From positions 34,587,449 through 34,651,448 of the forward strand of contig NC_079491.1 in NCBI RefSeq assembly GCF_020520425.1: DNA of 64,000 nt, written 5' to 3'. The position numbers were made by a program, and so were the translations under genes. The stretch is from Spinacia oleracea. Lineage: Eukaryota > Streptophyta > Magnoliopsida > Caryophyllales > Amaranthaceae. The notes under the pieces are model-generated. The model did not search any database. It was not told the DNA's origin and saw only the letters and a program-made list of their open reading frames with translations. Below, piece by piece: positions 1-64,000 of this stretch. Every line of letters begins with the position of its first letter. Position 1 is the stretch's first letter.

Positions 1-170
1 ATTGGCCTGTATATTTTCCATAAACACACTGTCTTATGGGATTTCTGTGATCCTACAGCTTCTTCATGTTATTCTCTAAACTATGTTTTGGAGTCTCATC
101 TCTTTGATACTATCTTCTAGGGCATGAAGCCTAAACATGTTTGCATTGCAGAACTGATTTCTGTTTTGAT

Positions 171-485
171 TTAATAATTCCGGGTTAAAGATTCAACTTG
201 ATTTTCATTTTTGTAATAATTCCAGACTGTAAAAATGCAGTCATCTTCATGATTACGAACCCCCAACCAAGAGCAAATATCGGCGTTATATTTTCTACTA
301 TAAGGGCATCTGAACATCATACCTTGAGTATTCTCTATCTTCTCCTCAAAAGCATACAAACTCCAAATACATGAAGATTTTATGTGGTTCCAAGTTTTTA
401 ACGCCGCCAACCAAGCAATGAAAGCATGCTTGGGCACAGTGAGTCTACTCCAAACCCACATTGTCCATCCACACTTTTCCTGCAT
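171..485 (-). pseudogene. zf-RVT-like fragment of a LINE-type element
   Basis: A 104-codon open frame reads WSRLTVPKHAFIAWLAALK followed by Cys and Trp residues. This resembles the zinc-binding domain found behind plant LINE reverse transcriptases (zf-RVT), where 'W..L..PKHAFI.WLA' is the hallmark. No reverse transcriptase is visible on either side and the window starts 170 bases away, so it is read as a decayed LINE 3' fragment. A host gene that has domesticated this domain cannot be excluded. Confidence 0.65.
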
Positions 486-1526
486 CCTTGTAACAACTAC
501 TTAACCCGAATTAAAGATATTAATGATTAAAACTGTCCATTAACAAATGTGCTACTGAATCGTTGCACTTATTCAATAACGGTAAAAGTAATGAAACCAT
601 TGTGATACTCATTTCATAAATAATAAATTCGAGAGATATTGTCTCCAACCTTTTGACCTCTTTTGAGGAGGATCCCCTATACTATTATCTCCACTTTCTT
701 AGTGTTGTTCACTTTCATCGAAAATAACGAATTGCATAATAGGTTCAAAATATCGTTGGACATCTCTACCTAAAAGTCAATTGTGACTGTATAAAAAAAG
801 TGCTAATTGTGCCTTGAAATTTATGATGAATGACGAAGGGCCGGGTTCAAATGGAAATACAAATTATTTTGAAGTGACTCAAATTGAAGATGAAATCTTG
901 TCTTAATATCTTTCCAACGAATGGTCACATGCTCATTTTTCGACATGAGACGGCGAATAGTGACCGTTTTACGGAAAAAGTGTTCGCGCAGGAGATTTTT
1001 TCCATATGGTTGGGCGAACCTCGTATGTTACAAAATCTTTCTTATGTTAACTTTATTTTGTTTCCTATTTACACGACTTGCTTATGACGGGCTGATGGCT
1101 ACTAGATGATTTACTGGGGAATAATTTAGGTTATTTTTAGTGTTTTCTTATGTTATACTTCCTCCATTTCTGAATTCTTGCAACACTTGCCTTTTTCTCC
1201 CGTTTTAGAATACACGTAACACTTTTTTTTCTTTTTTTTTTGGTGTTAGACCACTAATTATTTATTGTTTATTTGTCCTTTCTACCCACTTACATTAATT
1301 AAAAACTACTCCGTAGTATTCTATGCACGCAATGTCAATATTTTCAAAATTCTGATTTGATATATACGCAAGTAATGTTTCAATGTTTTATTATTCTTTT
1401 AACAATTTTTGTAAGGTTGTTATCCATATCTTACGTGGGCACCTAAGTGCTACGTAAACTAAAGTTTGATCAAAATCAACTAAAATAATACTTCAATTTG
1501 TTAATTAAAACATAGTCCTATTTACT
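486..1526. other. non-coding AT-rich stretch with one Stowaway-like terminus
   Basis: No gene is supported. At 1158 a TA is followed by CTTCCTCCATTTCTGAATTC, which looks like one terminus of a Stowaway-type MITE. The matching inverted end was not found, so this would be a truncated copy. The short open frames near 0.9-1.1 kb overlap each other and show no protein family. Confidence 0.5.
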
Positions 1527-2442
1527 CACCAAACCTACACTTACCCCATGGGTAAGTACACTCATCATACCCTTGTACATAATTGGTTATTTTTGCCAAG
1601 TCATGCCCTACTCAGATCTCAATCAGACTCAAAATTTTCAGACCCATTTTGAATTTGAATTTCAAAAAACCAAACTTATTTTCCTTTAATTTTTTTTTTG
1701 TCAATAAATGGCGATGAAACCAAAGTGTTTGATCCATTTTCTTTTTTGGATCCCTTCTTCATTGCCTCTTCTGTAGATTCTGTTGAACACTTTTTTTCCC
1801 TCTTTAATATTATTTTGCGGTATTACAGTTCCATTTAGATCCTCAATTGTTTCCATGAACACATTAAACTAAGGTCGATTCATTGGCGGTGATACCGAAG
1901 TTTGCTTCTTTTGTCTTGTTATTGTCAATCCATTTCTTAGTCTTCAAGAATCAATCGATTCAACCATTGTTTAATTGCTTTGTCCTATTACCTCATTCTT
2001 TTTCCCCTCTTTAAATTCGTAATTGAAATTTTTATATTTAAGATTTTTTTTTATTAAAACAGATCTCCAATATATTTTATGGGAAAAAAAATAGTTGTTG
2101 GAGGATTGAAGTTTGAAAGATTAAAAAGCAAATACATTTAGAATATGAAGAAAAGTTTAACTTGTAAAGCTTCCGATTGAATGATAATGGAGGTTATGAG
2201 GAAACCAAAAGAACAATTTTTTTTTTTGTTTAATTAACTCAAATGTTGGGCGGCAGATTTTTGGGATGAAGAGGGTAAAAATAAATCCCGCTAATACAGT
2301 GCTTATGGCGGTATTTACCAAATTGTTTCCCTCCTAAAGTCAGTTGTTTCCCTCCCAAAATGAAATTTAACTTGCTGACATGTCCATTGCCCATTGCAGG
2401 GTATGGTGACTAGACTTACCCTGGGGTAAGTGTATGAGCTCC
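1527..2442. mobile_element. MULE-type non-autonomous element (MITE)
   Basis: The left end CACCAAACCTACACTTACCC matches, in reverse complement, the right end, which reads GGAGCTCATACACTTACCCC from outside inward. The similarity continues inward through a second TACCC(A/T)-type block. The same 10 bases, CCTATTTACT, lie immediately outside both ends (1517-1526 and 2443-2452), as expected for the 9-10 bp target duplications of Mutator-like elements. There is no coding capacity. The superfamily is inferred from the duplication length. Confidence 0.6.
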
Positions 2443-2450
2443 CCTATTTA

Positions 2451-2703
2451 CTTCCTATGTTCCACAATGATGTTCTAGTTCCCACTTTTCACGTTTGCCA
2501 ATGCGCATTTATTACCATTTTTATCTCTAATTATACATTAGATAAAATTATAAACTTTTGATATTCTTAAAGTGCTCATTGAAATGAATCAAAAAAGACC
2601 CCACGTGAATATGTTTTTCTTATAAATTAGAAAGAATTTGAAAAATTCTCTTCAATTGTGAAGTGCCAAAATTCTAAATTGGAAAATCATTATGGAATGG
2701 AAG
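2451..2703. mobile_element. Stowaway-like MITE
   Basis: About 253 bp flanked by TA dinucleotides (2449-2450 and 2704-2705). The left end CTTCCTATGTTCCACAATGA pairs with the right end, which reads CTTCCATTCCATAATGAT on the opposite strand. It begins within the right target duplication of the preceding MULE-type element, so it probably inserted there afterwards. The ends are diverged, so the copy is old. Confidence 0.6.
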
Positions 2704-2705
2704 TA

Positions 2706-3320
2706 GTACAAGCTACACGTGCTTAAAAGTATGCACATTTGCTAAAAAAATTATGAAAATTTATTCAAAATTAAACAAAAAAATAAACATATTTATATGT
2801 AACAAAATCTAGTCAGGAATTAGTGTAATAAAACTAACTAAAATAAACGTAAAATTTGTGTTCTTTTTGTTTTTTTTTTTTTTTAAATTTTTGCCGCAAG
2901 GTGCTTGTATAACCATATAAAATGCGAGATTACGAATAAGACTAAGTTTAATTTTGCAATCAAAAAATGCGAGATTAGGGATGAAATTCATAATTTTTTT
3001 AACTGCCTTAATACTTGGTTTCATGTTTGCTATACGAACTCAGTTACATTGTTGTTGATTTTTGGTTGTCACATGGATTGTAATTTCCTTTTATTGCATT
3101 AAATAATTATTTTTTAGAATTATTACAATTAAGTTTTTAATTAATTAAATTAAATTATAAACTTATTAAGGATGTCATAGTCTATTCTACGAATCACCAA
3201 AATATCTTTTGCTAAATTGACATCAGGAGTTTTCTTATAGAATAGATACTATTTATATATCTTGTATAAACAATTTAGATATTGATGATCAAATTTTGTA
3301 TTCGAAAAAGAGTTATGAGT
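2706..3320. other. AT-rich intergenic DNA
   Basis: Contains T and A runs and overlapping short open frames on both strands without domain signatures. No gene, RNA or element end is seen. Confidence 0.5.
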
Positions 3321-3321
3321 C

Positions 3322-4492
3322 CTAGAGCTGTCAATTCTCAACCCGAACCGTTGAACCCGTTGGGTTAATCTGATAGTTAAGAACCTGAACCGTTAATAAC
3401 CCGTGAGCTGAAACCCCAAACCCGATCCGATAATATTCAACCCGAACCGTCTCGAAAATATTAACCCGAACCGAATGGACCTGAAAACTCGTTAATGACC
3501 CGATTTGTATCTATCTGAACAGTTTCAATCCGGGAAAAACCCGTTTACAACCCGAACTGTTTCAACGCTAATCGTTTACAAACCGAACTGTTTCAATCCA
3601 AACCGTTTACAACCGAACTGTTTCAACCAGGACCATTTACAACCCGAAGTGTTTCAACCCGGACCGTTTACAATCCGAACTTTTTGCACCTGATCCGTTT
3701 ACAACCCGAAGCCGAACTGTTTCAAGATACATGTTGTTTTAACTGAATTGACTTAATTCATTAACAATTGAACTTGTTTGTCTTGTTTCGTTGTTAAACA
3801 TGTTAATATACGATAAACTTGTATTTACAAACTTTACAAATTCTTTACGTATTAGTTCATCATTATCGATTACTCTGTATTAATAACTACGTTATTAGTC
3901 ATTAATTTATCAATAAATGTTTCATGAACACGAAGTGATAAATTCTATTAGCCATTAGTTCATCGTTATCTATGAAAAACCAAGTCGTATACTCCTATGT
4001 ACTCTCTAACTTTACCGGTCTTAAAATTTTACCACTTTTAAAATTTAGTTACCGCCCTTGTCTTTTAATTAAGACATCTATATTATAAACGTATTGAAAA
4101 TTGTGATTTTAGTACTAACGTGATATTGTTTATAATTTCTATCCGAATTGACCTGACCAGACATGAACCCGACCCGATATGATATGAACCTGTTACAACC
4201 CGACTAAAACCGTTTACAAACCTACGTGCTCCAACCCGAACCGACTATAACCCGACCCGATTATAACCCGACCCGGTATGAATCCGACTAAACACGTTTA
4301 CAACCCGAACCGACATGAACCCAACCCGATATTAACCCGAACCGACATGAACTTGACCCGATACGAACCCGTGGCAACCAACCCAAACTCGAATCGAACC
4401 GTTAAAGTTTCAACCCGGACTTGATCCGACCCGATAGCCAAATAAACCCATTTCAACCCGAAGCCGATCCGTTTGTCCGAATTGACACCTAG
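3322..4492. mobile_element. element with CCCGAACC-rich arms
   Basis: The left end CTAGAGCTGTCAATTC and the right end, read from outside as CTAGGTGTCAATTC, form short terminal inverted repeats with hAT-like character. Both arms (about 3340-3720 and 4140-4480) are packed with variants of AACCCGAACCGTTTACAACC. The C-rich strand is the top strand in both arms, so the arms are direct rather than mirror copies. The middle (about 3720-4140) is ordinary AT-rich DNA. No clear target duplication was found, so the superfamily stays open. Confidence 0.5.
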
Positions 4493-4632
4493 CATATTAT
4501 CTATTATTAAAAATAAAAATACAAAATACAAAATTCAAAAGGGAAGGAAAAGAAAAAACGGAATTTTCGAATAGTGTCTTATCCAAATTAATTTCTCTTC
4601 AAAATTGGCTCTCTGGTGATCAAGGTATAACA

Positions 4633-7493
4633 ATGGCGGTCCACCATCTTCCCTGGGCTGTCAATGGCGGAAGACCTACTGAAATAGCTGCTCGAATAAC
4701 TTGTGCAACAAATGCAACTCCAAAAGTAAAACTGTCCCATTTTAAGAAGTGGGTATCTGAAGTTGGGTCGAAATCTCTCAAACTTGCTCTTTCTAGCTCT
4801 CTCGCTATTGCACTTTCTTATAATGGTAAAATTCTGATTCTTGTTTAAATCATGTTGTTTCAGCTTTTCTTTAATTCATCGACATTTCAATTAATTCCCA
4901 ATATCGCCGTTTTTTACCACCTACCTATAATAACTAGGTACTTGTTTGATTAGTGCACTAATGAACCTTAACAATGTCAGCTTGATTTAATTCGGAGTTA
5001 TGTTGATATGTTAAGTACAGATTGGTCTCTATAATTTCATATTTTTTTGGTGCATAAAAGATTCTGGTGTTACTGTTGATGTTTGTTGGGCAGTTGGGGT
5101 AATTAGATGGGTAGTAGACTGGAACATTGTTTGTCGAGGAAGTATAAACCCGAAACGGTGTGTGGATTGATGACTCTGTAAATACACAATGGAATAACTA
5201 GTGTCTTCTAATGTGGATTTCAACTGGCTTAGCTGGTTAGAATCTCAAGGGTAGTACCTAAGAATTCAGATCAAAACCTGTCTGCATCAATTATTCATTT
5301 GCTCTTTGTCGCTCTATCTAGCCTATACATCCAAAAAATAGTGTATTTCTAGTGTAGTACTATGATTGTGTTGACGAGTGAGGGATGTTACACTTTTAAG
5401 TTTTAACAATGATGGGATAAGCGTCCACCATTCAAAGCTAGCGTATTCAAAGGAAATAATGTCAGGGATATCTCAATGGATTCGCTTGATCGATGACAGG
5501 AAATGACAAACTCATCTACCTTTATAACATCATTTTCAGAAAAGGAGAGAAGAGATTACAGCATACATGCAATTAAACAAGTTGCTACTCCATAGATTAA
5601 CCAAGAGCGCACATGTGTATGCTTGTGTATTTTCATAATTAATAAGCTTAGTTATAAAGAAGTGAAAAGCTGAAGAATAACTTCTTAAACTAGTTTTGAC
5701 CTTAAAAATTTATAATTAATATTTGATGGAGCAATCTCTGGAGAGCAGGAAAGCACTGTTCTCATGTAATCCTATCATAAGTTCATCTTAAGAGGTTGTT
5801 ACAGCTTTATGCTTCAAATATCATGTGTAGTTCTCTACAAAAACAAAAATCCTTGCGAGCATAATATTCATGGTGAATACTTTTGTTCTAATGTGACGCA
5901 AGATTTGTTGAGTCGAACTTTAACTTTAAAAATAAAGCGTGTAAGGATTGTATCCAGATGTCATGGTAGGAGCGGGCCTTTGGTACTGAGTTTCTTATGA
6001 TTCTTGTCGCTAATCCCTTTGTTTTCTTTTGTTTGCTCTTCACTATATATGGCTTTTGTAGCTGGTCGCCTTTTCTCTGTATGGTCTATGCCCTATGGGG
6101 AGGCTTTCATTAAGTAGATATCATGGTACATGATGCTCTGATGGAGCTCCTCTTCCATTGATTCTCATTTTTGTTGCAAACGGTTTACCAATGATCTACT
6201 CTGTGTTTTTTTGTAATCAATTAAGATATCTGCTGGATGCCTTTCTTTGCATAAGCGGGTGATTTATTTCACCTTGCAGGTGTCGAATACGCTGAAGCTA
6301 AAACGGGTGTTAATAAGCCGGAACTGCTCCCTAAAGAATACACTACAGTCATCGATGTTGCTGGCTTCCTCTCTTCTGGTCAGGTCAGACTGCCCTTTCC
6401 TGTTTACATTCATATATAATACTTCATAGGCTGCTCTTAACAGCTTTACCTACCAAGATATACTTCAAACAAGAATATTGATCTGCTTCAACAGTCAGCT
6501 CAGAATTTGTTTTGTATTAGTGAGTCTTAAAGTGAGTATTGTAGTATTGTCTCTCACTCTCATTTATATAGAATATGCTACTCCGTATTCTTAGTAGCTT
6601 GTGGTATAGAAAGGTGTCTTATTTGGAAATAATAAGTTCTTCCTAGAAGAGATATACCCATATGGCAATGACAATTTTCCAGGAAAAGAGACTCGCGGAG
6701 GAAGTAGCTGATCTTGAGAAGGATACAGGGTTCAAGTTGAGAATCTTAGCACAGAATTACCCTGATACGCCCGGTAGCCACAGCTTACTTTCTTTGTACT
6801 TTTATTTTCTTCTCCAAATTACAATTTTGTTTAGAAGTATACCTTTTCAGAATTTGTTTTGGCATATATTTTTTAGAAGATTAAATCTGTGGTCTTCTGA
6901 CAGGATTGGCAATCAAGGATTATTGGCAAGTAGATGATAGAACAATTGTCTTTGTTGCTGATCCTACTTTTGGTAAATTCTCGTTGTGGAACTGATGTTG
7001 GATAAGTCTTGTGCTGGTACATTTAATGATTATTGTACATCTGGTTGATAGGTAATATATTGAATTTTAACGTGGGAGATCAAGTTGATCTTGACATACC
7101 GCGTAGTTTCTGGAGCCGTTTGGCTGGGAAATATGGAAATATATTCTACTGGAAAGAAAAGGTGAAAGTTCCTTACATCTCTAAGTGTACCTCTTTATTT
7201 ATTTTTGCAGCATTCAAGCTTTAATTTCAGTTGGCAGACTATCACATCGTTTTGAAAGTATCTATTTCCCCAACTAGATAGACAAGTAATAGGGGTCGAA
7301 ATGAGCAAATTACAGTTACACTTGCTATCAATATTATTTCGTTTTGTCAGTTGGCAACTGAATCAGCCTGACTCCTTGTTTGTATCTATCTTTGCCATAG
7401 GGAGAAGATGCATCGATTGAAGCTGCTGTTAATGCTATATCTTATTGCTTAAGAGAACCTGTTGGTCCAAGTAATTGCTCCGAGGTAATGTAA
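4633..7493 (+). CDS. thylakoid lumen 15 kDa-type TPM-domain protein, six exons
   Basis: Exons 4633-4825, 6280-6383, 6683-6773, 6904-6972, 7052-7161 and 7401-7493 join in phase into 660 nt (219 aa), with GT-AG at every intron. The first ~70 residues look like a chloroplast transit peptide followed by a lumen-targeting hydrophobic stretch (LKLALSSSLAIALS). The mature part has EKRLAEEVADLEKDTGFKLR, YWQVDDRTIVFVAD and NFNVGDQVDLDIPRSFWSRL, which I recognise as the TPM-type fold of the plant thylakoid lumen 15.0 kDa protein (Arabidopsis At5g52970 group). It ends with CLREPVGPSNCSEV, typical of that group. The location is expected to be the thylakoid lumen. TPM proteins such as TLP18.3 act around photosystem II turnover, but the exact role of this branch is not established. 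No break is seen. Intron 1 is long (about 1.45 kb). Confidence 0.88.
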
Positions 7494-8158
7494 ATAGAAT
7501 GTTGTTGGAGACCAAGGAAGATACGGCTCTACTTATTTCTTAAGATAGTAAAATTGTGATTTACTTTTATGGGAGTTAGTATGTTGATATAATTAAGTTA
7601 CCTTTCCCTGTATTATTAACCTCAAAGGAGAAGTTTGAAGAGAGTATCAAACACGGCGAAGAGCATTTTCATAAAGTGAATGTAATGAACACATTTTGTT
7701 CTTTCTTGGTGTGGGTGTTGGTTTGCTTGTCGCTCTTGCTCACATTTTTTTCAAGAAAATCCAAGCATCTGTTTAAGGCGAGAATAGAGAACAGAGTGAA
7801 AAGTTGATGAAGAAAAACAGAGTTGATCAGCTGATCTTATAAGAAGGTTTTCAGTCTGCATTGAACTAAGCTTCCATTACCGTATCCCATGTGAAACAAC
7901 CGTCAATATCAATGTGTTATATCCTTTCATGAAACACATGATATGTAGCTATATCATATGTAAGACACTTCGATGATCAGTTATCAGTCTCAACTCATGT
8001 TTCCTCCAAGGGTCTTCACTAACCACCAAGTGAATTCAGAAACTATTGTTGATATGGTTTTGTATTATGCTTCTGTTGATGATCTTGAGCCTGTATGTTG
8101 CTGTTTGCTCTTCCAACTGATTGATGATTGTTCAAGAAGCAGACGATATCGCGAACTC
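7494..8158 (+). other. 3' flank of the TPM-domain gene
   Basis: This presumably holds the 3' UTR of the gene just upstream. One open frame (7973-8167) and another around 7628-7807 with a hydrophobic stretch (VWVLVCLSLLLTFF) are present, but neither joins the upstream gene in a convincing way. Nothing else is recognised before the Ty3/gypsy fossil begins. Confidence 0.4.
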
Positions 8159-9706
8159 CTAGGTTGAATCTGGATCTGCACCAAAATCACTACAGAGAAA
8201 GCTTTCTGTTAAAAGGGCAATGGTAAGTCCATGTAACCACTGAGGAATGTGTGTGGCCATAGGAAGAGTCTCTTGAAACAACTTTGAGTTGTGAAACATG
8301 AAAAACATCATGAACCTTGGCTGAATTAGGTAGATTAAGCTTTTAAGCCACCTAGCCAATGACTGCAGACACTTGGAAAGGGCCATAATATTTTGGAGAA
8401 ATCTTATGGCTGCTTCTCTGTCGAGCTGTTTGCTGTTTGTTGCCTGTTTGGTTGAAGTTTAAGCCATACCCAATCTCCCACTTCAAAGGATCTGTCAGAT
8501 CTACCCTTGTCAGCTTGTTGTTTCATCCCAGCTTGTGCTCTCCTCAAATGAAACTTGATTAAATTAATCATGTCTTCCCTTCTTTCAAGGCTTCTGTCCA
8601 CTTCATCAAGTATGGAAGATGTAAAGGAGTAGGCTGACCATAGACAATTTCATATGGTGTGAGTTGTGTTGCAGAGTGAAAATGAGTGTTGTACCACCAC
8701 TCAGCCAGTGGTAAGCAAGCACGTCAATCTTTAGGTTGATCACTGCACATACACCTAAGATAGGTTTTCAAACACGTGTTGACCACTTCTGTTTGCCCAT
8801 CTGTTTCAGGGTGATAAGCTGAAAATAGCATGAATTCAGTATCATGTAAGCTGACACCTATTTTCCAGAACTAGCTTAGGAACACTGCATCTCTATCACT
8901 AACTATACTTCTAGGCCAGCCATGCAACTTAAACATATTGTCTAAGTATGCTTGAGCTACCTGGATAACAATATAAGGATGAGACAAGGGCATAAAGTGG
9001 TTGTATTTGCTCAACCTATCCACTACCACAAAGATGACATACTTCCCTGCAGACTTAGGTAAACTAGTAATAAAGTCCATAGAGATGTCAAACCATACTG
9101 CTTTAGGAATTGGGAGTGGTTGCAACAATCCAGGACTAGCAGAAGTATCATACTTGGAAGCTTGACATATCTTAGACTATCTCACCAAAAGCCCGACATC
9201 TGTAGTTAAACCTCTCCAATAGAAGAGAATTTGCACCCTCTTAATAGTTAGCTCTCTTCCAGAGTGACCACTTTCAGGTGAAGAATGGAACCACTTAATC
9301 ACCTTATTCTTCATAGCATTGTCAGACCCTAATACCAACTTCCATTTTTTCCTTAATAGACCATCTTGCAAGGTATACCCCTTTAATGATTCAACATTCT
9401 GAAGCTTAATAATCATACTCAATAAATTATCATCTAACTGTAACACCCCCGAATTTCTCTTTTTTTTAAAACCAACATTTAATTAAATAAAATCAACCTT
9501 GAGAGAAGCTTAGGAGTATTACTGCCACGTGATTACGTTAAAGGCTAACTAACTCAAATAATGCAACAGAATAAATCAAAATATTTCTCTTTATTGTATA
9601 ATAATAACTGAAATAATAATAATGTATTTTCGAATTACTTCAAAATCAAAACCCTAAGAAAACCAAATCCTATAAAAGCCAACTTAAACAAAATCCTAAC
9701 TAGGTG

Positions 9707-10206
9707 AAAATCTCCATTGATCCCGTATGTAAGCATGTCACATCGTCACATCGTCACATCAAAACTGCTTACCAAAAGGTAAATAGGGCCAAGCCAAAAC
9801 AAATATGAAATACGGGTTAGCAAAAGCTAAGTACGAATATATGCAAGACATGTAAAACATTTATATATAGTTGAACATACTTTCACAAACCATTTAATTC
9901 AAACTTGCTTAATTGAAATCATAGAAAATTCATTTTCCAAAATTAGAACTTTCCATAAAATCTCCATTGATCCCGTATGTAAGCATGTCACATCGTCACA
10001 TCGTCACATCAAAACTGCTTACCAAAAGCTAAATAGGGCCAAGCCAAAACAAATATGAAATACGGGTTAGCAAAAGCTAAGTACGAATATATGCAAGACA
10101 TGTAAAACATTTATATATAGTTGAACATACTTTCACAAACCATTTAATTCAAACTTGCTTAATTGAAATCATAGAAAATTCATTTTCCAAAATTAGAACT
10201 TTCCAT
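9707..10206. repeat. 250-bp tandem duplication, nearly identical copies
   Basis: Two head-to-tail copies of exactly 250 bp (9707-9956 and 9957-10206). By eye they differ at a single base (AAAAGGTAAAT versus AAAAGCTAAAT). Each copy contains a short internal triplication, CACATCGT. It lies within the LTR-like sequence. Confidence 0.9.
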
Positions 10207-12241
10207 AAATAGTAACTTTCTATACATACTAAATTTTCAAAAGTATAAACATTTCAAGAATACATATTTTCAAAATAGAAACTTTCGAAAATTAGAAACA
10301 TTCCATGAATAGAAATATTCCAAATATATAAACTTTCCAAATATAACAATATTCCAAAAGTAGAAACTTTCCAAAAATAGATTCCAATTAGAATACGGAA
10401 ATCATACACCTTTTCTTATTCCCCTTTCCTTCCTAAATGTGCACACTCCCAAACTAGTATTCCATCACAAATCTATACATTGGGGTATAACAAAACAATA
10501 GTCAACAAGTGACCATAGACTTACACAACAAGTGACACGTATGAACTTTAATGTTCCATGAAATCCATTCCACTTTGAAACTTTACAAAAGTATAATAAT
10601 GTCATGAAAGACTTTCCAATTCCATACCACGTGATGAACCAATAACCTCCTTTTATTTAATCAAACATAAAATTTTCGATTAAATAACACGTGTAAATAA
10701 ATGATAAATTATTAAATCATTAAAATCCATCAATAATTTCGAAGTGCCCTTTTATTGGATCGTTAACACTACAAAAGGTAATACCTCCTATTTTTGAAGT
10801 AATTATAAATATATTTTATTATATTTATAAAGCATTTTGGGATTTTGAGAATTTAAATCGCATTTAAATTAGTTATTAAATGTATTTAATTAATTGAAAG
10901 TATTTATTATTTTAATTAATTATAAAGAGAATTTAGTTTTCAAGTTGAGTATTTATTTGGGTTTTGAAATTAAAACGATTTGAAGAATTCAAGAAGCATA
11001 TTAAAACTCAACTCAAAGCCCAATCTAAAAGCCCAACTCAAAGTGTATGAAATTCCAAGGAAACTTGCTTAAACTCAAGGACACCTCACCCAAGATTAAG
11101 GAAACCAAACCTTGATTAAATGAAACTTCTAGGAAACTTCCTTAACCCCAATCTTCAAGGATTCTCACCCTATAAATACCCTTGCTTTCCCCATGTATTC
11201 CCACACATTTTGAGATCTCTTTCTCTCTCTTCAATTTTCTTTTCTTCCTCTCCAAGCTTTCTCCTTTTTTTTTTTTTTTTCTTTCTTCTCTTTCCTTCTC
11301 CTCTTTCTCTTTGTGCGTGCGTGCCCAGTCGAGCTCGCCAGCTCGTGGTTGTTGCCTCGCTTCCCCGCGTACGCTATGGGAGCTGCTGCTCGTCCCCTTA
11401 CATGACCCTCTCTCTCACTCGCCCAGCTGCTGCCGCAAGCACACAGCTCGTCGCTGCCTGTGCTCGTGCGTCCAAGCTTCCGTTTTGCTTTCCCATTTGC
11501 GCCCAATTACCTCAAATCAGTAATCATACCGTGCTATCGGTCTGTTTGGTATATTTCTCTTCTTCCTAACCTTCTCTAATTAAAGCTTAGATTTTTATTA
11601 TGTTTTGATGATGGATATTGAATATTATTGTGTTTGGGATTGGTTACGAACACCAAAGTTGAGGATTTTGATGATTAGAATGTTGAGGATTATTTTTGAT
11701 CGAACAGTAGTAATTTTAAGATTTGTTTATGAGATAAAGTTTCAATCTTTATGGATTTTTAATGATGATTTAAAGTTAGGGTTTTGCCCTAAACCTTATG
11801 GCTAATTAATTAGCATAATTAGATTACAATTTTAATTATGGTAATCAATTATAATTTTCAGATTCGTTTTGAGACATAAAGTGTCAATTTTTAATGGTTT
11901 TGAGCATGAAATTAGTCAAATTTCATGCTAAGGTTTTAAGGGATTAATTGGAACTATTATTTTATCGATTAACGATTAATTTCTAATTAATTTAAGCGTT
12001 TTAAACTTAATAAAGTTGCTGGAAATTTAATGAACATGGATAATAATTAAGTTTCATTATTTTAATAATAGGAGGAGATTTCTAGAGTAGTAGCTTGAAT
12101 CGCAAAGTGGCCCCCGTTCTTAGAACTTCAAGGTACGTGCAAGTCTAGGGTGACCACCTTGTTTCCATGAAGATTCATGTGATGATTTTATATTATGATT
12201 CATGTATTTGGACTATATATGGATTCATGTTTGATTGTGTG

Positions 12242-12381
12242 AACAAGCATGTTAGAGATATGGTTTATGTTTGTTGAATTGAAGTAAACAAGCATGTTAT
12301 GATTGTATATGTTTGTTGAATTGAAGTAAACAAGCATGTTATGATTGGTTATGTTTGTTGAATTTAAATAACAAGCATGTT
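12242..12381. repeat. 42-bp tandem repeat, about three copies
   Basis: ATGTTTGTTGAATTGAAG recurs at 12267, 12309 and (slightly diverged) 12351, a period of 42 bp. Each copy is followed by AACAAGCATGTT. It lies inside the LTR-like sequence and is non-coding. Confidence 0.85.
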
Positions 12382-14290
12382 GTCCAAGTTTGATTATGAT
12401 GTATGACTTATTCACATGCAAGGAATGGTTTATGCTATTGTACGTAATGTCTAGCATGTTTTGAAGCATATCGTGCCTAGTTGCACTATTGTTATTTACC
12501 ACATATGAAGGGTAAGCTTTCGTTAGCCACCATATATGTAGGGTAGACTTTCGAGTCAATTGAATTAAGGATTCTTTCATGCCTAGTGCACAACCCGCAT
12601 GTTAATGTGCATGTTGTGGATACTCAACAAGTGTTGAGAAGGAATAATGGGAATAATTTCAGTTGCATCTTGAATGATTTATCACAAGTCCTAATGAATT
12701 TAAAAGGGGAGTCTTGTTTGGTTGTCCGTTTATTAAATGCCTTGCTTGATTGTGTCTTGAGTCGACTTTGTGAATAAGATATTAATAAACGTAAAGTGCA
12801 ACCAGAACAAGCTTCAAAACTCTTGGAACGTATATACCTCGAGTATGTACATGAAGGGAGTCTTGCTGGAAAACTTGTACTCCTATGAATGATACAAGAC
12901 GTTGTTTCATTCTTTTTATGCGTTGGAATTCTGTCGATATGGTCCGACAATTGGTTATTACTTTGGTGTGTGGTTGGCTCCCAACACCGGTCCTTTGGAC
13001 ATTTTCTTTAGGCCCGTTCGAAGCTTATTCTAATATATCTACAAGTCAAGAGTCGAGTCGATAATCGAGTTTGTCACCATGATTAATTGTTTATTGATTG
13101 GCTTTTGCATGTGATTTATTTATGTTTGGAATGAAGCATGTTAGTATATGATTTCATTCTAGCTTGTTTGTACTCAGCTTTCGCTGATTACGTGCTTTGT
13201 GTTTGGTCATGGCCTATGCCTTAATGACTCTATAATGATCCTTCAATTGCATTCGCATTGTTGGGGAGTAGAAAATTGATAACAGGTTGGTAGAGATGAC
13301 TTGCAAGAGAAGTTATCTTGCATGGGGATGGTTGAGCAAGTTTCTTTTTCTCTTGCACCGTTTCAAACTCTATTTATCTCACTTGTCTAAACTATAATGT
13401 TTTTATTAGTTAATGGATTTGGTTTTACTGTATTTGGTTGGGGTCGTGATGGTTCCAACTTGTATGGAGACCATTAACTATCTTTGATGGTTTTCAAAGT
13501 TTATTTATTCCGCTGCGTAACTTTGGTAAATAGCTTTAACAGTTAACACGGTGGCGGTAATACTTTAGTAATTCCTTATTTGAAGTTGGAAAAAGGGTTT
13601 ATTCTAGTGAGGAATTATTGGGGTGTTACAAAAAATTAATATATTAATTATCAATTCCAAATCTATAAACCATTTGTCCAAAAATTCAAGAATAAAATCA
13701 AAATCATAAGTTCACAATTCAATTGAAAAACGATTCATCAACCAAAATATAACAATTCAACCCATATATAGATTTAACACATAATTTATCAAGCCACATA
13801 CACGTACCTTGATTAACTAGCACCTCACAGAAAGTTAATTTGATCCTGCTACAGATCACTCACGAGTTCCTAACAATTAATAAATAAAAACCCTAATTAA
13901 TTCCTAATTGAACAATTAATCAATAAAAATAAATCTAATGGCCTTAAATTTAATTCATGAGTTATACATGCATAATAACAGTATTATTAATCATAACTTC
14001 GAACTCATGGTTTAAAAATACACTTTTAAAATTTTGGCATTAATTTAAAAGAGTTTAATTAGTAAAAACTGATTGTAAAGAGAGAAAGCTATGAAACCAA
14101 TTGGGGGTGTGGAAGTCACGACACCAAGGGGTAGTCGTCGGCGGCAAGGAGTGCACGACGGGGGTTTCAAGGTGGTGGTATTGGGATTTTAGGTAAGAAG
14201 GTTTAGAGCCAAAGAGGGAGAAGAAGTTTAAGAGCAGGCTTGGGAAAGCTCTCAACTTTTGGTATGAGGAATGATGAATGAAGTAGAGGT

Positions 14291-14335
14291 ATTAGGATTA
14301 GGATTAGGATTAGGATTAGGGTTATGGTTAGGGTC
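14291..14335 (+). repeat. telomere-like GGATTA/GGGTTA microsatellite
   Basis: About five GGATTA units run into AGGGTTATGGTTAGGG, close to but not the same as the plant telomere unit TTTAGGG. It is short, inside an LTR-like fossil, and most simply a microsatellite. Confidence 0.8.
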
Positions 14336-15300
14336 AGAATTGAACCCTAAGAGGTAGAGTTGGGGTTGGTGTTTAAGCTATGTTAGGATTCTAAATCTAG
14401 TCATTATTTTGGTGATTTTCGGTTTAGAGTAAAACTGATTCAAAATAGAAATACAGAGCCTTGAATAATTATTTAAGATTTATCCTGAAATTTTCATAAT
14501 TTATCTCGAAGAATTCGGGTTTTTAGAGAATTTTGAATTGATAAAACTCTTTAAAATCCAATTTTAAATAGAATTATCTTATTTTTCCAAAATAAATCTG
14601 AAATATATTCTCATAAATGTCTTATTATATAAAACTAATTTTATAAAATATTAAACATAATTTCTATGTTTATAAAATAATTTTAAGTTTAATAAAACTC
14701 TTTTTCTCCAAAATTGATTCCTAATAGAATTAGGAATCTATATCCACTTTAATTAATTTAATAATCGAAAATAATAAATTAAATAATATTCCCTCTAAGA
14801 CAATTGAATATTTCCCCTCCAAAACATTTGAATAATTTTCCCTCCAAAATAATTTAATATAAAATATATATTGAAAAATGCAAAAATGATTAATTAAAAT
14901 ACCTAAAAATATGGGGTATTACACATAACTAGCTTTAATAAGTGCAGGAAGGTCATATTGGACCACTAAAATGGCAATGCAGATAATAGAAGCACCTTGG
15001 ACCCTTAAGAGTGCATCAGCATCCAAATTTTCCTTTTCAGACTTGTATTGAATATCATAGTCAAACCCCATGAGTTTGGATAACCAAAACTGTTGGAATG
15101 GTGTCGAAACTTTCTGTTGTAATAGCCATTTGAGGCTCTTATGATCTGTCTTAATAGTGAAATGTGAACTCATCAGATATTGTTCCCATTTTTGAACTGC
15201 AAAGACAATAGCCAATATCTCTTTTTCATAAACAAAAAGTCTTTGTCATTTAGGCCCAAGTGATCTACTGATACAAGCCAAAGGATGATTATCCTGCATC

Positions 15301-16249
15301 AAATTACAACACCAGGAGCAAGATTTTAAATTATTTGTGGGCAATTTCAAAAGAAAAACTGATTCGGAGTATAAAGTACGAGCACTATGACCAATTGTAT
15401 TTTTTAATATTTTTTTCCGTTACTGTAATTTCTCATTATTAAATATGAATTGCAAAAAAATTAATTAACAATTTGCTTATCATTGGAGCAAGTAATAACT
15501 AGCAATGGTGTAGCTTGAGAAGATGATGTGTCATAACGAGCTATAATATGAATTCGCCCACCGCTAGAGTTTAGGTTGCCAAAAATTAATCATAACTAAA
15601 ATATTGATAGTGGATGAATAAACGAACATAAATTATTACTATTGTATATGTCCAAATTACAACATCGGGAGCAAGATTTTAAGTTACTTGTGGGCAATTT
15701 CAAAAGAAAAATTAATTCAGAGTATAAAGTAGACATAAATAAATAAAAAACGGTTCACTATATAAAAAGATGAACCAAACCAAACAGGTTTAATGGTTTA
15801 TGCCACAAAGTCAAAATTGTTATTTGGTAAATGAATTTTAGCTAGTTTGGAAATAGAATTTAAAAATAGTCACTTTGGTAATTAAAATTGTTAGAAATAA
15901 TCATGTGGGGCTACATGTATGGCTTATGTGTATAAAAGGCCAGTATCTTAAAGTTATCCCATAAAAGTGATCGGTTTTATATTTAGATATATTGGACTTA
16001 TAGGAATCTTATTGGTATGGGCTATTTATTGGTATGGGTTATGGTCCCGATTCATATGGTTTTCTATTCTCTCTAACATCCCATCATGCATCAATAGAAT
16101 ACAAAGGGAGACCATATAGAATTGGAAGATCCAAACTCCACCACTCATCAATCCAATGGAGAAAGGTACGCTTCTGCAATTATATTCAACCGATTAATCT
16201 AGTATGAAGTATTTAGTTTGAATGAAATCTAACAAAAATGACTTGGCTT
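15301..16249. other. non-coding stretch with a dispersed direct repeat
   Basis: A segment of about 73 bp starting ACAACACCAGGAGCAAGATT (about 15306-15378) recurs at about 15658-15731 with few changes, 352 bp downstream in the same orientation. No gene is seen. The right part (about 15970-16250) may belong to the LINE remnant that follows. Confidence 0.5.
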
Positions 16250-16901
16250 GGGTTCATCACAACAGGACCTCCATTTTCTCCCTCCTGGAGTGGATTCAGA
16301 GGTATAGCAAGAGCAAAGTTAGAAAACAATCATCTACATTGTTGTTGCTAGCTTGGTTTACAATATTTGGAGAGCTAGGAACACAAGTGTCTAGACTATG
16401 AAGGTGCCAGCAATCAAGCATACTGTTAAAATCATCCAGTTTGAAGTTAAGAGTAGAGTTGCAAATATGTTAAGCAAGAAAACTTGTACTAGAGATAGAG
16501 ATTGGTTCTTTAGTCTATTTAGGCTAGGTGTTCTTAGCCTCGTGTTGTTGAGTAAGTCAAAATCGCAGGCTGTTATGTTTTTACAAAAACATAACAAAAA
16601 AAAAAATCAATGAAATGGTACATGTTTTAATCAAAATGATACTCTGCTTTTTATGAAATGGTACTCTTTTTACCGAAATGGTACATGTTTTTATCAAAAT
16701 GGTACTCATTTTTTAATGAAATGTTACTCTTTTTAAATAAATGGTACATGTTTGACGTTGTGATGTGTTTGCTCACACATCACAGCATGCCGCCTCGCCA
16801 ACCTCATTGTTGTTTGCTTTCAATCCTCCTGTTTTGGGGTGACTTTGTAAATTGTTTGGAGTGATCAATAAAATTTATTACTTGCTTGTCAAAAAAAAAA
16901 A
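16250..16901 (+). mobile_element. LINE 3' remnant with poly-A tail
   Basis: Translated pieces resemble the C-terminal end of plant LINE ORF2 products after the zinc-binding domain: a degenerate 'W.TIF(I/W)R(A)RN' segment near 16360 and VKIIQFEVKSRVANMLSK near 16430. Several stops break it. A short array of 'GAAATGGTAC(A/T)' words follows (about 16612-16750). The element ends in AATAAAATTTATTACTTGC and an A run at 16891-16901, which is the usual LINE 3' end. No target duplication was identified. Confidence 0.6.
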
Positions 16902-17392
16902 TGTTAAAAAGTAGTCAATTTGGTAAAAAATTCCGTACAGATGGAGGAAAAGCTACAACCCGAACATCCTGCTATAAGATTCTACGTAATACTAAAGGGG
17001 CACTTTGTAAGCTAATGAGCCTACTGTGTTGTGCACGGTTTGTTTTACCATAAACATGAGCGAGTAAAACATTAAGGAATAGTAATAGATAAAATTTGAA
17101 TCCATGACAAACATATGTGTGTATTTAATCTCGAAATAGCAGTGTGCAATTCTAAAATGTAATGCTTCATGCTTGAGATAATCTCACCTAGAAAGAATAC
17201 AAAGAATATAAAAAACAAAAACAAAAACAAAAAGGAAAGAATAATTAATGCATATGTTTTACAGTGGTTGATCCAAAAGAAGCCTAATTAAGTTAGTGTA
17301 TATGATTCGAAAAACCCTAATTAAGCTAGCTAGCTAGCTAATTTAAACACAAACAAATGAAGAATATAATAACAATTATCTTTGATAATGTC
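16902..17392. other. 3' flank of the SAUR gene
   Basis: AT-rich with an AACAAAAACAAA-type stretch and a short CTAG repeat (near 17323). It probably includes the SAUR 3' UTR next to the stop codon. Nothing else is recognised. Confidence 0.4.
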
Positions 17393-17746
17393 TTAAGAAT
17401 TATCCTGCAATATTTTTTCCAACTCTTGGGGCTTACAAGGTACAACCAATGCACCATCATGTTGAAAACCATACTCTTCAGCAGCCTCCTTAAGCAAGTT
17501 CAAAAGAGCAGGGTTTCTTAAAAACCTCAATTCAACCACAAACCTTTTAACCTCATCGTCGCCGTTCCCTACAGCCAACACCGCGAAATGGCCTTTAGGA
17601 ACCAATGCCGGCTTCTTCCCTAGAATTTGTACCAACTCTTCATTGTTTGGGATGGTTCGAATGGGTTGTAACAGTTTCATGCACCACCTTAGCTTCACTA
17701 CAAACCTCTTTAGCCTCATCAAACTCATTTTCTTGTTTCCCACCAT
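17393..17746 (-). CDS. SAUR-family auxin-responsive protein
   Basis: An intronless 117-residue protein. Residues ~45-113 carry the SAUR domain: VPKGHFAVLAVG, then RFVVELRFLRNPALLNLLKE, EEYGFQHDGALVVPC and a final helix. The length and lack of introns are normal for the family. The N-terminus is basic (RLKRFVVKLRWCMKLL), as in the SAUR subgroup that has an N-terminal extension. SAURs generally act at the plasma membrane side by inhibiting PP2C.D phosphatases and so promoting cell expansion. That role is family knowledge and is not visible in this sequence. A TATA box lies about 85 bp upstream. The frame is intact, with no other SAUR copy in the window. Confidence 0.92.
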   Translation of the reverse strand: MVGNKKMSLMRLKRFVVKLRWCMKLLQPIRTIPNNEELVQILGKKPALVPKGHFAVLAVGNGDDEVKRFVVELRFLRNPALLNLLKEAAEEYGFQHDGALVVPCKPQELEKILQDNS

Positions 17747-17830
17747 TCTTTTTTGTTTTGTTGTTGGAGAATTGTATGTAATCTTGGTTTTAAATAATGC
17801 TTGTTTTTGTTGTTTGGGATTTTAATTTGT

Positions 17831-17838
17831 TATTTATA
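17831..17838 (-). promoter_or_regulatory. TATA box of the SAUR gene
   Basis: TATAAATA on the minus strand, about 85 bp upstream of the SAUR start codon. It fits a short 5' UTR of around 50-60 nt. Confidence 0.6.
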
Positions 17839-17899
17839 AAAGGATTATATATATAATGGAGGAGGAGGAGAGAGAATAATTAGAAAAGAAAATGAAGGT

Positions 17900-19099
17900 T
17901 CCATGCATGAGAGTGATGTGGGGGATCATTGCATATGGACTATAATAATGTAGGTTACGACGTTATAGTAGTATTTTTGCATTAAATACCAAACCCATTT
18001 GTTAGTCCAATGTTTTTGCAGAGGCTTACAACGTAGGGTCTTACCAAGTTACAATACGCGGTCTAACAATGTAGCTCATTCAGTCATTCCTCATGCGCGC
18101 TATTTCCCACCGCTCTCTGCCTTTATTACTTTCTGGCTACTGTTTCATTTTTGGGCGGTTTCTATTTTAATATGTTTGATTAAACTGGTTGTTGCTAATC
18201 TACGTTTATCGCAAACAAGTACACAATTGTACAAGTGTTTTAATAAACACATGTTTTAAATAAACTAGAAGTGATTCCGTACAAGAGTAGCTCCACTTTA
18301 ATTAGTATACGTCGGCAAAGAAATGAACTACAACTCTACAAGTATCAAGTATGGGTTGGTTCTGTTGAACTACAAGTAGGGATAATTAAAATGTCATACT
18401 CATTGGAAGTGTAAGGGTTTATAGAGAGATATCCTCATCTCTAAAGAGCTCTTAGTGAACTTTGATCCCATAATCTTGAGATTATGAGGTCAAGCCTTTG
18501 ATTCTCGCTCTTCGTATGTTTTAGCATATACTCCACTATACCCGACTTTATTTTTTAGGAGTTACATTTTCCTTTTAGGTAATTAACTTTTACATTAAAA
18601 TATTACACTCAGGTTACCCACTCCGCTATTGTTTATTATTTATATAGCTCTCTCTTTGTTCCCGCACATACTCAAATCATCTTTTCTCACCATAAATTAT
18701 TCAACCATTATTAAATATTTACAATAAAGAATTAATCATGTATACCTAGGAAAACCACATTTGATTAGATGGCATGTATCAACACATTTTATTAGATGAC
18801 ACGTGTCATCCATTCTTTCCTCCGTCAATTTGGTTTTTTATTTTATTTTTTCTTTGTTGTTTGATATATTATACAACTCCAATCGCCTCTTTCACTCCAT
18901 CTTTCTCATACAACATCAATTCACCAATCTATTCATTCAACATTTTCCACTACATCTTCCTGATTAACACTCAATATTAATACGCTATTTAATTTATGTG
19001 TTCTATCAATTTTCAAAAATTACCTCTATTTAAATCATATATATATTCTCTCTAAAATTACAAGCCCAATAAAATTAGAACGTAAAAAGATAGACTAAA
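17900..19099. other. intergenic DNA, no gene seen
   Basis: Contains a near-perfect small inverted repeat (CCATAATCTTGAGATTATGA, about 18469-18488) and two related 'GATGACACGTGTCATC'-like blocks near 18800. The latter resemble sequence inside the Helitron at 19425. Part of this stretch may belong to the Helitron whose 3' end lies at 19145. Confidence 0.4.
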
Positions 19100-19112
19100 T
19101 AACCACTATACA

Positions 19113-19145
19113 ACCGCCCATTTTTTAAACGGGCTTAAAAACTAG
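19113..19145 (+). mobile_element. Helitron-like 3' terminus
   Basis: GCCCATTTTTTAAACGGGC can form a short hairpin. It is followed by TTAAAAACTAG and then T, the arrangement expected of a Helitron 3' end (hairpin, then CTAG, inserted before T). The 5' TC end could not be fixed with confidence. Confidence 0.5.
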
Positions 19146-19424
19146 TTATGATAAGAAAACCAATTCACATACGAAGAGCGTATTTAAGTTGTATGAGTAG
19201 TAAGTAATTTATTTAGGCATCATTTGAATTCAACTCATCCCATGTTGAATGTGGGCCTATTTGTAAGTGAAAGATATAATCGTTGATAAAAGTTATAGCT
19301 TTGTGACTCCGTCGTGAATAGACTATGTGTGGCGACACAAAATGAAAAAAAGAGTTCCTAAAATCGAAAATATAACATTTCCTTGTATTTCTGAAAGTTT
19401 TTTCAATTGTTCTACACAGCCTAA

Positions 19425-19753
19425 TCTATTCTAATATTTTAAAATACAATGTTTGCATGAAGTGATGTCACGTGTCATCTCTGCCACGTTTCATCTAATT
19501 TATATTATTTTATTTTTTCTTAAATCATCATTTATATTCATCCTTTTCAATCTCCTCAATTAATTAGATATTCATTTTATTTCAAAAATAATTTTATTTG
19601 TTTCACATTCCAAATAATTTCTTAATACTCCAAATGCTTCACATTTTAATTATTACTTCAAAATTTGCGTATCCTAATTTATATTACATAAATAAATAAT
19701 GTACCAGAATGTTTAAATTAAGAAACTCGTGCATCGCACGGGGTAAAAACTAG
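19425..19753 (+). mobile_element. short non-autonomous Helitron
   Basis: It starts TCTATTCTAATATTTT directly after an A. It ends with a hairpin (CGTGC-ATC-GCACG) about 10 bases before AAAAACTAG, which is followed by T. These are the marks of a plant Helitron: 5' TC, 3' hairpin plus CTAG, A/T host dinucleotide, no inverted ends and no target duplication. It is 329 bp long, non-coding, and carries CACGTGTCATC near the 5' end as many plant copies do. Confidence 0.75.
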
Positions 19754-19900
19754 TTATAATGCAAATGAAATACTCTGTATATACTATACCCATAATATAT
19801 TACACTAGTCTTATATGCACCTTATGCATGCGAATATAAGAAAGTAGATTTGTATTTACATTTCAACCCAAATAACATTTGAAAATTTATAAACGCCTTA

Positions 19901-20643
19901 GGGGGTGTTTGGTTATGAGAGGTTTGAGGGAAAAAAAAGCTTTTTGAGGTGAATTAGAGGTTTGACTTTTTCAAAAAGCTAATTGGGAGTGTTTGGTTAG
20001 GAGAAGTTTAGTAGAGAGTTTTGGGGGTGAAAAATCTAATTCTCAAGAAGCTCAATATAAGAGCTTTTTGCAATGTAAAATTACTATTTTAATATTGCCA
20101 AAAATTACAACACTTAACAACTTAGCTTAGCATTCCACATTATTTCATTTACCCCATTTACTACTTGTTACTTGTTGTAAAAAAATTATATTAGTACGTT
20201 GAAGTACTTAATTAAAAACTATTCCAATCATGCTTGTAATGTCATTACTAACATTTCTCTATTTACATATCAATAATTTATGTATTTAAAATTTGAAATT
20301 AAGAATAATTTTTAAAAAAATAATTGTTTTATTTATTTTATAATAGGGAAAATGATTTTTTATTTATTTATTCTATGCTTATTTAAAAAATAAAGAGAAT
20401 ATAATTAACATAATAAACAATTGTCTAATACTAATAAGAAACAAATTATCCAACAACAAAGTATCCTTAATGGTCATTTCACATATTAAACAGCTAACAG
20501 CTAAAAACTAATTTTCCAAATACTTTTACACAAACAGCTAATTCAACCAGCTAGTCAAACCAGCTAATACAAATAGCTAACAGCTAACAGCTAGTCAAAC
20601 CAGCTATCAGCTAACAGCTAACAGCTCCTAACCAAACAAGGCC
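19901..20643. mobile_element. Tourist-like (PIF/Harbinger) MITE
   Basis: 743 bp bounded by TTA on both sides (19898-19900 and 20644-20646). The left end GGGGGTGTTTGGTTA matches the right end, read inward as GGCCTTGTTTGGTTAGGAG. TTA duplication plus GTTTGGTT ends are typical of Tourist-like elements. The right arm holds a CAGCTAA(C/T)-type simple repeat. No coding capacity. Confidence 0.8.
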
Positions 20644-20909
20644 TTAGACTTTTCTCTAATTCAACACCTTATAAAGAAGCGTTTTTTACGTCCACTTTTG
20701 ACTTGACCGTTCTCTATTCTCTTTCTAGAATCGAACAGTGAGAAGGAGTACACAACAATTACAATATTTAATATTCTCTTTTGTTTTATAGTATAGAATT
20801 GTTTATTAGACAATCGTTTTCTATTCTTCCTTTCTTTCAAAAAAAAAAAAGTTAAAATAAATAAACAACGCATCAAAGATATACAGAGTAGACAATTTTA
20901 AGCTACGTT

Positions 20910-21402
20910 TTACGCGAAGGGTTTGCCCTTGTTTTCTAGCCTCTTAGCAAGTTCAAGGCAGCAATGGTATTAGCCCCTGATGATATCCCAACCTACATAT
21001 TCAACAAAGTGAAAATCAGATAATGGTGCTATTATTTACATGAATATTAGCCATATGAAAGGTGTTCAACTGCTAAATGAACGTCGAGAACTTTAAACTC
21101 CCAGCAAACTAACACAAACTTATTAATTTGGGATCTCTATTAAGATTATAGCTAGTACGATCTGAAAGTTTGGGATGTAAAGATGATAAGAAGTGTAATA
21201 AACCAGCATAATTTGTTCTTACCAACAATCCTTCCTGTAATACCAACTGTTTGGCCATCTTAACGACATCATTAGTTTTAACCTGTGATGAAGTATTCAG
21301 AATACTAGCACACAGAGAAGTAAGCTTTGATATGGTTGGAAAAACAACAAAACAATAGAAATTTTACCTCAAGTGCATCCATTACATCCATGTCTAAAAT
21401 AT
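20910..21402 (-). pseudogene. cysteine synthase (O-acetylserine thiol-lyase) gene fragment
   Basis: Three consecutive minus-strand exon pieces: 21368-21402 (ILDMDVMDALE), 21223-21282 (VKTNDVVKMAKQLVLQEGLL) and 20910-20992 (VGISSGANTIAALN, then LAKRLENKGKPFA). They match the C-terminal half of the PLP-dependent cysteine synthase / beta-cyanoalanine synthase family, where GLLVGISSG is a hallmark. Splice sites are still GT-AG. The last exon has lost one base between AALN and LAKR, and the upstream exons, including the PLP-lysine region, are absent. It ends in TAA right after GKPFA, well short of the normal C-terminus. A leader-like segment with a good donor (CTCCTAG/GTACAA) lies near 22460, so a non-coding transcript from this locus is possible. 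Confidence 0.72.
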
Positions 21403-22329
21403 CTGATTTAACCCAACATCGTTTCTAGTTATAAAGTGAGGACTTATTTATATTGAAAAGGTAGATTAGCATGAGGCCAGATTGGTAATAACAACACATT
21501 AACATGCATCAACACTAATTATTATGAAGCATACATCACCCACTAATATCTTTAAAATAATTCAAATTAAAATATTCACCTCTAGCATTTCTAAAGAAAT
21601 AAATTACTAATTTCCATAATTGATCAATCAACTAAGAACACAATGCAATTGGCAATGGAATTAACACGAAAGATGTTCAGAATTTTCAAATTAAAATGAA
21701 AAGGAATAAGCATGAGAAATCAAAATTGACATAACTTAGGATTGACCAATCCTTGATAATCATAGTTTTCCATTATCACTAAAACGTATAGCTCTAATAG
21801 AATCCTTATGTAGTACTTCCTTGGAGTGATCTGCCAATGAGACTGGACAATTCTTTCTGCAAAATGTAGAAAAAAACTCAAAAATTTTAACTTTCCAAGC
21901 ATCAAAGTTTCACAAATTAATCACCAAATTCAACATCTATATAACATAATTACTCACTCTATTAAACAATACAACAAATAACAACATCAGAAGACTAAAA
22001 CCCTTTTGAAATTTCAGGTCAATTTCAATAGCAACCATTTCAAGAGAAACCCAAATCAATACGTTTCCAGAAATTTCGTTCACAAAACAATGCAATTAAA
22101 TTCCATATCACAAAGCCAAAATCGAGGACTTTCCACAAACATAATTAACGTGATACAATGGCATCAAAAACCGTAATTAGTCATCAAAATCAAGTAAATA
22201 GTGAAGGAAAAACAACTTACGCAAGATTAAACACCCAAATCTTACCAATTTGAAATCGATCATCAATCAATGGAGCTGTAACAAATTAACAAATTAAACC
22301 CTCAAATCATATAAATTTGTAACCGAAAG

Positions 22330-22570
22330 ATTTAAGAAATGAAAGAAATTGAGTGATTTACCTAAGAGAGAGAAAGAGCATGATTTGGGACTCGATTTCT
22401 TCCCCAAATCTTAAAAATTGAAATCAAAAGAACTGAGAATAGAATGAAATTGATTGTACCTAGGAGAGAGAAAGAGAGCTACGTGAGAGTGAAGCGGCGG
22501 AGGAAGTGAATTCCGGGTTTGACGGCCAGGAAGAGTTTGAGGGTAAAAGGGTAGAAGGGTAGAAGGTATT
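22330..22570 (-). other. leader-exon-like segment upstream of the cysteine synthase fragment
   Basis: Read on the minus strand, a purine/pyrimidine-biased stretch with CTCTCTTTCTCTCTCCTAG is followed by GTACAATC, a good splice donor. A second similar CTCTCTTAG/GTAAATC follows about 100 bp on. This looks like duplicated 5' UTR exon ends of a plant gene, with no coding frame. It may be the old promoter and leader of the cysteine synthase fragment at 20.9-21.4 kb. Confidence 0.4.
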
Positions 22571-23396
22571 TTAGTATTTTTGATTGGGGACACTAAAAGT
22601 GGGATTACCGAAATGTCCCTCCCCTCCTGGCTTATATATATAATAAAGATTTGTTTCAAAAAAATCTTTACATTTTCCATTTTAGTCTGTTTCATAATGT
22701 TTTTTGCATTGTGTTTTATTTTATTTTTGGACATGAAATGTTACTATCTTAATGCTCTTACTCCACAACATTTATCACTTTCCAATCCCTTTTTCTTATT
22801 TTATTTATTTTTTCTTACATTGACCCATCTTTTACACTCTTTCACTTACTTTATCCATATTTATTACATCCATTCATCTTTTTAAACATTCTTCCTTTTT
22901 TTATTTTAATATTTTATGTAAAGATTAACGGTAAAGAATGTTATGAAATGGAGTTAATATTTCGTATATTAGATTTGGACATATGGTGGATGGTTAAACA
23001 TTAATGTAACAAATCCATTATCAAGACTATACATTACTACACTAGTGATCATTTATAGTGGTCAATGATCACTAAACAATAATAATTCATGTGATAAAAG
23101 TGGAAGATATTTGAATTTAGTACTTTCGAAGCAATATTGTTTAAAAGTATGATTTCTTGATATTAAATTGATTTTTTTTAAAAGAAGTGTTTGTGAACTG
23201 TGATTAAGAAATGTGTGCATATTGTAATTAATAAAATAATAGTAATATTATAGCAATGACCTCAGCGGTGCCCTCCTCTGAAAGCCAATGTAGCCACTCT
23301 GTCTCAGCTAAAATTTAAAGAGCAATTATTGGCCATTTTGAATCTTGCCTGGTTTTTCCGTACATCGTCATTGATTTTAAATAAATCTACAACTAC

Positions 23397-23449
23397 ATAA
23401 TTCATAATTCATAATTCATAATTCATAATTCATAATTCATAATTCATAA
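23397..23449 (+). repeat. (CATAATT)n microsatellite
   Basis: About seven and a half uninterrupted copies of the 7-bp unit CATAATT. Confidence 0.95.
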
Positions 23450-24293
23450 TACCAGGCCAGTTCATTATTACTACATACTAACATACCTACAGCCTACAGG
23501 AAATGGCCGCCCCTCCTACTTTTACATTTTCCGTCTTCTTCTCCTCTCATTCTTCCCATTAGTCTTACGCCTTGTATCTTATTTCCTCCATTCTGAAATA
23601 GTTCTAACGTTTTTGGTTTACCTTGATTTTTTTTTTAATTGTAAGTGAATGCAAAAGAATTTACATAGTTGTCCCCACTTTTGGAAATAATTAACTAAAA
23701 TAAGTGAGGATTTTACTGTTAGTGGTGCAAGTGGGTAGATTAATGAAAACAAGTGAGGGCATTTTGGTGCAATTGAGTAGCGAAAGTTACCAAAAAAAAT
23801 CAAAGGATTGCAACTAAAAGAGACCGGGAAAAATATTAGTTTGATTTTCACCATAAAAAACTTTTGCATTCTCCAATTTACAATAATGACATGGCCTATT
23901 ACGCATAAAGTAAAAAATTACCCTTATTATTTTATAAAAATTACAATAATACTTTGTACTTAATAAAAAGTTACCCCAAATATTATAAAAGTTGCCCTAA
24001 TAAAATTAATTATAAATGCTTATACTAATGGTTGGCAACTTGGCATGTGTTCAAGAAGTCATAGAAATGCAAGTTTGAATATGATTAAATATATATAATA
24101 CGGAGTAATTATAAATTTTATGAAAGATTAAGTCAACAATTCATTACAAATCATCATCAATCATGGACTCATGGTATATCTAATTTTCTAAGATATGCAT
24201 AGTTAAGTGTGGACACATGATTTAAATTTCTTGGTCTGACGTGGAGATTAGAGGGAGGAATTAAATGGGTTAGAATGTTGACTTGGACCAATA

Positions 24294-24352
24294 ACAATAA
24301 AAATAAAAATAAAAATAAAAATAAAAATAAAAATAAAAAAAATAAAATAAAA
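24294..24352 (+). repeat. (AAAAAT)n microsatellite
   Basis: About eight AAAAAT units that break down into a longer A-rich stretch at the right. Open frames predicted through it on the minus strand (FIFIFI repeats) are artefacts of the repeat. Confidence 0.95.
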
Positions 24353-24758
24353 AGGGTAATGGGCAGTGAGTGACACTTGATAATTGTAACCTCCAACAAG
24401 TAGGACAGTTGAGAACGCGTACGGAGAAAGGACAGTTGCTATATCAGGTTTCTTACTTTCTTTTTGGAACAAGGAAAGGATGGTATGGTCCGTAAATCGT
24501 AATCCGTAAGGTATGTGAGACACTGGAGTTGGGACAATTGATTCGATCATCGTGCTGCCAAACTCGTTATCATTTGTTCAACATCTTCTGCAATTATTGT
24601 AAACCTTTTAGTCGCAACCATTCATTACTCGTATTATTTTGAATTGCAATTATTTATTGTTTTTAGATTTAAAATTGAAACAAATTGCACAAATATTAAT
24701 AACATTCAACGTCTTTCTTCTTGTGGGACAAGTCCCAATATATAGTTTGGTAACTAAT

Positions 24759-24929
24759 TTTTTTTTGGTGTTAGCACCCGATTCACCCTTAGGGCTAATC
24801 CGGATTTAGGGCGTGTTTTGGGTGGTTAGGTTTCAGTCCCCTTTCAATTATTGTTGCGGGAGATTGAACACAAGTTCTCCATACCAAGTTCAGCCTCAAT
24901 CACCACCGAACCAACAAGCAATGAGTTAG
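24759..24929 (-). mobile_element. SINE, apparently full length
   Basis: 171 bp flanked by the 15-bp direct repeat AGTTTGGTAACTAAT (24744-24758 and 24930-24944). Read on the minus strand it has a box A-like GGTTCGGTGGTGATTG, a box B-like GTGTTCAATCTC, the body CCGGATTAGCCCTAAGGGTG and a terminal A run. This is the layout of a tRNA-derived SINE. A shorter copy of the same family lies at 33184-33300. Confidence 0.85.
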
Positions 24930-25104
24930 AGTTTGGTAACTAATGATTTACAATAATAATCCATACTTATTTGAATGTCTAAAATTTCAGGATTATATGA
25001 TTGATCAATGGACACACGCTAGTAAGTTAAAACTCCAATGGCAACTTATTAGTTTGTTATGTCACCTACGTACACCTAAAAAGTGTCTCCCCAAAAGTGT
25101 TATA

Positions 25105-25363
25105 CTTCTTCCGTCTTTTAATACTCGCAACGTTTGGACTTTTGTCACTATACATATAATCTACTTTGATTATTCGTAGTGTTTTTTATATAAGATAAAA
25201 CATAGTCATGTAGGATCTTGTTAGATTCGTCTCAATGTGTATTTTCAAAATATCAACTTTTTATAATTTTTGCATAAAGAGAATTTAAGATATAAATGAT
25301 CAAAGTTGTGCATTGGCATGCGTGAAACTAACAAACGTTGCGAGTATTAAAAGACGGAGGAAG
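25105..25363. mobile_element. Stowaway MITE
   Basis: 259 bp with TA on both sides (25103-25104 and 25364-25365). The left end CTTCTTCCGTCTTTTAATAC and the right end, read as CTTCCTCCGTCTTTTAATAC, are almost perfect inverted repeats that continue for about 30 bp. Confidence 0.88.
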
Positions 25364-25365
25364 TA

Positions 25366-25880
25366 TGATTGAACTTAATCGAGTTTGTTTAATTAGTCCA
25401 ACCTTAATCACATGGGACCCTCACTCACCAAAAGGGTAAATGAGTCATTTTGTGTTTTCATAAATCATCAAACATTTTCTTTGGGCTCGGTCCGTACCTT
25501 AAGCCCTAAGCCCAACGTGTTTTTAACCCCAGATTAACCTACTCCTTAATTAATATGTCGTTATTAATTATTCTCAAAATCTTCCTTTATCTTCGAAATC
25601 TTTTCCAGCGCACTGCGCAAGTGCCAGGCCTAGAGCACTACACTAAACCGGGTGTTTTGCGCCATCTTTGCCATATGGTCACATTTCTAACCCTAATTCT
25701 ATTGTTTTCCTATAAATATAGTTAGATTTACTTCATTTTCCATGGCATTTTTAGGACTTACTTACGACCTAAAGGCTTAAAACTCACCGTTTTTCTCTCA
25801 AACTCATTTTTCTTATTTTATGCTAACATTTACATTAATCATTCATTAATATCGTTCTTAGGATAATCAAAATCCGTCTC
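25366..25880. other. intergenic, nothing recognised
   Basis: Contains a CCTAAGCCC(T)AAGCCC-like stretch near 25500 and a TATAAATA near 25713, but no supported coding region follows. Confidence 0.4.
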
Positions 25881-28800
25881 TTACGTGAAACTGTGCCCAT
25901 TAAAGACTCGTACATCTCTAAAACTGACAGGCTTAAGTCGTATCACCTAATCAAAAATAACCTAAGTCCACTAACTAGGTAGCAAGGGAAGTCAGGATCG
26001 AATCCACAGGGAAACAGTGTTCTTTCTACTATTAATCAATCAGACTAGACTATTGGGAACAAGAGTTGGGTTGATGGTTTGCTAAGACTACTACGATAAT
26101 TAAACAATTAAGAATCAAGATATTAAGGAATCTAGGGTATAGGTTCACCAACAAATAACAATCCATGACAATAAACAATCACGATAATCAACAAAGTAAT
26201 TAATTAGACTAGCATGCTCTCTCGAATCGATACTAATCATAGACTTAGAATTAACGGGCTCTCGCTACGTATTAACTCCAATTCCACCTATTGACACAAG
26301 CCTAAACATCAAATTGCATCTCTCGAATCTTAACTTGATATTGCATAACTACCACAATTAAACCTGCGCAAATCTAATTGTATAGTGAAATAAACCAATC
26401 AATAGGAATTAATTACAATGCCAACAATCACAATCTTTCAATATCCCTTCATGTTATTCAAGGATCCCCAAACCCTAGAAAATAAATTACTCAAGCATAA
26501 TAACAAATAACAAAGTAATCAACATAATGGAAAACATGATCAAAAGTAATTAATAAAGAAAAATAGAAAGCAATACCTAAATGTAGAACAAAAGGATGAA
26601 CTAAAAATTTGGAGCTTTGATTGAAACTAAAAACAAGTGCTTGGAACAAATTTGAGAGAAAACTAGATTAAGAGAAAATAAACTAAGGGTCTAATACTAG
26701 AAAATAAGATGCCTCTCAAATTAACTAAGGCTTGTTTATATAGTTTGCCAAAATAAAGCCTAAAAAACGGAAAAGTAAATGCGCGAAAATAACTGGAGGT
26801 TGGCGTCGCCCGATCGGGCGAAGTGCTCGACAGTCGGCCCGATCGGGCCAAATTCCGCCCGATCGGGCGGTTTGTGAAATCTTCACAGCTGCTCTCATTT
26901 GGCCGCCCGATCCGGACCGGGCGAAGTGCGCCCGATCGGGCGCGCATAGATGACTTTAATTTCCTCTTCTTTCCGCCCGATGGTCGCATTTCGCCCTCAG
27001 CTCACAGGGCGGTTTGCAATCTTCAATATCCTTCGCCCATATCACCGAGTCTAACTCTCGGGGCTCAACCATAAGCATCTAAGGCTCCCGAAAGTCGACG
27101 AAAAAGGTCCCGAACTTCCTCGGGCTCGTGTAGTGGCCTAAATCACCATGAAACGGGTCTAAAAAGACCAATTCCTGATAATCAAACCTGAAACTCAAGG
27201 CACACTCAATAACGCATATTAGTACTAAAAATGGCTCCTAAGAGCTCATTTGACACATAAAAAAGTACTAAGGGACGGGGGTGAAACACTATATAAAACA
27301 CACATATCAAACTCCCCCAAGCTAGATCCTTGCTTGTCCCTAAGCAAGGAAATCATCGATGAATACAAGACCAACTTCACCCCCAACATATTTCAAAATG
27401 AAAAACATAATTCAAGGCAAAATCCAACAAGCATGCATCAATGTCAACCAATCAAATCCATTCAACCGCTAATCCACCTTAACAATCGTCACGCAAAGCG
27501 AACCACAAATGCACAATGGAATTCAAGACTAGTGCTCACACACTCGTCACTCATTTATGTGGCGGATAAAAGATGTACCCGTTCGCTCTCCTCCCAACGT
27601 ATAAGTGAACAATGCCCTCCCAAACTCACAACACTCGTGTGTCTAGAAAAACATACACTCAACCTAGTAGTCGACTCGGAATGTGTCATGTCATAACTTG
27701 CATTGGTAAAAAACTATTTTCACATAAGTACGACTCTATGCACAAAGGTCGGAAGGTCTTCAAAGATTGTAATGTTAGGCTTAGGTAAGGGTGTGGTAAG
27801 TTTGGGTAAAATGTGAGCATAAAGCCTTGGTTTTGGGGAGCATAAATCCTAAATACAACCATGATCAACCAAAATAATGACCATAAACCTCCCACTCAAC
27901 ACATGATGGAACAACAAACACCAACACCATACTTTCTTGCCTTTTTTTTTCACAATTATAACCAATCATCACAAGGGTATGAATTTACAAAACTTGATTG
28001 TAACAAATACTTTGAACTCTCCTTTTTTTTTTCCGAGAGTAATAGATTTTTCTCTTTCTTTTCTTTTTCAATCTCTCTTTTTTTCTTTCTTTTTGGTAAC
28101 CTTCACATTTGTTTTATTCTTCCATCTCTTTCATTTTCAACTCATTTTCAACAACAACATGATGAAACGAACTCCTTTTTTGAATACTCACTTTGTGCTC
28201 AAAATGTAGCACACCACAACTCCCTCACCTCACTACTATTAGCTCCTCCAAGCTAGGCTTGAGACTAGTAACCAATGGGGTTTTCACAGGCTTGTAATGT
28301 GGCTAGTCACCGAATAAAGGGCACAAGCAACAACATGGGTATAAAAGGAGGGAACAAATGTATCTAGATTCATATGAAGGCTACCTAAACAGAAAAATGC
28401 CTTCGTCCTCCACAATGTGCATGTATATGAGTCATAAAACACTACTAATAGTCGTAAATCAATACTCAAAATCAATGACACACCAGGAAACTATCACACA
28501 TCCTAACCAAGTCAACTAGTCAAGCACCAAGTCCACAAATAGTTAGTTAGAGTTGACTCATGTTAAGGCATCAAATCAATCGAATATCAAATCATGGCTA
28601 ACACATCTACATTGCCCATCATCAAATACCAAGAATCAAAACAATTTTCGATCAAGGGGCACAGGGAAGCATGATATTGTATTCATCGGAACGTATTTTT
28701 GTATTTTTTTTTCAAAGCAATAAACTACCCTAGAAAGAAATAAACACACCAAAATAAACACCATCTTGCGATCTTAAGGTTAGACTTTGTTTGATAGGTG

Positions 28801-29270
28801 ATTACCCGGGCATTGTTGATATATTCATATTTTATAGTGTTTTTACCTCCGTTCTTTAGTACTTTTCGGTCTCAAATGAGCTCTTCGGAGCTATTCTAGT
28901 ACTAATATGTGTTGTGTAGAGTATCTTTAGTTGTTCAGGTTGTTTAAGGAGAAATTGGCCTTTTTAGGCTCTTTTCACGATTTTTATGGACCACTAAACA
29001 ATCCCGAGCTAGTTCGGGATGATCCTAGTCAACTCTGAGGAGCCTATAATGCTTATTTTCGAGGCCTAAGAGTTAGACTTGGTAATTGGAAAAGCGAAAG
29101 GCGTCCCATGGCCTTTATGGAAGGTCGCCCGGTGATCCATGGGCGAATGGAGACCCATTGGGCGAATTAAATGGCAAATAGATCCTTCTAAGCGTCGTTT
29201 TCCCGTTACTCATCGGCCGCTGGGATTCTTCTTGGAGTTGTGGGCGATGAGCGCTAGACCTGTCAAACGG
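25881..29270. mobile_element. LTR-retrotransposon-derived sequence (LTR-type fossil)
   Basis: The sequence has features seen in long LTRs of plant Ty3/gypsy-type elements: the word ACTCCCCCAAGCTAGATCC with CCTAAGCAAGGAAATC just after it (27312-27350), and TTTTCACAGGCTTGTAATG near 28281. No pol domain is present. About 27130-27290 reappears inverted at about 28820-29000, so at least two LTR pieces in opposite orientation are involved. It is broken and old, with no intact gene. The long frames at 27.2-28.3 kb are low-complexity or LTR sequence. Confidence 0.55.
26805..26945. repeat. GC-rich palindrome cluster (GCCCGATCGGGC)
   Basis: Four near-perfect copies of the 12-bp palindrome GCCCGATCGGGC within 140 bp, plus one interrupted version (GCCCGATCCGGACCGGGC). 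They stand out sharply from the AT-rich surroundings and lie inside the LTR-type fossil. Confidence 0.85.
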
Positions 29271-29314
29271 GTCGGGTCAATGTAATAACATAGTAATACA
29301 ATAACTATGTTCAT

Positions 29315-29605
29315 TTTAAATTAGTAAATATTCATTTCACAATTAATGGATAAATGTTCATTTCTAAATTGGTTGAGTAAATGAGAATTCCCAAATAATT
29401 AGATAAACGTTTATCTTCGATTGAGTAGATAAATGTTCATTTCTAAATAAGTAAATAAATGTTAAGTCCCAAAATAGTAAATAAATGTTCATTTCCAAAA
29501 TAGTAAATAGTAAATAAATGTTCATTTCCAAAATATTAAATGTTCATTTCCAAATAAATAAATAAATGTTCATTTTCAAATAAATAAATAAATGTTCATT
29601 GTATA
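29315..29605. repeat. minisatellite with unit AAATAAATGTTCATTTCC
   Basis: Ten or so diverged copies of a roughly 22-30 bp unit, AATAGTAAATAAATGTTCAT plus a short TTTCCAA-type tail. The array begins just after CAAACGGGTCGGGTC (about 29265), which resembles a hAT-type end. It runs up to the promoter region of the mS35 gene. Confidence 0.85.
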
Positions 29606-29838
29606 CCAGTATATTAATGTGCATTTTAAACAACACAAAACGACATTATTTTGAATTGGGCTACAGCCAGCTCTGACTGTACACAGGTAAGCCAAAAATT
29701 TGCGAAAATATTCGATCAAAGCCCAAATTTGATTGAAGCCCGAATTTGAAGCCTTACGTTCATTTCCTGCAATTGTGCAAAAGCCTAAACCCTGAAACTC
29801 GAGTAAGAGAGAGAGAGTGAGCAGATACATCAGAAGCC

Positions 29839-32800
29839 ATGAAAAGAGCTCTTCTAAGAAATGCTTCACTCTACACTCGCAACTTTCTATCATCTCCTTC
29901 AATTTCTTCAAAACCAATTCAATCAATTCAAAATGTAATTTTACCCCCATTTTCTCACGTCTTTTCGCGCAGGTTCTTCTCTTCTGAAGATGATTCTTCC
30001 GACCAAAATCCCCAACCACCCCCTCCTCCCGAGACCAGCTTGGCGCAACCCGAGGTCAAAGATCCCACAATTGGTGTTGAAGATATCGGCAATAAAGGTA
30101 ATTGATTCATCCCTTTTTGTCTTAATTTTATTTGGTTTTTTAGTTTTCATTGTTTATTGTTTTGATATTTGGGGTTTCATTTTCTGGATCTTATAATGCT
30201 TGTAAATTACTGAAACTTTAACTATATTACCTTGCATTGAATTGAGTTGCTTGAATATGTGGGTTCGAAATGTTATGTAGTTAAAGTTCTGTATGTATTG
30301 ACTTTGTTGTCATTGATCAATATTTTGAATTCTTCGGGTGAGGCTGTGTTACCCGGCCGCTTTGTTGTACCTCGTGTACCCGTGTCGGATCTCGACATGG
30401 ATATGGTGAGTTCCAAGCTTCATTTAGACACTTAGGACACATACTCGTGTCTGATATCGGTTCCCAGTTGCCAGTCCAACTACTGTAGGGGTGGGACTGG
30501 GGAGTGGTGCAAGAGTTCAAATCTGAAACGGATGGTACTGTAGAATTGTTTTGGGTTGTTTGCCTTTTGTAATTTATATGTTTCTGATTATCTATCATTG
30601 TTTGAATTTAGAGCTGAAACTGAGGATAGAGAAGTACTTCAAGGGTGATGAAGAGGCGCTTCCATCGGTCCTCGAAGCCATACTAGCAAGGAGGTTGTTA
30701 GGGAAGCATGAAGATACTGATGATGAGTTGGCGGAAGAACTCCAATTCACTCCAATTGATGACGTAGGCGACAAAGAATTTGAGTCGGATTTCGAGGAGA
30801 GTCATAAAACAGATGAAGATATTCCTGACTTGTACAATGCCAAGGAAATAGTTGTGAATAGGATGATGGAGGATGAATACTATAACATGGATGACCAAAA
30901 GTGGAATGCCATCGTCCAAGAAGCAACTGAGAAAGGATTTGCTAGGGATATGAGGGAATGTGAGGAGATTTTGGAGGATATGCGCGATTGGGATAAGCTC
31001 CTCCCAGGTATCTTCATAATGTCTTCTTTCAAGTTTCTTTTCTGTGATATCTTAACCTCTTTTTTTTATTTGGATAATCTTCTCCTTATTCACTAATATG
31101 CTAGTTCTCTTCTCTTGCTGTTAATAGTTGAAATCATAAGGTATAGAATGTGATTTTTTTTCAATGCTATTGCTAAGTGTCATAAACAACACATTTGAAT
31201 GGACTATTTCAGATGACATTAAGCAGAAGGTCCAAGCAAAGTTTGATGAGTTAGGAGATAAATGTGAACGACAGGAACTTGAGCCTGAGGAAGCATATCA
31301 GCACTTCAAGGAGTTTGAAGATCAGATTGTGGCTGAGTATATGGAGAAGGTGGATGCAGAGGGACCTCCAAAGTCCGATGAAGTGACTGAGCTTGTAGAG
31401 AAAAAAAAGTCTGATGATCCACCAGGTGTGGGTCCAATTCTCAGATGGCATACACGGGTGGTATTTGCTCCAGGTGGTGATGCTTGGCATCCTAAAAACA
31501 GAAAGGTGAAACTATCAGTGACAGTCAAGGAGCTTGGACTTTCAAAATATCAGTTCCGTCGTTTGAGGGAAATAGTAGGAAAACGGTATCATCCTGGAAA
31601 AGACGAGCTAACAATCATAAGTGAGAGGTAAGCTCCAGTTAGGTCTCTGTAGTTATATAATTCTAATCATCTGCAGCAACTGTGGCCAAACTTGGGTTAT
31701 GTACATTTTGTGTTCTGGTATTAATCGTATAGTTTTTCCTCTTGGTTGCTGTATCTTTAGCCTCTATGAAATTATGTTTGGCAGAATTGTGTGAAGTGAA
31801 ATTAAAAGGAACGAAAGGACAACGTAGCTAACGTGTATTACGTATTTACGTATGCTCTTTTCTATGAGAATGAATATTCAACTGTAAATAAATAACTGAT
31901 GTCTTCTGGGTCTCTTTGTTAGAGGAAGGATTGCAAATTTAAACAATCATTATGGATAGCGTCACTTTCACTTTACTTGAATGGAAAACCTACAAACCTT
32001 TGTATGGATTAATGCCCTAGATTCGGAGCTGTGTTACCTAGTATAGGTTGTGTTCTCTCTCAAAAAAGTAGGCTTCGATATAAGAAGTGTGTGCTTAGTT
32101 TTGAGAACTTTGCTTACATGTTTTTGTTTGGTGAAAGACTTTTGTTTATGTTTTGATAATTAGTACGGAGTACTATCAGTTTTCTTAGATTATAGGAAAA
32201 TTTGTCATAAACCACTCTTTAAGAGTGAGAATTTGTGAGAAACCACCTAAAAATAAAAAATTGCAAGAAGAAACCTGTTCCGTTTTCGGGGTCAAAGACC
32301 ACCTTATGCCGAATTCCGACGATTGACTTCGTTTTCAGGCGTTGACAAGGGATTCTAGTGTTGACTCCCACACGATAGGCATGTGATCCCTTTTTCTCCT
32401 TTTCCCCCTTTTTCCTACCATTTTTAATTCCTGCTGGCTCCTTTTTCTGAGAGTTCTAAAAAATTCTTCCTTATTCTACCTTCAGTTTGCAGTTTAGCTG
32501 CTGCCTAGGTCAATTTAACCAGAATCAAATTCTTCCAATTTTCAGAAATTGAAAATGAATGTAAAATAGTGCTTTTTGCCCAGTTTTACCCCCTCCCCCC
32601 CTCTAGTTAGACCTATATTGTGACAATTACCCTAGCTCGATTGTAAGGAAATTGTTGGAAATTTGTGGATTGCTGTTTCTGTAGTTAGTAAGAAGTTTAA
32701 AAAATGGGGGAAGATGCGGAAGAGAGATTCTATGGCTACAGTGTAATGGTTAAATAACCGAGTACTGGGTAAGGTAAAACGAAAGTGGAAAATGGGAGAG

Positions 32801-34121
32801 GTGGGATTTTGATGATTGTCTTGATCGATTTTTTGTTAATTGAATTCGGGAGCAGTTTAATTGAAGTTTGAGACACTAATGATGCGGATTCTTCAAGAAC
32901 TGTACTATGAAAATGAAGAATGTAAGAGAAAGAGAGGAGCGAGTAAAAATGGAGGGAGAAAGGGACTCACGTGTCACGCACATGCTTGGTCAACACCTGA
33001 AAACAAAGTCAATTGTCAGTTTCCGGTATAAGGTGGTCTTTTGACAAAAAATGTATCTAAAAATAGGTTTCTTCTTGTAATTTATTATAAGGTGGTTTGT
33101 CACAAAGTCCCACGTTCGAAAGGTAGTTTTAGGTTTATGACAAATTTTCCTAAATTATATTGTACCTATCTTGTTTGATAGTACCTGTGTTCGATCCCCC
33201 GCAACAACAATTGGGAGGGGAATGGAACCTATCCACTCAGAACTCGCCCCGAATCCGGATTAGCCCTAAGGGTGAACCGGATGGTACACCAAAAAAAAAA
33301 TCTTGTTTGATAGTAACATTTTTTAGGAAAGAATCGTAACAATCTTAAATTACCCATCTTCAGATCCCCACTATTGAACATTTAGGAACTCTTTTTTGTT
33401 TTATTGACACACTGTTAAAATAGGTCCAGGTGTTGTTATATATCGAAGTAATACAACTCACACTACAAAGAAAAGAACAATAACAAAAAAATATGACTTG
33501 GGACTATTTGAGAAGCTTCCCATCTCCACCACCAAAAACTTGGGATTATTATGAATGATAAAAACTTACAATTAGTTGAAGAAAATTTGGGATATTGAAG
33601 TATGGACCAGTTTTTCTTTCTTTTTTCCTTTATGGTGGAGCACTGTGGTACTTGAATCTGTTGATGATTATTTTTTGGGTTCACTCCAAAGCTCATTTGT
33701 CTTTTGTGCTAGGCTTACCTTTTTGTGTGTCTTTTGTGTACTGCCTAATGCTTGATAGCTGCGTAGTATTACATTTTCCTTTAAGAAAAGGGACCTGACA
33801 TCGTTTGAATCAACCTTATTTGCAATCTGATAGTGTGGTTTATATATTTGTCATACAATAGTTAGCGGGCTTTGAATTGAAGCCGTATGGAAACATATTT
33901 TGTAAGAAGAATGTTTTATTTTCAGGTTTGAACACCGTGAAGAGAATAGGAAAGACTGTCTGAGAACCCTGCTTAATATAATTGAAGATGCTGGTAAAGC
34001 TAATGCATTGGTAGAGGAGTCTCGAACGTCATATGTCAAACAGAGGCTTAAAGCAAACCCAGCATTCATGGAAAGGTTGCTTGCTAAGACAAAGAAGATC
34101 CCAGCTGCTATTCCTGCATGA
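29839..34121 (+). CDS. mitochondrial small ribosomal subunit protein mS35
   Basis: Exons 29839-30097, 30612-31007, 31213-31627 and 33926-34121 join in phase into 1266 nt (421 aa), all introns GT-AG. The N-terminus (MKRALLRNASLYTRNFLSS, many R and S, no acids until residue ~55) is a mitochondrial targeting presequence. A proline-rich linker follows. The central part is acidic. The conserved C-terminal domain (WHTRVVFAPGGDAWHPKNRK, KYQFRRLREIVGKRYHPGKD, then ERFEHREENRKDCLRTLLNI) is the MRPS35-type domain of mS35. It should sit in the head of the mitoribosomal small subunit. The frame is intact. The last intron (2.3 kb) has grown by insertion of a MULE-type element and a SINE. The start is the first ATG after an AG-rich leader and directly begins the presequence. 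Confidence 0.9.
32193..33152. mobile_element. MULE-type non-autonomous element in intron 3 of the mS35 gene
   Basis: About 960 bp with long terminal inverted repeats. The left end AGGAAAATTTGTCATAAACC matches the right end, read inward as AGGAAAATTTGTCATAAACC. The similarity continues through GGTTTCTTCTTG...GGTGGTCTTT-type blocks for over 100 bp. No coding frame. The target duplication is not clear because the flanks are AT-rich. The long inverted ends suggest a Mutator-like family. Confidence 0.75.
33184..33300 (+). mobile_element. 5'-truncated SINE with perfect target duplication
   Basis: 117 bp between two identical 15-bp copies of TCTTGTTTGATAGTA (33169-33183 and 33301-33315). The body starts inside box B (GTGTTCGATCCCC), contains CCGGATTAGCCCTAAGGGTG and ends in ten A residues. 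It belongs to the same family as the SINE at 24759-24929 but lacks its first ~60 bp. It is oriented with the host gene, inside the last intron. Confidence 0.9.
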
Positions 34122-34519
34122 GTTTTCTTTCTCTAGAATAGAGTTTTGCAAAGTTTGTCATAGTTCTTTTGGTCGAGGCAGTATACTCGATGCATCAACT
34201 TTTTTTGGTTGCTTCAGGTGTCAAAGGGGAAACCTGAAAGTGTATTGCTGTAGATGGTTTACAATGGGAGCCATTTTTATCCGAAATTCTACTCTAGTAG
34301 ACGTGCACACGAATGTCAGACTCATTTTTAGAAAGGAAGCCATGTTGTAGAATCTGTTTTGGTTGGTCCATTGCCATTTAAATAATCGTGCAAAAATGAT
34401 TTTAGGGTTGTATTATCTTGAAGGAACAAAACTGACATAACTTTGAAATTAAATTGTTTACTTGTTGACACACCTGTCGTCTTCTGTTTCAAATTAGATA
34501 TGATGTTCCAAATAAATGA

Positions 34520-34911
34520 TTTTGTTGGGTACCTGAATTGCTTCATGCGTTGAGAAGGAACATAAGTAGGTTTAATATGAACTGATGGTAAATCCATGAT
34601 GTACTAGTGTTTCTCAAACGCAAACATTTTGGGAAACTTTGGCGTAGCTGCTAAGCTTCTTCCTTTCTAAAACATACTCCTATCTAAAATTAAGGCACCT
34701 AGTATGTTGCTACTACAGAGTGTTGTGGAAAACAAAAAAAAGTATTGGTATTTCATGCGTTGAGAACGAACATAAGTAGGTTTGATATGAACTGTGTCAA
34801 GTCCATGATGTACTAGTCAGTGTTGTGGAAAACAAAAAAAAAAAAGATTGATATTGTCAAGGATAGGATTTGAACCCATGCCCATGATGTAGGTTTGATC
34901 TGAACTCTGAT
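34520..34911. repeat. local duplications flanking the giant element (tRNA-side sequence)
   Basis: CATGCGTTGAGAA(G/C)GAACATAAGTAGG occurs at about 34545 and about 34755. The following GAACTG...CAAGTCCATG(A/G)TGTACTA block occurs at about 34580, 34790 and again right of the giant element at 59669. The 34790 copy runs on into a partial tRNA-Leu, so the locus was already tandemly duplicated before the giant element inserted. Confidence 0.75.
34855..34883 (-). pseudogene. tRNA-Leu 3'-half fragment
   Basis: TGTCAAGGATAGGATTTGAA followed by CCCATGCCC matches the 3' end (discriminator base, acceptor strand and T arm) of the tRNA-Leu at 59733-59813 with two mismatches. It then stops abruptly. It is a by-product of the local duplication and cannot fold into a tRNA. 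Confidence 0.85.
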
Positions 34912-35100
34912 TAGGGGTATTCATTGGTCCAAACTCGGACCGGACTGGACCAGACCGACGCGGACCGGACCGAAGACCGAAATTTTAATAATTCAAGACC
35001 CGAAGATCGGACTGATTATGCTTGGACCTAACCCGTACAGGACCGGAAAAATCGGTCCAAAATCCGGACCGGACTGGTTTGGACCGGTTGTAGACCTATT
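34912..35100 (+). repeat. left terminal inverted repeat of the giant element
   Basis: Begins TAGGGGTATTC and is dense in GGACCGGAC words, with GGAAAAATCGGTCC in its inner part. The right terminus has the same order of blocks inverted, but similarity is loose because the words are degenerate. Confidence 0.65.
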
Positions 35101-35235
35101 TTTATATATTTTTTTTATTTTTTATAAAAATTATGGTAAAAAAAGAAAGAATATATATAAAAAAAACTAATTGTTTAAGGCTTCATTTGGAAGCTAAAAT
35201 AAAACAGCGCGTTTTCTGTCAGGCGGCCTGACGGC

Positions 35236-35286
35236 CACGCGCCTGTCAGTCTGTGACTCCCCCACGCGCGCGTGGGCTTCACGCGC
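35236..35286. promoter_or_regulatory. CACGCGC cluster upstream of the transposase gene (FHY3/FAR1-type site)
   Basis: The heptamer CACGCGC occurs at 35236-35242, 35263-35269 and 35280-35286 on the plus strand and at 35268-35274 on the minus strand. The middle pair forms the 16-bp palindrome CCCACGCGCGCGTGGG. CACGCGC is the published core site of FHY3/FAR1, host transcription factors derived from MULE transposases. The cluster lies about 170-220 bp before the ATG and about 330-370 bp from the element's end. It could serve as a transposase binding site, an autoregulatory site, or both; that function is inference. Confidence 0.6.
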
Positions 35287-35287
35287 C

Positions 35288-35360
35288 ACATAAATACGAA
35301 ATCTCATATTTCTTTCTCTCTCTTCCTCCTTCCTCCTTCCTCCTTCCTCCTTCCTTCTTC
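35288..35360 (+). promoter_or_regulatory. core promoter and pyrimidine leader of the transposase gene
   Basis: A TATA-like CATAAATA at about 35288-35296 is followed by a TCTCTC tract and about four TCCTTCC units, a common form of plant 5' UTR. The start codon is at 35456. Confidence 0.45.
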
Positions 35361-35455
35361 ACAACAGCGACATCCTTTCTCAAACCCTAATCTAATTTCG
35401 CGAAATTATTCAGCTTGCTCCGCCGCAATCGCCGCCAACAACTTTCAGATCCGAC

Positions 35456-38400
35456 ATGGGCGACGGCGGCTATGAGCAATTTCAACCACCAATACCGATA
35501 TTTCTGCCACAATCACCGCCGACAACTTTCAGATCAGACATGGCCGACGGCTTTCAACCACCACCACCATTATTTCCGCCACAATTTCAACAACCAACAC
35601 AGATGTTTCCGCCACAATTTCAACCACCGAGTTTTCAACCTCGCCACCTTCAACATTCTCCTCGATTTCTAACACCACCGAATTTTCAACCTCGCCACCT
35701 TCAACATCCTCGATTTCTACCACCACCGATTTTTCAACCTCGCGACCGTCATCCTCCTCCTCGTTTTCAACCTCCTGCGCGATTTGATAACCCTAACCAA
35801 AGCGACCTTCATCCTACTCCTCGATTTCAACCTCCTGCCCGTTTTGATAACCATTATCAAAGCGATCTTCATCCTCCTTCTCGATTTCAACCTTCTGCGC
35901 AATTTGATAACCCTAATCAAAGGGCTTTTACAACATTGCAGCAAGTAACTACTGAAACAAGTTCTGGAACAAAGGAAAACACATCTGAAACAAGTTCTGC
36001 AACAACAGGAGAAACAACATCAGCTTATTTTTCAGGTTTTAAAATTAATTTAATGAATATAGTTAACTAATTGATTACTTGTCGTAACTAATTAGATTGT
36101 GCAATTAACTAAGCGGCTAAAAAACTAAACAAATTGGTTAACTAATTGCTTTGAAAGAATCACTAACTGGTAAAAATAGTTAACTAATTGGATAATAAAC
36201 TAAATAATATATAAAGGAACTTTTAATTTAAATAAATCACTGATTTCTTTAAGAACTTAACTAATTAATATCAATACTAAACTAATTTTTTTTAAAGCTA
36301 CTTTTCAAATTTCATTTTTCACTAAGTTAACCATTACCATCATTTAGGTAACCTTTTCCACCAAATAGTTAACTTTTTGAAGCAACTAGTTAACCTTTTC
36401 CACCAAATAGTTAACTTTTTGAAGCAATTAGTTAACTTTTATCATCAATTAGTTAACTTTTATCATCAATTAGTTAACTTGTACCATCAATTAGTTAAGT
36501 TGTTCCCTTAATTAGTTAACTTGTACCATCAATTAGTTAAGTTGTTCCCTTAATTAGTGAACTTTTATCATCAATTAGTTAACTTGTTCTCTCAATTAGT
36601 TCAATTGGTTAACTAATTTCCTGAATTATGTAACTAATTAGTTTCTTTTGTTAATTATTACTTTTGTTCATTTTACAGGTTCAAAAGATATTTGGAACGA
36701 TTTAACAGAGGATGATATTAGAGGACCTTTGACTGGATATACTGGCACTGTAGATGAACTACATGAACTTTATGACAAACATTCAATACTTCTTGGATTT
36801 TCAATAAGAAAAAATACATTAAGGAGAGATAAAAAAACGGGAGAGATAAAGGAAAGATACTTTTGTTGTTCAAAGGAAGGAAAGAGAAAGGAAAACACAA
36901 AGAACACAAAGAAAGAAGAAGCAACTGTATCAAGTGAGAGCAAACAGAAAGAGCAGTCAAAGAACCCAAGGCAGCAAAACCTTACTAGAACAGGGTGCAA
37001 CGCATCTATACGATTGAAGTTACAAAAGGATGGAAAGTTTATAGTCTTTCATCATGTTATAGAACACAATCATGCCTTAACAAGAGAGTCACTGCAAAAC
37101 TTTGAAAGGTACAAAACAAAATACAAGTAATTAGTTAACCATTAAATATATTTAGTTAGGCTTTGACATTAATTACTTAAGCGTTTAAATAATTTTGTTT
37201 TAATAATAAACTAGATAAAACAGTTACTTACCTTTTTCCATCAATTACTTAACTTTTTTCATAAATTAGTTAACCTTTTCCATGCATTAGTTAACTTTTT
37301 AAAACATTTAGTTAACGTTTTGCACCAATTAGTTTACTTTTTACCTCAATTACTTACTTCCTAAAACCATAAATTAACTTTTTCATCAATTAGTTAACTT
37401 TTTCAATCAATTAGTTACGTTTTTGCATGAATTAGGTAACTTTTATTTTAATAATATATTAGTTATTTACCTTTTACAACAAATAGTTAACTTTTTGCAT
37501 ATATTAGTTAACTTTTTGCATATATTAGTTAACTTTTTACAACAATTAGTTAACGTTTTGCATCATTTCCAGATCACAAAGAAAAATTGATGAAGAAAAG
37601 GGAAAAGTAATTGAAGGACTCACACTATCAGGAATAACACCAGCAGATTCCTATAGATAAATGTGTAATGAAGCTGGCGACGCAAGGGTGGTTGGACACA
37701 CATTAGTTGACCACATGAATTTCACAAGTAGATTAAAAATGAAAAGACTAGAAGGAAAAGATACACAAGCAGTTGTGAACATGTTAATTAAGAGAGGAGA
37801 AGAACATCCAAACTTTTATTTTCGAGTAAAGGTGAACGAGGCAAACCAAGTAATAAGCATGTTTTGGAGGGATGGAATGATGCAAGAAGATTATGACGTA
37901 TATGGTGATGTCTGTGTCTTTGACACAACTTTCAGAACAAACAAATACAATTTAGTTTGTGCGCCATTTGTAGGTGTCAACAACCATTGGAGTAATGTGA
38001 TGTTTGGTTGTGCTTTTATTGCTGATGAGAAGACACACACTTTTGTGTGGCTATTGGAAACATTTCTGGACTCTATGGGAGGCAAAGCACCTATAACTAT
38101 CTTTACAGATCAAGATCAAGCAATGGCAAATGCTATTGAACAAGTAAGAGTGTATTAACTATTTGGGTTTTATAGTTAACTAATTGCTAAAAGTTGTTAA
38201 CTATTTGCTACTGGTCTTTAACTAATGAATTGAAAAGTTTAACTAAATTGATAACCATTCATCAGTTACTTTTTCAATCAATTAGTTATCATATTACATA
38301 CATTAGTTAAGTTTTTGAATCAATTAGTTAACTTTTGCAATGAATTAGATAAGTTTTTGCATGAACTAGTTAACTTTTGTTTTAATAATATATTAGTTAC

Positions 38401-40622
38401 CTTTTTGCATGAATTAGTTAACTTTTTGCATGAATTAGTTAACTTTTTGCATCATTTTCAGATTCCTAACTAATACAGAATTCTGTTCTGACTTAACTAT
38501 ATAGTTTAAATTCTTAACTAATACATCATTCATCAAAAAAATTACAGGTATTTCCTAATACAAAACATAGATTATGCTTATGGCACTTACAAAAGAATGC
38601 TGTGTCAAGATTTGGAGACTTAAAAGCTGACAATACATTCAAAGACACATTCAAGAAGTGCTTATATCGTTGTTACAATGAAGAAGAATTTGAAACCACT
38701 TGGTTTGACATGATTACTAAGTATAACCTTCAAGATCATGATTGGTTTACAAATCTCTATACAATAAAAGAAAAATGGTGTACAGCTTTGAACAAAGATT
38801 TTTTCTCAGCTGGAATATTGTCTTCACAAAGGTAAATGCTTAAATAAAAGAAGTCCACTAATTTTTTTAATGCTAAACTAATTGCTCAGAATAATTCACT
38901 AATTGCTATGAATACTTCACTAATTACTATGAATACTTCACTAATTGCTTTGAATACTTCACAGTGTTTAACTAATGGTTTCATCTACTTAACTAATTCC
39001 TTTGCCTGCTTAACTAATTAATCAGAAAGATTAACTAATTAAACAAAATATTTAACTAAATGTTTCACCTTCTTAACTAGTTCCTTTGTTTTCTTAACTA
39101 ATTCCCGTACCTGCTTAACTAATTAAATAGAATGTTTAACTAATTCAATCTTGTTACACAGGAGTGAGAGCACTAACAATGCAATTGGATTTAAAGGGAA
39201 CAAATCAACTTCACTAACAGAATTCTTTCACATTTTTGGAGCAACAGTGGATCGTTGGAGATATCAAGAAGATCAAAATGAATATGATTGTGGAAATGCT
39301 TTGCCTAAATCTGATTTTCCAATGGTCGGAATGATAAAACATGCGGCAAATGTTTACACACTTACATTGTTTAGAGATTTTGAAAAAGAATTCAAGTATG
39401 CAATGGGTTGCATCTCAAATGTCAACTACATCAATGGAAATTTCTTTGGTTACAAAGTGCAACATGAATCTTGGCCTGAACATACTGCCCATTATGTAGC
39501 ATTTGATCCAACAACAAATTCCATTAAATGCACTTGTAGGAACTTCGAAGAATCAGGTTAGTTAATGCTCTTAACTAATTGCATTTTTACATACACTATC
39601 AATTAGTGAACTTTTTCTATCAATTAGTGAACTTTTTCTATCAATTAGTTAGCTTTTTCCATGAATTAGTTATACTATTAAGTTACCTAGTTTTGTATTC
39701 ACTTCAGTTAGTTTGTTGTACAATTAGTTAACTTTATTCATCAATTAGTTTACTTGTACCATCTATTAATTAATTTTTTCATCAATTAGTTAACTTTTTC
39801 TAACAATTAGTGAACTTTTACTATCAATTAGTTAGTCTTTTCCATGAATTAGTTATACTATTAACGTACCTAGTTTTGTATTCACTTCAGTTAGTTTGTT
39901 GTACAATTAGTTAACTTTATTCATCAATTAGTTTACTTGTACCATCTACTAATTAATTTTTTCATCACTTAGTTAACTTTTTCTATCAATTAGTGAACTT
40001 TTTCTATCAATTAGTTAACTTTTTTCATCAATTAGTTAATATTTTGATGTCACAATATGCAGGATGGCTATGTTTCCATGCAATACGAGTTCTACATATA
40101 CATTCTATAGTCAAAATTCCAGAGCAATACATTTCAAAAAGGTGGACAAAGTTTGCAAAAAGTGAAGTATGGAAGAGAATGGAACATAGAGAAGATAATG
40201 GAACAGAAAAGAGAAAAGTTACTCCATGGCGTTATGAGATGGCAAGAAATTTGTACAACTTGGTTATTAAATGTCAAGGGAGTGATGCAGCTAAAAAGGT
40301 TTTTAATAACTATTATTTAACTAATACATAACAATAAATACTAAATACTTCAAGAGTCTAACTATTTTGCTTTAAATCTTAACTAATAGGTGCTTAAAGA
40401 GGCTTATGCTCATGCTAACGAAAGCATAAATAAGGTTCTAGAAAAAAAAAAGCAGCAGAAAAGGAGGCAGCACAAAAGGCACAAGACGATGTTGAAGCAC
40501 AACAAACCACAATCAACATAGCACCGTCTACATCATCATCATCATCAAATGCACCACAAATAATAGTTGAAAATCCACCACTAGTGAAGACAAAAGGAAG
40601 AAGTAAAAGAAAAAAAGGATAA
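35456..40622 (+). CDS. FAR1-type Mutator-like transposase, seven exons, disrupted
   Basis: Exons 35456-36035, 36679-37108, 37573-38143, 38548-38831, 39162-39556, 40063-40298 and 40390-40622 join in phase with GT-AG introns, giving ~909 codons. Exon 1 is Pro/Gln-rich with three ~17-residue repeats (RFQPPARFDNPNQSDLHP type). Exon 2 holds the FAR1-type zinc-binding region (ERYFCCSKEGKRK, then RTGCNASIRLKL and HHVIEHNHAL). Exon 3 has the MULE DDE core: Asp in CVFDTTFRTNKYNLV and Asp in ITIFTDQDQAMANAI. The Glu of RSESTNNAIG at the start of exon 5 is the likely third catalytic residue. The SWIM zinc finger (CTCRNFEESGWLCFH) is split over exons 5 and 6. Breaks: a TAA in exon 3 between PADSYR and MCNEAGD, and one base missing from the A run near 40450, after which the other frame (AAEKEAAQKAQDD...) continues to the TAA at 40620. 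The introns are 21-bp repeats. Confidence 0.85.
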
Positions 40623-41929
40623 TTTGAGATAAGGACATCGTCAACAGCACCTACAGAATTTGGAACTTTTACACCAAAAGAACAACTTTTTTAGTGACAT
40701 TGGATTGAATTTAGTGTTTATCAAATTAGTTAACTTGTACCAGCAATTAGTTAACTTGTTCCCTCAATTAGTTAACTTGTTCCCTCAATTATTTAATATT
40801 GTTAACCTTACAATGCATTAGTTAACCTTTTCCATCAATTAGTTAACTTTTTTCAGCAATTAGTTAACTTTTCCCATCAATTAGTTAACTTTTTTCATCA
40901 ATTAGTTACCTTTCTATAAAAATTATTTAACTTGTTCCCTCAATTAGTTAACTTTTTTCAGCAATTAGTTAACTTGTTCCCTCAATTAGTTAACTAATTG
41001 ATTTCATTTTCAAAAGTCAAGTTACTGTAATTATTGTTGACGTCACAATATGCAGGATGACTATGTTTAACTAATATTGTTAACCTAAAAGTAGTTAACT
41101 TTTTGCATCAATTAGTTGAACTTACCACTCTTTAGTTAACCTTTACCATCAATTAGTTAACATTTTCCACCAAATAGTTAACTTTTTGCAGCAATTAGTT
41201 AACTATTTTCATTAATAACTTTTAACTAATTGAATTTGATATTTCACTAATTGAATTTAATGCTTAACTAATATATTGAATTAGATTGACTGACTTATGA
41301 AATATACCAAGTAAATAATTCAAAATAAGCTCCCTCAATTAGTTAACGTTTTCCCTCAAATAGTTACCTTTTTGTAAAAATTAGTTAACTTTTATCATCA
41401 ATTCACTAGTGGAAAAAGGCTTATTTGCATCCCCGCATTTGCCACGCCATTCTGAACATGTGATGCAAATAACAAATTTTAGCATAAAATTTACTCATTT
41501 GCGTCGCAGCTTTGTTAAACTGCGAGGCAAATGACTCTAGGATGCCCCCCAGAGCCATTTGCATCGCAGATTAACAAAGCTGCGAGGCAAATGACTCAAT
41601 CAAGTGCATCGCAGATTTACAAATCTGCGTGGCAAATGACTCTAGGAGCATCCTAGAGTCATTTGCCACGCATATTTGTAAATCTGCGATGCAATGTGTG
41701 TCCACCTAGGAATGTACTTTCTCGCTTTGACCCAGCACACCACACCAACACCGCAAACTTTCCGCCTCTTCTATCTTTCTCTCTCATCTATTCTTTTAGA
41801 ATCTCCATTGTTGGTACTCCAACACCTCTTCATCTCTCCTCCAACAACACAATATCAACCTTATTTTTCGACATCTCCTCTCACCAAAGCTGTCACAAAT
41901 ATAGTCAATTGGGTTTCTCTGAAATTCAA

Positions 41930-42170
41930 GATATGCGATGTCAAGAAGAGGCAAACCCTAGGTGTCGGCGCCGCGAAGAAGGCTAAGAAACATGCCGAAC
42001 TGCCGCGAAGAAGGCTAAGAAACGCCGAACTGCCTCTAAGAAACATGCTAAACTACCGCGAAGAGGCAAACCCTAGGTGTCGGCGCCGCGAAAATGTCAA
42101 TACGATTGGTTTGCATTTTCCGGCGGGTCATATTGCTTGGTTTTTGAAGGGTAAGAAACACGCTGGGTCA
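41930..42170 (+). pseudogene. captured histone H2A N-terminal fragment
   Basis: Two pieces match plant H2A. KKRQTLGVGAAKKAKK (about 41943-41990) resembles the start GKTLGSGAAKKA, and NTIGLHFPAGHIAWFLKGKK (about 42098-42157) resembles the first helix AGLQFPVGRIARFLKxGKYA. Between them the tail is partly duplicated (GGCAAACCCTAGGTGTCGGC occurs at 41949 and again at 42065). A base is missing after the likely initiator MSRRGK, which puts start and body in different frames. The histone fold beyond the first helix is lost. The upstream CTTTCTCTCTC stretch may be the captured 5' UTR. H2A identity is by motif and has not been aligned. Confidence 0.68.
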
Positions 42171-43683
42171 TATTGCTTGATTTCCAAATTCAATTAGTTT
42201 TGCACATTTTAAAAAAAATCTTATGAATCTAGGGTTTAATTATTTTGGTTAATGTGTGAATTTGAGTATCTTTTTGCCCGATTGTTTGGATTGTTAATTT
42301 GAGTATCTTGATTTCCATGTTCAATTAATTTTCTCTGGTTTTTTTCATTTGAATTTAGGGTTTAGTTATGTTGGTTAGTTTGTGAATTCAAGTATTTTTT
42401 TTTTCAATTTTTTATGAGTTTCGCTTTGAATTTGATGATAAATTAAGTGACTGATTTGAATTTGATGATAAATTAAGTGTTGAATTGAATTTGATGTAAT
42501 GTGACCTTTTTTTTATTGATGTTGAATTGCTAGATTTGTATCTAATTAGGATTTTTATTGTGACCTTTGGATCTTTTGAAGAGGAATCAGTATCTAATTA
42601 GGAATTTAGGATTTATATTCTTGTTTAATGCTTAGCAACCTTTTTCTAAGTAGTTTGAGGTGAAGAAAGGAGTTTCGTGGCTGACTTTAGATCAGCACTT
42701 TTGAGTTCAACAGGTTGGGAGACTTTCCCTTTGGATGTTTTTGAAGAGGAATCAGATTCCGTCGTCCAATTAAGATTTAGATTCTTATTTGTGGTTATTG
42801 TCCTCTTACAACTTGACTATTAGCTTTTTCCTAACAAATATTCTGTAAATTCTCTTTGTTCCAAGTATATATACAGGCCTTTTTAATTGAAAGCTTTGGA
42901 TAGTGATAGGTAGATGGGAGAGCTTCTGGTGCTGGATTTGTTTTCGTTTTTGGGGGGTATGTTTGACAATGATAAGTGCATACAAATTCTTTGTGTCTTT
43001 TTCTGTATTTTCGAGAGTAAGGCTCCGTTTGGTTTGACGGAAAACACAATTCCAAACTACTTTTCCTTCGTTTGTTTCATTACAAGAAAAGTTATAGAGA
43101 AAAGGAAAATGGAAATAGAATGGGGTTGATGGGAGGAGGAGGAGATGTAAGGAGGAGGGAGGAAAATGTGTTTCCCCTCCCTTTCAAAAGGAAAATGTTT
43201 TCCACCTTGATAGAGTTGTATTCCTCCATTTGGAAACAACTTTCCATCCCTTACAAACCAAACAAAGGAAAGTGGGAATCAAACACTCTCTAAATGTGTT
43301 CACATCAATTTTAGGGTATAAGACAGTTAATCAAAGAAGTATTTGTTTTATTTCTTTTGCTAATTCAAAGCACATTTTTTTTAATGTTTGTGTGAGTGTG
43401 GGACTGTAGTTTATTTTATTTTTTAATAGGAATGAGCCAAGATTTAAAAGCGTTGTTTTTTTTTTAATATATTTATCGTACTTCAAGCTTTAACAACTAT
43501 TTTCATATGTCATTTGTTTTCTTGGTGGATTTAATCCTTCTATCTCTATAGTATACCAAGATGTAAGTTGTAAACAGCCTACTTGATTTCCACCTCCCTC
43601 TTTTTGTTTGCTTATGCGATATCATTTGTTAAATAGAGCTCACGTATTGTTTGCTAATATCAATAACATGATGATGCTAAGTT

Positions 43684-44145
43684 GTGATATCTCATGTGTT
43701 TCAGATGCGAGCTGATAAATTGAAGACACAAATCGAGCTTACATTCAAACAGATGAACACTGGTGGGACAGAAGCAGAAAGAGGTAGAGAAAACATTGCC
43801 GAACTGGAAAGGGTCCAGCAAATCATGGATCAGTACAAACTGCAAGCTCAACAACTGGAAGAATTAGAAGTAAAGAAACGCACAGAAGAGTTGGCTGCGT
43901 TTGTAGCTAAAGAGCCTTCTCATCACTTGCTACGACTTGGCCATGATTGTTGGGACGTTGCTCGATACTACACTAGAAGCAAGAGAAACACTAGAAGATT
44001 CTGGGCAACAACTAATTTTTTTTTTTTTTTTGTTGGGTGTCAAGAGAAACCGTTAGATGGAATACATTGTTGTAGATATTTCAAGCTTTTGTATTGTAAA
44101 ATTTATGAAGGTACTGCCTTTACGTATTTAGTCTTATTGATTTGA
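43684..44145 (+). CDS. unrecognised coiled-coil frame inside CACTA element 1
   Basis: An open frame preceded by a good splice acceptor (GTGTTTCAG). Residues 8-80 are strongly charged and helical (TQIELTFKQMN, RENIAELERVQQIMDQYKLQ, LEELEVKKRTEELAAFVAKE), suggesting a coiled coil. The last part after ~residue 110 crosses a long T run and reads like non-coding sequence. I do not recognise the family. It may be an exon captured from a host gene or part of this CACTA family's own gene. It shares no motif with CACTA transposases. Confidence 0.35.
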   Translation: MISHVFQMRADKLKTQIELTFKQMNTGGTEAERGRENIAELERVQQIMDQYKLQAQQLEELEVKKRTEELAAFVAKEPSHHLLRLGHDCWDVARYYTRSKRNTRRFWATTNFFFFFVGCQEKPLDGIHCCRYFKLLYCKIYEGTAFTYLVLLI

Positions 44146-44719
44146 TGTGGTTCTATTTAATAATATGAGTTGTCTATTTTACTATATATATATATAGTAA
44201 AATGGAACCTATTTTTTTTACAAAATTCAAAGTCATTTGCGTCGCACATTAAGCTATTGTGCGTGGCAAATGACTTTTTTTTTTGGCGCCTGAAAGTCAT
44301 TTGCCACGCACTTTAAGCTAATGTGCGTGGCAAATGACCTTTCAACATGGTGCCTGAAAAGTCATTTGCCACGCACATTTGCTTAATGTGCGACGCAAAT
44401 AAGGGTCATTTGCATCGCACTTTTGTGCGATGCAAATGACTTTTAGTCATTTGCATCGAGATCTTTTGCCACGCACAATGTGCGACGCAAATGTGCTTAA
44501 AAGTGCGATGCAAATGACCCTTTTTCCACTAGTGATTAGTTACCTTTTTCTAAAAATTAGTTAACTTTTATCATCAATAAGTTAACTTGTACCATCTATT
44601 AATTAACTTGTTCCCTCAATTAGTTAACTTTTTCATCAATTAGTTAATTTGTACCATCAATTAGTTAACTTGTTCCCTCAATTAGTTTATAGTATTATTA
44701 GTTAATTTTTGCTATCAAT

Positions 44720-47700
44720 CACTACTACAAAAATGGGCAAAGAGACCTCTATGCAAAGAACCGTTAATCGACATAACGGGTCTCTTTTATATAAGAGATC
44801 CAATATTAGAGATAACGGGTCTCTAATTTGTACTAGGGCCCGCTAATTTACCACAAGAAAATAATAAGAGATCCCCTAACTGTTGTGACGGGTCTCATAC
44901 TCTCATATATACGCTGGGGCTTACTAGTTTGCCACAATAAAAAAACAAAAGATCTCCCAACTCACCTAACGGATCTCTAGAATTCAGCGGCCCACTACTT
45001 TGTGATATGAGGAAAAACAAAGACCCATCAATTGACTTCACGGGTCTCTTCTCTAGCCCATTTTTTTACTTAAAAATAAATTACAAAAGCCTCTCTCTTC
45101 TCACAACTATGCTTCTTTTGATTATTTACATTCCCATCTCATCTTCTCCCTCCTCGCATAAAATCGCCAGTTAGCCATGGTAGTTTTTTCTTCACCTTAT
45201 ATCTCTTTGTTCCTCACATTTCAATCTCCTGTAAATCGATTTTTCATGTTTTAATTAACAAGCGAGTGGACGGCGATGTCGCAGCAGTTGTAGCTTGTAG
45301 GAGACACCGTGTCGAAGAGATCCAATAATCGAGAATCGATCTTGATGCTTTGCTTGACTTCTCTATTGGTGAACTTGTCAAGATTTTCCCTGCTTTATTC
45401 GTAGAAAGCTAAGTGTAATGGTTTTCTTCTTCTTTTCTTTTGTTTCATCGATTAATGCCTAGATTTAATTGATCTAGTTCTTTAGAAACTAGGGTTTTAA
45501 TTGTGTTGAAATTGAATTGATTTGAGGCTAGAGACAGTTTATATGTGCTTGGTTGAAGTTAAGAAATCTTTGAAGCCTTTAGATTCGTGCTCCATGCCTG
45601 TTCTTTTTGGTACATTGTTGATTTTGCCCTGTTGATTGTATTGCTTGCTTTTTATGGAATCCAGATTTTGATCTGCTAATGCTCAAATTAGAGAGTTTGG
45701 GGAAATTGTTTATTGAATCCATTATTCATGTGGAGATGTGAAATTATCAGGTGTTTATGATAATTCGAGTAGGTTAGGTTTTGGTCTATAATTATCTAAA
45801 TTTGCAATTGTGGCCTTGTGAGGGGTTTCGTGGAATTAGAAATTTAGAAGTGTATTAGCTTAGCTACACACCAATTGTTCGAAAAATTCCTAAATGAAAT
45901 TTATGATATCATGTGAATTTTCACAACCACATAAACTACATTGCGCACCCGATTGTCACGAAATACGATTATGCCTTAACAGAAACTTTGAGATTTTTCT
46001 AGTTGAAATTTGTTTCTAATGATTAATGACTATCACAAAACATAAATTCTTGACATTTTTGAAGTTAAAATCAGAACTTTAGGCTAACATAGTTGTTAAT
46101 TTGGACCATTCATTCTTCTTTCATTACCTTTGACAAACTAGTGGATTTGACTCATAGTAATTGATTCCAACTTTGGCGTAACTAGCAGGTTGGGATGCAT
46201 ATTTCATATGATCCTCATGCACATATATACATGGATTCTGAATGCCCGTTTCAGGATATTTTTAAAGCTTGCAAATGTTAAATGTCTGCTACATTATTGG
46301 TAAGTCCAACCATTCTATGCAATATCTTACAAAAAACACACGCAAGATGATGCATCTCTCAAATTTATTTGACTATAGTCTTTGTCGTGTCTTCAATTTT
46401 ATTAATTTTACAATTATACATGAAGAAAGTATCTTTTGGAACTATCTGTAACGGGGAACTGTTGAGTTCATTTTGTTTTAGATTTTAACCATAGCTTTTT
46501 AAATGGATGATTTCCCCTTGATGTCTTTTTGTCAATCGTAAAACTGATTACCAACATGTTGTACAGTCTGTTTCAGTGTTTCTTTTTCCATCTTTAACTG
46601 CCAGCAGGGTCTGAAGGTCAATAGATTCAACATTTAAGATAATGTTTTACATAATTGAAGTGGGGGGTTAGAAAGAGAGCATTCTTGTCAGTTTATCCTC
46701 AATTTCTTTTGTTTTATCTCTCACTCAGCTTGTTTGTCAAGGAAACATCCCTCCCCTTTCTTAGCTTGTTTTTATATAAATATCTTTAAAAACTAAGTAG
46801 AACTTTTTATGATCTGAACCCTTGAAACTGCCAGTAAGTGGATATGTAACAGATTTACATTGTCTCAGCACATTAGTGAGTACTATTTAATTTCTTATGC
46901 TTACCACTTATACCATGTTGGATGATAATATTTCTTATTTAGAAAGATCAGAGTAGTATTTGCAGCGCGTCGTAATTGAGAGTGCAGTAACCGTACCTAA
47001 TGCTTAAGCGCTGAAACATTAGATGGTCTGAAAACTAAGGCAGACATATAGTGTGGGCTAAGCCATAGATGTTTGGTTATATGCTTCATTATATGTTCTT
47101 TGTTTCTCTCATTCTTTTCCTTCAGCGACATTGATTTTTTCCCTTTTCTGTTCCCATAATAGTTATGTTAGTAACCATTTGCTCTTCTATCTATTTTGTT
47201 TTTACTACTGTCAACATATTCTCTTACAGTTACCCAATTCTAATTGTTGTTTATAATAATTCACATTATTATGTGTGAATATAATTACCAAGTAAGATTG
47301 TAAAGTAAGGATTTTTTTTTGACAAATTTGCCTCTTTTTACTATCTAATATTGTCAAAATTTACGCAGGGGGCTTATAAAATTTAGCATTCTCAACTGAA
47401 ACGATGTTAAGAAAATAGAAAAGAATCCAAAAGTTGGGTAGAAGTAACCACATTATTTCATTTGTATACTATGGCTGTTACAGTCTCAAAGGTTATACAT
47501 AGTTTTATCTAGACTAACGTGTTTTGTTTTCGAATGAGTATAACATAAGTAGGAAAATGTTATTCCCTTGTCAGTGTAATTAAAGAATTATAGAGTTTTG
47601 ATTGTTGTTACTGTAATTACACTCTTGTCATGCTGTTAGATTTTTGTCTAAAGGTGGTTTTAGATTGTAGGCAATTAAGTAAGATCACTCTCTTAAATTA

Positions 47701-49123
47701 TAATAACATGGTCTATTCAATGATAGATTAGGCAGGACAACCTTAGTTGGGTGTACCTGTTTTGAGTTAATTGAGTTTGACCTGTCATGTGAATTGTGGG
47801 AGAGATTGATTCCAATTGAAGAACTTAGGCTGCTTTGGTAAACTGGTAGCTGTTGTTTGTTTTTTGTAGTGTGGTGGGTCTCTTCCTTTGTAAATCATCT
47901 TTGTTACAATTGTATATATATTGCTTATATAAAAAAAAGGAGTGGAACTTAAAAAGAACTCAAACATAAACTAGCAACTTGAGGCTACCTATCTTGGAGA
48001 TAGTGACTTTACGTCATAAGTGTCAATAAGGCAGTTTGTTCTTTGTTGAGGCTTTACCTGTTTTGTTAACAATTATAGAACAATGCATTTGTTTAACTAC
48101 TAATTTTTCTACTTATTACAGTTTTTTGAAGAAACTTATTCATCGGAAAATGTGGATGAGGTTAGAAACCTGCGGGTCGAGTATTTGCTCAAGCAAGAAG
48201 CGGATGAAGAAAACAAAGTTGATGGTATGAAAATAACTCCATAGTTTCGGTTTCAATTGTTAGTAAATTGGTGTGAATGATTATATTTTGGGACTGGTTT
48301 TGTTTTACATTTTCGGAAACTGCGATGTAAAGCTTTGACGTTTATGGATCTTTGACGTTATGGAAATTACAATTAATGTAAAAGCTTTTGTGTTTTGAGC
48401 ATTACTTTTTTTTTGGTAATATATGAATTATTATGAAATTGTTCTCAAATTATTACAAATTATATATTATAGCAGCAGGTTTGGTTTTATGGGTTTAATG
48501 CCTTCTAGTATCTATAGCATTGCAACCCAGCAGGTGTAATTTCAGGTTATATATGATGGTGTACGTATTTCGCAGCTCTTGAAGGTGTAATATATATTAA
48601 TGTTGAATTGGTACATCTGGTGTATTCGCAGGTTCAAACCTGCTATTATTGATTATTTTTTTTTGCAAAGAGACCCGTTAGGTATAAAAATGGCTCTTTA
48701 GTTATAATAATAAAAAAAATTCAAAGATACCTCATATCTAACATATGGGGTCTTAATTTGTAAAATATTAAAATATTAAAAGTAACAAAGAGACCCCCTA
48801 TCCTATATACGAGGTCTTAATTTTTTGAATTAAAAGAATAAAAAATTCAAAGAGACCTCTTATCTTACATATGAGATCTCAATATTTTTAACAAACAGAT
48901 CCCATATCTCTAAAAAGGGGTCTCTTTCCCTTCTAAATTATTTTCGACCAAGTTTATATAAGAGACCTTCTTTCTTACGTGAGGGGTCTCTAGCTTTTAA
49001 CAAACAGACCCCCTCTAAATGAGGGGGTCTCTTTATCAAAGAGACCTTTGATATAGAGACCCCTTGAAAGGAGGTCTCTTATGCCATTTTGGAAGGGTCT
49101 CTTTGCCGTTTTTTGTAGTAGTG
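44720..49123. mobile_element. CACTA (En/Spm-type) non-autonomous element 2
   Basis: The ends CACTACTACAAAAA and TTTTTTGTAGTAGTG are inverted repeats with the 3-bp target duplication AAT (44717-44719 and 49124-49126). Subterminal regions of 350-450 bp are filled with AGAGACC / GGTCTCT words. The flanks rejoin to ATCAATTAGTTAAC, showing insertion into the 21-bp array. The inside looks like captured host gene sequence (5' UTR-like at 45070-45420, long introns, an exon at 48122-48224). No transposase is seen. Confidence 0.92.
48122..48224 (+). pseudogene. captured exon of unknown host gene in CACTA element 2
   Basis: A 103-nt segment between ATTACAG and a GTATGA donor reads FFEETYSSENVDEVRNLRVE then YLLKQEADEENKVD without a stop. 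The codons look protein-like and the splice signals are good. I do not recognise the protein. Other exons are absent or scrambled. Confidence 0.45.
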
Positions 49124-49127
49124 AATT

Positions 49128-50110
49128 AGTTAACTTTTTCTATCAATTAGTGAACTTTTTCTATGAATTAGTTAGCCTTTTCCATGAATTAGTTATTCTA
49201 TTAAGGTACCTAGTTTTGTATTCACTTCAGTTAGTTTGTTGTACGATTAGTTAACTTTTTCTATCAATTAGTGAAATTTTTCTATCAATTAGTTAGCCTT
49301 TTCCATGAATTAGTTATTCTATTAAGGTACCTAGTTTTGTATTCACTTCAGTTAGTTTGTTGTACAATTAGTTAACTTTTTTCATCAATTAGTTAATTTG
49401 TACCATCAATTAGTTAACTTGTTCCCTCAATTAGTTAACAAATTGATTTTATTTTCAAAAGTTAAGTTACTATAATTATTGTTGATGTCACAATATGCAG
49501 GATGACTATGTTTAACTAATATTGTTAACCTAAAAGTAGTTAACCTTTACAATCTATAAGTTAACCTTTTCCATCAATTAGTTAACTTTTTGCAGCAATT
49601 AGTTAACTAATTGAATCAATTAGTTAAGTTTTTCCATCAATTACCTACATTGTAAAGTAACTAGTTTTGTATTCATTTCAATTAGTTTATAGTATTATTA
49701 GTTAATTTTTGCTATCAATTAGTTAACTTTTTCTATCAATTAGTGAACTTTTTCTATGAATTAGTTAGCCTTTTCCATGAATTAGTTATTCTATTAAGGT
49801 ACCTAGTTTTGTATTCACTTCAGTTAGTTTGTTGTACGATTAGTTAACTTTTTCTATCAATTAGTGAACTTTTTATATGAATTAGTTAGCCTTTTCCATG
49901 AATTAGTTATTCTATTAAGGTACCTAGTTTTGTATTCACTTCAGTTAGTTTGTTGTACAATTAGTTAACTTTTTTCATCAATTAGTTAACTTGTACCATC
50001 AATTAGTTAACTTGTTCCCTTAATAAGTTAACAAATTGATTTTATTTTCAAAAGTTAAGTTACTATAATTATTCTTGATGTCACAATATGCAGGATGATT
50101 ATGTTTCACT
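49128..50110. repeat. higher-order repeat blocks in the spacer between the two convergent genes
   Basis: A unit of about 120-125 bp (several 21-bp motifs, then TTCTATTAAGGTACCTAGTT, then TTCACTTCAGTTAGTTTG) occurs at about 49128, 49248, 49719 and 49841, almost unchanged. The same unit occurs twice in intron 5 of the transposase gene (about 39600-39910) and, on the opposite strand, in a Ulp1-gene intron (about 52770-53270). Confidence 0.85.
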
Positions 50111-50507
50111 AATATTGTTAACCTAAAAGTAGTTAACTTTTTGCATCAATTAGTTAACCTTTACAATCTATAAGTTAACCCTTTCCATCAATTAGTTAAC
50201 TTTTTGCATCAATTAGTTAACTAATTGAATTTGATATTTAACTAATTGAATTTAATGCTTAACTAATATATTGAATTAGCTTGACTGACTTATGAAATAT
50301 ATCAAGTAAATAATTCAAAATAAGCTCCTACTAAATATATATATACCAAAAGAGCTACTTGCCCAAAATATTCAAAGATTAAATTTCTGTTTTAAAGTAC
50401 CTATTCTCAAAATATATCAACCAAACAGAGCAGTTAATAAAAATATTCACATATTAAATTGTTTACTAAATAACAACTAAAAACAACCTGATAGATAAGT
50501 TTACTGA

Positions 50508-53500
50508 TTAACTGGAAGGTGGCTTATGATGAACAACTTCTGGTCTCTTTTGTTTCGGTGCAATAGTAGCTTTGTTTTGATCCATATCAGAGAATGGCAC
50601 TGCTTCTACTGTTGGCACTGCTTCAGCTGCTACCACTGGTTCGTTGTTCTTGGCAATTCGCCTTGATGACTTGTATGTTCTCAAAGGAGCATTGTCATTT
50701 TCTTCTGGCTTCTCTTGGGCTGCTGCTTTTCTTTTTGCAATTGTTTCTAACCTTTTTCCTTGTAGTTTCAGCCTTTTTTAAATCAGCCTGCTGTTTCAAC
50801 TTTACAGCCTCTTCTTCTTCTAGCTTCTTCTTTGCTTCTGCTTCTTTTCTCTGTCTTTCTTCTTCTTCTTTCTTTTTCTTTCGGCGATCACGAACAGCAT
50901 GGGAAATACCAACTTTAATCATGTTGAATGATTCCATTTCCTCCAGCACATCAACCTGAATATCATTCATATCAGAAAGGACTAAGGTTGAACAAATCTT
51001 AGCCCGTAACATTGTCCTTGTACCGCGCTGAAATAAAAACATAATATATAAGATAATGTATGTGTACTAAATACTGATTGTATGAAACAAAAAATAGGTT
51101 TATTAATAGATTAAAAAAGTTAACTAGTTGGTGTAAAAAGTTCACTAATAAATTTAATAGTTAACTAATTGCTACTCCCTCCGTCCCGGAATACTTGACC
51201 TGTTTTCCTTATCGGGCCGTCCCTTAATACTTGACCTGTTTCTAAAAATAGAAATATTCTAACAATATTATATTATTTCTCACTCCACCCCTATTAACCC
51301 ACCTACCCCTACTCCATACAAAAAATAATTAAAAATTCAACCCCTACTCTCCCCTAACCCCACCCCTTTACACATTTCCCACTAACTACATTAAAATAAT
51401 ACCCCACTATCAACTACTACCTATTAAATTAAATAAGTCAATTCAAGTCCCTTAAACTCTGTGCCGGTCAAACCGGGTCGAGTATTTCGGGACGGAGGGA
51501 GTATAAAAAGTTAACTAATTGCAGTAAAAAGTTAACTAATTGTTGTAAAAAGTTAACTAATTGCTGTAAAAAGTTAACTAATTGCTATAAAAAGTTAACT
51601 AATTGCTGTAAAAAGTTAACTTATTGCAGTAAAAAGTTAACTAATTGCTGTTAAAAGTTAACTAATTGCTATAAAAAGTTAACTAATTGCAGTAAAAAGT
51701 TAACTAATTGTTGTAAAAAGTTAACTAATTGCTGTAAAAAGTTAACTAATTGCTGTAAAAAGTTAACTAATTGTAGTAAAAAGTTAACTAATTGCAGTAA
51801 AAAGTTACCTAAATTGATTAACTACTTGATAGAAAAAGTTGTTAAAAAGTTAAAACAATAACTAATTGATGAAAAAGATAACTAATTGATGGGACAAGTT
51901 AACTAATAGATGGAAAAAGTTAACTAATTATTGTTAAAAGCTTAATGGATGAAAAAGGTAAACTAATTAATGTAAAAAGTAAACTAACTGAAAAAAGGTT
52001 AACTATTTGAAGTAATAAGTTAACTAATTGAAGAAAAAAGTTACCTAATTCATGAAATACTTAATTTGAAACTATTGAAACTAGAAAAGATAAACTAATT
52101 GCTTGAAAATCTTAACTAAAGTAGACTTACATAAGAAAGGTCCATGGGAATATTTTTGCCATTAAAGTACTGCATTGCTGTCATCAAAAAAATTCCGCAA
52201 TCTACATGATCAGGGTTATCTGATCTCCCAGCAAAGTCCAGAATTGACATTTCAAAAGTTAAGCAATCAGCAGCAGCCGCATGGCCAATCTCTAGCAGAA
52301 ACTGTGCAAATCCTTCAATAAGCAATGACACCATTGCCATATAATCATCATGAATCTTCTTACTCCAAATTATGTTGTCAACATAGACAAGACTTCTCTG
52401 ATTTATGTTGACAATCAACAGAGAGAGGTGTTCTTGGTAAATAATGGGAAAGAAAAACTGCAAATGAATCAAGGAAAAAAAGTAAGAAAAATCAAACTAA
52501 AATATATAAAAACTTAACTATTTAATATCACAAATTAACTATTACATATAAAAGCATAACTACCAAAATACCAACTTACCATTCCCACATTTTTCAGATC
52601 GAATCTGTGGTCATTGATTTGCACCCAATATTTCCAACTATTGATAAGTTCTTCAATAATTCGATTTAGAGATTCAGCTGATTTCGTCTTAAGAGACCTT
52701 CAAGCTTCCTCTGGCATAAGCAAAAAACCAAATTTAATTAGAAAACAGTATAAACAAATTAACTGAACTGAATACAAAACTAGGTACTAACTAATTGATG
52801 GAAAAGGATAACTAATTCATGGAAAAAGTTAACTAGTTGATAGAAATAGTTAACTATTTGATTGCAAAAGTTAACTAATTGATAGCAAAAGTTAACTAAT
52901 TGATAGAAAAAGTTAACTAATTGTACAACAAACTAACTGAAGTAAATACGAAACTAGGTACCTTAATAGTATAACTAATTCATGGAAAAGGCTAACTAAT
53001 TGATTGAAAAAGTTCACTAATTGATAGAAAAAGTTCACTAATTGATAGAAAAGGTTCACTAATTGATAGAAAATGTTAACTAAATGTACAACAAACTACC
53101 TGAAATGAATACAAACCTAGGTACCTTAATAGAATAACTAATTCATGGGAAACTAATTGATAGAAAAAGTTCACTAATTGATAGAAAAAGTTAACTAATT
53201 GATAGCAAAAATTAACTAATAATACCACAAACTAATTGAAATGAATACAAAACTAGTTACTTTACAGTGTAGGTAATTGATGGAAAAACTTAACTAATTG
53301 TTTGAAAAGGTTAACTAATTGTCAGAACAAGTTAACTAAATGATTTAAAAAGTTAAAAAGTTAACTACTTGATGGAAAATGTTAAGTAATTGATGTAAAA
53401 AAATAATAATTGTGGTAAAAAGATAAGTAACTCATTATTTAAACGATACAACATAAAAAAGTAAAGGACATTAATAAAAAAAATTACGTAAAATAGAAAC

Positions 53501-56500
53501 TAACCGTGTACTCAACACCAAAATAGAAATTGTTTTGTTCTTTATTCAACATGAACTGATTTTTGTTCAAGAGAATAGACCAAATCTCAACAATGTTGGA
53601 TAAGATATATTCCTCAGGAACCAAACATTGCATTTCCTCCCTATTTATTTTGTGGAGCATCCCAAAAATAAAAACATCAGCCCTGTTACACAAAAATTAA
53701 AACAAATAAATAAGGAAAATATTGAATTATGTAAAAATCTCAACTAAATGACATATATAGTTAACTAATTCATCTCACAAGATAGCTAATTGTTAACTTA
53801 CAGTTGATCAAGTGCCTCATCATCCAAGAAACAGAAGTCAATTACTTCTTTTTCCAGTCTCCTCAGACGACCGAGGGTTTTCGGAAATCTCTCCATTAAC
53901 TCAGATAAGCAGAAGACTTCTTCTGTAGCGACTTCTTCTGTAGCAGAACCAATGGGAAGACTGCTATAGAAACTCCTAGCTTCTCGTTCAGGTTCAGCAA
54001 CTTGGGGAGCAACATTTCCAGAACCTTCAACATTTTTCTCAATTGGCCCCTTATCACCAGGTCCATTATCACCAGGACCCTTGTCAGCAGCACCAACATT
54101 CTCCTGAATTGGCCCCTTGTCAGCAGCACCATCAACAGCTTGAGAAGGAGCATTATCATCAACAGCATTATTTTCGTTTCTCAAGTGTTCAGCATAGGCA
54201 ACAATTGAGTCAATAATCTCCAAAAACACAGGATCACTGTATCCTGGACTGTCTGATAATTCTTGTCGCCGACTCTTTAACAAATTTATACGGTCCTTAT
54301 GGAAACTGGACACAACATATAAATCGCGACAATATATTCTCATTGCCAATTGCAACTCCTTCACACAAAAAAAAAAGAGAAAAATATTAAGAAAAGAAAA
54401 CAACAGCTAAATAGTTAACTCATTGAATTATCTAAACAATTATATAATTCATGGAAAAAGATAACTATTTGATGGAATACATTAACTAATTGCTGTATAA
54501 AGTTAACTAATTAAAGGAAAAGATTAACTATTCGATGAAATAACTTAACTAATTGATGGAATGATGAAACTATTGGAAAAATTCATTAAAAAATAAGTTC
54601 ACTTATAGAGAAAAATAGTTAACTAATTGATGAAATAAGATAACTAATTGCTGAAATAGGTTAACTAATTCATAAAACAAGTAACACTTGGTTAACTACT
54701 TAATGGAAAAAGTTGAGTAATTGCTGTAAAAACTTAACTAATTTAAGCAAAAGGTTAACTATTGTGAGATAGGTTAACTAATTGAATAAAAAGGTTTACT
54801 AATTCATAAAAAAGGTTAACTAATTGATGGTACAAGTTAACTAATTGAATAAAAAGGTTTACTAATTCATAAAAAGGTTAACTAATTGATGGTACAGGTT
54901 AACTAATTGAATAAAAAGGTTTACTAATTCATAAAAAAGGTTAACTAATTGCAAAATAGGAACTCCTTCACACAAAAAAAAAAGATAACTAATTGATGAA
55001 ATACATTAACTAATTGTTGTATAACGTTAACTAATTAAAGGAAAAGGTTAACTATTTGATGAAATAACTTAACTAATTGATGGAATGATGAAAGATTGAA
55101 AAAATTCATTAAAAAATAAGTTAACTAATTGATGAAATAAGATAACTAATTGCTGAAATAGGTAACTAATTCATAAAACAAATAACACTTGGTTAACTAA
55201 TTAATGGAAAAAGTTGACTAATTGCTGTAAAAGGTTAACTAATTTAAGCAAAAGGTTAACTATTGTAATAGGTTAACTAATTGAATAAAAAGGTTTACTA
55301 ATTCATAAAAAAGGTTAACTAATTGATGGTACAAGTTAACTAATTGAATAAAAAGGTTTACTAATTCATAAAAAAGGTTAACTAATTGATGGTACAAGTT
55401 AACTAATTGAATAAAAAGGTTTACTAATTCATAAAAAGGTTAACTAATTGATGGTACAGGTTAACTAATTGAATAAAAAGGTTTACTAATTCATAACAAA
55501 AGTTAACTAATTGACAAAATAGGTTAACTATTAAAAAGATTCATTAAATATGAACAAAAATAAATATGAACATTATCATGACTTACATCATCGCAGGTAG
55601 CTTGAATTTCAGCATCTGTTTGAAGACTTTCCGGAATTTGAAACTCAATAATCCTGCTTCGATCAGCTTGGGAATTATCCGGTGCACCTTCCGAAGGTTT
55701 AGCAGAAGCAGCAGGAGCACCAGAAGCAGCACGAGCAGCAGAAGCAGAAGGAGCAGCAGAAGCAGAAGGAGCAGCAGAAGCTTCAGGAGCAGCAGAAGCT
55801 TCAGGAACCTCGAGTTTGATAGGGTTAAGACCCCCTAACAAATCAGCAAAAGTCTTAGACACGGGATAGCTGGTTATATCAACCAAAGCTACCCCAAAAC
55901 CCATCTTCTCTTCGGAAACCAGACGTTCAGTCACTTGTTCATCATTCCAATGTTGAACAAGTGAGATTTCCTTAGGAGGGACTACACCCCGAAATAACGA
56001 TCTTTGGAGATAAATTATCTCCAAAAATAGAACACAGCCACCAACCTTGTCATTTTTGACACTCGCTCTCCACCTCTCGACAGCAAACCCAAGCTGGTTT
56101 AACACGTATTTACACCAATTTTGTTTCACAATCTGTGAAACATCCTCAACAGCCTTCAAAACCTTGATGTCTAACAACCGGTTAGACGTAGGAGCCAAAA
56201 ATACACCTATAAAAACAATAAGATAATTACAGAAATCAATAAGATAATAGGTTAACTAATTCATAAAAATAGTTCACTAATTAATGTAAAAAGTTAACTA
56301 AATGATGAAGAAAATTAACTAAATGTAAAATAGGTTAACTGATTGATGAAAACAGTAACTAATGGATAAAAAAGGTAAACTAATTATTAAAATGAACTAA
56401 TTAATGAAAAAAGAAGAATAATTAATAAAAAAAGGTAAACTAATTAATGTAAATAGTGAACTATATACTTGCTGTTAAAGGTAAATAACTTGAGCATAAT

Positions 56501-58125
56501 TAATTTAGAAATTTTTACCTAAAACATATACCACAAAGGCACGTTTAAAATAATCTCCACATTCATCTGTTTTCAAAAAAGATTCCAACTCCGTCAAGGT
56601 GGGTGCCTGAACAGTTGGTTTCTTGTGGAACTTCTCATTCCATCTTTGAATCATTTCATGGTTGGCATCTCCTTCAACCCGCTTTCTTGGCGTCTCTTGA
56701 ACATCAAAATCCTTGTTCCATGGCAAGCCAAAGACGTCATAGACATCATAATCATATAACTGAACATTTTGTGTTTCTCCAAACTGGAGCATATGACCAA
56801 CACAATTAAAATGTTGAAGCAGCCATGGAACAAGGCGTGTGTTGACTTCATGAAGTCGAACACTCAACAAACCACCAAAACCAATCTCTTTAATGGCTTT
56901 CACTTTGTTATCATTCTTCTTTATAGAATTAAGAAGATTAATCAACGCCTCTGGTCTACAATTTAGTTTGTAACCCCTACACAAAACAAAAGAATTTAAT
57001 TAATGAAAATATTTAACTAATTGCTTAAGAAGTTAACTAATTAAAGAAAAAGGTTAACTATTTAATGAAATAGGTTAACTAACTGCAAAAAACTTCACTA
57101 TTCATGCAATAGGTTAACTAGTTGATGAAATAGGTTAACTAATTAATGGAAAAAGTTAACTAATTGCAGTCAAAAGTTAACTAATTATTGAGTTAACTAA
57201 TTGCAGTCAAAAGTTAACTAATTAATGTAAAAGGTTAACTAATTAGTGAAAAAGTTAACTAATTAGTGGAAAGATTCTTTTTAAAAAAAAGGTTAACTAA
57301 TTACTGAAAAATATTTAACTAATTGTGTTTAAAGGTTAACTAATTATTTTAATTACATAACTACTTCATATAGGTAAAATAATTTGTTTCAAAGCAAAAG
57401 TAATTAATTTAAAAATAAATAACAAATAGTCATACCTATCCAACTAATTAAACAGTGATAAATAACAGTTACAAAGATAGGTTAACTAATTGAAGAAAAA
57501 GGTTAACTATTTAATGAAATAGGTTAACTAACTGAAAAAAACTTCACTAATCATGCAATAGGTTAACTAATTGATGAAATAGGTTAACTAATTAATGGAA
57601 AAAGTTAACTATTTGCAGTCAAAAGTAAACTAATTATTGAGTTAACTAATTGCAGTCAAAAGTTAACTAATTAATGGAAAAGGTTAACTAATTAGTGGAA
57701 AAAGTTAACTAATTAGTGGAAAGATTCTTTTTAAAAAAGGTTAACTAATTACTGAAAAATATTTAACTAATTGCAGTCAAAATTTAACTAAATTATGCAA
57801 AAAGTTCACTAAATGTAAAATAAGTTATGATAATTGCAAAATCAATTTTTAAATAGTCATACCTATCCAACTAATTAAATAGTGATAAGTAACAGTTACA
57901 AAGATAGGAGTTATACCTATCCAACTCTACAACTTCCCCGCCATCTTCCGTATATTCTAGTTTAACTTTCGACTTCTTTGGCCCCCTTCCAATTTTCCTC
58001 TCATCTGCACTCAGCTTTGGACTAGCTGGAATATCTTCAGTCGGCCTTGAACTGCCTTCAACATCTTGACTCGACTTCCCAGCATCGTGATAATCAGATG
58101 CTTTGTTTGCATTTTTTGACCTCAT
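50508..58125 (-). CDS. Ulp1-like cysteine protease of the giant MULE, eight exons, disrupted
   Basis: Minus-strand exons 57917-58125, 56519-56976, 55587-56206, 53802-54358, 53505-53682, 52580-52708, 52131-52457 and 51027 down to 50508 join in phase, about 1,000 codons. Exon 1 is a polar N-terminus (MRSKNANKASDY). Exon 2 carries RPEALINLLNSIKKND, IGFGGLLSVRLHEVNTRLV and YDVFGLPW, the N-terminal domain usual in plant transposon ULP proteins. Exon 3 continues it (LAPTSNRLLDIKVLKAVEDV) and ends with Ala/Ser/Pro repeats. Exons 5-7 are the C48 protease: His in QEHLSLLIVNI, Asp in VYVDNIIW and Cys in DHVDCGIFLM. The oxyanion Gln seems replaced by Asn. Exon 8 has a KKKKEEEERQRKEAEAKKK coiled stretch. 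Breaks: a TGA in exon 6 just before RSLKTKSAES, and a one-base frameshift near 50755-50760, after which the frame LETIAKRKAAAQEKPEEN runs to the TAA. Family members resemble SUMO proteases; the real substrate is unknown. Confidence 0.83.
51175..51501. mobile_element. Stowaway MITE inside the 21-bp array
   Basis: 327 bp with TA on both sides (51173-51174 and 51502-51503). The left end CTCCCTCCGTCCCGGAATAC and the right end, read as CTCCCTCCGTCCCGAAATAC, are nearly perfect inverted repeats. Removing it restores TAATTGCTATAAAAAG, which matches neighbouring array units, so the pre-insertion site is directly readable. Confidence 0.93.
51503..51810 (-). repeat. regular 21-bp tandem array in the last Ulp1-gene intron
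   Basis: About 14 successive units of GTAAAAAGTTAACTAATTGC plus one variable base, period 21 bp, with only scattered substitutions. This is the most regular stretch of the 21-bp family in the window. Confidence 0.93.
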
Positions 58126-58524
58126 TATGTGAACTGAAACTATAAATGAATGTAGTTCAATATATTGCAATGCGCAAATAAAAAGAATGTGTAATGAACC
58201 TAAGCAGTATAAATAGCAATAAAAACAAAACAATTTCATTGTGTAACTAATTGCTTTGAATGTTTCACTAACAGGTTAAAATAGTTAACTAATTGGATTA
58301 TGCAATTAACTAATTGGTCAAAAAAGTGAACTAATTGCTCAAGAAAGTTTGAAATTAAATAAATTAACTAATTCGTTTAATACTTGATTTATGAATGTCA
58401 GAATATGACTAATTGCTTTGAAAGAATAACTAATTGGTAAAAATAATTAACTAATTGATTAAAAAACTAACTATTTATCAGCGAACTTTTAATTGAACAA
58501 ATTGAACAAAAACACCAAAACAAA

Positions 58525-58845
58525 CTTCAAATTATGAACAAATTGAACAAAAAGAAGGAAAAAGGACAAGAAGCTTCAAAAATATTGTCGAAAATGAAGA
58601 ACAACCAAAAGTATCACAAATCACAATTACAAAACCCTAAATCACAACCAAAAACAGTAAGAAACAAAAACGAACTTCAAATGATAACAAAATTGAACAA
58701 AAAGAAGAAAAAATGACAACAAAACTTCAAAAATATTGTCGAAAATGAAGAACAACCGAAATTATCACAAATCACAATTACAAAACCCTAAATCAAAACC
58801 AAAAACAGTAAGAAACAAAACGAACATCAAATGATGACAAAATTG
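58525..58845. repeat. tandem duplication of about 158 bp upstream of the Ulp1 gene
   Basis: The block starting AAATTGAACAAAAAGAAG (about 58537) recurs at about 58689 with few differences. Both contain TATTGTCGAAAATGAAGAAC and CAATTACAAAACCCTAAATC. A third, partial copy starts near 58840. It lies in the 5' UTR intron or upstream region of the Ulp1 gene and is non-coding. Confidence 0.8.
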
Positions 58846-59141
58846 AACAAAAAGTAGATGAAAATAGAAAGAACTTACCGAAACTTGAAGTAAATCGGAA
58901 AATATCACAATCACACCTTCAAAACCCTAAATCGAACGAAAAAAAAGAGGATAAATCAGTAAGAACTACACACGAACAAAGAAAAACAAGTGAAAATGCA
59001 AAAAACTTACAGAAATTGAAGAAATCGAAGAGAAGATCAAAGAGTAGAAGCTTTCTCTCTCCTGAAATGGAAGAACTCGGCGGTTTCTCTCTCTAAAAGT
59101 GAACAGTGATTTGAAAATGGGCAAAAACGTGGGAAAGAAAA

Positions 59142-59150
59142 CCTTTTATA
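59142..59150 (-). promoter_or_regulatory. TATA box of the Ulp1 gene
   Basis: TATAAAAGG on the minus strand, followed ~40-60 bp downstream by the pyrimidine-rich leader (GAGAGAGAAACC, GGAGAGAGAAAGC) and a donor CTGTAAG near 59010. The start codon is about 1 kb further on, so a 5' UTR intron is likely. Confidence 0.55.
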
Positions 59151-59339
59151 CTAAACCCGAAAAAATAACCGTTTTCAACCCGATTCGGATTTGACCCGCG
59201 TCCTGACCCGCGTCACGACCCGCGCTGCCACGTCACCCGTCTGACGCTGTCAGTCCGTCTTATTCAAATTTTTGTAAAAATAAAACATATCACAATATAG
59301 TAATATTTACAACATATGAAAGGAGATAATTAAGTTTTT

Positions 59340-59510
59340 AAATAGGTTATATTATATTTTATTAAGGAAAAATCGGTCCGGCCAGAACCCCGTCCAAAAT
59401 CGGGTTTTGGACCGCATACCGGAAATTGATATTTCCCGACCCAAAGACCATATCAATTGCCTTCGGTCCGGTCTGGGTCGGTCCGGACCAATTTTTGCAC
59501 ACTCCTAGAA
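59340..59510 (-). repeat. right terminal inverted repeat of the giant element
   Basis: Read inward from 59510 it runs TAGGAGTGTGCAAAAATTGG, then GGACCGACC words, then CCGGACCGATTTTTCC. It is the counterpart of the left end, with diverged words. Confidence 0.65.
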
Positions 59511-59668
59511 GCTAAAAAAAAAAACTAATTGTTTAAGGCTTCATTTGGAAGCTAAAATAAAATATATCACAATATAGTAATATTTACAACATATGAAAAG
59601 AGATAATTAAGTTTTTAAATAGGTTATATTATATTTTATTAAGGAAAAATCGGTCCGGCCAAAACCCC
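59511..59668 (+). mobile_element. collapsed derivative of the giant element, abutting its right end
   Basis: The first part (about 59525-59562, AACTAATTGTTTAAGGCTTC and on) matches the left subterminal region at 35168-35205. It passes directly into the right subterminal region (ATATCACAATATAGTAATAT and on, matching 59283-59395). About 24 kb are missing between the two parts, joined at the shared word AAATAAAA. Both outer ends are cut off. It reads as an internally deleted copy placed head-to-tail with the full one. Confidence 0.75.
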
Positions 59669-59715
59669 GAACTGATGGCAAGTCCATGGTGTACTACACA
59701 GTGTTTTAAAAAACC

Positions 59716-59723
59716 AAAAAAAA
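59716..59723 (-). terminator. RNA polymerase III terminator of tRNA-Leu
   Basis: A run of eight T on the minus strand, nine bases after the tRNA 3' end. A standard Pol III stop. Confidence 0.8.
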
Positions 59724-59732
59724 GATTTATAT

Positions 59733-59813
59733 TGTCAAGAATGGGATTTGAACCCATGCCCTTTCGGACCAGTACCTGAAACTGGTGCCTTAGACCAACT
59801 CGGCCATCTTGAC
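59733..59813 (-). tRNA. tRNA-Leu (anticodon CAG)
   Basis: 81 nt on the minus strand. The acceptor strands GTCAAGA and TCTTGAC pair fully, with A as discriminator. The D arm is TGGCCGAGTTGGTCTAAGGC. The anticodon stem CCAGT/ACTGG encloses loop TTCAGGT, anticodon CAG. The long variable arm and the T arm GGGTTCAAATCCC (box B) are as expected for a class II leucine tRNA. No intron. Box A and box B are intact and a T run follows, so it should be transcribed. A 3'-half copy lies on the other side of the giant element. Confidence 0.96.
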
Positions 59814-60250
59814 ATTATGTTATATGTAGCACCAAAATATTAATAATGTCTTGCTTTGAACAAAGAAGTTTAGGCTGAAGTTAACCAGGCTTTTAGCTTG
59901 TTACTTCGTTTGGGGCAGGAACGAGGGAGTCCTACGTCGGAACTTTTAGATTCGTAAACGACTTTTATTGGCCTTTAATTTTTGGTTTGGTCAAACGCTA
60001 AATTATGTTTGGTAAATCGTTTTAGCAGACAATCGAAAAGATGACTTTTAAGTCAGAATAAAAAATTAGCTTGAAGTAGCTTTTACCTTTTTGGGTTGTG
60101 ATTTGGGCTTTTGAAGTTGTTAATACAAAGTAATATTTAACAACCAATTTTACCAAATATATTTTCAAACAAATAAAATGCAACCTATATATCCGGTCTA
60201 ATTGTCAAATTAGTCTGGAACCAATTGGCCAAACAAGGGAAAGGCTAAAA
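59814..60250. other. intergenic, nothing recognised
   Basis: AT-rich sequence between the tRNA gene and a Helitron. No open frame of note and no repeat. Confidence 0.5.
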
Positions 60251-60879
60251 TCTAATATACATATATAAAGGAGGTATATTTGCTGAAATATTAGAGCGCC
60301 ACCCAAGATTACTAATGGTTTCGGTCAATGAAAAATAAGATTTCTAATTTATTTTTGAATTAAAAAAATCGAGTGCCACGTAGATATTTAATTAGGTGTC
60401 ACGTGGATATTTAAATTAATTAATTAATTACTAATATATACAATTTCATCCAAAATCAAACGTTCTAATAATTAAAAAATAAATCTAAAATGAAATTCAT
60501 CCAAAATCAAACACTAATCTAAATAAAATTCAATCCAAAATCAAACATTAATCCAATATTAGAGGGCCACGTAAGAAATCTAATGGTTTCAACCAATGAA
60601 AAATAAGACTTCAAAATTATTTTTGAATTAAAAAGCCGAATGTCACGTAGATAAATAATTAGGTGCCACGTAAATATTTTTATTAAATAATTATTAATAT
60701 TGTTTTATATACAATTTCATCCAAAATCAAACACTATAATAATTAAAAAATAAATCTAAAATAAAAAAATTAATTTAATCTAATGTATAAAATATAGTAG
60801 TTGATATATCATATATGTAGGAGTTTTATTTTAACGTAACAATTTAATAGAAATTGTGCATCGCACGGGCTAAAGTCTA
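60251..60879 (+). mobile_element. non-autonomous Helitron
   Basis: Starts TCTAATATACATATATAAAG after an A. Ends with the hairpin GTGCATCGCAC, then GGGCTAAAGTCTA and T. The hairpin matches that of the 19425-19753 copy, but the usual CTAG is CTA(T) here, so the 3' end is slightly degenerate. About 629 bp. A block with GGTTTC(G/A)(G/A)(T/C)CAATGAAAAATAA recurs at ~60320 and ~60585, indicating an internal duplication. Non-coding. Confidence 0.65.
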
Positions 60880-61256
60880 TTACATTCTAATTTAAACCAA
60901 ATTTACCAATCGGATTGGAATGTTGTTAAAGGGCTCTTTCACAAGGGACCCCCTCGTGGTTCGAAAAAATGCACCAGTTACTCTTATGATTTCATAAATA
61001 CGCCACACGTTTGATACAAATTACTCATATACATGAGGTCGGTATAAATTCATGTGATTTTTCATGATACCCCGTGATTTAAAAGAATGTATGAATTACC
61101 TATTATTTTTTCCAATCGCACCTAGCACCCTTGAGATACATCAAAAGCCATGAATTGTCATTGTTGTTAAATGGACGTTAAGTACCAGCAATGTATGTTT
61201 GAACAACGAAATTAAACGACAATAGTCGATTGTTTGACACGATAGTATGTTGTAGC
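60880..61256. other. intergenic DNA left of the hAT MITE
   Basis: No gene. The sequence continues on the far side of the hAT MITE (62010 onwards), because the MITE cleanly interrupts it. Confidence 0.5.
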
Positions 61257-62001
61257 CAGTGGCGGTGCTAGTAAGGGTTTAGTGGGTTCAACTGAACCCT
61301 TACTAGCTAAGAAAAATCAGGCAAATTTAATTAAAAAATAAAAAGTTCAAGTGTTATTTAACGCGCTACATGACACAAACAATAAGGCACTGTAGTGGTT
61401 TTAGTTTCACTAATTAAAACAAAGGCCAACGGTTAGATTTAGTGGCGGTGCTAGTAAGGGTTCAGTTGAACCAACTGAACCCTTTACTAGCTAAGAAAAA
61501 TCAGGCAGATTTAATTAAAAAATAAAAACTTCAAGTATTATTAACGCGCTACATGACACAAACAATAAGGCACTGCAGTGGTTTTAGTTTCACTAATACA
61601 TGATTCGATTCCATGTATTGATTTTTTCGGCTTTTCCTTTTCTTTTCTTTTTTTCTAAAACAACAACTCTTAACATCCCACGACTCTAACTGCTGTTAGA
61701 CTCTAACAGCCCCCAAAATCCCCAATTCCTAAAATTCTAAAACCCTAACTCTACTCTCCTCTCTTATTGAGAAAGATCTTTTCTTTTTTTTTTTTTCTAT
61801 TTAAGGATGATGATGTAATAGATGGCTTTCAAAATATGAAAACTCGTCGAGTTCAATTGTAAACTTTTTAACGTTATTGCAATAGAAAATGTGCCCCACG
61901 AATTATTAGTTGTAATTTGGATTTTGGATTTTGGATTATGATTTTATTATATGCGCCCGAGGATTCCGAACCCTTAACGAGCAAATCCTGCACCGCCACT
62001 G
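61257..62001. mobile_element. hAT-type MITE with 8-bp target duplication
   Basis: Ends CAGTGGCGGTGC and GCACCGCCACTG are perfect inverted repeats, the common plant hAT MITE terminus. The 8-bp target duplication is GTTGTAGC (61249-61256 and 62002-62009). The first ~183 bp is duplicated in tandem inside it (61258-61440 and 61441-~61600), so a second copy of the left end is buried 183 bp in. Total 745 bp, non-coding. Confidence 0.92.
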
Positions 62002-62009
62002 GTTGTAGC

Positions 62010-62569
62010 ATACCATTGTCTATGAAAACTCCAATTATCCTTCATAATTGTAAATTTTCCCATATTTTTTTGTTTTAACCAATTTTGGATTTGAGTATTT
62101 TCAGGTAGCTAGGTTGACGAAAAAATTAACCGGCAGAGGAAGAGAGGAGATAGAAAATGGTTTTTTTTTTTTGTGTGTGAAGTTTCTAAAATAGGATTTA
62201 GCTACTTTTGGAGTTATGGTGCCATTTCTCAACATAAGGGGACACAATGGTCTTTGAATGGTAACAGGGGTTAACGTTCGTTTAACAACAGTGGAAATTT
62301 ATGAGATTTTTTTCTCAAGTATACCAGGTGCAATTTGAAAAACAAAGGGTTACCTCATACTCCCTCCGTTCCTAAATGTTGTTCCCGTTTTTATTTTTGG
62401 CGTTCCTTTTTGTTGTTCCCTACTGAATCTTTACTATTTTTTGCCATGATTTTTTACCAAATTACCGTAATATTCTCCACTATTTACCAAAAAACCCTAA
62501 GATTCAACCCTTTTCCCACCCCCAATTTCCCAACCACCCTTATTTAATTATTTTATCATTCCCCATAAC
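62010..62569. other. upstream region of the small gene, with a Stowaway-like end
   Basis: At 62358 a TA is followed by CTCCCTCCGTTCCTAAATG, a Stowaway-type terminus. No matching second end was found before the gene, so it is either truncated or its right end has been lost in the pyrimidine-rich leader. Confidence 0.5.
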
Positions 62570-62667
62570 CCCAAACCCATCCCCTTTATACCCCGTCCCT
62601 TTCACTCCCTCTCTCATTTCATTTCACAACCTCACCTCTCTGATTTATCTCTCTCTCTCTCTCATTT

Positions 62668-62669
<2 letters not shown>

Positions 62670-62755
<86 letters not shown>
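62670..62755 (+). repeat. long (CT)n microsatellite in the 5' leader
   Basis: About 42 uninterrupted CT units, preceded by a shorter CT run at 62645-62662. It lies about 250 bp before the start codon of the small gene, in what looks like its 5' UTR or proximal promoter. GA/CT runs are frequent in such positions in plants. Confidence 0.97.
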
Positions 62756-62757
<2 letters not shown>

Positions 62758-63005
62758 ATTTTGTTGCTCTGTTCTTCGGAAACCCTAGAGTTTTTCGCCT
62801 CTGTTTTCTGTTTCTCTCTTCTAATCTCTCAGATTTGAAGGATTTTCGACCCATTTTTTTCATATAATCTCATCGGAATAACAATCCGACCAGATCCCCT
62901 CTCCTTTTGTCTCCTGTTTTTGTCCCTTATCGGTGTTGCGAGTTGATTTTTCTCGAAAAAATCGAGAGAAAAAAGTAAGAGATCTTTAGGGTTTTCTTGT
63001 TATCA

Positions 63006-63317
63006 ATGGGTTCGTCTTCCTCTAGATCTATTGGTCAGTCTTTTTTGGGTACTTCGGGCCAAAGAATTCCTGATCCCAACTGTGATTGGGGATCAAACTG
63101 TCATTGTTCCAACAATGAGCATTCATACTCCGGCGAGTATTTGTATAATGGGATGATGGCACAAAAAGAAAATACAAGTACTCGTAACTATCTGAAAGAA
63201 TGGTTTGAGAAGAGGGAAGTGGATCCAGGGGAGGAGGTTGAGTCAAAATACAACGATCGGAAGCCCACACCCTCATATCTGCGATTTTTCGGGGCTGAAG
63301 AAGATGATGAGCTATAA
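63006..63317 (+). CDS. small unrecognised protein, 103 residues
   Basis: The frame opens at ATG 63006 after a long pyrimidine-rich leader with ACCCTAGAG and GGGTTTTC motifs common in plant 5' UTRs. The protein begins MGSSSSRSIG, which fits the N-myristoylation pattern (Gly2, Ser6). It has a small Cys cluster CDWGSNCHC at ~28-36. It then has a polar, charged second half (YLKEWFEKREVDPGEEVESK) ending in PSYLRFFGAEEDDEL. No domain is recognised and no membrane segment is present. The codon run is clean from ATG to TAA, and the leader structure argues for a real gene. Function unknown. The repeat-rich sequence after the stop may be a 3' UTR, an intron or intergenic. Confidence 0.6.
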   Translation: MGSSSSRSIGQSFLGTSGQRIPDPNCDWGSNCHCSNNEHSYSGEYLYNGMMAQKENTSTRNYLKEWFEKREVDPGEEVESKYNDRKPTPSYLRFFGAEEDDEL

Positions 63318-63439
63318 AATTTGATTGTTTTCGATTTTTTTTTCTTTTTTCGTGGGTGAAATGAAAATATTAGGGTTCAAATTCTTTTGCATGTGTTTAC
63401 TTCGTTGATCTGAAATCTTTGGAACTTTTTTGGGAATTG

Positions 63440-64000
63440 TTGGATTTAATCGACATTTTTATGTGATTTGTTGGGATTCATTCGCTTATTATGATAGTAA
63501 AATAACAAAATCTGATATGGGTTCATGTGCATGTGTAAAATTCTGGAAATTATTTGGGAGTTTTTTGGATTGAATCGGGTTGTATTTGTGATTTGTTTGG
63601 TTTATTTCACTGATTTTGATATGAAAATGACAAAATCTGATATTTGTTCATGTGCATGTGTAAAATTCGTTGATCTATAATATTTGGAAATTTTTGGGAA
63701 TTTTTGGACTCAATCGGGATATTTTTGTGATTTGTTGGGATTAAATCGTTGATCATGATATTAAAATTACAAAATCTGATATGGCTTCATTTGCATGTGT
63801 AAAAATCGTTGATCTGATGATATGGGAATTTATTTGGGATTTATTTGGAATTTATTTGGGATTTTATTGATTGAATCCGGATTTTCGTGTGATTTGTTGG
63901 GATTAAATCGCTGATCATGATATTAAAATGACGAAATCTGATATGGCTTCATTTGCATGTGTAAAAATCGTCGATCTGATGATATGGGAATTTATTTGGG
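63440..64000 (+). repeat. imperfect tandem repeat of about 125-162 bp, running out of the window
   Basis: The word AAATCTGATAT recurs at about 63509, 63634, 63773 and 63935, each time within a block TTGTTGGGATT(A/C)A...TTCAT(G/T)TGCATGTGTAAAA. Unit length grows from 125 to 139 to 162 bp as TTTATTTGGGAT-type stretches are added. Non-coding; continues past 64000. Confidence 0.85.

What the first reader, a model, noticed from the sequence alone, without database searches (positions are those of the whole stretch)
36060..58470. One 21-bp repeat fills the introns of two unrelated transposon genes, always in the direction of transcription
The sequence shows AATTAGTTAAC-type units in nearly all introns of the plus-strand transposase gene and, inverted, in the introns of the minus-strand Ulp1 gene, plus the spacer. 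Exons and later insertions are free of it. Random spread would not keep the same polarity relative to transcription in two convergent genes. Possible reasons: the T-rich side serves as polypyrimidine tract and CTAAC/CTAAT as branch points, so only one orientation splices; or units spread by copying within transcribed RNA/DNA. I know of no described transposon with intron-filling minisatellites of this kind.
Basis: partly seen in the sequence, partly recalled or inferred. Interest (0 to 1): 0.92.

Follow-up and report, generated by a model that had tools for sequence, protein, structure and literature searches.

The report
Transposon packed with putative anti-silencing sites
A plant jumping gene carries over two hundred exact or near-exact copies of an 11-letter DNA word, mostly 21 letters apart, in the non-coding parts of its two genes and the space between them, most likely as landing sites for a protein of its own that lifts host silencing; systems of this kind are known from Arabidopsis, and this looks like a variant of them.

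Summary
The arrays are real. The element is a ~24-kb Mutator-like transposon (MULE) with a 9-11 bp target duplication and no long terminal inverted repeat. It holds a FAR1-MULE-SWIM transposase gene (+ strand, one in-frame stop) and a convergent 930-codon Ulp1 gene (- strand). AATTAGTTAAC with at most one mismatch occurs 161 times sense and 19 times antisense in introns (8 of the 19 are palindrome overlaps) and 0 times in 5,473 bp of modelled exon. "Always" is wrong: one intron is wholly antisense and two begin with antisense blocks. The core is conserved and the outer linker is not, yet spacing is exactly 21 bp in 132 of 142 close neighbours. Spacer arrays include unspliced intron/exon junction copies, so spread was at DNA level. 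What looks new: a FAR1-type MULE with it, a new candidate motif, and strong polarity with transcription, which I attribute mainly to T-rich linkers that suit plant introns. Binding and demethylation are inferred, not shown; DUF1985, a VANC hallmark, is only a sub-threshold match.

The parts
35207..59276 (.). MULE transposon body, with two nested CACTA elements and one MITE inside; end points uncertain by 1-2 bp
   Evidence: TSD and a paralogous empty site at 59517-59669
35196..35206 (.). left target-site duplication AAAATAAAACA (9-11 bp, exact length ambiguous)
   Evidence: exact match to 59277-59287
59277..59287 (.). right target-site duplication
35456..40298 (+). transposase gene, modelled exons 35456-36035, 36679-37108, 37573-38143, 38548-38831, 39162-39556, 40063-40298; one in-frame stop in exon 3; 3' end of the model is open, further coding sequence may follow
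   Evidence: GT-AG splice model; Pfam MULE 5.7e-29, FAR1 3.6e-18, SWIM 1.5e-4
50695..58125 (-). Ulp1 / VANC-like gene, modelled exons 58125-57917, 56976-56519, 56206-55587, 54358-53802, 53682-53512, 52697-52580, 52457-52131, 51027-50695; 930-codon open frame
   Evidence: splice model; Peptidase_C48 6.7e-8, DUF1985 0.35 below its cut-off
36036..36678 (+). plus intron 1: antisense block at the 5' side, then sense array (14 sense / 5 antisense, 3 overlapping)
37109..37572 (+). plus intron 2: sense array (12 / 0)
38144..38547 (+). plus intron 3: antisense block, then sense array (5 / 2)
38832..39161 (-). plus-gene intron 4: array wholly antisense to the gene (0 / 6), the main exception
39557..40062 (+). 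plus intron 5: sense array (13 / 1); shares an 84% block over 447 alignment columns with minus intron 5
40299..41403 (+). region 3' of the modelled transposase exons, array (18 / 3, 2 overlapping); copied intron-5/exon-6 junction at 41039
   Evidence: counted there as 40299-41410
44535..44719 (+). array remnant between the two nested CACTA elements (5 / 0)
   Evidence: counted as 44536-44719
49124..50510 (+). spacer array (26 / 5, 4 overlapping, plus one exact copy at 49124); intron-5/exon-6 junction copies at 49484 and 50077
   Evidence: counted as 49125-50510
51028..52130 (-). minus intron 7 array (23 / 1, overlapping), with a MITE-like insert at 51175-51503
52698..53511 (-). minus intron 5 array (18 / 1, overlapping)
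54359..55586 (-). minus intron 3 array (41 / 3, all 3 overlapping); duplicate of its own acceptor region at 54959
56207..56518 (-). minus intron 2 array (6 / 0)
56977..57916 (-). minus intron 1 array (28 / 0)
58126..58520 (-). array upstream of the minus gene's ATG (5 / 1, overlapping)

Best explanation
The repeat is most likely a dense array of binding sites for the element's own VANC-like anti-silencing protein, the convergent Ulp1 gene product. Shown here: exact motif confined to the element's non-coding DNA within this window, 21-bp phase kept, core conserved over the outer linker, DNA-level copying of blocks between introns and spacer. Inferred from the Arabidopsis VANC system: the protein binds the AATTAGTTAAC core in side-by-side sites about two helical turns apart, removes DNA methylation from the element and so keeps its genes expressed. 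Non-coding DNA, introns above all, is where sites can accumulate without breaking proteins. Direct repeats arise by tandem duplication and block copying. The sense bias is inferred to come from selection for T-rich introns: the linker is T-rich on the transcript strand, so arrays in the other orientation tend to hurt splicing and are lost, unless their linkers lose the A-rich tract.
For: MULE transposase plus an Ulp1 gene in one element. Sub-threshold DUF1985 match at residues 173-259, E 0.35 against 24,736 families, i.e. about 1.4e-5 if this one family is tested as the prior hypothesis (my division). 9-11 bp TSD, no long TIR. Motif 0 in modelled exons, dense in the element's non-coding DNA, 2 hits with one mismatch in about 40 kb of flanks, 0 in nested TEs. 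Leave-one-out conservation (threshold 13 of 20): core positions 1-11 76-95% consensus, T-tract positions 12-16 67-93%, linker positions 17-21 37-69%. Spacing 21 bp in 132 of 142 close pairs while 72 distinct 10-bp linkers share 60% mean pairwise identity. Junction copies show DNA-level duplication. VANC21 binds same-orientation motif arrays in introns, intergenic and terminal regions that evolve by tandem repeat formation (PMC5735166). Some VANC genes carry Ulp1 (KIU) and act on motifs of their own group (review PMC13317346, passages). Peptide repeats in the minus protein (seen in the translation) recall the tandem peptide motifs reported for VANC variable regions. Polarity: linkers after sense cores have 50-67% T and 14-30% A on the transcript strand in the 11 segments with sense hits (spacer not examined); the 14 antisense cores of plus intron 4 have linkers with T 0.33, A 0.35 rather than an A-rich complement (sense taken at <=1, antisense at <=2 mismatches); T exceeds A in 12 of 12 introns and in neither exon set.
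Against: No binding, methylation or expression data. DUF1985 is below its Pfam cut-off, ranks below a surely spurious collagen hit (E 0.044), was not reported at E <= 1 for the two exons scanned singly, and no DUF287 was reported. The motif differs from VANC21 (YAGTATTAY) and VANC6 (AGTTGTCC/AC) motifs. VANDAL transposases are tabulated with SWIM and CCHC, not FAR1 (PMC6446971, passages). The transposase has an in-frame stop here. The outermost ~0.85 kb on the left and at least 0.75 kb on the right lack the motif at <=1 mismatch, whereas VANC21 also marks terminal regions. Non-intronic arrays (spacer, upstream of the minus gene) are also T-rich on the strand counted, so T-richness is not specific to introns; the spacer may have inherited it. 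One copy only: core conservation could partly reflect homogenisation.
Confidence: 0.63

Rival explanations
1. Splicing modules: each unit supplies a branch-point-like TTAAC and a following T tract, so arrays are kept because they help splice long introns, and mostly one orientation works.
For: Sense bias; T-rich linkers on the transcript strand; T-tract positions 67-93% conserved; taking the second A of TTAAC as branch point, the last sense unit (<=2 mismatches) puts it 18-60 nt from the acceptor in 7 of 12 introns (my arithmetic; the range is recalled).
Against: With a unit every 21 bp such positions are expected anyway; plus intron 4 is wholly antisense and still has GT-AG ends; arrays also occur in the spacer and upstream of the minus gene; the core is somewhat more conserved than the T tract (means about 0.87 and 0.79).
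Confidence: 0.15
2. Neutral minisatellite: slippage and ectopic gene conversion spread one 21-bp unit inside the element, with no function; exons are free of it because insertions there break the proteins.
For: Higher-order repeats, block sharing between introns, junction copies.
Against: Core conserved far more than linker positions 17-21 and 21-bp phase kept despite linker divergence, neither expected without selection, though homogenisation could mimic part of it; an Ulp1 gene sits in the same element.
Confidence: 0.15
3. Sites for the element's own FAR1-type transposase, like subterminal repeats of CACTA elements (that comparison is recalled).
For: The transposase has a FAR1 DNA-binding domain.
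Against: The outermost ~0.75-0.85 kb of the element lack the motif and it is densest in internal introns, the reverse of a transposition-site layout.
Confidence: 0.07

Closest known systems
VANDAL21 (Hiun) / VANC21 anti-silencing system of Arabidopsis (PMC5735166, parts 1-3 of 6 and passages)
   Same: MULE-group element; extra gene beside the transposase; short motif in same-orientation dense arrays, mainly in non-coding DNA including introns; tandem-repeat evolution
   Different: FAR1-type transposase, Ulp1 domain in the second gene, different motif, 21-bp unit in 11 of 12 introns, motif missing from the outermost ~0.75-0.85 kb; binding untested here
Kaonashi (KIU) Ulp1-bearing VANDALs and ULP-bearing MULEs of melon, grapevine and rice (PMC13317346 and PMC2528002, passages)
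   Same: MULE with Ulp1 sequence downstream of the transposase; both orientations and Jittery-like carriers are reported in grapevine; KIU members act on motifs of their own group
   Different: No intron-filling 21-bp arrays are mentioned in the passages I read; motifs not comparable here
Jittery-group MULEs (PMC6446971, table passages)
   Same: FAR1 in the N-terminus, SWIM or CCHC in the C-terminus of the transposase; some without TIRs
   Different: One ORF and a TSD given as 8 bp or not indicated, against two genes and 9-11 bp here; no anti-silencing gene is listed for the group in the passages seen

Membership tests
MULE (Mutator superfamily) | MULE transposase domain | tested here: met
   Pfam MULE 5.7e-29 on the spliced frame with X at the stop
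MULE (Mutator superfamily) | 8-11 bp target-site duplication | tested here: met
   9-11 bp, AAAATAAAACA at both ends, plus a paralogous empty site; feature from PMC6446971 passages
Jittery-type MULE | N-terminal FAR1 and C-terminal SWIM or CCHC in the transposase | tested here: met
   FAR1 3.6e-18, SWIM 1.5e-4; FAR1 also occurs in other MULE groups and no tree was built, so the group is likely, not proven
VANDAL clade | degenerate or missing TIRs | tested here: met
   best local alignment of the first ~257 bp with the reverse complement of the last ~293 bp spans 26 columns, score 16
VANDAL clade | VANDAL-type transposase (SWIM and CCHC) | tested here: not met
   FAR1 present, no CCHC family among the 5 reported at E <= 10; not filed as a VANDAL
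VANC anti-silencing system | second gene with DUF1985 and, in some, Ulp1 | tested here: inconclusive
   Peptidase_C48 6.7e-8, above cut-off; DUF1985 E 0.35, below cut-off; DUF287 not reported
VANC anti-silencing system | short motif in dense same-orientation arrays, mainly in non-coding DNA of the element | tested here: met
   restriction to the element tested only within this 64-kb window, genome not held
VANC anti-silencing system | protein binds the motif | not testable with these tools
   needs EMSA or ChIP
VANC anti-silencing system | expression causes loss of DNA methylation over the element | not testable with these tools
   needs a transgene and bisulfite sequencing

The most novel reading that the evidence does not exclude
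Orientation relative to transcription is part of the mechanism: the site must read in the transcript direction in both convergent genes, because the anti-silencing factor acts on transcribed, opened DNA (or on nascent RNA) and the same unit serves as protein site and intron signal, so that one 21-bp word both defends the element and helps splice its genes.
Probability: 0.12. Interest if true: 0.8.

Novelty: new variant of a known kind. Interest (0 to 1): 0.52.

Why it matters
If right, VANC-type self-protection against DNA methylation extends to a FAR1-type (probably Jittery-like) MULE, with a new candidate target motif and an unusually regular array. It would give a second, independent array on which to test whether site density and helical phase set the specificity, and another sequence-specific tool to lift methylation at chosen plant loci.

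Tried and rejected
Whole-genome search for the motif: no genome held. A two-unit pattern (AATTAGTTAACTT, 7 bases, CAATTAGTTAACTT) gave 0 matches in viral contigs and 0 in genome contigs; neither holds plants by design, so this says nothing about plants. PDB search with the Ulp1 core piece: 0 at E <= 1. PDB search with the transposase piece: 1 weak match, a Mutator family transposase, E 0.19. Paper searches seen as listings only: VANC terms, Ulp1 MULEs (20 of 26 listed), repeats in introns of transposase genes (5 listed), Jittery/Ulp1/anti-silencing (5 listed), U-rich plant introns (5 listed); no title or abstract start among them described this arrangement, and the key EMBO J 2022 paper is not held. 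Considered and dropped: random spread; transposase-site arrays; spliced-RNA copying. Polarity set by the nearer element end is not excluded: it is confounded with transcription because the genes converge; one 91-bp block near the two ends (36141-36231, 58408-58497) is a direct, not inverted, copy. Structure prediction was not run: the spliced proteins are not contiguous in the window and no homologues were held.
Full report
What was checked. I counted AATTAGTTAAC on both strands in exons, introns, spacer, nested elements and flanks after modelling both genes. The plus gene has 6 modelled exons with GT-AG introns and one in-frame stop in exon 3; its 3' end is open, and an open frame at 40434-40619 may be more of it. 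The minus gene has 8 modelled exons and an open frame of 930 codons; a shifted frame stays open to 50511, so its true end is uncertain. With at most one mismatch the introns hold 161 sense and 19 antisense copies in 6,985 bp, the modelled exons none in 5,473 bp, the left flank 1 and 1 in 35.2 kb, the right flank none in 4.7 kb, and the two nested CACTA elements none. Eight of the 19 intronic antisense hits overlap a sense hit, because AATTAGTTAACTAATT is its own reverse complement. The minus gene then has 117 sense and no independent antisense copies, the plus gene 44 and 11. At two mismatches the raw intron counts are 199 and 108 (sum); 35 of the antisense ones, over 11 introns, do not overlap a one-mismatch sense hit.

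Where the finding overstates. Plus intron 4 is antisense throughout (0 sense, 6 antisense), plus introns 1 and 3 begin with antisense blocks, and intron 5 has one antisense unit. Three of the 14 sense hits of intron 1 lie on the palindrome and could be read either way. Ten of 11 introns with hits are majority sense, p = 0.006 one-sided by a sign test, but blocks have been copied between introns, so these are not independent, and one of the ten rests on a single hit. Of the best blastn block per pair of 16 non-coding segments and strand, taken in transcript orientation, 64 of 65 at E <= 1e-20 are sense to sense.

What the element is. An 11-bp repeat AAAATAAAACA flanks it (35196-35206, 59277-59287), and a paralogous empty site at 59517-59669 matches the joined flanks with 3 mismatches in 153 columns. 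No long terminal inverted repeat was found. The plus protein has FAR1 (3.6e-18), MULE (5.7e-29) and SWIM (1.5e-4) matches; the minus protein has an Ulp1 peptidase C48 match (6.7e-8) and a sub-threshold DUF1985 match (0.35), ranked below a surely spurious collagen family at 0.044. Two CACTA-type elements (41404-44534 with ATT, 44720-49123 with AAT as 3-bp target duplications; read) and a MITE-like insert (51175-51503) landed later inside the arrays. My counting segments set these borders up to 7 bp off; one exact copy at 49124 is lost by that.

What the arrays show. Neighbouring sense cores 14-28 bp apart are exactly 21 bp apart in 132 of 142 cases, although 72 distinct linkers share only 60% identity; over all 219 neighbouring same-strand pairs it is 138. 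In a leave-one-out profile (at least 13 of the other 20 positions matching) core positions 1-11 are 76-95% consensus, T-tract positions 12-16 67-93% and linker positions 17-21 37-69%. That looks like a binding site with a T tract and fixed spacing of about two helical turns, more than like an ageing minisatellite. Three extra copies of the intron-5/exon-6 junction lie at 41039, 49484 and 50077, plus intron 5 shares an 84% block over 447 columns with minus intron 5, and minus intron 3 holds a second copy of its own acceptor region. Spread was therefore by DNA duplication or conversion of unspliced segments, and the spacer plausibly inherited its polarity from intron 5.

Best explanation. Hosaka et al. 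2017 (PMC5735166; [quoted passage not shown] Passages of PMC10398659 say that VANC targets and RNA-directed methylation meet in the same non-coding regions. A review (PMC13317346, passages) states that some VANC genes carry an Ulp1 domain and act on motifs of their own group. Grapevine work (PMC2528002, passages) reports Ulp1 sequences in Jittery-like MULEs and in both orientations. I recall, but could not read, that Sasaki et al. 2022 name helical periodicity of motifs as a determinant. The element here fits this picture in anatomy: I propose that its Ulp1 protein binds AATTAGTTAAC arrays and lifts silencing. Binding and demethylation are inferred.

Polarity. On the transcript strand, linkers after sense cores are T-rich (50-67% T, 14-30% A in 11 segments), while linkers next to the 14 antisense cores of intron 4 are not A-rich (T 0.33, A 0.35), as a simple flip would give (different mismatch limits for the two groups, and older divergence could also explain it). 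T exceeds A in 12 of 12 introns and in neither exon set, but also in the spacer and upstream of the minus gene. I infer that plant introns tolerate the T-rich side and select against the A-rich side. The need of plant introns for U-richness is recalled, not taken from a paper read here. Orientation towards the nearer end is confounded with transcription, since the genes converge.

Limits. One copy, no host genome, no expression or methylation data, organism unknown; a plant is inferred from FAR1 and MULE domains, an auxin-responsive gene nearby and intron style. The DUF1985 match is below its cut-off, and a FAR1-type transposase places the element outside the VANDAL clade as tabulated in PMC6446971, so I file it as VANC-like, not as a VANDAL.

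Noticed in passing
41404-44534 and 44720-49123: Two CACTA-type elements nested in the array, each with CACTA...TAGTG ends and a 3-bp target duplication; the first has ~64-bp tandem units of a hairpin-like sequence at 44229-44400.
   Followed up: partly
51175-51503: MITE-like insert with CTCCCTCCGTCCC ends inside minus intron 7.
   Followed up: no
59517-59669: Second copy of the element's target region without the insertion, about 230 bp beyond the right target duplication: a local duplication that serves as an empty site.
   Followed up: yes
introns of both genes, e.g. 36326-36508 and 51672-51821: Because 21 is a multiple of 3, stretches of the arrays read through as QLVNFF-like open frames; gene finders may call them exons.
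   Followed up: no
55701-55799 and about 54030-54135: Tandem peptide repeats (A/S/P-rich and ADKGP-like) in the Ulp1 protein, similar in kind to the repeats described for VANC variable regions.
   Followed up: partly
36141-36231 and 58408-58497: A 91-bp, 86% direct repeat near both ends of the element, antisense in the plus gene and sense for the minus gene.
   Followed up: partly
31140-31628; 17396-17821; 59732-59814: Neighbouring host genes: mitochondrial ribosomal protein (MRP-S28, 1.9e-7), auxin-responsive protein (4.8e-17), and tRNA-Leu with anticodon CAG.
   Followed up: partly
9707-10209 and 63420-64000: A nearly perfect 250-bp tandem duplication and an array of 125-162-bp units.
   Followed up: no
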